From Sipunculus nudus (lineage: Eukaryota; Annelida; Sipuncula; Golfingiida; Sipunculidae), in NCBI GenBank assembly GCA_026874595.1, contig CM049310.1:32615558-32679557 (forward strand): 64,000 nucleotides of DNA, in the 5' to 3' direction. The notes under the pieces are model-generated. The model searched no databases and was not told the DNA's origin. It saw only the letters and a list, made by a program, of their open reading frames with translations. Positions 1 through 64,000 of the stretch are shown piece by piece. The position numbers were made by a program, and so were the translations under genes. Position 1 is the stretch's first letter. Each line of letters starts with the position of its first letter.

Positions 1-2208
1 TTCCCGGCACAGGACGTGATATCTTTTGAAGAAATATTTGTTTATAGTACAAAGACATGTACAAGTTCATATGTACAAGTTACCAGGTCGTACGGAGTTT
101 ACAGACGGGCTAAAGCAAATGCATCATATGGTTCAGCTCAGATCCCAAACTTAAGACCAAGCTCGTATCATTGTATCACAAATTTATTTCGCAGTGATGA
201 AATTCAGTGTAACTAAGCAGAACGCCACTGAAGCGCTTACCAAGGCCAGATAAAACATCTTGTTCGCTTGAGTAATAGGACGTATCGTTATTGCTTCACG
301 CTGGTTGATTTGCTATCTAAACAAGAATTGATATGCAGGATACAGTGTGTATAGCATTACATCATCCCCATTTCCCTGGTTCGCCAGAACATGATAATGA
401 CCACGAGCCTATTAACAAAAGCGTGATGAACATGTGTTAAGCCCATTGTTTTGCACACGACTTCCCGCTTGCTTGGGAAAGACAAACTACCGACCTCAGA
501 TTCGCGACACCTAGAGCGCTTCATTAGTTATATTCGCCAATAAATAACTTGTGTGACACAGAAAAAATCTATAACAACTGAGTAAAGCTTGAGCTCACTG
601 ACAGTTGGTACTGCACGATTTTACTATTGGCATCGAGCATCTTCGTTGACGGCGTACTTGATTTATCGGAATCAACTGGAGACAGGTACTGTTTTTAATA
701 TGAAATTATATATTTATATAATTATATATAATTATATATTTACTGTTCTTGCAGGTTATCTGAAATATAAGTAAACTGTAAAATTGATTTTCGAGACTGG
801 TTGTATTTGTTCTAATAATGTTTGGAAAGTGTTGTTAGGGGTTTGTAAGCCATGGACAAATCATGTGGTTGAAATCCTGCGAAGACCCTAGTGGAGTTCA
901 CAGCGACCCACCATGCATACAAAAAATAATAATTGGAAACGCATTTACTTGAATGCACACGTTTAATTCTTTTGACTTAGTGCAAATAAACCATTTATGT
1001 AACAATTGAAACGTTCAAAATATTCAAATATTTTTTAAAATGTTCAGACCAAGGAAAGTATACTCAACTGCTGTGACCGTATTTGTTCTGTAGTTATAGA
1101 CGTATATACACTTTTTAAAATTGGGGCAATGAGCTATAAAACCTTGTACGTGAAGATTCGACGTCCTTGTTCCTTTCATTAAACAGTCTCATAAAAATTG
1201 GTTGAAGAACTATGTACAAAGTAGGTTTTATATTTGTTCGTGGTGCCCCTGTTTCATAGTACCAACTGTATTGATCAGATGGGTTTTCGAAGGCCTTCCT
1301 TGTTTGGAGAGAGATGTACAAGATAAACTTTCACCAGTTTCACAAACTGGATAAACGGGATATTTATACCTCGTCAGGAAAATATTATGTTTTCCCCCGG
1401 TTCCGTTGGTTTGTAGGTTCTTTTGTCTATTAGCAATTTTACGCCAAAGAATTAATGGCCAGGGTTAGGGCAACGCCCAAGCAACAGTTTTGGTGCTAAT
1501 ATAGATCATCGTAATTTATAAAATTCAAATGATTACATACCTTTGTGACACGGAGCGATTCTTTTTTTACATCTGAAGATACTCCTGTATATATAGTTAT
1601 CAAAAGGTCAGCCTTTGTTAGCAAGTGACAAGGTGAAACGGTGATACTCCAGCGAAACAATTTTGCACATGCAGCACAGGAATTAGCGCTTGGTCAGAGG
1701 GTCTTGGCTGGGTCAACCTCCAGCGCAGGGTTAAGGCCTATTGTGCATAATCCTAGCTGATATTCATAGATGGACCTTCTGTGTGGAGAATAGACAGGGG
1801 GATCAGTCGTACGGCCACACACATCTTGTTGAAAAAAAAAACTTTCCTTTTTTCAATACACTTACGTTTTTCTCAAACCTATTGTAATAAAACTAGACTT
1901 CTTGTAACTGTCATTGTCTGTAACCCTTATAGATAAGAAAAAAAATCGACATTAAAAATCTGGTTCCCATCATTTCTATGACGACATTTTGGATTCACTC
2001 TTGCGGAACCATATGAGATAGGTGAGATAAGAAAAAAAAATCGACATTAAAAATCTGACAAAATCCGCACTTTTTGACCACTGTGGCCTTGAAAAAATAG
2101 TTCACTGAAACTTGGTCATTGAAATGGCTCATAGTAATATACATCTTTGGTAAATATTGATTACATCGGATGAAAAAAGTGGCAGAATAAAAAAGATAAG
2201 AAGAAATA

Positions 2209-2210
<2 letters not shown>
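1..2210. other. Gene-free stretch, nothing recognised
   Basis: AT-rich non-coding sequence. The open frames are short, have no recognisable domain and do not join across plausible splice sites. The only structure I noticed is a direct repeat of about 30 bases (AAGAAAAAAAAATCGACATT core) at roughly 1933-1962 and again at 2028-2057. Confidence 0.6.
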
Positions 2211-2267
<57 letters not shown>

Positions 2268-2294
2268 TTATAATAATAATAATTATTATTATAA
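2211..2294. repeat. (AAT)n microsatellite ending in an inverted (ATT)n
   Basis: A run of AAT/ATA trinucleotides of about 80 bases. It finishes with ATAATAATAATTATTATTAT, so the end of the tract can fold back on itself. A shorter (AAT)n tract follows at about 2763-2789. Confidence 0.9.
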
Positions 2295-4246
2295 TGCCAA
2301 AAACAAATATCTCTACCTATTTATAGGTCGAGATAATAATAATATGATGGGATGCAAGGCGATGTTTTCTCTGTAACTAAAATAAATTTCGTTGTATAAT
2401 TATCATGGCTGCACTGCGTTGGGACTGTAGGATGCAAAGGTCTACTCAACTTCAATGAGGACTTTTTTAAAACAGGAGAACAAAGGATAAATATACGCCT
2501 TTGACTGTGTACTTGCATTGCTTAATTATCCCGTTTTTCATGAAACTTTAATCTTAATTCACCAATTGGCCTAATTACAAATGTGTCATAGTTATTTCCA
2601 TTGTATATGGTCTATTGCAGTTCTCTTCGGTATGAGCTGCCTAGTTTTCAGATTGATAAATTACAAATGTAATTTTAATGTTTTTTTATATTATTAAAAT
2701 GGACATTGTAAAGCACTTTTGAACACTCTTTGGGTGAAAAGAGTCCTATATAAGTTATATGTTATAATAATAATAATAATAATAATAACAATAACAATTA
2801 CAAGTAGTCATTTTTTCTAAAACACAGATTGGTAATTAAATGACACACTACAATGTTTTTACGATAGTGGTTATAGAAACAACACATTATCATAATATTA
2901 TTACAATGTTATAACAACTAGGAATGTTACATGACACACCTCAGTCCAAAATATATCCATCAACCGTTCACAACAGATAAAAATACAGAAAGACAAATGA
3001 GAGACGGGCACAGAGGCATGTATTACAATACATGACAATCCCGTCCCCTATGGTCTCTCGACACAGTATTATTCTATAGGTGTATGGCACTTAATTGTCA
3101 TGTAGTGCTCCATTGTCAGCTAGGTGGGAGGTCTACCGTGCAAACGTTTTGTTTCTTTTAGATAAATCTTTACGACATATCATGAATTCATTTAGCGTCA
3201 GCTTGGTGGTGAAAAATCTGAAGTAGTCAAAACAGGTCTTTAGTTGCAGGAAATAATATTTGTTTCAAAGAAGACACGCTTTTCAATTGACAGCTGATAT
3301 TTTGTACTTGACAGACACTAATTTTGACAAAAAGTATGTATATTCTGAACATGTCACCTCCATTAAGTCGGCTGTCCTGTTTTAGCACCAGTAAAGCAAT
3401 ACATTTGCAGGTGGCCATACTTAGTTGGCTAATATATCTTTATATATAAGCATAATTATAAGCCAGTTGTTGCAGTAGTTTTTAGTTACATGTAGCAGAA
3501 TTATAGACAGTTGTTTTTAATTATTACTCCAGGGAAAAATGGTTCTTTGATAAAGCCCAAACGAAATTTATAATATAAACCGATTAGATTCATTTGTTCA
3601 GCTCTTTGTGACGTATTTTTGCTTTAAACCCTTGCTGTATTTTTTTTTCAAAATATTACTGATAAAGATATATAAGGTTAATTATATAAACTGAAGAAAA
3701 AATTGTGAAATACGCCCATACCGTTCGATTCCATAAATTACAAAACTACATCTCTTTATTGCCATATTACAAGGTTATTGATGATTTTCCACTAAAATGC
3801 ACTCGTGTATACAGCCTTTGTGGATATAATTCTGTCATATAATGGTTTATGGAGGAGATTTGTATGCAGTATGTCCTCTCACTGTGACTGACGAGACAAT
3901 ATATTACAGTTGTTATACGCCGGAAGAATATTACTACGCGCGTTGGCGTGATTTCTATAGTGAATGTCTCGATATTTACGGGATAATTATATTGTTATTG
4001 CTAGCAGTCAAATGCAACGACATTTGAAGTATGAAATATGCATATCATAAAAGTGTGTAACCTTACTCGTATCGAGGTGTAATGTACGAGTTATCTTTTA
4101 TTTAACGAGTGCGATCTCTAGCTTCCATCATTACAAAATGTATTACCCGTTAGATAATATTACGTTTCACGTATATGTACGTGGGCGTACAATACAATAG
4201 TAACTTTTGTGCTCTGGTTTATTGTTTTAATATATGACCATGATGA

Positions 4247-4247
<1 letters not shown>
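2295..4247. other. Gene-free stretch, nothing recognised
   Basis: AT-rich sequence without a supportable gene. A 61-codon frame at 3842-4027 matches no family known to me and has no clear splice context. Confidence 0.5.

Positions 4248-4293
<46 letters not shown>
4248..4293. repeat. (AT)n microsatellite
   Basis: Uninterrupted AT dinucleotides. It is directly followed by GTTAC, the left end of an inserted element, and resumes on the far side of that element. This suggests one AT tract split by insertions. Confidence 0.9.
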
Positions 4294-4296
<3 letters not shown>

Positions 4297-4433
4297 ACAG
4301 GGTGACATAAAAGCGGACCGAACTGTCTCGCTAGTGAAGCATGTTTTTCTAGCGAAGCGGTTGGAACGCCGGACTTACATGGATTCGAATCCCGGATCGG
4401 CCCAGCATTTTCCCCTGAGCAATTTGTCTTCGT

Positions 4434-4436
<3 letters not shown>
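4294..4436 (+). mobile_element. tRNA-derived SINE-like element bounded by GTTAC/GTAAC in (AT)n
   Basis: 143-bp element starting GTTAC and ending GTAAC inside an AT tract. It holds a tRNA-like pol III promoter: A-box-like TAGCGAAGCGG at 4350-4360 and B-box-like GGATTCGAATCC at 4381-4392. The spacing is close to that of a tRNA gene. The same element is present in reverse orientation, twice, at 32270-32673. It is not a functional tRNA gene because the acceptor stem does not close. Confidence 0.7.

Positions 4437-4504
<68 letters not shown>
4437..4504. repeat. (AT)n microsatellite
   Basis: AT dinucleotide tract lying between two GTTAC...GTAAC elements. Confidence 0.9.
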
Positions 4505-4507
<3 letters not shown>

Positions 4508-5293
4508 ACGGAACCTAATATAAACAGATCACGTATGCGTGATTAACACAAAATTTGTAACGGAGATAAAAACAAATCAGATTCTGCAACACTAGGCAGC
4601 GTGAAATGTTTAGGGGAATGAATAAAGAAGTCAGTGGTTTTTTGTTAACAAATAACTATAATTTATTCTTAAAACAACCCTAACATTACAATACACTAAA
4701 TCAATACAATTATACAGTAAAACAGCGGTATAGCAACAAGTCAATACAATCACAGAGGAAATAATGAAAGTGCACAGTACCTGGATACCAACACCATCAC
4801 AACGATAAGTCCTTTACATGTAAACTCTCGGAGAATGACAGTCCAGTGGAAAGTTCTTGCAACAACCCAGAAAGTAAACTGAAGTCCAAATGTATAAAAT
4901 CCAAGAGAAAGTCTTTGAAAATGTATAATTGCCGCATTCGTCGGATAAGGTCCTAGAATCTGACACACGCTTCTGCGTCCGCTGGAATCTTCTCTGCTCT
5001 CTGCCCTTCCGTTCTAAAACACAGTCCCTTTATATTCCTTCACACCCCAAGCCGAGAATTTTCCACTTCTCGAACAGCCTATAAGATCTTGCGCAATCAC
5101 AGTAAACACGCGTTTCAGGAATTCTCTAGAAAGACATCGCCGTGCCTCTACACACCATGGTGTACACGTGATCTCGCCCCAAGCCAGCATAACAACAAGT
5201 CTTCAACCAGTACAGATTAATCACAGAATGTAATACACGAGCGCCACAACAGGAGTTACGCCCGTGTCACATAATAAAAAGAGCACCTGTAAC
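4505..5293. mobile_element. Non-autonomous element with GTTAC/GTAAC ends in (AT)n
   Basis: 789-bp unit starting GTTAC directly after an AT tract and ending GTAAC directly before another AT tract (about 5294-5312). The interior does not resemble the SINE at 4294. It has only a 72-codon minus-strand frame with no recognisable domain. The shared end pentamers and shared AT target suggest the same insertion mechanism; the family is unknown to me. Confidence 0.5.
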
Positions 5294-5476
5294 AATATAT
5301 ATATATATATTTATATATAATTTGTATTGTTCACATAGCGTGAATTCAATACATCGCGGTGATAGTGCTCTACCGTATGGGAGCGTTTATAAATAAATAA
5401 CTAAAGTACGGTTAGTTTGACTTCATCAGTTTGTGCTACAGATCTGTTTCGTGAGAGCAGCATTCAAGCCGGCTCA

Positions 5477-5479
<3 letters not shown>

Positions 5480-5554
<75 letters not shown>
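5480..5554. repeat. (AT)n microsatellite
   Basis: About 75 bases of AT dinucleotides. Frames through it encode only alternating Tyr-Ile and are artefacts. Confidence 0.95.
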
Positions 5555-5558
<4 letters not shown>

Positions 5559-5924
5559 AAACCGACGACATATAAGCGACAAAAGAAAACAGACAACACA
5601 CAGATTGCGGGTGGTATATAAAAACGGTTAATGAACAGATTTGGGACGGCAATCGTCAGACGGACAACAGACGATTTGATGGTCATTCCACAGACGGAAT
5701 ATTGGAGGAATTACTGTTCGTCAGACGAAGGAGATTCGACTGACGTAGTCACGCCATGCAGCGGCAATAACTGACGGGTGAACTGAAGTAAGAAAGTATA
5801 ACAACTAGTAAAGAGGAGATGGACCGGAACCAGTTGCAGATGGATGGTTCCTTGTTTATTTTATTCCGGTGCTGTCATAAACTCATGATATAAAATATGA
5901 TAATGAAAAACACGATATGTGCAC

Positions 5925-6795
5925 CCAGAAAGTCAGACTTGGCACATAACTGTAGTGTTGGACATAGAACCTTCTAATATGACATCATGGGAGGTCCTTG
6001 GCAAGTCTCATTTGATTCCTGAAATTAGGTCATGGTGACCTATATTCTGCAAGCGACTGACCAAAAATATGATTATAAGCACCCAGACAGACATGGCACA
6101 AAACGTTACCGTAGGACGTAGAGGATTCTAATATGACATCCTGGGAGGTCCTTTGCAAGTCTCCTTAGGGGCCTGCAATAAGGTATCTGTGACCTATATT
6201 TTGTGACGCTTGTAAGTCATTTTATGCCAATGCAACAGGCCTAAGGCCCGTCCACAAAAAACGCTGCGTCGCACTGCAAAAAAAAGTTGAGTACATGCAA
6301 ATACACTGGAGTGTCATCACCGAGCTACGAGGAGAAACTTACTCTTGAGCACCCTGAAATTCAGAAAGGCCATTAATCTTAACTGTTGGATCTAGAAATT
6401 ACTTTCTTAGTGTGAAGGGAGGTCATAACAATGTCTCCGTGGCCATCCAAAAATAAGGTCACTTTGAAATATATACTTAGAGATATGAAGGAAGATGATC
6501 TGAGTAACTTATAAGTCAGAAGGACACAAATCGTAGCAGAAACTCCTAACTTAGCAACTAGGGAGTTCCTAGTAAATTCTTGTTTGAAACCTTGAATAAG
6601 GTCGTTGTTACCGATTTTCTATGGCCAATTGGCAAAATACGTGACTTTGAGCACCATGGAAGTCATTCTACCCATTGTTCTAGGTTCCTTAAGAAATATT
6701 TTCACCAGATCATAACATCAGTAATTAATACACGCATCACCTGTTTGTCAAATGCAGCTAAGCGTCAGGGCCCATGGGCCACTAGTTACCTGTGC
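5925..6795 (+). mobile_element. Degenerate family I (HINE-like) repeat relic with conserved 3' hairpin
   Basis: Two diverged tandem units at about 5930-6215 carry the phrases GGGAGGTCC, CAAGTCTC and GTGACCTATAT. These echo the family I arrays in URM1 introns. The right end is the family I terminus: GCTAAGCGTCA, then a hairpin GGGCCCATGGGCC at 6768-6780, then CACTAGTT. The 5' terminus is missing. The hairpin differs from the other copies by paired changes on both arms. Confidence 0.55.
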
Positions 6796-7360
6796 CAGTG
6801 TGTTCAGTCCGCTCTCTTCTGAGATCCTCTCTCCGCCCCTGAAATTATGCTTTTGGGACATGTTACATGAGACAGTAAAGACGTGATAACCTTACCCAGT
6901 AAAGCAGTGATGTATAATCTTAACCTTGACCTCTTTTCAGTGCATAGTTCATTTAAATATAATCACACCAGTGATTATATCAACAAAGCTAGGCAAAACA
7001 TTACAGCAGCAAACTTATTTTCAATCGTATCCTGTTTACATCTTCAAGTCTTTCATGCAAGAGTCCTCATCATGCGGACGAGCCAGTGGATTCAGTCTCG
7101 TCAATCTTGTTAAAATCCTCACACGCTTTTTTTCATATTACAGCGTATGTATATTTCATGCATTGTGAAACTCTCCGGTAAAATGAGAAAAAACTAAAAA
7201 TCTACATTATAACAAACGCAAGCCTCCACCATGTGGGGGTCCCAATTGTGGGATGCTCCCGAACCATGTTTGTACATGTATTACCTTTTTCGGCCCATAT
7301 TCCCAGGTTCATTCGTGCATGAGTTACACTACATTTGTGGTTATTCCTCGGTGGCGTACC

Positions 7361-7554
7361 ACAATCCGGATCATGTGCCGCATCCCCACCAAAATCTTAT
7401 CGATTCTTTGATGGCCCATTCCCGAAATGTCCTGAAAATTTTTATGAAATTCCGTTCATGATTGCATGAGTTATGATGTGAACAAAACACACACACACAC
7501 AAACAAACACACTTGAACGGCGATGAACGCATACCCTTTTGGCGGAGGCAATAC
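7361..7554 (+). repeat. LINE/SINE 3'-tail-like fragment
   Basis: The string AATCCGGATCATGTG is followed by an ATCGATT block, a Phe/Met-rich AT stretch, a GTGAACAAAACACACACAC run and a GGCGGAGGCAATAC ending. A second copy of the same order lies at 11549-11702. This layout resembles a widespread invertebrate LINE 3' tail shared by SINEs; I cannot name the clade. Confidence 0.45.
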
Positions 7555-8998
7555 TTTTGAAAAAGGTTGTAAAGATAATTACAAACACATTTTAAAAACA
7601 TGTTGTTTTCTATCTCCTATACACACTTATATGACTCCTGTCGTAATATAGAATTAATTTTTCTGATCCAATGACTCTTATGTATTTTATTTTATACTTT
7701 GCAATCTGATTTCCTTTTTATTTTCGTCTTGTGACTCAATCATGATCCATCAACACTTTACACGTCACGTGATTATTTTAGAATATTAGTGCGGCAAAAA
7801 ACCAAGAAGCATCTGTTAAATGCTTTTGCTAATGATCCAGTGACCTTGATTCTCGTCAGCAGCACTTTGTCTTATTGAAACACACTGTTTCTCGGACACT
7901 GACTTTTTTTTCAATATTTTACATGGTATGCTTTCTGTTTCATCTTGTTGAATAAAACATTTTCCTTTTGATAAAAATGGTGGCAGGAACTTTATACGGG
8001 AGTGAACTTGAAGGGAATTCAACCCAATGTGCTGTTTATCATAGTTAGTTTAAGAAAAAATTAATCAAACGTTATCAGGTTTGTACCTGATAGATCTAAA
8101 AGAAATCACCAACAGATCTGTGATTTAAATGGTTAATGACCTAGATTAAAAAACGAAGGGCCAGTAAATATTTATTTACTACTAAACTTACTCATTCAGA
8201 AGTATGACTCAACGATGTTAACGGCAGGTCACTCTGGTCTGCCGGGTTTGTATGATGATAATGGTCTGTAATGGGCGCCGCCTGGAGGTGCCCGTGAACA
8301 TTAACACATTTACCCATTGAAGCGTTCACACCCAATACGTTAATTACACATTTTCTTCTGATGGTGTTTGATAAAAACAGGGACAATATAGTTTTGGTCC
8401 TCCATATCATCGCCATTACATGTCAACCGCACCGTTAACTTCGACTAGAAGCATTCTTCAGGGAGTTTAACTACCAGTTAGGACATTGTAATTTATCTTA
8501 TGCGCGTGAGTAGATAAATGTGTTCATGGTGATGTATGAGAGATTGTCCCCACATCGGTGCAACTTATCTAGTTTCTTGGATGGCTCTTATGACAAACCA
8601 ATGACCCATGTCTTCATCCATAGAGTTATTTAAATTCAGCTCTCAACGCATCCATAGCATCCTTTTCACTTAAAGTGGTCTGTTCCAAAATTCACTTCTA
8701 TTTACTATAGATGATCCCTTGAACCGTAAAAATATAGACCAGAATTTGTCAGAAAACGTCGACAAAACGCCGAATTGTCAATATTTGCGCATGTACCGTG
8801 TCCACTAACTGATTATGAAAGATAAGTTCATACATACGTCACAGAGACATTAGAAGAAAGTTTTTAACTGGAATTACTTACAGTTCATTAATATGTAAAC
8901 AGTATGTAAAATCAAATATATTCTACAGAATGGGCAAGTGAACAGCTGACTTTAGGCGAGGTAACAACACGTGTATCAAAGGCCAAAAAAAATGGTTC
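7555..8998. other. Gene-free stretch, nothing recognised
   Basis: AT-rich sequence. Minus-strand frames at 7816-8022 and 8192-8416 are short and match nothing I recognise. Confidence 0.5.
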
Positions 8999-9250
8999 TC
9001 AGGCACCGCCCGCGTCAATTTTAACACCCTGTTTTAATTATTTTTATTTTGATTTTCATTTTCAAGAAGATAAAATAATACAATTTTTACAAGATTTCCT
9101 TGGTTATGTAGAGTTTTAACCTGCTCAGCGAAAAAAAAACCCTGTTATTATCACGCTTTTCCCTGATCATATGACATTTTCATCGAAACATACAAAAAAA
9201 AAAAGGTTTAAAAATCGCCCGCCCGCCCTGATTTCTGAAACAGTGCCTGA
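8999..9250. mobile_element. Possible short MITE with TCAGGCAC ends
   Basis: Starts TCAGGCACCG and ends with the near-inverse CAGTGCCTGA (9 of 10 bases), 252 bp apart. Just inside both ends are GCCCGC-rich blocks. I see no clear target-site duplication, so the call rests only on the inverted ends. Confidence 0.3.
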
Positions 9251-9800
9251 AATCAGACCTATTTTTGGTCTATTAGATACAAGACAATAAAGTCTCATCA
9301 CCCGTTGTAGGGCTACAAATAGTGACAGCGCGTGTTAATGTAAGTCCTATGTCACACTGTCATATATGTCCTACAGGAACGAAGGAACATGGTTGTTCAT
9401 GCAAGGTGGTCGTAGTATCAGGGTGGCCGCCAGGAGGGGTTTACATTATTAGAGAGGTATAGAGAGGTAGATAGGTTAGTTCACATCAAATAATGATAAG
9501 ACGTTTTGCTTTAAATACTAAGTTAATTACATTGTATGTGTTATCTGAATGGATTTGTTGTGATCTTAATCACTCACTTCTCCTCTGGAAACAACTATGA
9601 CTCATATTTCAATAAGAGAAATTTAGAAGAATACCTGTACCTGAAGCTACATTACCTGGAGGTGTATCGATGTCTGATTAGGTAACACTTGATACAAATA
9701 AAAACAGTTATTAAGTTCAAGGAAGAGCAAGAGCAGCATTCAGCATGAAAAGTACACTTCAGTGCTGGATCTCTCAGTGATCTATCATTCTACACTAGTA

Positions 9801-9808
9801 TGACGTAA
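9801..9808 (+). promoter_or_regulatory. CRE-like site upstream of the vWA gene
   Basis: TGACGTAA, an ATF/CREB or C/EBP-like half palindrome, 57 bases before the TATA box. A single eight-base match can occur by chance, so function is inferred only from position. Confidence 0.3.
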
Positions 9809-9864
9809 TACCAGTGTTCCACACAGTTCTATACATTCCCAGAAAATGTCCAAACAGCTCATGG

Positions 9865-9871
9865 TATAAAA
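9865..9871 (+). promoter_or_regulatory. TATA box of the secreted vWA/TSP1 gene
   Basis: TATAAAA lies 65 bases before the chosen ATG (9930) and 38 before an alternative in-frame ATG (9903). Normal spacing puts transcription start near 9895-9900, so no extra 5' exon is required. Confidence 0.55.
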
Positions 9872-9929
9872 ATTGGCGATCCGCAACTATTTGAAAAAAA
9901 CTATGAAAAGCTGTTTTTTTATTACAGAC

Positions 9930-10164
9930 ATGAAAGGACTTGGTGTATTGCTCATTGTCGTGGCGCTGGTGGCGGCGGCGCCAAGGGCCAGGTTCTGGGA
10001 GAGAGTGAAGACGGACTGCGGGTTCTCTAGCTGGAGTGTTTGGTTGGAGTGTGGAGGATTCGGTAAGACAGAGCGCTACAGGGAGATCGTCAGGGTGAGC
10101 AAGAATGGCGGAAAACCGTGTCCCAGCAACCCTGTGCTTATCGAAACACAGGATTGCACACCGG
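9930..10164 (+). CDS. vWA/TSP1 gene exon 1: signal peptide and TSP1-like module
   Basis: Encodes residues 1-78. The leader is MKGLGVLLIVVALVAAAP, with a hydrophobic core and small residues at a likely cleavage point. The TSP1-like segment has C30, W35, W38, C41, C64 and C76, which is fewer cysteines than the usual six. It ends CACACCG before the donor GTAATT, leaving one base of a split codon. Confidence 0.85.
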
Positions 10165-13100
10165 GTAATTATATCTAGTTCCTATACTTTCATTAATTGT
10201 ATTGATATGGTAACTTTTATAGCCCTTGATATCAAAAACACAACGATAACAGTTGGTATATGCCCTAAAGATAATGATATGAACAGAAAAAAAGAAGAGT
10301 AAACGCCTTTTCTGCTCAGTTTGCACATACATTTTGTTGACATTGAATTGAAATGTTCCAAAACATCGTGTTAATACATTTTTATAAAAATATTAAATAC
10401 AGTGAAACCTCGTTGTGTCGAAGTCGAAGGGACCCTCAGAAAACTTCGAAACATCCGAGGTTCGAAACAAGCGGGTTTTATTTGGTTATAATTTAACTAG
10501 AGCTGTCCAGAATATCGAGTCTGTAACTTCGACATAAGCTGGGTATTCGACTAAAGCGAGTTCGACACAACGAGGTTTCACTGTATATAATATTTGTAAA
10601 ATATATTATTTTAAAAAAATTGCTATAGAATTCCTGACATGATGTATACGAAAAGCAATTTGCGCTGCAGAAGCCATGTGTCATGCGATGGTATGATGTA
10701 GCTAACTAAAATATGTATTTATTAGTGCCGCTATGCTAGTCTGTAAATAGTTAACTTGAAAAGATAAAAAATGAAAACCAGCAATGCTGTGGATAATGTG
10801 TCACATTGCTTATGCATTTGATAACGTTACATTTGTTCTTAGTCAATCAAACTATACCCACAGCTTACAGAGGCGTAGACGGTTCTGAAGGGCAAATACA
10901 GGTCTGATCAAGGAAAGCAGGGCTATTTGGCTTTTTGCAAAATTTCTTCTGATTCATATCCGAAGCACCTCGCTTGGGACAGTCAGTCTTGGTCTTGTGC
11001 CAGGGCCTTGACGACGTTAGTTCTATGCGGTATAGGTGGCCTTTGCAAGCATTGGTAATTGGGAGCTGTGTGAAAACGAACGCACGTGATAACTGGGTTG
11101 GGAGTGTACTGGTTTGTGAGCAAATTTGTTATCGGAGAAAGCATGATATTGGGGCATGCTTCATTCTTGAAAATGTGATTCTGAATCTAATACGTCTGTT
11201 TCTACCATTCTGACGCCTGTACAAAGTTTCACCTAAGTTTACTTATATCCACCGTTCAGCATTGGAAAGTGGGAAATGCTAAAGAGCCACCGGGAGCTGG
11301 CAGGCCGTTGGGGCCTTACAAGCGTGCACATAAGTGGTCAATGGTAAATGTGAGGAGGTGGCTAAAAGGAAGAAATCATGAAAGGGATTGGCAGATCTCA
11401 TCATACAAAATTGTTAGGACTATCATACAAATAAACCAACCGTTGAACCTCGCTAAAGCGCCACCATAGGAATCATTCATGAATAGAAATCTACATTCTA
11501 AGTAATGCAAACTTCCGTATATTTTGAATATTCCTTGATGACGTTCTTGAATCCGGATCATGTGGAGGATCCACACCAAATTCTAATCGATTATTCATTG
11601 ACTCATTCATGAGATTCGGTTCAAGATTGCGTGAATTATGGTGTGAACTGTGAACAAACACACAAAGACGCACACAAAAACACTCCTGGTAGAGGCAATT
11701 ACGCGTCATATATCATCAACTAGCAGAACCAAGAATATTTTTCGGTCGTCATAGTTTTAATGAAGCGGTCGGTATATAAAAATGAGGGGAACCTGTATGT
11801 GAAGGAAACCAGCTAAATCCCCCTTTTAAATAGATGCCAGTACCATATAACTACAATTTTGAAAGAAAGCCTCTGAAAGAAATGTTTAGTCTGTAATTTT
11901 GCAGCCCATGATTGCAGATTATAATTATATATTTTGATACACATTACAATACATATATATCATGTGAATAAATAAACGAAAACAGAATCAACTCGTATAT
12001 TGCTGGGCATCATAAAAATACTTTATGAATACAGAAACATCGCCTAAAAATATTTCATAAGTTATTGAAAAGAATTCGATTAAAATAAATATATGCGAAT
12101 AAATGACATACGGTATTAAATTAGAATATTTCTAGATTACATCTGAGCTGATAATTTCATTTTACAAGGATGCGGATGGCCGAGGTATCTAGGTCTACAA
12201 TGCATGCTCTGTCAAATTAATTCAAATTCATGTGAAGAGTTAACATGCTAAAATATTTCGTAAATACGAATAAATTTTCGGTTCTCCATTTAAAATTTTG
12301 GAAGATAGAATTTTTGGGAAAATGGCATTCGGGAAAATGGCATTCGGGAAAACGGCGCTCTTCTGTATATAAAAGCCTGAAGCTGCGACAGGAACATCGG
12401 GATTATATAAAGATAAGGCAGGGTTTTTTTTTAGTTTGGTTTTATCATATGAGATAAAAGAATATATGATATTTCCTGTAAATATAACCGCCCGGAACAC
12501 TCTATATCAGTAGTCGTTGACAGCTGTCACTACTATGCATGGAACGGTTTGTTGAGCTATGAACTGCTTTAAACTTTGGCTTAGCCTTGAAATATCGCAG
12601 CTTTGCTCTTTTGGGGACTAGATACTAGCAGCGAGGACCTGGCATCTAAACAAATCAGTGCTCCTGCCCTGGTAGATACCAAGAAGACCGTCGACAGGGT
12701 CGTGAAGTCCTTCTCCAAGAACTTCCTCCAGGGGGCAGACCGGAGCGTAGAGAAGATTCTGGGGACACACACCCAGCATCCTCACTACCGGAGGAGCAAG
12801 AGGCAAGCAGGTTGGTAGACCAGGCAGGCGGGTAGACCAGGCAGGTGGGTAGACCGGGTAGGTATGTAGACCTGGCAGGTGGGTAAGCTTGACAAGTGGA
12901 TAGACCAGGCAGGTGGATAGACCTGACAGGTGGGTAGACGTGCAGGTGAGTAGACCTGGCAGGTATGTAGTCCTTGCAGGATGGTAGACCAGGCTGCTGG
13001 GTAGACTAATCACTAGGGTAGACTTGACAGGTGGGTACACCAGGCAGGTGGAAAGAACAGGCAGGTAAGTAGGCCAGGCAGGTGGGTTGACGTGCAGGTG

Positions 13101-14382
13101 GGTAGACCTGGCAGGTGGGTAAACCAGGCACGTGGGTAGGCCTGACAGGTTGGTAGATCAGGCAGGTGGATAGACCTGGCAGGACGATAGACCAGGCAGG
13201 TCGGTAGACCTGACAGGTGGGTAGACCTGGCAGGTGACTAGACGTGCAGGTGGCAGACCTTGCAGAAGGGTAGACCTGGCAGATGGATAGACCCGGCAGG
13301 TGAGTAGACTGGTAGGTGGGTAGCCCTGGCAGACCTGTGTGTAGACTCGGCAGATGAGTAGGCCAGGCGGGTAAGCAGGTCTGGCAGGTGGGTTGGTGTG
13401 CAAGTGGGTAGACATGCGAGTTGCAGACCGGACATGTAAGTAGACCACACAGTGCGTGGGTAGACCTGGCAGGTGGGTAGAACAGGCAGATATGTAGACC
13501 TAGCAGGTGGTAAGACCAGGCAGATTTGTAGACCAGGCAGATAAGTAGACCTCTTAGATGGATAAACCTGGTAGGTGGTTAGACCTTTCGGGTAAGTAGA
13601 ACTGGCAGGCGGGTATACCGGCAGGTAGGTAGACCAGGCAGGCAGGCAGACCTATTGGATTGGTAGAACAGGCAGGTGGGTACCCCCTGGCAGGTAAGTA
13701 GACCTTTCAAGAAGATAAACCAGACAGGAGGGTAGACCTGGCATGAAATAGACCAATCAATGGGTAGACCTGACGGGTAGGTAGACCAGGCATGTAAGTA
13801 GACCAATCAATGGGTAGACCTGACAGGTAGGTAGACCTGGCATGTAAGTAGACCAATCAATGGGTAGACCTGAAAGGTAGGTAAACCAGTGGCGGATCCA
13901 GGATTTAGGAAAAAGGGGGGGGGGGGGGTCCAACCCAGGAGGACTTATTGGAATCCTAAAAAAAAGTCATCAGGTCCAGAAAAGGGGGGGGGGGGTCCAG
14001 GACGCAAAATTTCGTCTAAACCCCTTTAAAAAGGGTTGCTTCGGGTGAAAAAAAAGGGGGGGGGGTCCGGACCCCCTGGAACCCCCCTCTGGATCCGCTT
14101 CTGTAAACAAGGCATGTTGATAGACCTGGCTAGTGGTTGAAATGACAGACCGATAGTAATTTTATCTGCCAAAATAATGTAAAGACAAAACATAATTCAA
14201 TGCTTCGACAAAATCTCAGAAAAATGCACGGACTTCAGTGCCAGCTGACACGAAGCTTTCAAAATATCTGTTTAGGGACGTTACTAGTGCTGTCGCCTAG
14301 TAGCAAATTCCGAACTACTTCCTTGGCTTGGCACTGTTGACTGAACCAGTCAGGAAGCTGGGCTTAAGAGCAAATAGTATTG

Positions 14383-14458
<76 letters not shown>

Positions 14459-17400
14459 ATATATATATAATTATCTAAATTTGGTCAAAGAAATATTTCT
14501 ATGATCTGATATATTATCGTTTCTTTTGCCATTACTATAAATAATATAAACCAAAGCCATTGTTCATAAATGAAGCGCAATTGATATACCACAGTTTAAA
14601 TCCAATAAAATACACAGCTATGATATTCCAATATCCACCACGATATATAATTACCCCGGTACAGAAGTACCGGTACTGAACATAATACAAGACAAGTATA
14701 TCTTATCTATAGACACATGCCTATTCTCTTTACTCGTCTTGATGCCAGTACTGCATACAACCTGCTCCTTCCTCTGCAGCCTCGTCTAACGGTACCATAC
14801 TTCCCAGAGACGTGCTGTTCCTCATCGACACGTCAAGCAGCATACCTAGCGACATCTGGTGGGAGATCACGCTTGGGCTGTCGGACATCGTCAACAAGGT
14901 GTGTAATGGAGTCGGCCCCGAGCCCGGAAACAACAGGTTCGCGGCATTCGTGTTCAGCAGTAGATCAATAAAGATATTCGACTTCGACGATTATTTAAGT
15001 ATGAGGGACCTTCGGCGGGCTCTGCTGGAGATCCCTTATTACGGAGACAGCACTTGTACTGGAACGGCTCTCAGAGAAGTGAGAGAATGGCTCATCCTTC
15101 CTACTAGTGGTAATTTACTTTTTTTTAAATTTCAGCAGTTATGTGTTTGGTTTGATTTGTCACACAAATCTTGACAAATGAACACATATACACAATAGCT
15201 GAAAAACCAGGTTTCGGGTTTCTAAAAAAACATCCTATATACTTGTACAGAAGAGCGACATTGGTCAAAGGTGGTGCGATGTTATAACTCGGAGTTATAA
15301 GTGGTCTTTAGATAGTACTTTTTTCAAATTAATACTCTTCACCATAGCTCGGAATATCTAAGTTGAGAGTGCCGATTCTTTTTTTTTTATGTTATATCGC
15401 ATTGGGACACGTGGGAAACGATCCAATGTCAACATAATTGCAGTATAAGCGGTCGGTCAAATTCAATAAAGGGTATCAAGGTGCCAAGAAGTGAATCTTT
15501 AACTTATGTCAACATATTCACCATTTTTTTTAATTCATTAAATAATTAATGTACGATGTTATGGACAAATTTTCCATTAAAACCGAAGACGTCCATTTAT
15601 AAATACAAAGAAATTCTTATCGTGTAACCGAAACGGTATTAGATTTCCGAGGTGGAGCCGAGTAATTTCCAAATTTAAAACACAAATTTTATGTACTTCT
15701 TATCTTTGCCCCAATTACATTCCAAATCCATATACACTTCATTGCCAGAAGACCCATTCTCCATATACAAAAATCTTTCGACACCAGATGTCACTACGAG
15801 TAGCTAGTAAGCTCCAAAGAGGTACGAACAAACACGTAAATTTATAAATCCTGTATCTGAGTCCAGATGTGCCTCAATGAATACAGGAACTCTTTCAAAC
15901 TTTTTACAGTCCTTTAAAAAGCTTCTACTTTCTACAAAATGACTTTCGTTTTGTTTAAGATATCTACCATGAAATCTAGCAATCAATTCATGATGACCTC
16001 CAGCCACTTTTTCAGACATCACACAGCCGCTATTCATCAACGTTGTAATACCCTTCAGGACATCACTATCTTGTTATGCGTCTCCTTAACCCACCTTTAC
16101 CTTAGGAAACTTCTTTCCAAATTAGTACTGGAAGCCTGACAACAAGACTGCAGAACGAATATTTATTTTAGGTTACCATCTCTGAAAAATTCGTTCTTTT
16201 AATTTAATGTAATAACAGTAATCCAGTTTGACAGTATACAGAGACTATACAGTATCTCGTGTCAGACAGGTATGCTTAATTGGTTGAAAACACAGTTTAA
16301 GTTGTTAAGAACAATACTTGACAGTTTATTAGAAAGTGTACCGTATTTATACCGTATTTTGTATGATACTGATGCAGTTCATTGTTCGATAATATTGTGT
16401 TCTTTTATTGGGAGTATACAAAAATATAAATCAACATCTGGAACAATATCAAAATAAAAAAGCAAACAAATGTATAGCAGCAAAAAATTCAAACCACTAT
16501 GATTTTAGTTCAATTAATATATAAAAGGGAGGTTTGTTTTATACCTTTATATGGGTGGTTTTAATCCCTTAAATTAACTTACAGTGACAGGTGCGAGGAC
16601 GAACGACGCGAGAAAGGTACGACGTGAGGTGCTGATCCTAACAGACGGTCTCAGCAACTGTAACGACAACGTCACGCAGATGGCCGATGAATTGAAGGGA
16701 GACAGTGTAACGGTGTTCACATTGGCCATTGGCAGGTAACGCCATCTATTGGTGAACAGGGGTTTAAAACTTTGCAGGGCTCTTATTGTCAATTTTCACA
16801 CTTACTGCCAGCCATATTTATAAAGGTATAATGTTAATGATACAGTACTTATTGGAAGTTCAGTTAAATTAATTCTATGAAAACTGACTGTTTTTTCATT
16901 TCCCAATAATGTGATGTCAGTTTATATATAAGTTGCTTGTAGTGATACGATTAACTTAAAAGTGTGCAAGTGTGATGGATACATTAATAGTTGGTTAGAG
17001 AACATCGTCATCTTTCATTAAATATTTTAATACAATCCACAGAGAGTACACCTTTCCAGTTGGCTGATGAAATGCTCTCACGGTGGTTTCTATTGTTGAA
17101 CCCCCAAAATTACATATTGATTTTCTTCATTGTGAAATCAAAAGTCAGTTTAAAGTTAGAAGTGAGACGTATAAAACCTAGAGCATAACCTACGAAAAGC
17201 AAAATCTTCCATTGAACTTGCTGAAAATGAAAAAAAAAATCCAATCAGGCGCAGTGTGCTAGGGTTACTAGTACCTGAAGGTGCACTAAAACTGAGCCTA
17301 CAGTGAAAAAAAAAGACTGGTGAAAAGAATGGGCGACAAGAGAAGTGTTAAACGGTCTCAGTCCTGCCCGACGTTCAAGAAAAACGTTGAATTAATAAAA

Positions 17401-18494
17401 TTTAAGGGAATATGGAACGGCCGTGACTATTTGTCTCTACTGTCAAACTTCACAATAAAAATCTTTCACAATTTAAGAAATTAAAAAAGGATTCTGTTTA
17501 CATTGCACCTACGCATGCTAACCAAATTCTATAATTCTAGTTATAAATATATTTCATTTCCAGTATATATATATATTATACTCTGAATATCAGGGGGAGG
17601 GGGGATGATTACATTGACCCTACGGGGCCTACGCATGCTAACAAAATGCTTTCTGGTACTTATTTCATAACGTCCTTATTAAAATAACATAAATGATGCT
17701 AATTAATCTTACTTTGATGGCTTATATAAATCTATCCTCTTTACTACATCTCATTTATACCTACGCCAGTCATTGTGGAGAAATCATTTCTTTGCTCACA
17801 ATCCCTAACCCTCAGAGTCGTACGTTGTGATTATACGGCACTGGGACTTGGATATCCTCTAATTAATCTATGCTGCAATTGCTTAGACCGTTGGTTATTA
17901 TTTTGGCCACTAAAACTTGTAAATTAAATGGGATTCATTGTCAGGATGGTCATCACTTAATCAGAAACCTCCGTGGCGAACCCGCTAGATGAGTGCAAGT
18001 TATATAATTTGTCGCTAGATGGCAGAACCTGAGACCATGTGGGCCCACTGTTCTTAAATCAGTGTTTGGCCAATAATTCACAAGTTTGCAAATAGCACAA
18101 CCAATGATTTCATGCATATTTACTGGGTCAGACTAAACATGGTTTAAAATATATCAACTTCGAATTTATTCTTTCTGGGCGCTTCTGCTTTACACTTTTA
18201 AAGTAGCACTCTATCAGGTGTGTTTCTACTATGACTAGCTGCAAGGTATAAAATGAATATGACTAAAACGCATTTCATATATCGCATTACGTCACAGTCA
18301 CGAATTATATGATTTTCTCATATCTCAGGTACACTGATAAAGGGAAACGAGAGATCGAGTCACTTGTGTCTAAGCCGTTCGCCGACCACCTGTTCTCACT
18401 GTCAACGTTCACTCAATTCAAAGAACTGACTGTACAGCTGAACGACTACCCGTTCAGCTGCGTACCACTGCCGTTCACGTCAAACCGGAAGTAG
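9930..18494 (+). CDS. Secreted TSP1-like + vWA domain protein, 5 exons (full gene model)
   Basis: Coding exons 9930-10164, 12601-12810, 14780-15109, 16585-16735 and 18329-18494 join in frame to about 363 residues. Introns are GT-AG, phases 1, 1, 1, 2. Domain order: signal peptide 1-17; TSP1-like module about 30-77 with WSVW and four cysteines; linker with furin-type RSKR at 143-146; vWA domain about 158-350. MIDAS is complete: D165-T-S-S-S169, T240 and D279 in LTDG. In the family, vWA domains bind protein ligands through a divalent metal, and TSP1 modules bind matrix or glycans. I infer an extracellular adhesion, matrix or shell-associated role that may be activated by proteolysis. An upstream ATG (9903) would add nine residues; I chose 9930 because it gives the cleaner signal peptide. 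The vWA identification is firm; the ortholog name is unknown. Confidence 0.85.
10400..10583. mobile_element. MITE with 23-bp perfect TIRs, Tc1/mariner-pogo type
   Basis: Begins CAGTGAAACCTCG and ends CGAGGTTTCACTG. The terminal inverted repeats extend to 23 matching bases on each side, and the element is flanked by TA on both sides as expected of a Tc1/mariner-superfamily duplication. It is 184 bp and non-coding. The CAGTG(A/G)AACCTC start is typical of pogo/Tigger-like non-autonomous elements. Confidence 0.85.
11549..11702 (+). repeat. LINE/SINE 3'-tail-like fragment
   Basis: Second copy of the repeat at 7361-7554. The order is the same: AATCCGGATCATGTG, then ACCAAATTCTAATCGATT, a TGAATTATGGTGTGAAC block, an ACACAAAGACGCACAC run and a final TAGAGGCAATTACG. 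It lies inside intron 1. Confidence 0.45.
12316..12360 (+). repeat. Three 15-bp tandem units
   Basis: GGGAAAATGGCATTC occurs twice back to back, followed by a third copy with three changes. Confidence 0.9.
12601..12810 (+). CDS. vWA/TSP1 gene exon 2: linker with furin-type site
   Basis: Acceptor ATATCGCAG at 12592-12600; encodes residues 79-148. The first half contains a charged, probably helical stretch (DTKKTVDRVVKSFSKNFL). Near the end RRSKRQA matches the furin motif R-X-K-R. The donor is GCAG/GTTGGT. The last exon bases already resemble the minisatellite unit that follows. Confidence 0.75.
12803..13886 (+). repeat. 17-bp minisatellite (unit about GTAGACCTGGCAGGTGG)
   Basis: About 60 degenerate copies of a 17-base unit run from the end of exon 2 to 13886 and resume after a MITE at 14104-14130. 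Most units contain CAGGTGGGT or CAGGTAGGT. Exact CAGGTAAGT occurs at 13062-13070 and 13691-13699. Long minus-strand frames through it are repeat artefacts. Confidence 0.95.
13887..14103. mobile_element. G-tract-rich MITE with CAGTGGCGGATCCAG ends
   Basis: Starts CAGTGGCGGATCCAG and ends CTGGATCCGCTTCTG. These are 15-base inverted ends with two mismatches. TAAAC lies on both sides as a probable target duplication, and minisatellite sequence continues on both sides, so the element inserted into the minisatellite. The interior has three long G tracts (up to about 15). Confidence 0.75.
14382..14468. repeat. (AT)n microsatellite
   Basis: Nearly pure AT dinucleotides in intron 2 of the vWA/TSP1 gene. 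Confidence 0.95.
14780..15109 (+). CDS. vWA/TSP1 gene exon 3: first half of vWA domain
   Basis: Acceptor CCTCTGCAG; encodes residues 149-258. Contains DVLFLIDTSSSI, the beta-1 strand with the DXSXS MIDAS motif, then FAAFVFSSRS, and STCTGTALREV with the second MIDAS loop. The donor is AGTG/GTAATT. The exon is GC-richer than the flanking introns. Confidence 0.9.
15110..16584 (+). other. Intron 3 of the vWA/TSP1 gene
   Basis: GT...AG intron of about 1.5 kb. I see no repeat or RNA gene in it. Confidence 0.75.
16585..16735 (+). CDS. vWA/TSP1 gene exon 4: vWA beta-4/beta-5 segment
   Basis: Acceptor TTACAG; encodes residues 259-308 plus two bases of codon 309. Contains VLILTDGLSN, whose Asp is the third MIDAS element, and VTVFTLAIG, the beta-5 strand. 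The donor is GGCAG/GTAACG. The phase 2 exit joins the next exon to read AIGRYTDKG. Confidence 0.9.
16736..18328 (+). other. Intron 4 of the vWA/TSP1 gene
   Basis: GT...AG intron of 1.6 kb. A phrase containing CTACGCATGCTAAC is present at about 17510 and again at about 17628, a small direct repeat. Nothing else is recognised. Confidence 0.75.
18329..18494 (+). CDS. vWA/TSP1 gene exon 5: end of vWA domain and stop
   Basis: Acceptor ATATCTCAG; encodes the last 55 residues and TAG at 18492-18494. EIESLVSKPFADHLFSL followed by F..LTVQL is the typical end of a vWA fold (helix 6, then a 'HVF.V..F..L' phrase). A short basic tail, SNRK, ends the protein. Confidence 0.88.
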
Positions 18495-19590
18495 ACGACA
18501 TTTCACATAGTTACGTCAGATCCGAAGCAGACACTATATCACAATAACAAAACAAATTAAGAGGTTGCTTTTTAAAAAAAAAAACCTTTTCGGAAGAGCG
18601 ATATACATCTTTAAAATATAGGAAATGTAAACTTTAATTTTGTACTAATCTAAATTATAAAATATAATAGAAGGGTCATAGAAGGCTAACCTTATCGATG
18701 ATTATTTTTTTCTCGCTAGGAGGCAAACTGGAATGTGAGGTTGGGTGTGCGTGTTTAATATCTAAAACACAGGATTCCACAGTGTTTGTAATATTAAAAC
18801 GCACCTGCAATTCTCCATACGTATATGTGGCCTTGCAAGATGAATTACCTTATATCAGTGGATCATATGTATACGGTATAGCCGATCGCTCCGGGTCTAG
18901 GTTAAGCTTATACTCCAGTTAGAATTATTCAGTTCTGGTACTCACCTCCTCTCGATATCATGGGGCTGGATGGGAGATGAATGAAACATATTTGAAGTAT
19001 GGCAAATGAATTTGTCACCTACAGTGCAGGAATTCATAAAAATACTCCATTTATAAATTTTGTAAACAGACATGCACTCAAACGTGCAAATTCATCCTAA
19101 TTGTTTTGTCATGTACGCTTGTCCTTATTATGTTTATACATGTATTATGTGTTCAGGTGTTCCTGTGTGTTTTTAATTTACGTGGAGCATCATGAACTCG
19201 ATGAGGTATACAATATGATTTGGCCATAGCTTTTTTTTCTGTATAATTATATACATGTAGAAGAATGTTATATATATAAGGATACATCGAAGAATATACA
19301 TCTCTGGTGAAGGTACTTGTATATCAGCCAGCATATATACGATATATACATATATTATTCACACAATACCTTACATGGTGTTTCGGGCAGCATTCATTAT
19401 TATGCCTTAATTGTGTATGTCAGCACCTACCTTAATTTAATATTTCTAAACTAGACCGAGTGCACATGGCGCTATTCGGTACACCATGCATGATGACTTA
19501 TCATTAAATAACCTTTCTGTCACGGTGCCTTCTTTTCTTTCAGATATTTTCATTTATTTGTAATAAACATTTGAAATGCCAAAAAAAATG
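18495..19590 (+). other. Probable 3' UTR of the vWA/TSP1 gene
   Basis: From the stop codon to just past the first AATAAA I found (19562-19567). Extent is inferred from that signal alone. It contains a 65-codon open stretch at 18722-18919 after an acceptor-like TTTTTCTCGCTAG, with a CEVGCAC cysteine cluster. This might be an alternative last exon. Confidence 0.4.
19562..19567 (+). promoter_or_regulatory. Poly(A) signal, vWA/TSP1 gene
   Basis: AATAAA, followed by a TGTATTTTCTTGTTTTGATG region that fits a downstream GT-rich element. Confidence 0.5.
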
Positions 19591-20857
19591 TATTTTCTTG
19601 TTTTGATGAGTGAGCCTCTCGCTTCATATCAAGGCTGAAATCAATTAACTTTGAAGAAGTCCTATATTATTATATAACGTTAGCTTATAGATCTTTCTAC
19701 AATGTCTAGCATTTATGGTGCAAATAAGGGACGAAACTATAATTTTTCCACAAATTAAAACCATGAAAATAAATTTGAAGTCATTATCAATTTTCCAATT
19801 ATACCCATAAACACTGATATAGATTTAATTATAACAAATTCCACTTATATAAATAACACAAGAACAGCCTTGTGTGAAACCAGTTCCTATTAGCAACTTA
19901 AAGCAATGACAAAAAAAAACCAAATATTCTCAACATTATTGTATATTCCTCATCCCTTCAACCACAGCCCAGAAAGGCAGGTTTCAAAATGTGTTTTCAC
20001 ACCCACCATATATGAGTGTGATTGTGCAAATGCCATCGGATGATACAACCATTAACCACTAGCCATGGAAAAAACTTCCATGCCTAAATTAAATAGAAAT
20101 CCCGACGAGGTTGCCTGGCTGAGAAAATTCTGAGAAAATGATTTATGAATATGAATGAATTTGCTTCAAATTTCTTTTTTTAACTATACATTAGATTTCA
20201 CCATTATGCAGTCTACCCCCCCCCCCCCCGCCCCCCGCATACGCCATAATAACTTCTGCTAATAACGTGGTATGCATATTCCCGTTTCTTTATGAACAGC
20301 TTCCTTAACTTAAAACCTACATTTAATTCATATTTCATATATCCCTTACATCAATCTATCCTTTATACATCTATCTGTAGGCCCCTTATTATATATGTAA
20401 TCATGCAGTCGAAGATCTTTGAAAATCTTAATGACCCCGCGTCCCATTCCGGTTCGCAAATGTAAACACCATCACTGACCAGGTCTTCAAGGTAAACATA
20501 CCGATGTATGAATTTCTTGCATCGAGCACAGAACCATAAAATAAATGTAAAAACATTTGTTCATATCTTATTGAGAGAAGGTCCCACTGAAAATCTATAA
20601 CTTATTTTAACTTTTAGAATAATTACAAAATTTGAGCCAACTTTCCTCATCTCATTTAATATGTCCCCAAGATTACCGGATTTACCAGAAAGTAATGGAT
20701 GAATAGAAGAAAAAATGCAGCTTATTTATTTTGAGATTGGTATTTTTATATGCGGACCTGATTTTCCGAGGCCGCAAATTTTTTTTTATCAAAGCGGTAA
20801 TTCATGCGACACCGGAAACGAAGTGGAATTCCTCACTGGGTATTCCCTCAGCAAAGC
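19591..20857. other. Intergenic region between the vWA gene and URM1
   Basis: AT-rich sequence. It contains a poly-C tract at about 20215-20236. The last 100 bases before the URM1 ATG are GC-richer and hold an ETS-like ACCGGAAAC at 20811-20819, probably in the URM1 promoter or 5' UTR. No TATA box is clear there. Confidence 0.45.
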
Positions 20858-20889
20858 ATGACCGGCAGGAATATCACTCTCGAATTCAG
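20858..20889 (+). CDS. URM1: URM1 exon 1
   Basis: Encodes [10 protein letters not shown] plus the first two bases of a Ser codon; donor CAG/GTAAAT. The start context AAAGCATGA has a purine at -3. Joining to exon 2 reads [11 protein letters not shown], the conserved beta-1/beta-2 of URM1, which supports this short exon despite its 32-base length. Confidence 0.9.
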
Positions 20890-23800
20890 GTAAATAACAT
20901 GTATTCGTTTGTAAAAGCTTAATGTCGAAGTTAATAGAGGGAAATGATAAAATGAGGAGCTCTTCACATTTTCATTTTTTCAACTTCTGAAGGCCTAAAC
21001 ACGGCTGTCCACAGTACAGATCTCTCTTCAAGTGGGCACTCACTGGCTGATTAGCCTACTTAGTAATCCTCCTAACAGTGAGACGGACACTCAGTCTACT
21101 GGCTGATCAGCTGAAGCCTGTGCACCACTGATTCGAAATGTCACCAATTCACATTTGATTCCTATGAAATAAACTCGTAATAAACCAGGGTTCACATTCA
21201 TAGTGTTGGGATTGTTATTCATGTCTATATCATAATTAATAAAGCGTTGGAGTTGTAAATATTATTTCTAGTAATTAAGAACTACAACAATCTGTTTATC
21301 ATATTTGTAACACCCTGATTGAATTTCGAATTTATAGTTCTATCCAGTTGTGTGAAACTGAATAATCTGTATTTGGGAAGGGGTTAATTTTATGCCATTC
21401 ATTGTCGTATTTAAAAGAAAACAAAAGCTATGTAAATAGATAAGAAAAAATTAAGATACTGTAGTGTACAAAAATATCAATGGTGTTTGGTTTATATGGA
21501 TATGAACATTCTATGCAAAGACATTAAAAATTTTGCTTTTATATATATTTTAAATTATTTAAAGGGGCCCAATCAACCATACAGCATGTTTTATTAACAT
21601 AAAAAGTAGCTGCTTCCCTTTAAAATAAATCTGTACCTGCAAAAATATTGCCTTGAAACCGTTTGCTTACTCCTATAAAACAGTGGAATGGGCAAGATCA
21701 CACCAACAGATGTCAACATAAACACAGATCATGGGAGCATGTGCATCAAGGAGCCACAACACGTGTTAATCAGGAGATGCCCTGACTGGTTTGGCCCAAA
21801 AAATCTAATACATAATCCTGTTTGCTGAAACATCTCGTTTGAGGCTCACAATTGATCCTCCGGTAACGTGGCCTTGTTATAGTAAACATACACACATAGA
21901 CTGTGTTTACCAACACACAGATCCATAGCAAGGTGTTAAACGGCTGTGTAAGCCTTGTTATAGTAAACATACACACATAGACTGTGTTTACCAACACACA
22001 GATCCATAGCAAGGTGTTAAACAGCTGTGTATGTGGTACTCAGGTTGTCAACTGGGATGGTTTTGCATGGAAACTTCGTATAATGCTAAATTGAACTGAT
22101 AGTGTGAAAGAAAAGACATACTATTGCTCCTAATTATGTCCCTTTAAGAAATTGGCAAAAATTACATTTGGTGATGAATCAACCATGATGATGAAAATAC
22201 AGTTCCCAACTAAATTAGGAAGTTAACTTCATTACTCTAAGATGAAATATAAAAAATTACAAGTCAATCAGCTTTGTTGTATTAGTTGTTGAGGAGGATT
22301 GGCATAAGATGAATTAGTTCTCTGTTTTTTAATTAATTATAGGAATTCAGGAAATACTCCATGACCCTGACACCCAATCTTTAATATCACTTGCTAAAAT
22401 TATAAGTGCTTGTCAATGTGACTGATATGAAGGAACTTATACTGAAACAAGGCAATTTATCACATTACTTGATCTTAAGACTGTTACAATAATAAAACAT
22501 CAAGCTTTTCAAATATGTTAAGCCTTGAGGTAAATGGGATATATATATCCAATATCACTTCTTATCCAGTCACTTAAAAAAAGCAGTTGAGGAGTCTATT
22601 CTTATGGGCTAGTTCAGGAGCATCTGTACTTTATGGGTGACAGTTTTAGAGCACATTTCAGCCCCCTTCTCAGAACAGCCTCTAGATTTTGTACATAGCT
22701 AACAGGACAAAGGTGCCACACCATGGGTAGTATTTAGAATTTGTTATTTATTACCAAAGAGCAGACAGCTGCTTATTTGACTAACGGTAGGCAGGGCAGG
22801 TAAAAAATTGACTTTAAAAAAATTATGATGTTTGACTTTTTTTATTCAAATCGACTTTTATTGATTTAAATCAGCTTATGATAAATTATTAATTTCCTCA
22901 ATTTTTATTAACAAAATAACAGTTTTTTTGTACAGATTATAATGATGGTAATTAAAATTATTTTAGAGAGTAGTAATTAGTATATAAGGAACTAAACAGA
23001 AAGATTTTGTTTTTAAAATTTGAACATTAGCAAATGTGATTTCAAACTAGGCATATCAGACTGATCATGTTCTATAACCCTATAATATGCTTGCTTACTT
23101 ACATTTCATGACCCATTTCCAAACAAAATTTAATTGAAATAATAAATACAGAATAATACAGTTTTTAATTGAACTGTCAGTCTTCTCTATTTAGTTATAA
23201 TTTACAAAAATATGTGCAATGTTGGTTTCTTCACCATCGCTGGGTAATTATGTTATCAAGTAAGATCTTCAAAATATAATTCAGCCTATCTTCATCACAT
23301 GTTGTCAGCATATATAAAATATAATCCAGGATAGGAAATAGACAAGGTACCAGATAAGTACATCTGCTTGGTAATCTGTGGCACCACGGAACAAAACGTT
23401 CACCCAGAATATATGCTTTTTTTTAAAAATTTTTTATATTTTATGGTGAAAGTAACTGCCTCCATTTTAATGCTGAATTTATCTAATTCTGAATCTAAGT
23501 ATGTACATCTGCAGAGTTTCCATTTCGGTTTGGGACTACTTGACAGGGTGGTGGCACTCGCTTCCTATCATTTTTATTAGCTCAGCTGACTGAAAGTCAT
23601 CTGAGCTATAGCGATCACTCTTTGTCCGTCGTCCGTCTGTCCGTCTGTCCGTCCGTTAACCAGGCACAAATCGTAACCGCTGGACCTAGAACCTTGTAAC
23701 TTGGGATTCTGAGAGGTCCATAAAAAATCTCCTTGGAAACCAGAAATTAGGTCTCTGTTACCCATATCCTTCGAGCTATGTGGCCCCAAAGTACCCCCCA

Positions 23801-26800
23801 GAAAAGTCAAAAATTTCATACAAAAACTTCAATATCTCATTAACTACTTGACTGATGGTCATGATTTTTGGCATACATATTGATCATGAGATGTAACATC
23901 ACTTCCTGCAGACTGGTGGCGCCACCTGTATTTTTCGATTTTTTACGAATTTTTTTCTCTATTTTTGAGACCTTTAAAAATGTGAACATCTGTTAACAAG
24001 GCACAAATCATAAAGACTGGACTTAGAATCTTAATTCTTGACACACTGAGAGGTCCATGAAAAATCTCCTTGGAAACCAGAAATTAGGTCTCTGTTACCC
24101 ATATCCTTTGAGCTATGGGGCCCCAAAGTACCCCCCAGAATAGTAAAAAATTTCATACAAAAACTTCAATATCTCAATAACTACATCACTGATCGTCTTC
24201 ATTTTTGGCATACATATTGATCATGAGATGTTTGATCAGTTCCTACAGACTGGTGGCACCACCTGTACTGTTTGATTTTTTTACGATTTTTTCCTCTATT
24301 TTTGAGACCTTTGAGGATGCTGTCATCTGTTAGCATGGCACAAATCGTAACGACTGGACCTAGAATCTTCATTTTCGACACACTGAGAGACCTATGAAAA
24401 GTCTCCATGGAAACAAGAAATTAGGTCTCTGTTACCCATATCCTTTGAGCTATGGGGCCCAAAATTACCCCCCAGAATAGTCAAAAATTTCATACAAAAA
24501 CTTCAATATCTCATTAACTACATCACTGATGGTCATGATTTTCGACATACATATTGATCATGAGATGTTTCATCAGTTTGTGCAGACTGGTGGCGCCACC
24601 TGTATTTTTCAATGTTCACGAATTGTTTCTCCATTTTTGAGACCTTTAAGGATGTAGTTATCTGTCAACAGGGTACAAATCGTAACGACTGGACCTAGAA
24701 TCTTCGTTCTTGACACACAGGGAGACCCATGATAAGTCTCCATGGAAACCAGAAATTAGGTCTCTGTTACCCATATCCTTTGAGCTATGGGGCCCCAAAG
24801 TACCCCCCAGAATAGTAAAAAATTTCATACAAAAACTTCAATATCTCAATAACTACATCACTGATGGTCTTCATTTTTGGCATACATATTGATCATGAGA
24901 TGTTCGATCAGTTCCTGCAGACTGGTGGCGCCACCTGTACTGTTTGATTTTTTACGATTTTTTTCCTCTATTTTTGAGACCTTTGAGGATGCTGTCATCT
25001 GTTAGCGTGGCACAAATCGTAACGACTGGACCTAGAATCTTCATTTTCGACACACTGAGAGACCTATGAAAAGTCTCCATGGAAACCAGAAATTAGGTCT
25101 CTGTTACCCATATCCTTCGAGCTATGGGGCCCAAAATTACCCCACAGAATAGTCAAAAATTTCATACAAAAACTTCAATATCTCATTAACTACATCACTG
25201 ATGGTCATGATTTTCGACATACATATTGATCATGAGATGTTTCATCAGTTTGTGCAGACTGGTGGCGCCACCTGTATTTTTCAATGTTCACAAATTGTTT
25301 TTCTCCATTTTTGAGACCTTTAAGGATGTAGTTATCTGTCAACAGGGTACAAATCGTAACGACTGGACCTAGAATCTTCGTTCTTGACACACAGGGAGAC
25401 CCATGATAAGTCTCCATGGAAACCTGAAATTTGGTCTCTGTTACCCATATCCTTTGAGCTATGGCACTCCAAAGTACAGCTCAGAATAATGGAAAATTTG
25501 ATACAAAAGCTAAAGTAACTGAACAACTAATGCAGAGATAACCATAATTGTTTGCATGGATATTGATCATGGAGTGTTTCATAAGTTTCTGCAGACTGGT
25601 GGCACCACCTGTATTTGTTCGTTTTTTTTTACGAAATTTTTCTGTATTTTTGAGACCTTTAAAGATATGAACATCTGTTAACAGGGCACAAATCATAAAA
25701 AATGGACCAAGAATCTTCATTCTTGACACACAGGGAGACCCATGAAAAGTCTCCATGGAAACTTGAAATTAGGTCTCTGTTACCCATATTCTTTAAGCTG
25801 TATGGGTCCAAAATACCCCCCCCCTCAGAATAATGGAAAATTTGATACAAAAACTGCAGTATTTCAATAACTACAACACTGATGGTCATGATTTTCGGCA
25901 TACATATTGATCATGAGCTGTTCCATCAGTTTCTGCAGACTGGGTGTGCCACCTCTATTTTTTTTCAAATTTTTAAGAATTTTTTTCTTTTTTTTGAGAC
26001 CTTTAAAGATGTGGTTATCTGTCAACAGGGTACAAATCGCAACAACTGGACCTAGAATCTTCATTCTTGTCATGCAAGGAGGCCCATGAAAGGTGCCTGT
26101 GGAAACTTGAAATTAGGTCTCTGTTACCCATATCCTTCAAGCTATAGGACTCCGAAGTATCCCTCAGAATAATGGACAATTTGATACAAAAACTGAAGTA
26201 TCTGAACAACTAATGCAGAGGTCACCATGATTTTTTGCATGGATATTGACCATTAAGTGTTTTTATTAGTTTCTGCAGACTGGTGGAGCCACCTATATAT
26301 TTGTTTCCACCAAAACAAAGTTTTGCGTATACTATGTTTTTGACCGAGTTCCTCCGCCGCGGCAGCGTTCGTTTCCAGAGAGCTCCTTGGAGACTAATGG
26401 ACCGATTTTTCCTAAACTTACACCTATTATCGGGGTCACATGTGAACTGGTGCCTAACCAATTTGCATTGACCTCTGACCTTTCCTCTCTATCCAGTGTC
26501 CATTTGTGGGTCTGTTTCCACTCATAAACCCTCATATCTCGGGAACCGTTTGACCGATCAGGAAATAAAATTGATACAAATGTAGCCCTTGGATTGCTTT
26601 ATAACATACACAAAAAATGGTGGCGCCACCTGTAACCATGTTTGCACAGTGTCCATCTGTTCATCTGCCTTGGGTTAAAATCACTCATATCTCTGCAGTG
26701 AATTGACTAATTCACCTGAAATTTGTCATGTGTATACATCCAGGATAGCTTTCTTGATTTTATGACAGGTGGCGCCACCTACGTTCACGTTCACGCTGAT

Positions 26801-29800
26801 GACATCCAAGCTTATATCTCGGGAACAGTTTGACTGATCAGGAAATAAAATTTATACAAATGTAGCCCTTTGATAGGTCTGTAACATACACAAAAAATAG
26901 TGGCGCCACCTGTAACAATGTTTGCACAGCGTCTGTTTGTTAGTCTGCCGTGGCCTAAAATTACTCATTTCTCTGTAGTGGTTCGACATAACTGCCTAAA
27001 ATTTTGCAGGTTTATACATCGTGGACAGCTTTCTTGATTGTATGACAGGTGGCGCCACCTACATTCTAGTTAACGCTGGACACATCCAAGCTCATATCTC
27101 AGGAACCATTTGACCGATCTGGCCAAAATTGTGCATGTGTTTAGATCTCACATAGGTCTTTATCATACACAAAACTGGAGGGGTTACCTGCAAAGATTTT
27201 TGCACAGTGTTTGTCTGTTTGTCTGCCATGGGCAAAAATCGCTCATATACATGTAGTGGTTTGACTTTTTTGCCTAAAATTTTGCAGGTGTATACAACTT
27301 GGACAGCTTTCTGGATTTGTGGTAGGTGGCACAACCTACATACACATTTAGGCTGCAGACATCCATGCTAATATGCAACATACCTCACTCTATTTCCCCT
27401 TGCCAGTCAATCCATGCCTCACTATCCGATTTTGGCAGATACTTGTAGTCACTTGTCGGTTACCCATATTCTAGTTTTAAAAGTTTACACATTTTTCTCT
27501 ATTTTTGAGATATATAAATACAGACTAAATCTTGGCCTGTTGGTTAATCTGTTTGATGCTTCAGTTGAATGGGTAAATACTACCATTCTGATGATAAAAT
27601 TTCCTTTTGCGAATCTCTTCCCAGTCAGCTGAGCGTCATGACCCATGGGTCACTTGTTTTGTATCCTGGTGTCACCCAGGCCCGGTGTCTACCTGGGTGT
27701 GTAATCATCCCCATTGCTAGGTCATAACACTGAGAAACCCCCCAAAGAAGCACTTTTAGGTGAGCGTTACACGGCTGTGGGGCACAGCCTTCCCATTAAG
27801 CCTGCAGAGCGCTCACCCTGGGTGGGGGCCGACCGTGAAAAACCTCACCACCTCGGCTGAGATTTGAACCCACGATCTCCAAGCTTTGAGTCCCGCGCTC
27901 TACCCCTGAGCCAAAGAAGCCACAGACTATATGCTTGATATCACTGTGGACCCCCTAAAATAATAATTGATATTCTATGCTTTTCATGTTTTCCATAATG
28001 GTCTGCAGGCTTTTCAACATTTAATGAAATGTAAAAATTAGTATGTTACAACTAAGGTAAGTATTATTATTCAATTTTGATTTTCAAGAGTAACAGATAA
28101 TTTTGGCTATAATCTCATTTAACCATTTGAGATGGCTGACAAGTCACAACACAAAGAGTCTTAAAATATTAAAGAAAAAAAATTACCCCTGATCATGCTC
28201 AAAATCTGAGTGGGTGTACTCCAAAGGAATTCAACTTTATACCTTTTCAGTTTTCTTAGGAAGTGCCACTCTTGATGCTGTTGCTATTAAATTACCTGGC
28301 CAGCTGGCCATAAAATATTTTCCTTTGCAGCACTGTCTTCTTTAATTATGGTCAATTATTATTGTTTGATACTTTTTATTTTGCAGTGGTGGTGCTGAAC
28401 TACTGTTTGACAAAATTAAGACCCATGAAGTAAGCCTTCCAGATGCTACAGATCCATGTAAGAAACTCAGTTTATATCAAAACTGATCCCAAGGAGGTTT
28501 TAACTTATGTGAGACTGGAGATCCAGATCCAGGGAGCTCTGTCAGCCAAGTGCTAATTTAAATTAAGATGAGAAAAGCCCATTGATGCTACTGGTATTAT
28601 GTGAATATTATGCTGCAGTGGCATCCAGGGTTTGATTTTATCCGGATATAACTCGTTTAATCCAGGACAATGGATAAAACTGGTTTAATCCAGATCTGTC
28701 CAGATTATACAGGATTAAATTGGATTAAACTAAGGATCATCTTGTTAAATTTAATTAAATTATCATTTTTGCTTATCTAGATAAAAAATCTGGTAGGTTT
28801 ATTAATATATTAACAATATATAAGCTTGATATCCTATTGGCAAATTCCTCCAGGTTCATCTTTCACTGTTGGCAGTAGCCCTTGTAGCTTATGCTCAACA
28901 AACACCAGGATGAGACTCATGAGAGCAGTCCCTTTGTCTTCTATGTTACTCTTGTGGCTGGTGGTCAGTTTCTCATTAGTATGTATTATCTTTATAGCAT
29001 CATCCTAAGCCATAAAAAAATTATATATAGACAAAGGGCGGGCTACAGGGTGACTTTTGCAGCCCAATTGTCAACAATTTATAGGAAAACTAGTGTTCAG
29101 TGGAGCAGGATTCCTCAATGACTTTGCTCTGGCCACCATGACCGGCTGGACATGAAACAGTCATCAACTGTTGCTGCTTTAGTAAACATGCCTAACCAGT
29201 GGCAAAAGGGACAATAAACCACACTACATCCAAACATTCAGAGAAACCAACTGGGGCAAGATAGTTTTTTAAGTATTTTATTGTTCGCGTCTTGGAGGGA
29301 ACCCTCATAAATTTTGGACAGCTGATGTCACTGTATATCTTATTCCATTTATGCAATAAATGACTGGATTATGTACATTTCTCACAGATATAAGAAAATA
29401 TGAAAGGACATTATTTGTTACCACATTTATTTAGCTTTTTTATAGTGTGATGTACAAAATCGGTGATGTTTTAGAAAATCTTTCTATGGATGAGAAATAA
29501 TTTAAAGTGAACTTGTTATTAAGATAGGCATCACTCTAAGTAGTGATCTGTGACAAGAAATGTTTGTTTTATGTATAACTATTTGGTAACATAATAATTC
29601 AGTCAACTAGACAAAATCATTTCTTATTAGAACTTCATTATTCTACAGTGGAAAGCTAAATTTAATATAACATGTCAATTTCACAGACAATATACACCCA
29701 AACTTTGGATAAAACCTGTTTGTTTAACTGGATAAAACCTGTTTTATCCGATCCAGATTTATCTGGATGAATCCAGTGGATTAAATCAGCTGTGGATAAA

Positions 29801-32196
29801 ACTGCCAACCCTGGTGGCACATTCATTGTATTGCCAGACAAAGTCTGGAGATACTATGGTTAAGGCATGGTTGCACCACCGCCACAGAGATTTAGTTTGC
29901 ACACAATAACTCAAAAAATATTTCACGGATCTTCACCAAACTTGACATGTGCATAGATACGGGTGAGAGGACAAAGCCTATCATGACCTTTAATAGGTGA
30001 GTGACCTTTACCTTGAATAGGTCCATTTTAGGGGAAAATCACACAAATTCTTAAATGTCTCAATAAATCTTGCATGGAATGATCCAAAAATGAAATTGAC
30101 CCAAGATCTTCGATAGTGTTGTCATGTACCAGAAACTGGTTGCACAACCTATTATACTTTTCTTGTTTTCATGCCTTTTAATACCCCCCACATTGCCACT
30201 TAACAATACTGTGAGCATTATAAGTAAAAAACTAATAGACAGATTTCTTTCATATTTTGCATATACATAGACATGGGTTATGGGATGCTGTATATTTGAA
30301 TTTGTGTCATGACCTATCCTATGAGAGAGGCCTTTACCTTGAATATTGCCATATATGGTGAAAATCACACAAAATCATAAATTTCTCAATAAGGATGCAT
30401 GGATTGATCCAAAATCAAGTGACGTAAGAGCTTGGATAGCTTTGTCTTTTGCGGAAGACAGGTGGCGCCACCTTCTGTCTTTCTCTTGTTTTTGAGCCTT
30501 TTAATATCCTATCATTGCCACTTGACATTACTGTGAGCAGTAAAAGTCTAAAACTTAGAAATATTGGGCTGAAATGGTGCATGTACATTGATCTATGATA
30601 CCTCCATTTGTATTCAAGACTTGTTGAGACATCTGCAATCATTTTGCCGTGACGTACATTTGTACATGTGCATTGGGTGAAAATTGCTCATATCTCCGGA
30701 GTGGTTCATGGTATTGGTCTGAAATTTGACAAGTCCATCCATCTTGGAAAGTTTTCTTATTAACCTGACAGGTGGCGCCACCTACCTTTCCGTTTTTGTA
30801 GAATAAATTAATGCCCTTTTCTGAGGAGTGATTTGCCCTATTGGCCTGAAATTGTGCCTATCCATAGATCTTGCACTCCTACATCTTTTACTCAAGACTG
30901 GTGACGCCATCTGCAATCGTTTTGCTCTGGTGTCCATCTGTTCATGTGTTTTTGGTGAAAATTGCTTATATCTCCAGAGTGGTTCAAGGTATTTGTCTGA
31001 AATTTGGCATGTCGATCCATCTTTGAAAGTTTTTCTCGTAAACCACCTAACTACCATTTTTACAGTATTAATTTATCCCCTTTTCATAAGAGTGATTCTC
31101 TGTATTGGCCCCCATATTTGGTGAAAAATATTGTTTCTCAAGTTGATAGATGTTCCATAGTCACTTGCCAAGTATCAGTTTATGCTGCTGAAGATGGGGT
31201 GGACAATACGTAAAGGGGGGGGGTTAATTGTCTGGCGATACTGTGGCACCTGCAGTGCCAAGAAATATCTAGTTAACGAAGGTTTCACATCGTAGGTTCA
31301 CTGCTTGATGTTTATGATAAAATATTTTGTAGCAAATGGCAACTTACGATTGTTCCAATAATTATCTTAAAATCACAAAACAAACACAAGGAGAATATAA
31401 CTTAACTGACAAAGCAGTTGGGTCTCCAAAACGAACGCGTCATTCCGAAGTGAGCCCAGCTGTATCAAATAACATCTTGTCTGTGCCAGTGGATTCTCAG
31501 TTTCATGACACCTGTCAGCAACAATCAACATTGCCATTCTTGAGTTGCATCTCCAGTCTCATATATAACCTTCTTGCTGATCCTTAGATTTTTATGTAAT
31601 GTTTCAATAATTGTAATGTTTTAATTATTATAACAATAATGAAATATATTTCCAAGTAAGCATACAGAATCCTTGGATCTCTTTTAAATCATTTCATTAT
31701 TGATACAACTGTGGAACCTTGAGTTACAGACAGTTGTGTGACAATATTGTTTTTGCTTGTAATATTGAGGAATGTACTGCTGGCAGGCTTGTTTTACGTG
31801 TGGATAACGGGGAGGTGTCCATATTAGGGAAATGATGAATTCTTTAATGCAACATTACAAATGTGGCATTGAGAATGTATCTTTATGTATTGGTTTATAC
31901 AGGTGTACATTTTTTCAGGGACAATAAAGAGCCTCCTGGTCTGGATCAAAGACAATCTATTGAAAGAAAGACCAGAACTCTTCATACAAGGTGACACAGT
32001 GTAAGTGAGGACCAATATCACAGAAGTGAGCAAAAATCAGGAAGGCAACTGTCACTGATGTTCTGATTTTATTTAATACCAATTATATGTACTAACAGTT
32101 GGCTGTTTACCACTGGTTTATTCCAGTTTCAGGGTAAATACCTTAGCAACGGTCTTATTTAGGGAGAAAAAATATTAATAGGGAGATGTTTAAGTC

Positions 32197-32253
<57 letters not shown>

Positions 32254-32670
32254 CATATAAATATATGTTGTTACGAAGAGAAATTGCTCAGGGGAAAATC
32301 CTGGGCCGATCCGGGGTTCGAACCAAGGTCGGTGGTGTACAAGTCCGGCGTACCAACCGCTTCGCTAAAAAAGCAAGCTTCACTAGCGAGACAGTTCGGT
32401 CTGCTTTTATGTCACCCCTTAACACACCCTCTCTTAAGAGCGTTCTGCTATCAGTACAAGACTAATTATCCCAGGAGTCACACTTTGGTTAACCGTCATG
32501 TTAGACGAGCCCCAATTTTGTTACAAAGAGAGATTGCTCAGGGGAAAATCCAGGGCCGATCCGGGATTTGAACCCAGGTCGGTGGTGTACAAGTCTGGCG
32601 CACCAACCGCTTCGCTAGAAAAGCAAGCTTCACTAGCGAGACAGTTTGGTCCACTTTTATGTCACCCCGT

Positions 32671-32727
<57 letters not shown>

Positions 32728-35700
32728 TATATTATATTATATTAACATCACCATTAGCTTTTGGAGTTAAAAAAAAAAGTTACCAAATATTATGTGATAA
32801 AACCTGTTTACTTGCATAGAATGAACAAATCAAACATTCATTCAGGTCAGCACTGGGAGTAAATACTCATGCAATGATGCAGTCTTCTTTTGCAATGAAT
32901 AATATGTTAAAATCGCCAATTTTACATTTTGTTTCAAGTTTCAATTTCAGATTAACACTTTTTTTATAAACAGTGATTGGATGAATGGTGCTTAGCTGAA
33001 TTAGTGTTTCTTCAATGAAGTCATCCATAGATTACTGAATGACTGTGCCATTAATGCTGGATTCTGAATTATATTTCTGTGAAAATTACCATAACTAGTT
33101 AAATGATAGTGTAATTGACTTAGGACATTTAATTTTATTTGAATTAGTAAAACTTTGATGTTTTACTTAACAAAAATATAAATAGTTCTAGTGTTTTCTG
33201 TTTTATATTAATACTTTAGAGATATGCAATTTTTATTTGTATTTTCAGAAGGCCTGGTATACTTGTGTTGGTGAATGATGCTGATTGGGAACTAATGGTG
33301 AGTTTTAATGTTAGTAAAAATATGAGCTCAGTGCTTTTTAGCTCAGCTGACTATAAGTCATCTGAGGTATAGGTATGGTGCTTTGTCCGTCGTCCATCCG
33401 GTCGTTTGGCTGTCCAGTCGTCCCTTAGCAGGGCACAAATCACAACCGCTGACCCTAGAAGCCTATAACTAAAAATCTAGAGAGGTCCATAAAAAGCTCC
33501 ATGGAAGCCTGAAAATAGGTCACTGTGACCTATATCCTCCGAGCTACGAGGCTTGTAATTACCCCCAGGAATAATAAAATATTTGATACAAAACCTCCAA
33601 TATCTTGATAATTAATGCATGGATTGTCATGAATCTTGTCTCTAATATTGACCATGACTAGTTTTGTCACTTTTTGCCGAAAAGTGGTGCCGCCACCTGT
33701 ATTTTTTAAGCGAACCTGTGAGCTTATGTGATGGTGTGGCGTCGTCTATACGTTAACCCATACTATCTTGAAAACGGCAAGAGTTAGCATCACAAAATTT
33801 TATGCAAAAAATTAGTCCTCTAAAAAACTCTATCGGATTTTGCTTATTTTTTGGCTAACTGCATGTTTAGCGAACCTGTGAGCTTATGTGATGGTGCGGC
33901 GGGGTCCGTCGTGCGTCCTGCGTTGTACGTCGTGCGTCGTCTGTACGTTAACCATAGCTATCTCAAAAATGGCTGGAGCTAGCATCACCAAAGTTTTTGC
34001 AAATAATCAGTCATCCAAAAAACTATATCAGATTTTGTTTATTTTTTTTCTGACTGCATTTTCTTAGATTTTATAGGGAAAAAGCTAAAAAAGATTTAAA
34101 AATCTTCTACTCCGAAACTGTCCAGCCAAATTGTCCTATATTTCACAGAAATGATCCCTGGAACAATCTCTCTCAAGTTTGTTCGAAAGGTTCCAGTTCA
34201 GAGATTTTTGACCGAGTAACAGGAGGTTAAACTTTGTCATCTGTCCAAAAAAGCATATTAAAACGGCTGGAGCTATCATCACCAAATTTTATGCCAATGT
34301 TGGTCACATAGGTCATATCTGAAATTGAGGTATTGGTGGCGCCACCTGCATCGACTTTTTTGGTACGGGGTCATCAGTGCCTATATCACACTGAGGGCTA
34401 CAAAAAACTTCTCTGCTGAAGCCAGGGGCCAAAATGTTTAATATTGCACAGAAATGATCCTAGGATAGTGCTTTCTGAAATTTGTTCAAATGGTCTCTGT
34501 TCAGTGACTTTTGGCTAAGTTATGGAAAGCTGAATTTAGTCATATGCCATAACAGCCCATTTTAGTTCAATGGCTACAAAGATCTTCTCAAAAACATTGG
34601 GCCAATTTCTTAAATTTCACACATTTATTATCCTCAGATGTTGATAAATCAAGTTTGTTCAAGTGGTTTTGGTTCAGTGCTTTTTAGCTGAGTTACGGGA
34701 AGCTGAACTTAGCCAGTTTGCTGTATCTTCTTATATGAGTTATAAACCTGCGAAACGTTTTTCGACTGTTGCCACTGAAGCCAATTTGTTAATTGGGAGA
34801 TGATCCCTACAATAATTCTTATAATAATGTCATTAATGGTTCCACATGAATGATTTTTGGCTGAATTATGGAGATTGAATTGAGTCATTTTACCATATAT
34901 GTTAGCTGTGTGATGCTCAGTGACAGTTACATCTAGCCTGGCACCAGTTTATCAGCATTTATTACATCATGCCACTAGACATTTAGATTTCAGGTTATCT
35001 TTGGTTAATATTGACAAGAGAGTTTTTTTAATTCCTTTTAAAAAAATTAGATTTATGATTTAAGTAATTCTTCATACCAGGCAATGGGATATTCATGGAT
35101 ATTCATCTCTCTGTGGCAATATAAATACAACTGTACATGGATTATAAATTATTAGTATCCAAACTTAAATTAATTCAAGAATTTGCCATCAATAAGATAT
35201 ACCTGTATTTTAATTTTGCATTCAGTATGCATCTGTAATAATTTTACATGTATTCCTGATTTATTTTTTATAAAAAGTCAGCTGTAAAGCATTTTGTATT
35301 GGGAAAATTAATTTCAAAGTTACTTCAATTAGGGACCACTTTTGTGTACAGATTGCAGCACTTGGTGTTACCATTGGCAGATTTGTTCATCTGCCTCGGG
35401 ATAAAATCACTCATATCTCTGCATTGGTTGGACTTATCCACCTAAAATTTTGCATGTATACATCCTTGACAGCTTTCTTGATTTTATGACAGGTGGCACC
35501 TCCTACATTCCTGTTTAAGCTGCAGACATCCAAGCTCATATTTCGGGAACCGTTTGATCAGTTGGGCCAAAATTTTGCATGTGTATAGATCTCCCATAGC
35601 TCATTATCTTATGCTAAAAAGGTGGCGCCACCTGCAACCATTATTGTACAGCGTCCATTTGTTCATCTGCCTTGGGATAAAATTACTCATATCTCGGCAG

Positions 35701-38700
35701 TGGTTTGACTTATCTACCTGAAATTTTGCAGGTTTATACATCATTGACAGCTTTCTTGATTTTATGACAGGTGGCGCCACCTACATTCACATTTATCCTG
35801 CAGACATCCAAGCTCATATCTCAGACACCTTTTGACTGATTGGGCAAAAATTTTGCATGTTTATAGATCTTACATAGCTCTTTATCATACGCAAAACTGG
35901 TGGCGCCACCTGCAACCATTTTTGCACAGCGTCTGTCTATTTGTTTGCCATGGGACAAAATCACTTATATCTCTGCAGTGGTTTGACATATCTGCCTAAA
36001 ATTTTGCAGGTTTATTGTCTTGGATAGCTTTCTGGATTTTGTGGAAGGTGGCGCCAGCTACATATACATTTATGCTGCAGACATCCAAGCTCATATCTCC
36101 GGAACCATTTGACCGATTGGGCAAAAATTTTGTGTGTTTATAGATCTCACATAGCTCTTTATCATATGCAAAACTGGTGGCGCCACCTGCAACCATTTTT
36201 GCACAGCATCCTTCTGTTTGTTTGCCATTAGATAAAATCACTTATATCTCGGCAGTGGTTTGACATATCTACCTAAAATTTTGCAGGTGTATACACCTTG
36301 AATAGATTTCTGTATTTTTTTTGCAGGTGGCGCCACCTACATTTATGTATACACTGCAGACATTCAGGCTTATATCTCAGGACTGGTTTGACATATCCCC
36401 CTGAAATTTTGCATGTGTATAGATCTCACATATCTCTTAATCATAAACAAAATTGGTGGTGCCACCTGCCTCCATTTTTGCACAGTGTCCGTCTATTCAT
36501 CTGCCTTGGGTTAAAAACACTCATATCTCTGCATTGGTTGGACTTATCCACCTGAAACTTTGCATGTGTGTACATCCTTGACAGCTTTCTTGATTTTATG
36601 ACAGGTGGCGCCACCTACATTCACGTCTAAGCTGCAGACATCCAAGCTCATATCTCGGGAACCGTTTGACCAGTTGGGCCAAAATTTTGCATGTGTATAA
36701 ATCTCCCATAGCTCTTTATCATACACAAAACTGGTGGCGCCACCTGCAACCATTTTTGCACAGCCTCTGTTCATCTGCTGTTGAATAAAATCACTCATAT
36801 ACAAGTAGTGGTTTGAATTATCTGCCTAAAATTTTGCACATGTAATCAATTTGGACAGCTTTCAGGATTTTGTGGTAGGTGGCGCAACCTACATACACAT
36901 TTCAGCTGCAGACATCCAGGATATTATGCAACACACCTCACTCTATTTCCCCTTGCCTCTCAATCCATGCCTCACTTCACCCGTCCCACTCTGATTTTTG
37001 CGGATACATGTAGTCGCTTGTTGACTACTCGTATTCTAGTTTTTGTGTTGTGTGCACCCATGCCAGAATTTCAGCAGTGATGTTTGTTAAATTGTTTCTT
37101 GTTCTTAGTGTTTAGTACTTGCATTGTTCATATACATGTTACACATGTTCTTGAAAAGTAATGGTCCAGCATTGAAGCATTATACCTGGTGTAAACTTAT
37201 TGCACAGGTTCGCATTAGGCCTGTAGGCCTTGTCTTAGATTTTATTAGGAAAAGGCTTTAAAAATCTTCTAATCTGAAACTGTTAATCCAATTTGTCCAA
37301 TATTTCACAGAAAAGATTTTGTGAACAATCTTTCTCAAGTTTGTTCGAATGGTTTAAGTTTTATGATTTTTGGCGGACTTCCAGGAAGTTGAACTTAATC
37401 ATCTGTCCAAAAAAGCATGGTAAAATTACAATCTCAGAAATGACTGGAGCTATCATCACCAAATTTTATGCCAATGTTGGTCACATGAGTCTTATCTGAA
37501 ATTGAGGTATTGGTGGCGCCACCTGCATCAGCCTTTTTTGTACAGGGGTCATCAGTGCCCATATCACACGGCTACAAAAAAATTCTTCTCCGAAACCATA
37601 TGGCCAAATTGTTTAATATCACACAGAAATGATCCTAGGGTAGTGCTTTCTGAAGTTTGTTCAAATGGTCTCAGTTCAGTGACTTTTGGCTGAGTTATGG
37701 GAAGCTGAATTTAGTCATATGCCATAACATCCCATTTTAGCTAAGTGGCTACAAAGATCTTCTTCTCAAAAACCACTGGGCAGAATTCTTAAATCTCAAA
37801 TATTAATTATCCTTAGATGTTGATAATTCAAGTGTGTTCAAATGGTTTTGGTTCAGTGATTTTTGGCTGAGTTATGAGAAGCTTAACTTAGCCATTTTGC
37901 TGTATTTTCCCATATGAGTTATAAACCTGTAATACGTTTTTCGACTGAGGCCACTGAGGCAAATTTGTTTAATATTTTACAAGAATAATCCCCTGAATAA
38001 TTCTTATAATAATTGTCTTTTATGGTTCCAAAGAATGAATTTTGGCTGAATTATAAAGATTGAATTGAGTCATTTTACCATATATGTAAGCTGTGTGAAG
38101 CAGATACATCTAGCCTGGCACCTGTTTATCAGCATCCATTGCATCATGCCTCTAGACATTTAGATTTCAGGTTATCTATGGTTAATATTGACAAGAATGT
38201 TTTTTAAAAGCTTTTAAAAAATGTAGATTTATGATTTTAGATATTCCTTATGCCAGGCAATGTTTACAATCACTGGTATACAGCTATCTGTGGGTATATA
38301 AAGATGGCTGTACATGGATTATAAATAATAGGTATCCATACTCAACTTAATTCAAGATTTTGCCATCAGTGAGATGTATCGGTATTATTATTTGGCATTC
38401 AATATGCATCTGTAGTAATTTTTAGCGAATCTGAGGGCTAAGTTGCAGATTTTGTGGTGTCGCCTACATTGACCTTTTTTATGGGCAAAAACCTCTTAAT
38501 TTTAGCCTCTTTCAGCTTAAAATGTTTATGATGAAACTGTCAAGTTGAATCGTTCAATTTTTCAAAAGAATTATCCTAGGACATGGTTCTTACAATCATA
38601 TCAGAAAAGCTTTTGTTGGTCTTGTGGCCATTATTATGTCTATTTCAAACTGAGGACTGCAAATTATTGTTTCAATTATAACTTCTGTAACATTGCACAA

Positions 38701-41700
38701 AAAATATTCTTTGGTGGCCTTTGTTCAAGTTTACTTGAATGATTTTTGGCAGAATTATTGGACCTTTACCAATGAAAGGACTGCATCTTTTATTATTCTA
38801 GATATTTTGATAAGTTTATGAATATGTCATCTTAAAAAAAAGCATTTTAGCCAAAGTCTTTCAGTATGTGTAAACAGATTCACCAACACTCCAAGATTGT
38901 GTCTTTATCTTTAAATAGGTTGAGAAACTGCCAACTGTTTCAGATTTGGCAACAGAGTTCATTCAGTGCAGCCAGATATAGGTCAAGAGTTCAATCAGTG
39001 CAGCCAAGCACAAGGCATGTGATCACCTCATGGGTGACATGTGATCACCTCATGGGCGACATGTGAACACCTTATGGGCACCATGTGATCATCTCATGGG
39101 TGTCATGCCCCTCAGGGCAGGGCCCCTGCATGAGCTTATGCAATGGTGTGGCTACTATTTCAGACTTGGCAACAGGCTAGAGGTCAGTCTCGATCGATTT
39201 ATAGCTTTGGCAGACTGCCAACTGTATCAGATTAGGCAACAGGTCAAGAGTTCACTTGGTACAGCCAGGTATGGGTCAGGAGTTCACTCAGTGCAGTAGC
39301 TGCATTCTATTTATAGTGTTAGCAGACTGCCCACTGCATCAGATTTGGCACCAAAGTTCAACCTGGATCTATTTATAGCTTTGGCAGACTGCCAACTGTG
39401 TCAGATTATGCAACAGGTCAAGAATTCACTCAGTCTAGCCAGGTGCAGGTCATGAGTTCACTAAGTGCAGTAGCCTGAGCCATCAAATTTGTCACAGTTC
39501 ACTCCTTTCTCACCTAAGCCTGGTCAGCCCCATGCATCAGACTCAAGGTAATTTTGATGTATTGGCCTGATATTTTGACCTGTCTATGTGTCTTTGATGG
39601 CTTTCTCGTTAACAAGACAGGTGTCGCCACCTACAGTGACTTTTGCACAGTGTTTGTGCCTGCTTATTTCTACAGAGGAATTTGATATATCAGCCTGAAA
39701 TTGGGCATATATATACATATCGAATAGCTTTGTCATATACAAGACTGGTGGTGCCACTTACAATAATTTTTGCACAGTGTGTGTGTCCCTGCTTATTTTC
39801 AGGAGGGGTTTAATATATCAGTCTGAAATTGGGCATATGTATATATCTCTGATAGCTTTGTTGTATACAAGACAGGTGGTGCCAGCTACAATCATTTTTG
39901 TATTGTGTGCACCCATGCCAGAATTTCAGCAGTGATGTTTGTGTAATTGTTTCTTATTCAAAATGTTTAGTACTTGCATGGTTCATATACATGAGAAGAA
40001 ATGGTCCAGCATTGAAGCATTATACCTGGTGTATTTCCCAATGCACAGGTTCGCATTAGGCCTGTAGGCCTTGTTCTTTTTTTTACGAATATTTTAAATT
40101 TTTTTTTACTATAAAATGACAAGTGGATGCCCTATAGTTATCACCCTGTCTGTCTGTTCATCTGTCTGTCTGTCTGTCTGTCTGTCCATCCATCCATTCA
40201 CACAAATTTGTTTCCAGATGATAACTCCAGGTTGGAATGGCATATGGATTTTAGACATGACTTACACATGGCCCATCACTAAAGAAAGAACCTGTATGAT
40301 TTAAGGGTCAAAGGTCAAGGTCACAAGACTCACTTATTTAAAAAGATTATGGCTGCATTTTAAGCCAAGCTTTTCGTCCCAAACTTTCCATCTTGCACAT
40401 TTAGCTGACTTGCCAGTATAGGGAGAGCATAAATAAATTTGGGGTCACAAGGTCAAAGGTCTGTTCACAAATTAGTTTCCAGATGATAACTCCAGTTTAG
40501 TCAGACATATTGGTTTCAAACTTAAATTATATATGGCTTACCACTAAAGTAAGAACCCTGTCGATTTTAGGATCCAAAGGTCAAAGGTAATGGTCACAGG
40601 ACCAATTTCTTTAAAAGGAATGTGTATGCATTTCAAGCCAAACTTTTCATCGCAAAGCTTCCATCTTCAGGATATTACTTACCTGCCAAAAGGGGATGAT
40701 TCTTTTTGATTTGGGGTCATAGGGTCAGAGGTCAAGGTCACAGTGCCCATCCGTTCACAAACTAGTTTATCGATGATAATTCTGCTTTGGCTAGACAGAT
40801 TTGCTTCAAACTTTATTTATTAATGACCCACCACTTAAGTAACAAAAATTTTGATTTTCAGGGTCCAGAGGTCAAAGGTGAAGGTCACAGGAGCCATATC
40901 TTTAAAATGATTATGGATGGAATGTAAATCAAACTTTTCATCCCAAACATTCCATGTTTCGCACATGGTTTACTTGCCCAAAGTAGAATAAATCTGTAGA
41001 TTTTGAGATTACCTGGTCAGAGGTCAAGGTCACTGGACCGGCATTTTTTAGAAGAATGTTACATAATCTAAATGCTACAAGTTCAGGGATAATAAGTTCT
41101 CAGATTTTTTGGTCACAAAGTCATTGGTTAAGGTCATAAAAATTTCTTTAAAATATCATAATAGACAAATACAGCTGAGCGTCGAGACCCATGGGTCCCT
41201 AGTTTTATATTATCTATATCTGGATACTCATTAAACATGCTTAACAGTGGCTGAAGCATCAAAACAGTAGTAATCAAAAGTAAGCATCTCAATTCATTAT
41301 CATTGTGCTTTAAAATGGTGCATATGTTCACATTTAAAAAAATAAATATATTCCCTTTTAAGGGCAAAGTCAAGCATACGGATGGACTTTTTTCCCCTCA
41401 AAATACATAAGGAAATCCATTTTAAATATATATATCTCCCTTGGTAGACAAAAATAGTGGAATACATGGGTGAAGTTACAACCTACACTTAACTGCTCAC
41501 AAACTAATTTCAACAAGCTTTTGTTTTGAATGATGAGACAACTACTTTCACAATTCTGTCATAAGTTAGTATGAAATTTGTCTGGCTTTGAAACTTTGCA
41601 TTATACAGCATTTCAAGTATTTAAAGTTGTCATCTTTGGCAATATTGGTTCATTAATATGAAATATAATTTGTGTTCTCTGGCTGTCTTCTATGGAATTA

Positions 41701-41880
41701 GATTAGTGTGGCTTAGATCTGTACATTAGACTATGTAGTTGTTTATGTTACTTGTTTAATAATGAGCAAAACAAGATGATCGTGCTTAGTGACAGTTTGT
41801 GTTATTTTCAGGGTGAATTGTCATATGAGATACAGGACAATGACAGGATAGTGTTCATATCTACGCTGCATGGAGGCTGA
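20858..41880 (+). CDS. URM1: URM1, ubiquitin-related modifier 1 (full gene model, 5 exons)
   Basis: Exons 20858-20889, 28387-28457, 31919-32000, 33249-33297 and 41812-41880 sum to 303 bases: 100 residues plus stop, the usual URM1 length. All introns are GT-AG and every split codon closes in frame. Diagnostic segments are [41 protein letters not shown] and the C-terminal STLHGG. The family is known to be a sulfur carrier: the terminal Gly-Gly is adenylated and thiocarboxylated by the Uba4/MOCS3 enzyme and donates sulfur for the wobble uridine 2-thiolation of cytosolic tRNAs. It can also be conjugated to proteins under oxidative stress. The coding part is 1.4% of the gene span; introns carry most of the repeats in this window. 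No coding damage is seen. Confidence 0.96.
21559..22147. mobile_element. TTAA-flanked non-autonomous element (piggyBac-like?), copy 1
   Basis: Starts TTAAAGGGGCCCAATCA and ends TATGTCCCTTTAA, so the ends TTAAAGGG are inverted and TTAA may be the target duplication. Inside, an 82-base block ending in GCAAGGTGTTAAAC is tandemly doubled (about 21870-22033), which the two other copies (51038-51539 and 58184-58685) do not show. The superfamily is inferred only from TTAA. Confidence 0.55.
23890..26300 (+). repeat. About 337-bp tandem array with dimeric higher-order structure
   Basis: The phrase CAGACTGGTGGCGCCACC recurs at 23915, 24252, 24589, 24924, 25261 and 25598 (first base of GGTGGC) and in weaker form near 25939 and 26283, giving steps of 335-340. 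Alternate units match best. GATGCTGTCATCTGTTAGC occurs at about 24316 and 24984, while GATGTAGTTATCTGTCAAC occurs at about 24652 and 25325. The real period is therefore about 670 bp. Confidence 0.9.
26560..27360 (+). repeat. About 280-bp dimeric tandem array with GGTGGCGCCACC
   Basis: Two alternating half-units each carry the palindrome or a variant: 26619, 26768, 26899 (one change) and 27048, with spacings 149, 131 and 149. One half reads GACAGGTGGCGCCACCTAC and the other GGTGGCGCCACCTGTAAC. The same array occurs at 35340-36900. Confidence 0.85.
27663..27930 (-). mobile_element. tRNA-derived SINE
   Basis: Read on the minus strand, it starts near 27930 with a tRNA-like head: A box TGGCTCAGGGGTAGAGC (within 27896-27912) and B box GGGTTCAAATC (27861-27871). 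The GC-rich body then runs to about 27663. It directly abuts the 3' end of the family I element. The anticodon-arm region does not make a clean functional tRNA. Confidence 0.8.
28387..28457 (+). CDS. URM1: URM1 exon 2
   Basis: Acceptor TTTTGCAG; encodes [23 protein letters not shown] plus one base of the next Trp codon; donor CCAT/GTAAGA. It completes the Ser split with exon 1. Confidence 0.95.
28626..29813. mobile_element. Non-autonomous hAT-like transposon
   Basis: Starts CAGGGTTTGATTTTATCC and ends GGATAAAACTGCCAACCCTG. The TIRs are imperfect over about 20 bases. It is flanked by GTGGCATC (28618-28625) and GTGGCACA (29814-29821), an eight-base target duplication with six matches, which is the hAT length. 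Repeated GGATTAAA/TTTAATCC motifs lie near both ends. 1188 bp with no recognisable transposase. Confidence 0.7.
29850..31215 (+). repeat. Diverged palindrome-bearing repeat region (third family)
   Basis: Loose tandem units share CATATTTTGCATATACATAG- and CATGACCTAT-type phrases. GGTGGCGCCACC occurs exactly at 30461 and 30771, with a variant near 30899. The unit phrases also occur in the DIRS flanks (50128-51037, 57276-58183). I could not find both termini. Confidence 0.5.
31336..31587 (+). other. Open frame of 83 codons within URM1 intron 2, unknown
   Basis: ATG-initiated frame containing a basic patch ([10 protein letters not shown]) and ordinary, non-repetitive composition. An acceptor-like TATTTTGTAG precedes the ATG by a few bases. 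No family is recognised and no conserved neighbour supports it. It may be a chance frame or part of an unrecognised element. Confidence 0.2.
31919..32000 (+). CDS. URM1: URM1 exon 3
   Basis: Acceptor TTTTTTCAG; completes Trp and encodes [20 protein letters not shown] and FIQGDT, the central helix and strand of URM1; donor CACAGT/GTAAGT, a perfect donor. Confidence 0.97.
32001..33248 (+). other. URM1: URM1 intron 3
   Basis: GT-AG intron of 1.25 kb containing AT tracts and a doubled tRNA-derived SINE-like element (32270-32673). Confidence 0.85.
32270..32673 (-). mobile_element. Two tRNA-derived SINE-like units bounded by GTTAC/GTAAC in (AT)n
   Basis: Minus-strand relatives of the 4294-4436 element. 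B-box-like sequences (GGGTTCGAACC-type on the + strand at about 32312 and 32562) and A-box-like TAGCGAAGCGG complements occur twice. The two units are separated by about 80 bases of other sequence. The block starts GTTAC after an AT tract and ends GTAAC before another (32674-32722). The short frames through it are not genes. Confidence 0.7.
33249..33297 (+). CDS. URM1: URM1 exon 4
   Basis: Acceptor ATTTTCAG; completes Val and encodes [16 protein letters not shown]; donor ATG/GTGAGT. This is the highly conserved URM1 segment before the last strand. Confidence 0.97.
33710..37235 (+). mobile_element. Family II HINE-like element, two left ends and one right end
   Basis: GCGAACCTGTGAGCTTATG occurs at 33710 and again at 33870. 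The inverse CACAGGTTCGC lies at 37203-37213, followed by the hairpin AGGCCTGTAGGCCT at 37217-37230. The 160-base doubling of the left end may reflect a nested or tandem insertion. Confidence 0.55.
34060..38420 (+). repeat. Direct duplication of about 1.2 kb at 3.18-kb offset
   Basis: 34068-35330 and 37245-38410 share order and wording. Examples are the palindromes at 34335 and 37512 with identical flanks, and CATCTAGCCTGGCACC... then TTTAGATTTCAGGTTATCT in both. The palindrome array at 35340-36900 lies between the copies. Confidence 0.8.
35340..36900 (+). repeat. 278-bp dimeric tandem array with phased GGTGGCGCCACC
   Basis: Exact palindromes start at 35621, 35770, 35899, 36177, 36326, 36604 and 36733. 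One-change versions lie near 36047 and 36455. Spacings alternate about 149 and 129, so 35621, 35899 and 36177 are exactly 278 apart, as are 36326 and 36604. Confidence 0.92.
38424..40076 (+). mobile_element. Family II HINE-like sequence, diverged left end
   Basis: Left end GCGAATCTGAGGGC is a diverged family II start. The right end is CACAGGTTCGC at 40044-40054 and the AGGCCTGTAGGCCT hairpin at 40058-40071. It includes a tandem block of 'GGCAACAGGTCAAGAGTTCAC' type (about 38900-39470) and a 22-bp minisatellite. Confidence 0.5.
39017..39104 (+). repeat. 22-bp minisatellite, four units
   Basis: ATGTGATCACCTCATGGGTGAC at 39017-39038 is followed by three back-to-back copies with 1-5 changes each. 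The register is exact. Confidence 0.9.
40135..40200 (+). repeat. (CTGT)n microsatellite in family I sequence
   Basis: TCTGTCTGTCTG run followed by CCATCCATCCATTC, marking the start of the 146-bp array. Confidence 0.85.
40200..41050 (+). repeat. About 146-bp tandem array carrying AGGTCA direct repeats
   Basis: Six units have AGGTCA-type blocks starting at 40305, 40450, 40578, 40722, 40869 and 41014. Best copies read GGGTCAAAGGTCAAGGTCA (40305-40323) and GGGTCAGAGGTCAAGGTCA (40722-40740). Each unit also repeats a CAGATGATAACTCCAG-like and a CCCAAACTTTCCATC-like phrase. Confidence 0.85.
41812..41880 (+). CDS. URM1: URM1 exon 5, Gly-Gly terminus
   Basis: Acceptor TTATTTTCAG; encodes [22 protein letters not shown] and TGA. 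The terminal Gly-Gly is the site of adenylation and thiocarboxylation in the family. Confidence 0.97.
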   Translation, partial: GELSYEIQDNDRIVFISTLHGG

Positions 41881-41895
41881 CCACAACTCATACTC

Positions 41896-41901
41896 AATAA
41901 A
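41896..41901 (+). promoter_or_regulatory. URM1: URM1 poly(A) signal
   Basis: AATAAA 16 bases after the stop codon. A second AATAAA at 41957-41962 would give a longer and more usual 3' UTR, so the second may be the one used. Confidence 0.6.
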
Positions 41902-42205
41902 CCTCTTCTTTTATCATTGTATACACCTTTTTATGTAAAAAAAGCTTTAAATATTAAATAAATATTTACATCATGGTATGATTTGCTTATTTTACTGTGC
42001 TATATCTGTGAATTGCATCTGCTTGTATGTCAGACTGGCTGCTTTAATTAAAGGTAAATTATGGGATCAAAGGCATTTGATCACAACAGCACACAACAGC
42101 TTTTCTATTGAGTAACCTGGAAACTCAATTCCTTAACTGGTAACTAAATTCCCATCAGTCTTTCAACAGTGAATCATCATATGTTTGCCCTGTACATTCA
42201 TAATA

Positions 42206-42210
<5 letters not shown>

Positions 42211-42252
<42 letters not shown>
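42211..42252. repeat. (AT)n microsatellite
   Basis: AT dinucleotide tract downstream of URM1. Confidence 0.95.
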
Positions 42253-42254
<2 letters not shown>

Positions 42255-42416
42255 ATCCAAATTCCTAAGATATTGAAATGTATTCTGGAAATGAGGACAT
42301 AGTAGTAATAATTGGCCATATGTTTCACCATTTTTGTACACTCTTGGAAGCAATGATTAATGTGTGTGCATAATATAGATAAATAATGCACATCCTGGAT
42401 GTTTGTTTGCTTTTTT

Positions 42417-44452
42417 GAGAACCTGTGAGCTTATGCAATGGCGCATTGTTGTTCTTCTGCTGTTGTCTTTACTTTAACCCATTATATCTCAAAAACTGTC
42501 TGGTCTAGCAGTTTCTAAGGAAGAACGTCTAACTAATCAAATTGAGCTTTTTTTTGCCTATCTGCATTGACAGTGACATAGATTGTACAGCGAAAAAGCT
42601 CAAAAACCTATAAAAATTTTCCTCTTCTAAATTGTCTAGCATAATTGTTCAATATTTTACAGAAATAATTTTGGGAACAATCTCAAGTTTGTTGGAATGG
42701 TTACAATGTGTTGAAGTTGGGCTGAATTATTGGAAGCTGAACTTATTCATTTGGCCAAATAAGCAGACTAAAATTACAAAAACAGAAATGGCTAGAACTG
42801 TGATCACCAAATTTTATGCAAATGTTGGTCACATGAGTCATATTTGAAATTGAGGTATTGATTGCGTCACCTGCATCAATCTGTTTTGTATGGGGTCATC
42901 AGTCATCAGTATGTTAACCCATCATTATCAGAAACAGCAGGAGCTAGCATCCCCAAAGTTTTGTGCAAATCATGGTCACATGACTTATATTTGAAATTGA
43001 GCTTTTTGTGACACCACCTGTATCAATGTGTTTTTTTATGGGCAACAACCTTGTAATTTTAGCCTCTTTTTAGCTGCTACATTAAATGTTTTATGATGAA
43101 ACTGTATAGCTGAATGGTTTGATTTTTACAAGAATTAATTTAGGGTAGGGTTGTCTGATTTATATAGGAATAGATTGAATTAATTGATTTTTGGAAAGCT
43201 GAAGTTGTTCAGGTGGCAAAATATATCAAACTGAGGGCTGCAATAGGATCCTTCTGCAAAACTGTTGTTTCAAATTCTGTTGCATTGCACAAAATTGATT
43301 CTTAGGAGGCCTTTGTTCAAGTTTACATAAATGATTTTTGGCTTAATTGTTGGACCTTTAACAATGAAAGGAATATGAGATACTTTGGTAAACAAAGCCA
43401 GTAGACTATGTGTCAGATAAATCCATGAAAAAAAATAAATCCGTATTCTGATTTTACTTTCAATAGACATCTGTTATTAATCTAAACATTTCTGATAAAA
43501 ATATCTTATCAATTTGTCGGCATAAAAAAAGCATTGGAACTAAGTCTTTCAGTATGTGTAAACAGTTTTGGTAACAGGCAAAGACTTTATCTGTGTCTAT
43601 AAATAGCTTGGCAAACAGCCAACTAATTCAGATTTGGCAACAGACCAAGTTTCAGTCTGTTTCTATTTAAAGATTTGACAGACTGCCAACTGTTTCAGAT
43701 TACTTTGGCAACAGGTCAATAGTTCAGTCAGTGCAGCAAGGTACAGGTCACACTTTCACTCAGTGCAGTAACTATACCTGGTACTTGGCCACGGTTGACT
43801 AAGGGGGCAACTGCCTTCCAAACCTGGGTTTGCCAGCTGGGTGGACCAAATTGAAGTGTGATGTATCGGTCTGAACTTTGGTATGTTCATGCATCTTTGA
43901 TGACTTTCTTGAACACAAGACTGGTGTCAACACCTAAAATGACTTTTGCACAGTGAATGGCCCTGCTTATTTCAGGAGGGGTTTCGATATAACAGCCTGA
44001 TATTGTGCATATCTGTACATCTTGAATAGCTCTGTAATTTTAGCTATGTGATTTACAAGACTTGTGGTGCCATCTACATTTTTTTTCGGTGGGGGGGGGG
44101 GGGGTTTCATGCATCTATGCACATAACTTAAGTGTAGTTTGAAGTGTCTGCCTGAAATTTTGCATGTCCATACAACAATGATGGCGTTCTCATACACAAA
44201 ACTGGTGGTGCCACCTACAGTTATTTTTGCGTTGTGAATATCCATGACAGTTTTTCAGGAGTTTTTTTTGTAATTGGTGCTTGTACTCGGGTTCAAATGT
44301 CTAGCAGTTTTTTGTACATGTACATGTCACAAATGTACTTTAAAAATAATCAAATACTTTTTAATTAGTGGTCAAGCATGTTATCATGGAAGCATTATAC
44401 TTCATGTATATCAAATTGCACAGGTTCGCATTAGGCCTGTAGGCCTTGTTCA
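42417..44452 (+). mobile_element. Family II HINE-like element, complete copy
   Basis: Left end GAGAACCTGTGAGCTTATG (one change from GCGAACCTGTG) follows a T6 run. The right end is CACAGGTTCGC (44419-44429) plus the hairpin AGGCCTGTAGGCCT (44433-44446) and TTGTT. The body parallels 33870-35340 (GGCTGGAGCTAGCATC-like and CAAATGTTGGTCACATGAG phrases). It ends with degenerate palindrome units (GGTGGTGCCACC near 44207). 2.0 kb, non-coding. Confidence 0.7.
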
Positions 44453-44580
44453 CAATACACTCTTCTCTGCCTAATCCTTGTTCTTTTTAACATCGATCGA
44501 TTCTGACAGTTATGCATAATATGTATTACCATCTAAACTTGAAGCTGAGAAAAATGCGTTTTATTACGTAAACATAATTG

Positions 44581-44735
44581 TGAGCTGTTCCTGTATTAAT
44601 GAGAATTTTCTCTGTTAAAGTTTATACGCCAGAGTAAGCCAACCAAAAATTTTCCCTTATTGGGCCTATTATCGCCCATCCCGCCTCGTTCTCGTGTATC
44701 TAGGTCACACTTCCGTTACCCATAATCACATTTTC
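44581..44735 (+). repeat. DIRS left inverted terminal repeat
   Basis: From GAGCTGTTCCTGTATTAATG to the CACATTTTC block. It is matched almost base for base by the reverse complement of 49923-50075, with a few changes. Confidence 0.92.
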
Positions 44736-44858
44736 TCTTCTGGCGTTTAGCCATGATGGACGTGTGATCCCGCTCTGCGAGATTCGTCCACTTTTGGGTT
44801 TGTACTAATGAGTTTGCCAACTGAACTGTAAGTTGTCTTCTTTTTTCCCTTGCCCGCC

Positions 44859-46800
44859 ATGGAGAACCCCACTTATTGTGGCTCTTGTGGTTCTTAATCC
44901 CGGTTGGGACTCCCACCCTCCTTGTTTTCGTTGCCGCTCCAACATTGACTCCTGCCGTGTTCCGGCTGATCCTTGTTTTCACTGCCAGACTGGGACGTCT
45001 GACCAGTGGGCCCTTTCCCGGATTGGGCTCATTCCCCGGTACTTGGGGGTTCAACCTCCTGTATTCCATTGTCTGACCCCTTGGTTGTCTCCGAGGGGGT
45101 GGGGGGGGGGGGGCCTACCCTGGTTGACCGCACCACGGCCGTGCTGCGTTCACCGTCCGTTCCTGTCACCTCTCCAGTGGTTTAGACAGTTATATCGTTG
45201 AATTCTCCTTCACGGAAACGGAATTCTTTCCCCGTTCCCGCGGCCTCCCGTTCTGCCAGCATCTGCCTATTCCATATTACATTTATTGTCCCAGGTTTGT
45301 TAATCACTTCTGTCGGATCTCGACGCTTCGTCTAGACCCGGTTCTGTCCGCCCGGCGCCCTCGCGGGCGCCCCAGTACCTTCTCCCCGGCCATTCTCGTC
45401 GCCGGCTCCTCGCCGGATTCCTTCCTTATCCCCGGGGCCGGCTGGAGCCGTCCCGCTGGATCGCCCGGACCTTCCTGGTGTGCAGGTAAGTGCGTCGGTC
45501 CCTACTGCCTCTATTCGGGGCTGCCGGCCTCGCCTCCGGTTCCTCCGTCTGCCGTCGTTACTTACCGGCCGGCCGGCTCTTTTTTTCAGTTACCCTCTGC
45601 TGTGCGGCCTGCGGCTCCAGTTCCTGTGCCTTCCTGGATGGTTCCTGCTGCTGCTCATTCCCCGGCTTCCTGTTTCCAGCCTCCCCTGTCTTCGGCTCAG
45701 CGGGTCTCTCTGGCTCCCCCTACACGGGGTTCTCCAGGGTCCCCGACTGCTCAGTCAGCCGATCCCGCCCTGGCATCAGACCAGTGGTCGGCGATCGCGC
45801 TGCGCCGCCAGGCTTGGCGTCCGCGCAAATCTGCGCTTATGGAACTGGAGGCTACCTCCACACCGGAGGCTAACCCTAGTGGTCCGAAGTTCCGTAGGTA
45901 CAACCTCGGACTTCCTCGGCGTTGGCAGCCGGTTCTTCTTTGAATCCTGGCCCCTTCATTCGCCCTCCGCCGCGCCCGCCGTGTGTCTGGTATTACTGAC
46001 CGCACGGGGGATCTCTCATGTGAGCGCCCTGCGGTGGTCTCGGGGTCTCGCTCTACTGGGGCCCCGCTTCCGCCGGGTTCGGATACACCTTGGTCCCCCG
46101 GTACCCTCGGGAGTTCCCTTGGGTACCGGGCTCCCGGGCTACCTGTTCGTTCGCTTGCTCCCTTCTCCTGAGCTCCCGGATGTTCAGTCTGCTCCGCTGC
46201 GCCTCGTGTCCGGCCTGGCACAGCCGTTTGCGGAGGGTCCGTCTTTAATTCCATCCTCTGTCCAGTTTTCCGATCGTCACCTGTCGGATCTGGAGGGGCT
46301 CGGCCGGCATGCAGCCGGTATGGTTTACGACTTGCAGGCTGTCCCTTGCTTGCTAGCCGTTTCAGGACACGCTCACTCTCCCCGACATATGGCAGGCTTC
46401 TGCCCATACTGGCGCTGTGTTCCATTCAGGTCGTTGGCGCCCGGTTGTAAATTGCATCTTGTTACGCCGCCCGGCTTGCATTCAGTCATTTATGCACTTA
46501 CGGCCGCGGCTTCTTGGGCGGAGTTAACCGAGCTTTATTCTCTGCCTTTCCCGGTTCCCTGCTGTTTGGCGGCCAATTACGGCCTCTCTTTGACCGCCAA
46601 GGCGCGCGCTCGGATCGTCAGGCCCGCCTCCGCTCGACCTCCCTTGCGCCTCGGCCTTCCTTCCGCGTTCCCCGCCTTCTGCCTCCAGTTGCGGCTTCCG
46701 CTCAGCTGCGTCGCGCATCTGCTACCTCGTCACATCCTTCAGGACGTTCCAGCCGTTCTCCCCCTTTCATGGTCGCTCCTCCCAATGAGGTTCGACCAAG
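44859..46800 (+). pseudogene. DIRS copy A gag-like ORF1, frameshifted
   Basis: ATG at 44859 sits in a near-perfect Kozak context (GCCCGCCATGG). A frameshift follows. The next frame (44905-45015) has PPCFRCRS, then DSCRVPADPCFHCQ and a W, the cysteine cluster typical of DIRS gag N-termini. A G tract at 45098-45113 breaks the frame again. Downstream, a 444-codon frame (45480-46814) and another frame (45602-45943) each contain protein-like stretches, so I cannot decide one continuous reading. Both are shared with copy B. Confidence 0.6.
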
Positions 46801-48180
46801 AAATGACTCTCTAGCTCTGGTCGGCGCTTGGCTCAGCGACCGTTTTCCCGCGTGGGCGGGTTTCACCTCCAAGCGGTTAATTCTCAGCGCCCTACAGTCT
46901 TACGTTTAGCACACTCCGCCTCCGTCCGATCCGGCAAAACGCCTCGCTTGGCGGAGGCCCTTCAATCTATGTTAGACAATCGGGCTATTTCGAGGTTTCC
47001 CTATCCACCGTGGGGTTTCACTCACGCCTTTTCTTGTTCCCAACCCGCACGGCCGTTGGCACCCGATCATAGACCTGTAGCGCCTCAATTCGTCAATCCG
47101 TCCGCCCCCGTTTCGGATGTTCATTCTCCATGCTGTCCTCCGCATTGTTTGGTGGATGGCTTAGGCGTTCTCATATAGACCTTATGGTTGCCTATTTTAA
47201 CGTTTCCATTTCGGGTCCATCCGTCCGTTCAGGATCCCCGTGGCCCCCTGGAATTTACCATCCTTGTTCACACGGTCCCGAGTTCTCTCCTTTCACAGGG
47301 CATTTCTGTGCTCCCTTCTCTGGACGATTGGCTGGTCCATGCGGCCGATCGCTCCCTCTTACTGTCGCATCGCTCCCGGGTTCTCAACTTACTTCGGAAC
47401 CTCGGCTTCCTGGTCAATGCGGAGAAATCTCTTCTCACTCCCACCCAGTCCCTCCAATTTCTCGGTGTCACGCTCGATTTTGCGTCCAGCACTGCGTTGC
47501 TCCTGCGCGATTTTGCTCTCCCGCTCCGCCGCCTAATTCGTTCCTTTCTCACGCGGCGCCGTGTAGACTCGCGCACAGCAGCTTCTCTCCATGGTGCTCT
47601 CAACTGGGCCACGTCTTTCATCCCGTTCGGCCAACTGTACCTCCGTCCGATTCAGTCTATCTTGCGCCGTCATGGCCTTCTCCAGTTAACCTCGGTTCAT
47701 CCTCCGCTTTTCCCGTTTTGGAGCGCCTGGCGGTCCCTTCGTCCCTGGATGGACCTTTCTTTTCTCCTGCGCGGCGTTCCTTTTTCCGGGGATGTCGCTT
47801 GCACCATCTATACCGATGCGTCTCTCCTCGGTTGGGGGGCCCATCTCGCCGATCTTCGTGCTTCCGGGATATGGTCCCCGTCGGGACGTCTGCTCCATGT
47901 CAATTTCCTCGCCCTGCGTGCCGTCTGTCGCGCGATCTCCCACTGGTCTCCCCGCTTGATCAGACTTCCCATTCTCGTCCGGCCCGACAATCCCACGGTT
48001 GTGGCATATATCACCAAGCAGGGCGGTACTCGGTCTCCCTCGCTCATGCAGGCGACTTACCTTTTGTTCGATCTATGCCTCTCTCTCCGGGCATCAGTTC
48101 GTGCATCCCATCTTCCGGGCGTGTCGAACATCCTAGCGGACGCCCCTTCCCGTCATCCGGCGTCTCTTCCTTCCCCGCCG
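46800..48180 (+). pseudogene. DIRS copy A reverse transcriptase / RNase H remnant
   Basis: RT start is seen in frame 46800-46909 (VGAWLSDRFPAWAGF). It is followed by frameshifts, an in-frame TAG, motif A as IDLMVAYFN (near 47174) and the active-site box as SLDDWLV instead of YLDD (near 47320). The stretch between motif A and the box is too short by roughly 25-30 codons, an internal deletion. RNase H follows: YTDASLLGWGAHL, FLALRAV (the family has LEL, so the catalytic Glu is lost), NPTVVAYITKQGG and LPGVSNILADAPSR. Confidence 0.85.
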
Positions 48181-48639
48181 CTCCTTCCGCTCCCGGTTAT
48201 TCGGAGTGTTTTCGCTCGCCTGGGGCGGCCGGAATTCGATCTGTTCGATTTTCCGTCCCCCCCCGTTCTCGTGCCTTCCGAGACCCGTCTACGTCCCCTC
48301 GCGACCGTCTCCCCCACACGCCGCCGTCTGGGTGGTCTCCCCAGTTTCTCTTGCGTTTCCGGCGCCTCCTCTCCTCCGCCGTGTCCTTCTCCGCTTGTCC
48401 CGCGCGGACCAGACTACCCTGCTTCTCATCCTTCCGTTTCAACCTGCGGCTCCATGGTTTCCTCGGTGGCGCTCGCTTCTCTCTCGCCCCCCGCTTATAC
48501 TACCGCTCTGCCTCGCGCTCCCGTCATTCCCTCGAACACGTCGCCCGTTTCTGTCGTGCCCTCTATGCGCATGGGTGCTCTCATCGGACACCTCAAGGAT
48601 CAGGGCATTTCAAGTCCGGCTGCTCTCCATGCCTCGGCT

Positions 48640-49625
48640 CCCCGTCGCCGTTCTTCGGACCGCATCTATGACTCCCGGTGGCGTCTCTTCACGGAGTGGG
48701 CATCTTCCCGCGGAATCTCCCCTTTAGATCCGTCGCTTGCGGCTGTTTTGGATTTTTTCGTGTTCTTACTGCAGGATAAACAATTCTCCTATCCCTCTCT
48801 GCGTGGCTATCGCGCCGCCCTGCTGTCAGTGCTCCGTCCGCTGGGTCACGATCGTGTTTCCTCACCAGTTGGTGTCGGACTTTATCAAGGGGGTTCAGGC
48901 CCGTGCGTCTCGTCCTCAGTATGTTGCGCCTTCCTGGCGCCTGGACGTCGTCTGACGTCACCTCCGGGAACCCCCTTATGCGCCGTTGCGTTTGGCCCAT
49001 CTTCTACCTTTGTCTCGGACAACGGTTTTCCTCCTAGCTCTTGCCTCGGCAGGTCGCCGTTCTGAGCTTCATGCCCTCGTGGCTGATTCGAAATTCCCGC
49101 AAATTGCGGCCGCCGCTTCGTCGGCCACCCTACATTTTCCTCCGGACTTTTATAGGAATTATCACAATTTCGATGACCCTCCATCTGCTTGGCACGTTCC
49201 GGCACTCCCTACCGGTCCGTACCGTTCTGGGGATACCCCTTGCCCGGTTCGTGCGTTGCGTTATTATCTACACGCTCCTCCTTCTTTACAGGGGGGGGGG
49301 GGGGGGGGCGCAAGAAGTTGTTTATTTCTACAAAAATCACATCTTCCAATTAGGTGATTAGCCCTTTCACCATTAGTGCGTGACTTAACGCTACTATCGT
49401 CGCCGCATATGAATCAGCTTCTCATTCCACATTAGACCAACTTCACTTCAAGGCCCATGACATTCGAGCTATTTCGACTTCCTTGGCCCATTTCTCCGGG
49501 ATCTCACCTAATCAGTTGGTCAAGATGGGATACTGGATATCCCCATCTCTGTTCACACGCTTCTATCTGACAGTTGTTCCGCTCCAGGCCTCGGGCCTCT
49601 CCTCCATGGGCCTTGTGTTCGCGTG
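48640..49625 (+). pseudogene. DIRS copy A tyrosine recombinase remnant
   Basis: The N-terminal core-binding part (YDSRWRLFTEWASSRGI) is in frame with RNase H. The catalytic part is in another frame: ALASAGRRSELHAL with the first Arg. After an 18-base G tract (about 49291-49308), a third frame has AHDIRAIS (HXXR, 49456-49467) and FTRFYL with the candidate nucleophile Tyr at 49564. At least two frameshifts separate the parts. Confidence 0.8.
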
Positions 49626-49777
49626 TAGGTGAGGTCCTACAATTTTCCAGGCCATCTTATTCCTCTACGTCGGTTCCGCCACCGACGTCGTCTGCTGCTC
49701 CATCACAGCACTGTGATTCCTCGTTCCAGCGTTACAGGTAGGTGCTCCCTCCCCAAGGCATGTCTGTTTTTTTTCTC

Positions 49778-49882
49778 ATTAATACAGAAACAGCTCACAA
49801 TTATGTTTACGTAATAAAACCCCCCCATTCCCTCCCTGTGATAGTGGTTTTGTTAGTAAACTGTTGTGAGCTTTTCTGTATT
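49778..49882 (+). repeat. DIRS copy A internal complementary region
   Basis: The left half (49778-49820) is the complement of the element's left end (44557-44599). The right half (49821-49882) is the complement of its right end (50066-50127). In DIRS1-type replication this region is the template that joins the ends into a circle. Confidence 0.92.
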
Positions 49883-49922
49883 ACAAACATCGCTCCCTCC
49901 CAGTCCTCTTCCTTACGCCTTC

Positions 49923-50075
49923 GAAAATGTGATTATGGGTAACGGAAGTGTGACCTAGATACACAGGAACGAGGCGGGATGGGCGATAATAGGCCCAATA
50001 AGGGAAAATTTTCGGTTGGCTTACTCTGGCGTATAAACTTTAACAGAGAAAATTATCATTAATACAGAAAAGCTC
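49923..50075 (+). repeat. DIRS copy A right inverted terminal repeat
   Basis: Reverse complement of 44581-44735 with few changes; starts GAAAATGTGATTATGGG. Confidence 0.92.
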
Positions 50076-50127
50076 ACAACAGTTTACTAACAAAACCACC
50101 ATTCACAGGGAGGGAATGGGGGGGTTT

Positions 50128-51037
50128 ATTGTACACAAGACGTGTCGTGTGACTTTGTAAACACTGACAAGAAAATGTAACATTTTTAAATGTTCAAAAT
50201 TCCTGTAAAATTATTGTATCCCAAAATGAAAAGGTCTGATTTGTACAGAAGACCAGTAGTGCCCTCTGTGACTGGTTTATTATTTTTAGTGCACTATATA
50301 TTGGTTCCACACTCCCATTTACTTAAAATGAAGACAATTTAATTAAAAAAATTAAAATAATAAGCAGATATCTTTCAGATTTTCCAAGTGCATAAATGCG
50401 GGTCACATGATGCAGCTTGCATAAATGGGGTCATGACCTGTACTCTGTGACTGCGACCTTCTCTTGTTCCATACTTGATCTTCAAGAACATCAGATAAGT
50501 TGAGATAACTGAAATGTGGATAGAGGGAAATGCTGCGTGACTAAGGCTCTTTGACAGCTTGATGATGAAGACTCTAGTATAACTTTAAATCATTGCTAAT
50601 CTTCCCATCACTGCTACTGAATAATATGTTGGAAATATAACATGAAAATTAACTGACGGATTTCTTTGAAATTGGCATGTGCAGAAACCTGAGTGAGAAC
50701 CTCATGTTGGTTACCCGCCCATATTGAACAAGACTTAACAGATCAACATACATGCTTCAGTAGCCTAGATATTTATTAAAAGGGGTATGGCTTAAGTCTA
50801 GCGATACTGTGCCTCACTGATGCCAGATATTTTTAGATGTTTACAAACCGATGGTTTGAATTTTGATGCATGAATTTTGAGTTCACACTGAAAAATCTCA
50901 TCCTGATCTGGAATTTTGTGCCAAGCAGCTACGTAATGTACCAGTAATTAATGGCTGTTGTTTCTCCACCTCAGAATAGATGTTAAATGTGTAAAAATGA
51001 GGAAATTGTAGGTGGTGCCACCAGTCTTGCACAGCCG
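50128..51037 (+). repeat. Diverged repeats flanking DIRS copy A
   Basis: No gene. Phrases such as GGATTTCTTTGAAATTGG, GGGGTCATGACCTGTACTC and GGTGGTGCCACC (51011) relate it to the palindrome-bearing repeats at 29850-31215. Confidence 0.45.
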
Positions 51038-51539
51038 TTAAAGGCGCCAAATCACCAATAAAGCATGTTGAGTAAACATTAAAAATACCTACTTTCCTTT
51101 AAAATAAATCTTTACCTGCAAAAATATTGCCTTGAACCCGTTTGCTTACCCTTGTAAACGAGTGTTAAAAACAATATACTGGGCGCGATCACAGGTGTCA
51201 ACATAAACATAGCACAAGGGGCCGTGTGCATTGCGGAGTCACAGCACGTGTCAATCAGGAGATGCCCTGACTGACTTGGCCCAAAAAATCTAATTTTCCC
51301 GTTGGCTGTTTTGCGGCTCACAATCGGACCTCCGGTCACGCGGCCTTGTTATGTTAAACCTTAACACGTGAACTGTGTTCACCATAACGCAGAGCCATAA
51401 CAAGGTGTTAAACAGCAGTGTGCGAGGTACTGAGGTTGGTTGCTGGGATGTTTTTGCTGGGATACTTTCGGATAAAGCAAAACTGAAATGACAGTGTGAA
51501 AGAATAGGCATAATATTGCTCCTGATTATGTCTCATTAA
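51038..51539. mobile_element. TTAA-flanked non-autonomous element, copy 2
   Basis: Shares CTTTAAAATAAATCT, GCAAAAATATTGCCTTGAA and GGAGATGCCCTGACTG phrases with 21559-22147. It is bounded by TTAAAGGCGCC and TCTCATTAA and lacks the internal 82-base doubling of copy 1. Confidence 0.6.
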
Positions 51540-52072
51540 GTTTTTTTTAAGGTTAATCAGTACAAGATGTTTCATGGCAATCCATCCTGCCAATTCATGA
51601 ACATTTTGACCTTTTGTATGGATATTTACAAAACAATTTTGGAATGTTAGAAACATGATTGCGAAACATATTCTTTTGCCCCGTAACTCAAAGAATATAA
51701 GTCGCAATAACGTAATTTCCAGGTACCACAAAGGGCAGTCAGCACACCACTGACAGTCTACAATTAAGCTTCCTATATGCTACCTATACGATTTGTTTTC
51801 TGCTTTTGAACGAACCAATGGCTGAAATATGTCTGCCCGAAAAAAGTAAAAGTAAACATTTTAGTAGATGGCGCTTCCAGACTCCTTCAGCAGGTATATT
51901 CAGCAGTCTCAATAAGCACAGAAAATTTCATGACATGCAATCGGATCAGCAGTTCCTGAGAAGTCTGACCTTTACTAAAAAAGACTCTAAATTAAGATAT
52001 ACTTACATCTATGTTTTATGTCCCGTAACCCAGAGATAATAGGTCAAACTGGTCTCATTTTCTGAACCCACG
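51540..52072. other. Unassigned flank of unit A
   Basis: A T-tract followed by AT-rich sequence with short frames; nothing recognised. The same sequence recurs at 58686-59218. Confidence 0.5.
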
Positions 52073-53967
52073 TTGGGACTCCCACCCCCCTTGTTTTCGT
52101 TGCCGCTCCAACATTGACTCCTGCCGTGTTCCGGCTGATCCTTGTTTTCACTGCCAGACTGGGACGTCTGACCAGTGGGCCCTTTCCCGGATTGGGCTCA
52201 TTCCCCGGTACTTGGGGGTTCACCCTCCTGTATTCCATTGTCTGACCCCTTGGTTGTCTCCGAGGGGGTGGGGGGGGGGGGCCTACCCTGGTTGACCGCA
52301 CCACGGCCGTGCTGCGTTCACCGTCCGTTCCTGTCACCTCTCCAGTGGTTTAGACAGTTATATCGTTGAATTCTCCTTCACGGAAACGGAATTCTTTCCC
52401 CGTTCCCGCGGCCTCCCGTTCTGCCAGCATCTGCCTATTCCATATTACATTTATTGTCCCGGGTTTGTTAATCACTTCTGTCGGATCTCGACGCTTCGTC
52501 TAGACCCGATTCTGTCCGCCCGGCGCCCTCGCGGGCGCCCCAGTACTTTCTCCCCGGCCATTCTCGTCGCCGGCTCCTCGCCGGATTCCTTCCTTATCCC
52601 CGGGGCCGGCTGGAGCCGTCCCGCTGGATCGCCCGGACCTTCCTGGTGTGCAGGTAAGTGCGTCGGTCCCTACTGCCTCCATTCAGGGCTGCCGGCCTCG
52701 CCTCCGGTTCCTCCGTCTGCCGTCGTTACTTACCGGCCGGCCGGCTCTTTTTTTCAGTTACCCTCTGCTGTGCGGCCTGCGGCTCCGGTTCCTGTGCCTT
52801 CCTGGATGGTTCCTGCTGCTGCTCGTTCCCCGGCTTCCTGTTTCCAGCCTCCCGTGTCTCCGGCTCAGCGGGTCTCTCTGGCTCCCCCTACACGGGGTTC
52901 TCCAGGGTCCCCGACTGCTCAGTCAGCCGATCCCGCCCTGGCATCAGACCAGTGGTCGGCGATCGCGCTGCGCCGCCAGGCTTGGCGTCCGCGCAAATCT
53001 GCGCTTATGGAACTGGAGGCTACCTCCACACCGGAGGCTAACCCTAGTGGTCCGAAGTTCCGTAGGTACAACCTCGGACTTCCTCGGCGTTGGCGGCCGG
53101 TTCTTCTTTGAATCCTGGCCCCTTCATTCGCCCTCCACCGCGCCCGCCGTGTGTCTGGTATTACTGACCGCACGGGGGATCTCTCATGTGGGCGCCCTGC
53201 GGTGGTCTCGGGGTCTCGCTCTACTGGGGCCCCGCTTCCGCCGGGTTCGGATACACCTTGGTCCCCCGGTACCCTCGGGAGTTCCCTTGGGTACCGGGCT
53301 CCCGGGCTACCTGTTCGTTCGCTTGCTCCCTTCTTCTGAGCTCCCGGATGTTCAGTCTGCTCCGCTGCGCCTCGTGTCCGGCCTGGCACAGCCGTTTGCG
53401 GAGGGTCCGTCTTTAATTCCATCCTCTGTCCAGTTTTCCGATCGTCACCTGTCGGATCTGGAGGGGCTCGGCCGGCATGCGGCCGGTATGGTTTACGACT
53501 TGCAGGCTGTCCCTTGCTTGCTAGCCGTTTCAGGACACGCTCACTCTCCCCGACATATGGCAGGCTTCTGCCCATACTGGCGCTGTGTTCCATTCAGGTC
53601 GTTGGCGCCCGGTTGTAAATTGCATCTTGTTACGCAGCCCGGCTTGCATTCAGTCATTTATGCACTTACAGCCGCGGCTTCTCGGGCGGAGTTAACCGAG
53701 CTTTATTCTCCGCCTTTCCCGGTTCCCTGCTGTTTGGCGGCCAATTACGGCCTCTCTTTGATCGCCAAGGCGCGCGCTCGGATCGTCAGGCCCACCTCCG
53801 CTCGACCTCCCTTGCGCCTCGGCCTTCCTTCCGCGTTCCCCGCCTTCTGCCTCCGGTTGCGGCTTCCGCTCAGCTGCGTCGCGCATCTGCTACCTCGTCA
53901 CGTCCTTCAGGACGTTCCAGCCGTTCTCCCCCTTTCGTGGTCGCTCCTCCCAACGAGGTTCGACCAA

Positions 53968-55330
53968 GAAATGACTCTCTAGCTCCGGTCGGCGCTTGGC
54001 TCAGCGACCGTTTTCCCGCGTGGGCGGGTTTCACCTCCAAGCGGTTAATTCTCAGCACCCTACAGTCTTACGTTTAGCACACTCCGCCTCCGTCCGATCC
54101 GGCAAAACGCCTCGCTTGGCGGAGGCCCTTCAATCTATGTTAGACAATAGGGCTATTTCTAGGTTTCCCCATCCACCGTGGGGTTTCACTCTCGCCTTTT
54201 CTTGTTCCTGACCCGCACGGCCGTTGGCACCCGATCATAGACCTGTAGCGCCTCAATTCGTCAATCCGTCCGCCCCCGTTTCGGATGTTCATTCTCCATG
54301 CTGTCCTCCGCATTGTTCGGCGGATGGCTTAGGCGTTCTCATATAGACCTTATGGTTGCCTATTTTAACATTTCCATTTCGGGTCCATCCGTCCGGGATC
54401 CCTGTGGCCCCCTGGAATTTACCATCCTTGTTCACACGGTCCCGAGTTCTCTCCGTTCACAGGGCATTTCTGTGCTCCCTTCTCTGGACGATTGGCTGGT
54501 CCATGCGGCTGATCGCTCCCTCTTACTGTCGCATCGCTCCCGGGTTCTCAACTTACTTCGGAACCTCAGCTTCCTGGTCAATGCGGAGAAATCTCTTCTC
54601 ACTCCCACCCAGTCCCTCCAATTTCTCGGTGTCACGCTCGATTTTGCGTCCAGCACTGCATTGCTCCCGAGCGATTTTGCTCTCCCGCTCCGCCGCCTAA
54701 TTCGTTCCTTTCTCACGCGGCGCCGTGTAGACTCGCGCACAGCAGCTTCTCTCCGCGGTGCTCTCAACTGGGCCACGTCTTTCATCCCGTTCGGCCGACT
54801 GTACCTCCGTCCAATTCAGTCTATCTTGCGCCGTCACGGCCTTCTCCAGTTAACCTCGGTTCATCCTCCGCTCCTCACGTTTTGAAGCGCCTGGCGGTCC
54901 CTTCGTCCCTGGATGGACCTTTCTTTTCTCCTGCACGGCGTTCCTTTTTCCGGGGATGTCGCTTGCACCATCTATACCGATGCGTCTCTCCTCGGTTGGG
55001 GGGCCCATCTCGCCGATCTTCGTGCTTCCGGGATATGGTCCCCGTCGGGACGTCTGCTCCATGTCAATTTCCTCGCCCTGCGTGCCGTCTGTCGCGCGAT
55101 CTCCCACTGGTCTCCCCGCTTGATCGGACTTCCCATTCTTGTCCGGCCCGACAATCCCACGGTTGTGGCATATATCACCAAGCAGGGCGGTACTCGGTCT
55201 CCCTCGCTCATGCAGGCGACTTACCTTTTGTTCGATCTATGCCTCTCTCTCCGGGCATCAGTTCGTGCATCCCATCTTCCGGGCGTGTCGAACATCCTAG
55301 CGGACGCCCCTTCCCGTCATCCGGCGTCTC
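53968..55330 (+). pseudogene. DIRS copy B reverse transcriptase / RNase H remnant
   Basis: Motif A (IDLMVAYFN) and SLDDWLV lie in one frame (54298-54885) because copy B lacks the four extra bases found in A. The same internal shortening between them is present. The frame stops at 54885 and RNase H continues in 54913-55893 with YTDASLLGWGAHL and FLALRAV. Confidence 0.85.
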
Positions 55331-55799
55331 TTCCTTCCCCGCCGCTCCTTCCGCTCCCGGTTATTCGGAGTGTTTTCGCTCGCCTGGGGCGGCCGAAATT
55401 CGATCTGTTCGATTTTCCGCCCCCCCCCCCGTTCTCGTGCCTTCCGAGACCCGTCTACGTCCCCTCGCGACCGTCTCCCCCACACGCCGCCGTCTGGGTG
55501 GTCTCCCCAGTTTCTCTTGCGTTTCCGGCGCCTCCTCTCCTCCGCCGTGTCCTTCTCCGCTTGTCCCGCGTGGACCAGACTACCCTGCTTCTCATCCTTC
55601 CGTTTCAACCTGCGGCTCCATGGTTTCCTCGGTGGCGCTCGCTTCTCTCTCACCCCCCGCTTATACTACCGCTCTGCCTCGCGCTCCCGTCGTTCCCTCG
55701 AACACGTCGCCCGTTTCTGTCATGCCCTCTATGCGCATGGGTGCTCTCATCGGACACCTCAAGGATTAGGGCATTTCAAGTCCGGCTGCTCTCCTTGCC

Positions 55800-56770
55800 T
55801 CGGCTCCCCGTCGCTGTTCTTCGGACCGCATCTATGACTCCCGGTGGCGTCTCTTCACGGAGTGGGCATCTTCCCGCGGAATCTCCCCTTTAGATCCGTC
55901 GTTTGCGGCTGTTTTGGATTTTTTCGTGTTCTTACTGCAGGATAAACAATTCTCCTATCCCTCTCTGCGTGGCTATCGCGCTGCCCTGCTGTCGGTGCTC
56001 CGTCCGCTGGGTCACGATCGTGTTTCCTCACCCGTTGGTGTCGGACTTTCTCAAGGGGGTTCAGGCCCGTGCGTCTCGTCCTCAGTATGTTGCGCCTGGA
56101 CGTCGTCTGACGTCACCTCCGGGAACCCCCTTATGCGCCGTTGCGTTCGGCCCATCTTCTACCTTTGTCTCGGACAACGGTTTTCCTCCTAGCTCTTGCC
56201 TCGGCAGGTCGCCGTTCTGAGCTTCATGCCCTCGTGGCTGATTCGAAATTCCCGCAAATTGCGGCTGCCGCTTCGTCGGCCATCCTACATTTTCCTCCGG
56301 ACTTTTATAGGAATTATCACAATTTCGATGACCCTCCATCTGCTTGGCACGTTCCGGCACTCCCTACCGGTCCGTACCGTTCTGGGGATACCCCTTGCCC
56401 GGTTCGTGCGTTGCGTTATTATCTACACGCTCCTCCTTCTTTACAGGGGGGGGGGCGCAAGAAGTTGTTTATTTCTACAAAAGTCACATCTTCCAATTAG
56501 GTGATTAGCCCTTTCACCATTAGTGCGTGACTTAACGCTACTATCGTCGCCGCATATGAATCAGCTTCTCATTCCACATTAGACCAACTTCACTTCAAGG
56601 CCCATGACATTCGAGCTATTTCGACTTCCTTGGCCCATTTCTCCGGGATCTCGCCTAATCAGTTGGTCAAGATGGGATACTGGATATCCCCATCTCCGTT
56701 CACACGCTTCTATCTGACAGTTGTTCCGCTCCAGGCCTCGGGCCTCTCCTCCATGGGCCTTGTGTTCGCG
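55800..56770 (+). pseudogene. DIRS copy B tyrosine recombinase remnant
   Basis: Same parts as copy A: core-binding segment, SAGRRSELHAL, a shorter G tract (about 10 bases near 56446-56455) and the HDIR and FYL blocks in the third frame. A 12-base deletion near 56095 relative to A removes part of the linker. Confidence 0.8.
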
Positions 56771-57275
56771 TGTAGGTGAGGTCCTACAATTTTCCAGGCC
56801 ATCTTATTCCTCTACGTCGGTTCCGCCACCGACGTCGTCTGCTGCTCCGTCACAGCACTGTGATTCCTCGTTCCAGCGTTACAGGTAGGTGCTCCCTCCC
56901 CAAGGCATGTCTGTTTTTTTTCTCATTAATACAGAAACAGCTCACAATTATGTTTACGTAATAAAACCCCCACATTCCCTCCCTGTGATAGTGGTTTTGT
57001 TAGTTAACTGTTGTGAGCTTTTCTGTATTACAAACATCGCTCCCTCCCAGTCCTCTTCCTTACGCCTTCGAAAATGTGATTATGGGTAACGGAAGTGTGA
57101 CCTAGATACACGGGAACGAGGCGGGATGGGCGATAATAGGCCCAATAAGGGAAAATTTTCGGTTGGCTTACTCTGGCGTATAAACTTTAACAGAGAAAAT
57201 TATCATTAATACAGAAAAGCTCACAACAGTTTACTAACAAAACCACCATTCACAGGGAGGGAATGGGGGGGGTTT

Positions 57276-58183
57276 ATTGTACACAAGACGTGTCGTGTGA
57301 CTTTGTAAACACTGACAAGAAAATGTAACATTTTTAAATGTTTAAAATTCCTGTAAAATTATTGTATCCCAAAATGAAAAGGTCTGATTTGTACAGAAGA
57401 CCAGTAGTGCCCTCTGTGACTGGTTTATTATTTTTAGTGCACTATATATTGGTTCATCACTCCCATTTACTTAAAATGACGACAATTTAATTAAAAAAAT
57501 TATAATAATAAGCAGATATCTTTCAGATTTTCCACGTGCATAAATGCGGGTCACATGATGCAGCTTGCATAAATGGGGTCATGACCTGTACTCTGTGACT
57601 GCGACCTTCTCTTGTTCCATACTTGATCTTCAAGAACATCAGATAAGTTGAGATAACTGAAATGTGGATAGAGGGAAATGCTGCGTGACTAAGGCTCTTT
57701 GACAGCTTGATGATGAAGACTCTAGTATAACTTTAAATCATTGCTAATCTTCCCATCACTGCTACTGAATAATATGTTGGAAATATAACACGAAAATTAA
57801 CTGACGGATTTCTTTGAAATTGGCATGAGCAGAAACCTGAGTGAGAACCTCATGTTGGTTACCCGCCCATATTGAACAAGACTTAACAGATCAACATACA
57901 TGCTTCAGTAGCCTAGATATTTATTAAAAGGGGTATGGCTTAAGTCTAGCGATACTGTGCCTCACTGATGCCAGATATTTTTAGATGTTTACAAACCGAT
58001 GGTGAAAATCGCTGCATGAATTTTGAGCTCACACTGAAAAATCTCATCCTGATCTGGAATTTTGTGCCAAGCAGCTACGTTATGTACCAGTAATTAATGG
58101 CTGTTGTTTCTCCACCTCAGAATAGATGTTAAATGTGTAAAAATGAGGAAATTGTAGGTGGTGCCACCAGTCTTGCACAGCCG
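57276..58183 (+). repeat. Diverged repeats flanking DIRS copy B
   Basis: Duplicate of 50128-51037 with scattered substitutions; no gene. Confidence 0.45.
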
Positions 58184-58685
58184 TTAAAGGCGCCAAATCA
58201 CCAATAAAGCATGTTGAGTAAACATTAAAAATACCTACTTTCCTTTAAAATAAATCTTTATCTGCAAAAATATTGCCTTGAACCCGTTTGCTTACCCTTG
58301 TAAACGAGTGTTAAAAACAATATACTGGGCGCGATCACAGGTGTCAACATAAACATCGCACAAGGGGCCGTGTGCATTGCGGAGTCACAGCACGTGTCAA
58401 TCAGGAGATGCCCTGACTGACTTGGCCCAAAAAATCTAATTTTCCCGTTGGCTGTTTTGCGGCTCACAATCGGACCTCCGGTCACGCGGCCTTGTTATGT
58501 TAAACCTAAACACGTGAACTGTGTTTACCATAACGCAGAGCCATAACAAGGTGTTAAACAGCAGTGTGCGAGGTACTGAGGTTGGTTGCTGGGATGTTTT
58601 TGCTGGGATACTTTCGGATAAAGCAAAACTGAAATGACAGTGTGAAAGAATAGGCATAATATTGCTCCTGATTATGTCTCATTAA
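58184..58685. mobile_element. TTAA-flanked non-autonomous element, copy 3
   Basis: Duplicate of 51038-51539 created by the tandem duplication. Confidence 0.6.
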
Positions 58686-59218
58686 GTTTTTTTTAAGGTT
58701 AATCAGTACAAGATGTTTCATGGCAATCCATCCTGCCAATTCATGAACATTTTGACCTTTTGTATGGATATTTACAAAACAATTTTGGAATGTTAGAAAC
58801 ATGATTGCGAAACATATTCTTTTGCCCCGTAACTCAAAGAATATAAGTCGCAATAACGTAATTTCCAGGTACCACAAAGGGCAGTCAGCACACCACTGAC
58901 AGTCTACAATTAAGCTTCCTATATGCTACCAATACGATTTGTTTTCTGCTTTTGAACGGACCAATGGCTGAAATATGTCTGCCCGAAAAAAGTAAAAGTA
59001 AACATTTTAGTAGATGGCGCTTCCAGACTCCTTCAGCAGGTATATTCAGCAGTCTCAATAAGCACAGAAAATTTCATGACATGCAATCGGATCAGCAGTT
59101 CCTGAGAAGTCTGACCTTTACTAAAAAAGACTCTAAATTAAGATATACTTACATCTATGTTTTATGTCCCGTAACCCAGAGATAATAGGTCAAACTGGTC
59201 TCATTTTCTGAACCCACG

Positions 59219-60089
59219 GAGGACCTATCAGGACGTGACAGCACGTCAAATTTGTACTTCCTGGGTACTGCATTTCCGGAATGTGCCCTGCTGAAGTTTG
59301 GACCAATAACTGTAGTTATGTCATCCATAAAAATACCAGTGGAATGCGTAAAAATGGCTAAATTGTAGGTGATTACACTAGTATATGCAGCTTGCATACG
59401 GTTCCCCAAGATCAATAAGTATATTAAAATATATAGACAATTAAACCTGCTGTTCCTTCGTTAAATGTCATAATGCATTGATCTTTTTACTTACAAGAGC
59501 CTAGGTTCCTGGGTTGCCCATGTTTTCATTACTCTGATTATATGGGTCACAGTGGCCTCATTTTTCACATAGGACTTGTTAAAGCCTGTCAGCATGGTTC
59601 TTACAGTTGCATTTTGTGATCAGTTGGACGGCTGCCTGCAAAACGGACTGCCGACAGACCCATCCATGTAGGTCGGATGACCTTCAGAAAGCTAAACTAA
59701 AGTGCGTAAAATTAGAGAAATTGTACGAGGCGCCACCAGTCTTCTACGACAGTCGAAATCTCAAAGGCAATATGTATACCGACTTTCAAGATTTGCAGTG
59801 AAGCCGTTCCTAAACAAATCCACACAACGGTTTGTGTTTTATATGACATCTTTTGACAGGCTAAACCTACTACATGTGTTTGCTACCGGTAACTCGCACA
59901 ATCTACGTTACTATGGACTGATTTAAATTTCGGGATGCATGTGAAATGTGAATGCACAAGGCAGATCATGTGTCTTGCCCTTACGATTTCTGCCTTGTTA
60001 ACGGATATACAAACGAACCCACGTACGGGCTGACAGGAAACGGACAAAGGGTCTTCCCTGCAGCACAGATCACCGACAGTCAGCCGAGC
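59219..60089 (-). mobile_element. Family I HINE-like relic, minus strand
   Basis: On the minus strand it starts at 60089 with GCTCGGCTGACT and an inner partner GGTGATCTGTGC, then a TTTGTCCGTTTCC phrase, matching the family I left end. GAGGCGCCACC at about 59728 is a remnant of the palindrome. Its other end is not recognised. The tandem duplication breakpoint touches its edge. Confidence 0.5.
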
Positions 60090-60171
60090 TATGAAAAATG
60101 GCAGAGTGATAGTTCCAGTACAACATATGACAGAAAGTGCACTTATTAGGTCATTTGTATCTCTTTGGTAA

Positions 60172-60531
60172 GTGAGTCATTGTTACCTTAACGAATTTTT
60201 CAAGCTAACAGAGCGCGAGCAGATTCGTGTGACGCCACTGACATCCACATCTTGGCAATATAGTTATAATATAATAGTAAGATACTACGCCGGTTTATCA
60301 ATCCGACGAATCACGGTCACGGGGGAAAAACCCGACCCGACGAACCTGGATGAGATTGCGCGGGCCTATTCTAAAGCAAGAAATAGCAATATCTGGAACA
60401 GCCGCTTCGATCATTTCAGTCCTGCGGCGTTATTGGCCAAAGCATTTTCATTTAACATGCCTTATATTGATCTAAAACAATACCGCATGTATATGAAGGT
60501 TGGATATGTATGCGACCGTATACCCACCTGA
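60172..60531 (+). other. Open frame of about 119 codons, unknown
   Basis: Open without a clear ATG start (a GTG or a splice acceptor would be needed). Composition is protein-like and non-repetitive, with several charged residues (EIARAYSKARNSNIW). It could be an exon. I recognise no family, and the next possible exon is not evident. Confidence 0.2.
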
Positions 60532-63500
60532 AGAACAACTCGGTGAGACTAAATGTACTTAAAAACTACCTGTCAGGACAGTATATACATTAAGACCAGT
60601 TTTACAAAAAGACCGAATGTATATTTATACTTTTGTAGAGTTAACCAGCATAAGCTTAACCCACTAGAAATATACAACCGCAAATAAAGGGAAAGTACCA
60701 GAAATAAAACCAGTAGGTATATACATTAGCCCGCAAATTCTGTAAGACAATCTGCAAAATAATATATCCATCACAGAAATACCGCATGTACATACATTAA
60801 CATCGTATTTTCAAACAGTCTACGTAATGCGGGCATTTTTATGGAGGTACAAACTGTTGGAAAGATGCTAATTTGATTTTGATGATTCTGAAACGTGCTG
60901 TGATATGAAAGAATTCAAATGTCATGAACACAGGTTAACGAAAAAAGTAAAATTCCGTGGGTGTCTATCAAACTTCAAGGATGATTAAACACGACGTTTT
61001 AGAAATAATAGGGAATGTAAACTAAAGTTTATGTTTATTGTCGGTGTTGCATTATTTGTAAAATTATGTAAGCCCACCAATAGATCATGTAATGACATAA
61101 AGAACATACAGTGGCAAAATTTCGCAGGGTGAATCATTAATACAAAGCATACCCCGGAACGAGTCATTTGGTGTACACGAATTTGAGTAATTAAGTATGG
61201 TGGGACGTGTCGTTAGCATAGGTGTTTTGAGGCGCCCCCGTGCACACATCAATTACATGTACAAACAATTTGGGAGGTGTCAGAAAGAGATTGATATTGT
61301 GACGCGACACGCAGTTATGTAGACTGGTATCTATCCCAAGAATCCTGGAAATACCAGTTGAAACGTGTTGCTATATATAAAGTCTAATTAAAGAATGGAC
61401 AAAATTAATTTACGATAATAGAGAAATTTTAACCAATAGGAATATATCAAGCCAAAATTTAAAGCGATCCCGTCCACATGTATTGCCCATAGGTGAAAAG
61501 TAATTCGGGAGGCGTTTGACCATACTCAAGACACGTTTTCTCCACAGTTTAAAAAATATTCTCTAAGTTTATCACTCGGAAAACACACAAAGATTGGGAG
61601 AGATCACCAAGATACAGTATTCGAGGGCAAATAAGGTGCAGTTAATATGCAAACATATTAAATAAGGCCCTATTGATAAGGGATAACCAATGTACCTTGT
61701 CTAGCAATAGGAAAAGGTTTAAGATATAATAATGAAAGAAGTACATTATAAATATTATATACGTCATGACGGTTTGAAGGTAAAAAGACCACTTACATAA
61801 ATAAATGCATGTATAAGGTTCTATTCCATGCAGTCTCATAAATATCTCCTGAAGTGAAACATGGCTACTCATGTATGACGCCATTGACGTATTTTACCTG
61901 TCCATATTAGGGCTAAGAATCCAGGGGGGTCATAAAGCATATAAACATATATGTTATGGTCAAATATCTCATCCACTGTATTAGCAAGTGTTCACTCCAG
62001 AAGATTTAATAGTAAATAACTGACTCGAATGAGACGCTAAACAATTTGTTAATACCACTTTGCCCCGGGTGCAGCAGTATATTAGAGTGATCTGCTAATA
62101 AATCACGAGGATATGAATTGGTCCGCACAGCTAAAAGGGGCATATGGAAAGGCTTATATATACTCACCTTTGTCCCATGAATTAAAAGACGACAAGCCTG
62201 CAGGGGCATGAACTGCCTTAATCTGTCAGTACATCATAATTATATTTCTTTACGTTTTATCATTTATAAACCAGAAAGTCGCTGCTTCTCGTCATGTGCA
62301 TTTGTGTTTCAGTTTCGACAGAGTAAAAGTTAGCTAATGTACCATATACATGCACAACCATACTCACAGCACATAAATATAACCTGGAGCAGTTCGCAAT
62401 TCTATATTTATACTTAAATGTACTCTTAATATGACTTATAAGTATTTTCGGCTGTCGAAGCTATAGCTGATCTTCTGTATCGTCCAAACGATAATCCTTT
62501 TAAATATACATGCCGCATTCGAGAGTGCATTATTATATCACCAATATAAAGCATAATGCTGGTAAAAAATATAGTAATAATCTTCTGTAATTTTGTCGCT
62601 TTTTATATCTGAGTTGCTTTTACTTATATAAGGTAGAGTAATATTCAACCAAGATTTCAATATGCGATGAAAAATATTAAGCATATTTTTTTCCTATGAT
62701 ATTCAAAGTTTCCCTGGTTCCTCTTATCTTAATATACCAAATTCTCATTTCACCTTATACTGTGGTTACACCCTGTCACTTTGTGACGATATTTCATTCA
62801 CACTTCATTGTGCACTTGACGGATAAAAGACAGGTATCATACCATTCATCTGAAGATTATTCCACGGGTGCTTGAATCCTTAAATATGAAGCCTATTGTG
62901 GTTATATATAGCCACCGCAATACATACCAATATAGTATAACCTTATCTCATTATATCGTATTTTGAGGATTGTCTGTTTATCAAACTTGAGGCAAAATGT
63001 CTGTTTGTCGTTATTTGGGGTAACAGCTTCTAAAACGTTATCGTCATCACAGGAACTGACCAAAGACAGCATACCGTACGGAAAAACTTCATAAACTATA
63101 TCTCCATAAATATAAATATTAATATTAAAATATCTAAAGAGAGTTCTTACTATAGCATATCATACGAGCTGGTACATGCAATATTGTTGTAGTGAACAAT
63201 CCATGTGAAACGTCTCATATATAATATATAGCCCTAACGTGACTTCTGTCATGTTCTGAGGTCAAAACATTCATCACATTGTGGATTTTACATTCCTTCG
63301 GTAAGTTTTCATTATATGTGACCAAATTTATAATCACATCGTTGATACACATGATAAACCATGATATGAAAAGAAGTCTTAACTTAATAATGGGCATATT
63401 GTTGTACAAGGGAAAGGCTCTTATTTCTAGGTGCATTATAAAATGGCGTTCCCAGTGAACCTGATGACCTAGCGTCCCGTGTCTGTCTTTTGTGACGTTA

Positions 63501-64000
63501 TGAGGTATAATACAGAAAAAACATGCACCGAGTCATTTGCCGTTATGCGTGCAGTCATAAAAGTTTCTAGCAGACGGACACTAAATAGCGCCACATCAAC
63601 ACGCATTTTATTTACTATATATAATTTCAGCTGGTAAATAACATTTTACATGTCTATGGAAATAACCTGTGCGTCACCACAGGTGAAATGAACACCATGC
63701 CAGGATGATCACGTGAAAATAAAAATGCAGCGGAGATTCTAACTCTCCAGATTTTTGCTGCTCCTTTGGGAAAAGGTGGCGGGGTGCGACCAATTCATCC
63801 ACGGTCGGCTGCATGCCATAAAGTCATATTTGCTGAAGGTAAGTATCAAAGCCGAGGGGAATATTGCTTTGAAGCGTTACACAGAATGTAAGCGGCCACG
63901 ACAAAGTGGCCGGGAGCCGGAATTGGAATTGTCCAAGGGAAGGTGACAGAAGCCACAAGAGATTCGCCTATTAGCAGACTAAGGTATACAAGGCTTTGTA
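60532..64000. other. Gene-free stretch, nothing recognised
   Basis: AT-rich sequence without repeats I can match to the rest of the window. A possible small exon at about 63748-63838 ends at a good donor, GAAG/GTAAGT, but has no recognisable product. Confidence 0.5.

Follow-up and report, generated by a model that had tools for sequence, protein, structure and literature searches.

A 12-letter palindrome persists in the central tandem repeats of HINE-like elements across the Sipunculus nudus genome

The palindrome GGTGGCGCCACC is a persistent part of the central tandem repeats within HINE-like elements found genome-wide in Sipunculus nudus. In repeat classes 0–2, lineages that went on to multiply kept its non-CpG letters under constraint, whereas in individual inserted copies these letters decay freely. 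Judging by this pattern of change, we give an even chance to the reading that the palindrome is a recognition site, probably read by a protein, that would be needed for amplification of the HINE-like elements or of their arrays.

The window (the whole stretch of 64,000 nucleotides of contig CM049310.1 that we analysed) contains 18 exact copies of this 12-letter palindrome between positions 23915 and 37523, with none in 100 dinucleotide shuffles. We confirm the repetition reported by the first-pass annotation, and 17 of its 18 starts; the copy placed at 36177 begins at 36176. Across the 1.4265 Gb genome the excess is large: 111,729 exact palindromes against 14 for the reversed pattern, and 218,178 against 575 when up to one mismatch is accepted. 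The palindromes are indeed in phase with the tandem units. Their spacings cluster at 148–149 and 129–131 bp (which sum to a dimer of 278–280 bp) and at 335–340 bp, and neighbours less than 400 bp apart share the same orientation in 166/166 pairs. The claim that the palindrome is kept exactly while the rest of each repeat drifts was too strong, since only 18 of 40 window units (classes 0–6, found with the palindrome masked) carry the exact form; it holds as an average, with non-CpG mismatches at 28/392 palindrome positions versus 713/4827 in the flanks. The palindrome was not found as a described motif in the available text of the published literature, including work on mollusc helitrons and satellites; the 12 letters occur in a chitinase paper.

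The palindrome-bearing arrays are the central tandem repeats of HINE-like elements, which are non-autonomous Helentrons with Pearl/Cg_HINE architecture. Element 1 extends over ~23577–27660, and a second HINE-like span over 33335–41206. Their features, with those between them, are as follows.

23577..23637, + strand: 5′ end of element 1 (BLAST of ends); T-rich edge, shared with loci L015, L020, L021, L026 and L028 at unrelated flanks
23579–23591: 5′ subterminal inverted repeat of element 1, AGCTCAGCTGACT
23595–23607: inverted copy of this 5′ repeat, AGTCATCTGAGCT
23623–23653: GTCC-type microsatellite of element 1 (TRF), starting within the 5′ end
23655..26302, − strand: 337-bp central array, 7.8 copies (TRF, exact matches, masked-model units); eight class-2 units, with exact palindromes at 23915, 24589, 24924 and 25261 and the other four degenerate
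26534..27374, − strand: 280-bp central array, 3 copies, class 0 and class 1 alternating; exact palindromes at 26619, 26768 and 27048
27605..27660, + strand: 3′ end of element 1 (BLAST of ends); T-rich terminus, shared with L014, L020, L021/L022, L026 and L028
27623–27634: 3′ subTIR of element 1, AGTCAGCTGAGC
27639–27652: terminal palindrome of element 1, TGACCCATGGGTCA
30138..31100, − strand: partial HINE-type modules with units of classes 6, 4, 5 and 0; exact palindromes at 30461 and 30771
33335..33372, + strand: 5′ end of the second span; subTIR at 33340, inverted copy at 33356, then a microsatellite
34335..34346, − strand: lone class-3 palindrome in a ~1.2-kb module (34056–35245) that is repeated, 82% identical, at 37227–38422
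35384..36918, − strand: 278-bp array, 5.5 copies, class 0/1 units; exact palindromes at 35621, 35770, 35899, 36176, 36326, 36604 and 36733
37512..37523, − strand: lone class-3 palindrome, this one in the 37227–38422 copy of that 1.2-kb module
39591..39900, − strand: 128-bp array, 2.4 copies, class-4 units; three degenerate palindromes with 1–2 mismatches
41172..41206, + strand: 3′ end of the second span; CAGCTGAGC, GACCCATGGGTC, T-rich

Three hallmarks of a HINE are thus present: a 5′ subterminal inverted repeat with a complementary repeat nearby (23579–23607, at the sampled loci, and at 33340 in the second element), a microsatellite followed by central tandem repeats (23623–23653, then 23655–26302), and a 3′ subTIR followed by a short terminal palindrome (27623–27652). 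Ends of this type recur at many sample sites, and 55 of them fall into 50 flank groups, the flanks being mostly unrelated. A HINE would also be expected to insert in T-rich sequence without a target-site duplication; by eye, aligned copies, all of them occupied sites, mostly show T-rich edges, unrelated flanks and no evident duplication. We rejected classical satellite DNA as a description, the window arrays being short (2.4–7.8 copies) and lying inside spans with transposon ends. A 288-bp array (window ~40201–41037, L020 and L009) has no palindrome site within three mismatches and matches the class models only at E≥1.7. Searched against Rfam, the window has no match at gathering scores.

Units were collected with the palindrome masked and sorted into nine flank classes. 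The exact palindrome is nevertheless present in 7 of the 9 class consensuses, the remaining two each differing at one central base, and all nine have an A just before it. Between pairs of class consensuses the right flanks are 0.37–0.75 identical, with shuffle means of 0.44–0.50, so that several class pairs stand at shuffle level. The palindrome is therefore common to different flank classes, as had been proposed for different array types; the array types themselves seem to be distantly related to one another, within HINE-like elements. Viral spread was also considered and rejected: 28 viral_contigs entries contain a 17-letter pattern spanning the palindrome, once each, and none matches the nine class models at E 0.01.

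The masked models gave 263 non-redundant hits, of which 34 had too little flank, leaving 229. Rate tests used 225 units of classes 0–6; tree-based and shared/private tests used 214 units of classes 0–4. Mismatches at the ten non-CpG palindrome positions number 139/2216 (0.063), compared with 0.153 in the flanks. The rate ratio is 0.41 (0.32–0.51; 225 units, 21 sequences), in a sample whose 20 non-window loci come from one stretch of one contig and were chosen from the list of exact palindromes. Neither outcome that the first-pass annotation named as refuting is seen: the genome-wide excess is large, and the palindrome changes more slowly than its flanks, not at an equal rate.

In classes 0–2, internal branches carry 12 palindrome changes where flank windows average 40.9 (none of 5,000 random draws was as low). 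The slowing affects each half, with 5 and 7 internal changes where the flank mean predicts ~20. Terminal branches carry 36 against 46.0 (P=0.17). A tree-free count agrees, with 13 shared and 23 private variants in the palindrome versus 331 and 212 in the flanks (Fisher p=0.0046). Young pairs, below 6% flank divergence, differ at 24/806 palindrome and 299/10264 flank positions, a ratio of 1.02. Hence the deficit in classes 0–2 lies in shared, internal-branch changes, while private changes and young pairs look neutral, which points to selection on element lineages that spread. Pooling classes 0–4 gives 26.2 internal changes against 59.0 (0/5000 draws as low) and 60.8 terminal changes against 68.4 (P=0.27). 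Classes 3 and 4 have a weak internal deficit (ratios 0.90 and 0.81), with shared/private variants of 12/13 in the palindrome and 168/137 in the flanks; measured against consensus, their ratios are 0.86 (0.31–1.45) and 0.51 (0.27–0.70). Nearest-neighbour ratios at rising divergence are 1.02, 0.57, 0.88 and 0.82, with no steady fall.

Could homogenisation or recent amplification alone account for this, the exact copies being young or gene-converted and the palindrome having no role? The arrays are alike and in phase, local duplication does occur (L021 and L022 share a flank), and young pairs show no constraint on the palindrome. Yet homogenisation would affect the whole unit, whereas the palindrome is 2.4 times slower than its flanks and persists between classes with flanks no more alike than shuffles, and the deficit in classes 0–2 is limited to internal or shared changes. 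We regard this explanation as improbable. The first-pass annotation had left the choice between selection and homogenisation open. The unequal conservation within the unit, together with the slowing of the class 0–2 palindrome solely on internal branches and in shared variants, favours selection over homogenisation alone; that interpretation as a whole is only partly supported.

The central CpG behaves differently from the other letters. It had been argued that such a site should decay in this DNA, and decay it does: the genome holds 45,683 TG/CA forms beside 111,729 intact palindromes, and the centre is mismatched at 92/444 positions compared with 139/2216 for the other ten. It decays less than CpGs in the flanks (367/1143). 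These counts bear on another reading, a host regulatory site that the element disperses and the host puts to use, which we consider very unlikely. The palindrome letters partly match consensus motifs, E2F-like TGGCGCCA and CTCF-like AGGTGGCGC for example, and the genome has 111,729 copies. Inserted copies, however, decay at about the flank rate. The central CG is important in an E2F site, but here it is the most variable of the twelve positions, though below flank CpGs. The upstream letters of the CTCF motif are absent from 9/9 class consensuses.

A motif for recombination or array rearrangement is a possible alternative, if a doubtful one. Exchange or slippage at the palindrome would create and expand arrays, as has been proposed for the CENP-B-box-like motifs of nematode satellites (PMC3694981); the available sections of PMC5139131 likewise place junctions within the 12-bp palindrome of phBglII400. 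Constraint is strong in the array-forming classes 0–2 and weak in class 3, as this would lead one to expect. Nevertheless, among similar pairs the fraction with flank-type switching at the palindrome is 0.029, 0.024 and 0.006 under three thresholds (238 sites), and four other split points give 0.015–0.12, 0.014–0.062 and 0–0.053, so the palindrome does not stand above them. Discordant flank pairs are not concentrated at the palindrome relative to other split points, and we rejected a CENP-B-box-like junction motif.

We also think it quite improbable that the palindrome acts as single-strand structure, a hairpin or cruciform that might, for example, initiate the second strand of a rolling-circle intermediate. 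The dyad is perfect, and among the 22 units that have two non-CpG changes, four show both at paired, symmetric positions (GGTTGTGCAACC in two class-1 units and one class-6 unit; GGTGTTGACACC in one class-4 unit). Against this, the 12-mer hairpin is worth −1.3 kcal/mol (z −0.32), and three unit folds have z of −0.56, −0.96 and −1.45. Genome-wide, the symmetric double GGTTGCGCAACC has 140 copies with 101 expected under independent changes, and the asymmetric double GGTTGCGACACC has 146 (control 22) with 96 expected. Symmetric compensation, suggestive in the sampled doubles, thus shows no special excess in this one symmetric and one asymmetric count.

We return to the recognition site. The mutation pattern suggests that a transposon lineage depends on the palindrome for its continued spread, whereas an individual insertion can lose it freely; this is what would be expected of a part that array-bearing elements require in order to spread. 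We propose that AGGTGG(CG)CCACC is a sequence-specific site, most likely two GGTGG half-sites for a putative protein. This protein would aid amplification, either in transposition (as the element's Rep/helicase or a host partner) or in array expansion. Copies that have lost the palindrome could survive in place, yet would seldom give rise to new lineages. A possible role in the element's replication, as suggested earlier, agrees with the pattern seen at the level of elements. A more speculative and rather unlikely version is that AGGTGG(CG)CCACC is iteron-like, a site for a trans-acting factor of which array-bearing HINEs must show several copies to mobilise. That factor would be either the machinery that replicates Helentrons or a host protein captured by the elements. 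To our knowledge, why Helentron-type elements bear satellite-like arrays is an open question, and among animal rolling-circle transposons we know of no such cis-signal for transposition that is both internal and repeated; the iteron-like version, if true, would explain why HINEs carry such arrays at all. The palindrome is a concrete, testable candidate cis-element that gives a handle for finding its putative protein, and it suggests a connection between the mobility of transposons and the origin of dispersed satellite DNA.

The genome has at least 143 Helitron_like_N matches, and at one locus (L033) OTU, Rep, PIF1 and endonuclease domains lie in a single frame of 2235 aa. The seven Helentron stretches L029–L035, whose own termini were not located, have no palindrome within two mismatches and no HINE ends, so an autonomous partner is not linked to the elements. 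Orientation in the C1 sample is 44 versus 2 among flank-distinct ends. There is no clear orientation coherence over C1:0.14–13.9 Mb (82 marks; runs P=0.23; one of six distance bins, at 1 Mb, P=0.03) or over 3.06–3.70 Mb (19 loci, the weak L064 omitted; P=0.17). Among small loci, 59/60 are orientable and both orientations are found.

HINEs with tandem repeats and satellites with conserved motifs are already known, and comparison with the closest of them, as far as the available sections of each paper go, sets out what is particular here. The root-knot nematode CENP-B-box-like motifs (PMC3694981) are also short motifs conserved among otherwise dissimilar satellites; they are tied to monomer junctions, whereas switching is not enriched at our palindrome. 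In PMC5139131, divergent molluscan BIV160/Cg170 monomers keep two conserved motifs, DTC84 has a conserved palindrome near the repeat junction and phBglII400 a 12-bp palindrome; we liken these by description, not by letters, and a branch-wise selection test, seen for none of them in those sections, is presented here. DINE-1/HINE elements (PMC4067079) likewise have subTIRs, a palindrome at the 3′ end and, in some copies, tandem repeats, in a genome that also contains Helentrons; their insertion in T-rich sequence has a probable counterpart in the T-rich edges seen here. The palindromes described for them are terminal; ours is an extra one in each central repeat. Cg_HINE/Pearl elements of oysters and other bivalves (PMC7492417, PMC8268682, PMC11136912) resemble ours at both ends, with a 5′ subTIR and complementary inverted repeat on one side and a 3′ subTIR and terminal palindrome on the other, and between them in the GTCC-type microsatellite and the central satellite-like arrays; they too can have two array types in one element and are dispersed genome-wide. 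Those sections describe no common 12-bp palindrome in the central repeats, whereas in S. nudus many divergent classes share one.

The 12-base palindrome is present in 111,729 exact copies (about 1 per 13 kb) in the host assembly (1.4265 Gb, 153 contigs), compared with 14 copies of its reversed control. A further 106,449 sites carry exactly one mismatch (218,178 minus 111,729; reversed control with up to one mismatch, 575), and 45,683 of these (22,806 + 22,877) have TG or CA at the centre, as decay of the CpG there would produce. The first-pass annotation listed 18 exact palindromes in the window; all 18 are present, but one start was misplaced and lies at 36176.

We aligned the window to 20 loci, each 10 kb long (L009–L028), on C1, a contig of the same genome (C1:0.13–0.87 Mb), chosen from the list of exact palindromes. 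A transposable element with constant termini carries the 337-bp and 278-bp arrays in its middle. At its 5' end, sequence that is mostly T-rich precedes AGCTCAGCTGACT, an inverted copy of AGCTCAGCTGACT and a microsatellite of GTCC/GTCT type; its 3' end comprises AGTCAGCTGAGC, then TGACCCATGGGTCA, which is a palindrome, and finally a T-rich terminus. These ends are abrupt, and the flanks are unrelated across the compared loci apart from L021 and L022, which have one flank in common. The sample holds 55 such ends (diverged copies counted), which fall into 50 groups by distinct outer flanks. This is the architecture of HINEs, non-autonomous Helentrons, as described in excerpts of PMC4067079 and PMC7492417. 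The spans and an associated array are:

Window about 23577–27660: complete HINE-like element
Window 33335–41206: second HINE-like span, with 5' and 3' ends at its borders
Window 40201–41037, L020 6120–8187 and L009 7879–9728: 288-bp tandem array

HINE fragments lie between and after the first two. The 288-bp array, inside or near HINE spans, has no palindrome site within three mismatches, so the palindrome is absent from some array types. Among the flank-distinct ends in L009–L028, 44 of 46 are on one strand, and the window's four ends are on the opposite strand; the bias is not clear across C1:0.14–13.9 Mb. Such same-strand clusters could arise from new elements inserting into the T-runs of older ones.

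Flank clustering of 172 sites with at most one mismatch gave nine groups of at least two members (classes 0–8; classes 0–2 form arrays, class 3 consists of single-palindrome modules) and three singletons. Unit models in which the palindrome was replaced by N, making unit detection independent of it, yielded 229 units with both flanks. Seven of the nine class consensuses contain the exact palindrome; its centre is CA in class 4 and TG in class 8. Right-flank identity between classes is 0.37–0.75 (shuffle means 0.44–0.50), with classes 3, 7 and 8 near shuffle level compared with most others. A weak downstream layout common to several classes other than these three suggests that the classes sharing it are one old repeat superfamily.

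Within units, the palindrome changes slowly. Measured against class consensuses (classes 0–6; 225 units in 21 sequences, those beyond the window coming from one stretch of one contig), its ten non-CpG positions mismatch in 139/2216 cases (0.063), compared with 4103/26769 (0.153) for flank non-CpG columns, a ratio of 0.41 (locus bootstrap 0.32–0.51). Base composition does not explain this, since flank G/C columns are not slower (0.175). The window, which unlike the 20 loci was not picked for its palindrome, gives 28/392 versus 713/4827. Ratios for classes 0–6 are 0.33, 0.33, 0.35, 0.86 (0.31–1.45), 0.51, 0.20 and 0.45.

When does this constraint act? Changes that are internal to a tree, or shared, reflect lineage ancestry; terminal or private changes reflect individual inserted copies. 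On trees built from flanks alone (parsimony changes per column; classes 0–4, 214 units), the palindrome/flank ratio for internal branches is 0.50 and that for terminal branches 0.97 (classes 0–4 in order: internal 0.38, 0.17, 0.46, 0.90, 0.81; terminal 0.83, 0.92, 0.82, 1.46, 0.91). Compared with 5000 random palindrome-shaped flank windows, the palindrome in classes 0–2 has 12 internal changes (mean 40.9; 0/5000 draws as low) and 36 terminal changes (mean 46.0; P 0.17). Classes 0–4 give 26.2 versus 59.0 internal (0/5000) and 60.8 versus 68.4 terminal (P 0.27). A tree-free count of variants found in at least two loci (shared) or one (private) agrees: shared:private is 13:23 for the palindrome and 331:212 for flanks in classes 0–2 (Fisher p 0.0046), 25:36 and 499:349 in all five classes (p 0.0072), and 12:13 and 168:137 in classes 3 and 4 alone. 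Constraint is absent among nearest pairs below 6% flank divergence (24/806 versus 299/10264, ratio 1.02); the ratios in bins of older pairs are 0.57, 0.88 and 0.82. The main pattern fits purifying selection on multiplying lineages and neutral decay of inserted copies. Because the loci were chosen by exact palindromes, copies that are recent and intact should be over-represented, which would if anything mask terminal decay; lineages that retain the palindrome could likewise be enriched.

The central CpG decays faster than the ten other positions. It mismatches in 92/444 cases (0.207) versus 367/1143 (0.321) for flank CpGs. On the trees of classes 0–4, 17.8 internal and 35.2 terminal changes fall in its 10 columns, and 72 and 86 in the 24 columns of flank CpGs. 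The resulting per-column ratios, 0.59 internal and 0.98 terminal, mean that the constraint may extend to the central CpG.

In classes 0–2 each half of the palindrome changes slowly, with 5 internal changes in one and 7 in the other where the flank mean predicts about 20 per half. Every one of the nine class consensuses has A as the preceding letter, and together these observations suggest two GGTGG half-sites. In a class-1 subfamily, one half-site reads GGTTG (GGTTGCGCCACC, 3332+3381 genome-wide), and some units of this subfamily have the matching CAACC in the opposite half-site. GGTTG-bearing units are:

Window: 36878, 27325
Sampled loci: L013 4074, L016 7567, L025 6556, L026 642, L014 2703

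Dyad symmetry for its own sake is not supported: one symmetric double change occurs 140 times genome-wide versus 101 expected (1.4x), and a matched asymmetric change shows a similar excess (146, or 124 after its control, versus 96; 1.3–1.5x), the expectations being arithmetic from genome counts of palindrome variants. Predicted folding as a hairpin is weak, and flank shuffling is not enriched at the palindrome. We therefore favour a candidate recognition site for a putative protein that would assist some step in amplifying the element or array. Possible E2F- and CTCF-like readings derive from partial matches of letters to consensus motifs.

The genome has at least 143 matches to Helitron-type Rep genes. 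An intact 2235-aa frame lies in one Helentron stretch (L033, 2106–8813); it encodes DUF6570, OTU protease, Rep, PIF1 helicase and endonuclease domains, and its N-terminal part contains a series of short STPR-like repeats (just below cut-off). Neither HINE ends nor the palindrome were found in seven Helentron stretches (L029–L035, 3.4–10 kb each, L032 contained in L033), whose own termini were not located.

The window also holds two tandem copies of a 7.2-kb sequence, 98% identical, largely GC-rich and strand-skewed:

Window 44891–52072: first copy
Window 52060–59218: second copy

With RVT_1 reverse-transcriptase matches (one just above, one just below the curated cut-off), the copies read like a putative DIRS-type retroelement. 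Each copy contains one GGTGGTGCCACC (51011, 58157) in class-8 context. Elsewhere are a degenerate 17-bp minisatellite, GCAGGTGGGTAGACCTG (12807–13887, about 64 copies, in a G-skewed stretch), and a tandem duplicate of an 81-bp unit (21871–22031, 98% matches).

In the literature text searched, we found neither this palindrome nor a branch-wise selection test on such a motif. Divergent bivalve satellites that retain short motifs are known, and palindromes are conserved in related elements (excerpts of PMC5139131); such motifs and palindromes have been put forward as aids to the spread of repeats (PMC12628747 and PMC3694981). Oyster HINEs are known to carry satellite-like arrays, with two array types within one element (PMC7492417, in part), just as in the element described here.
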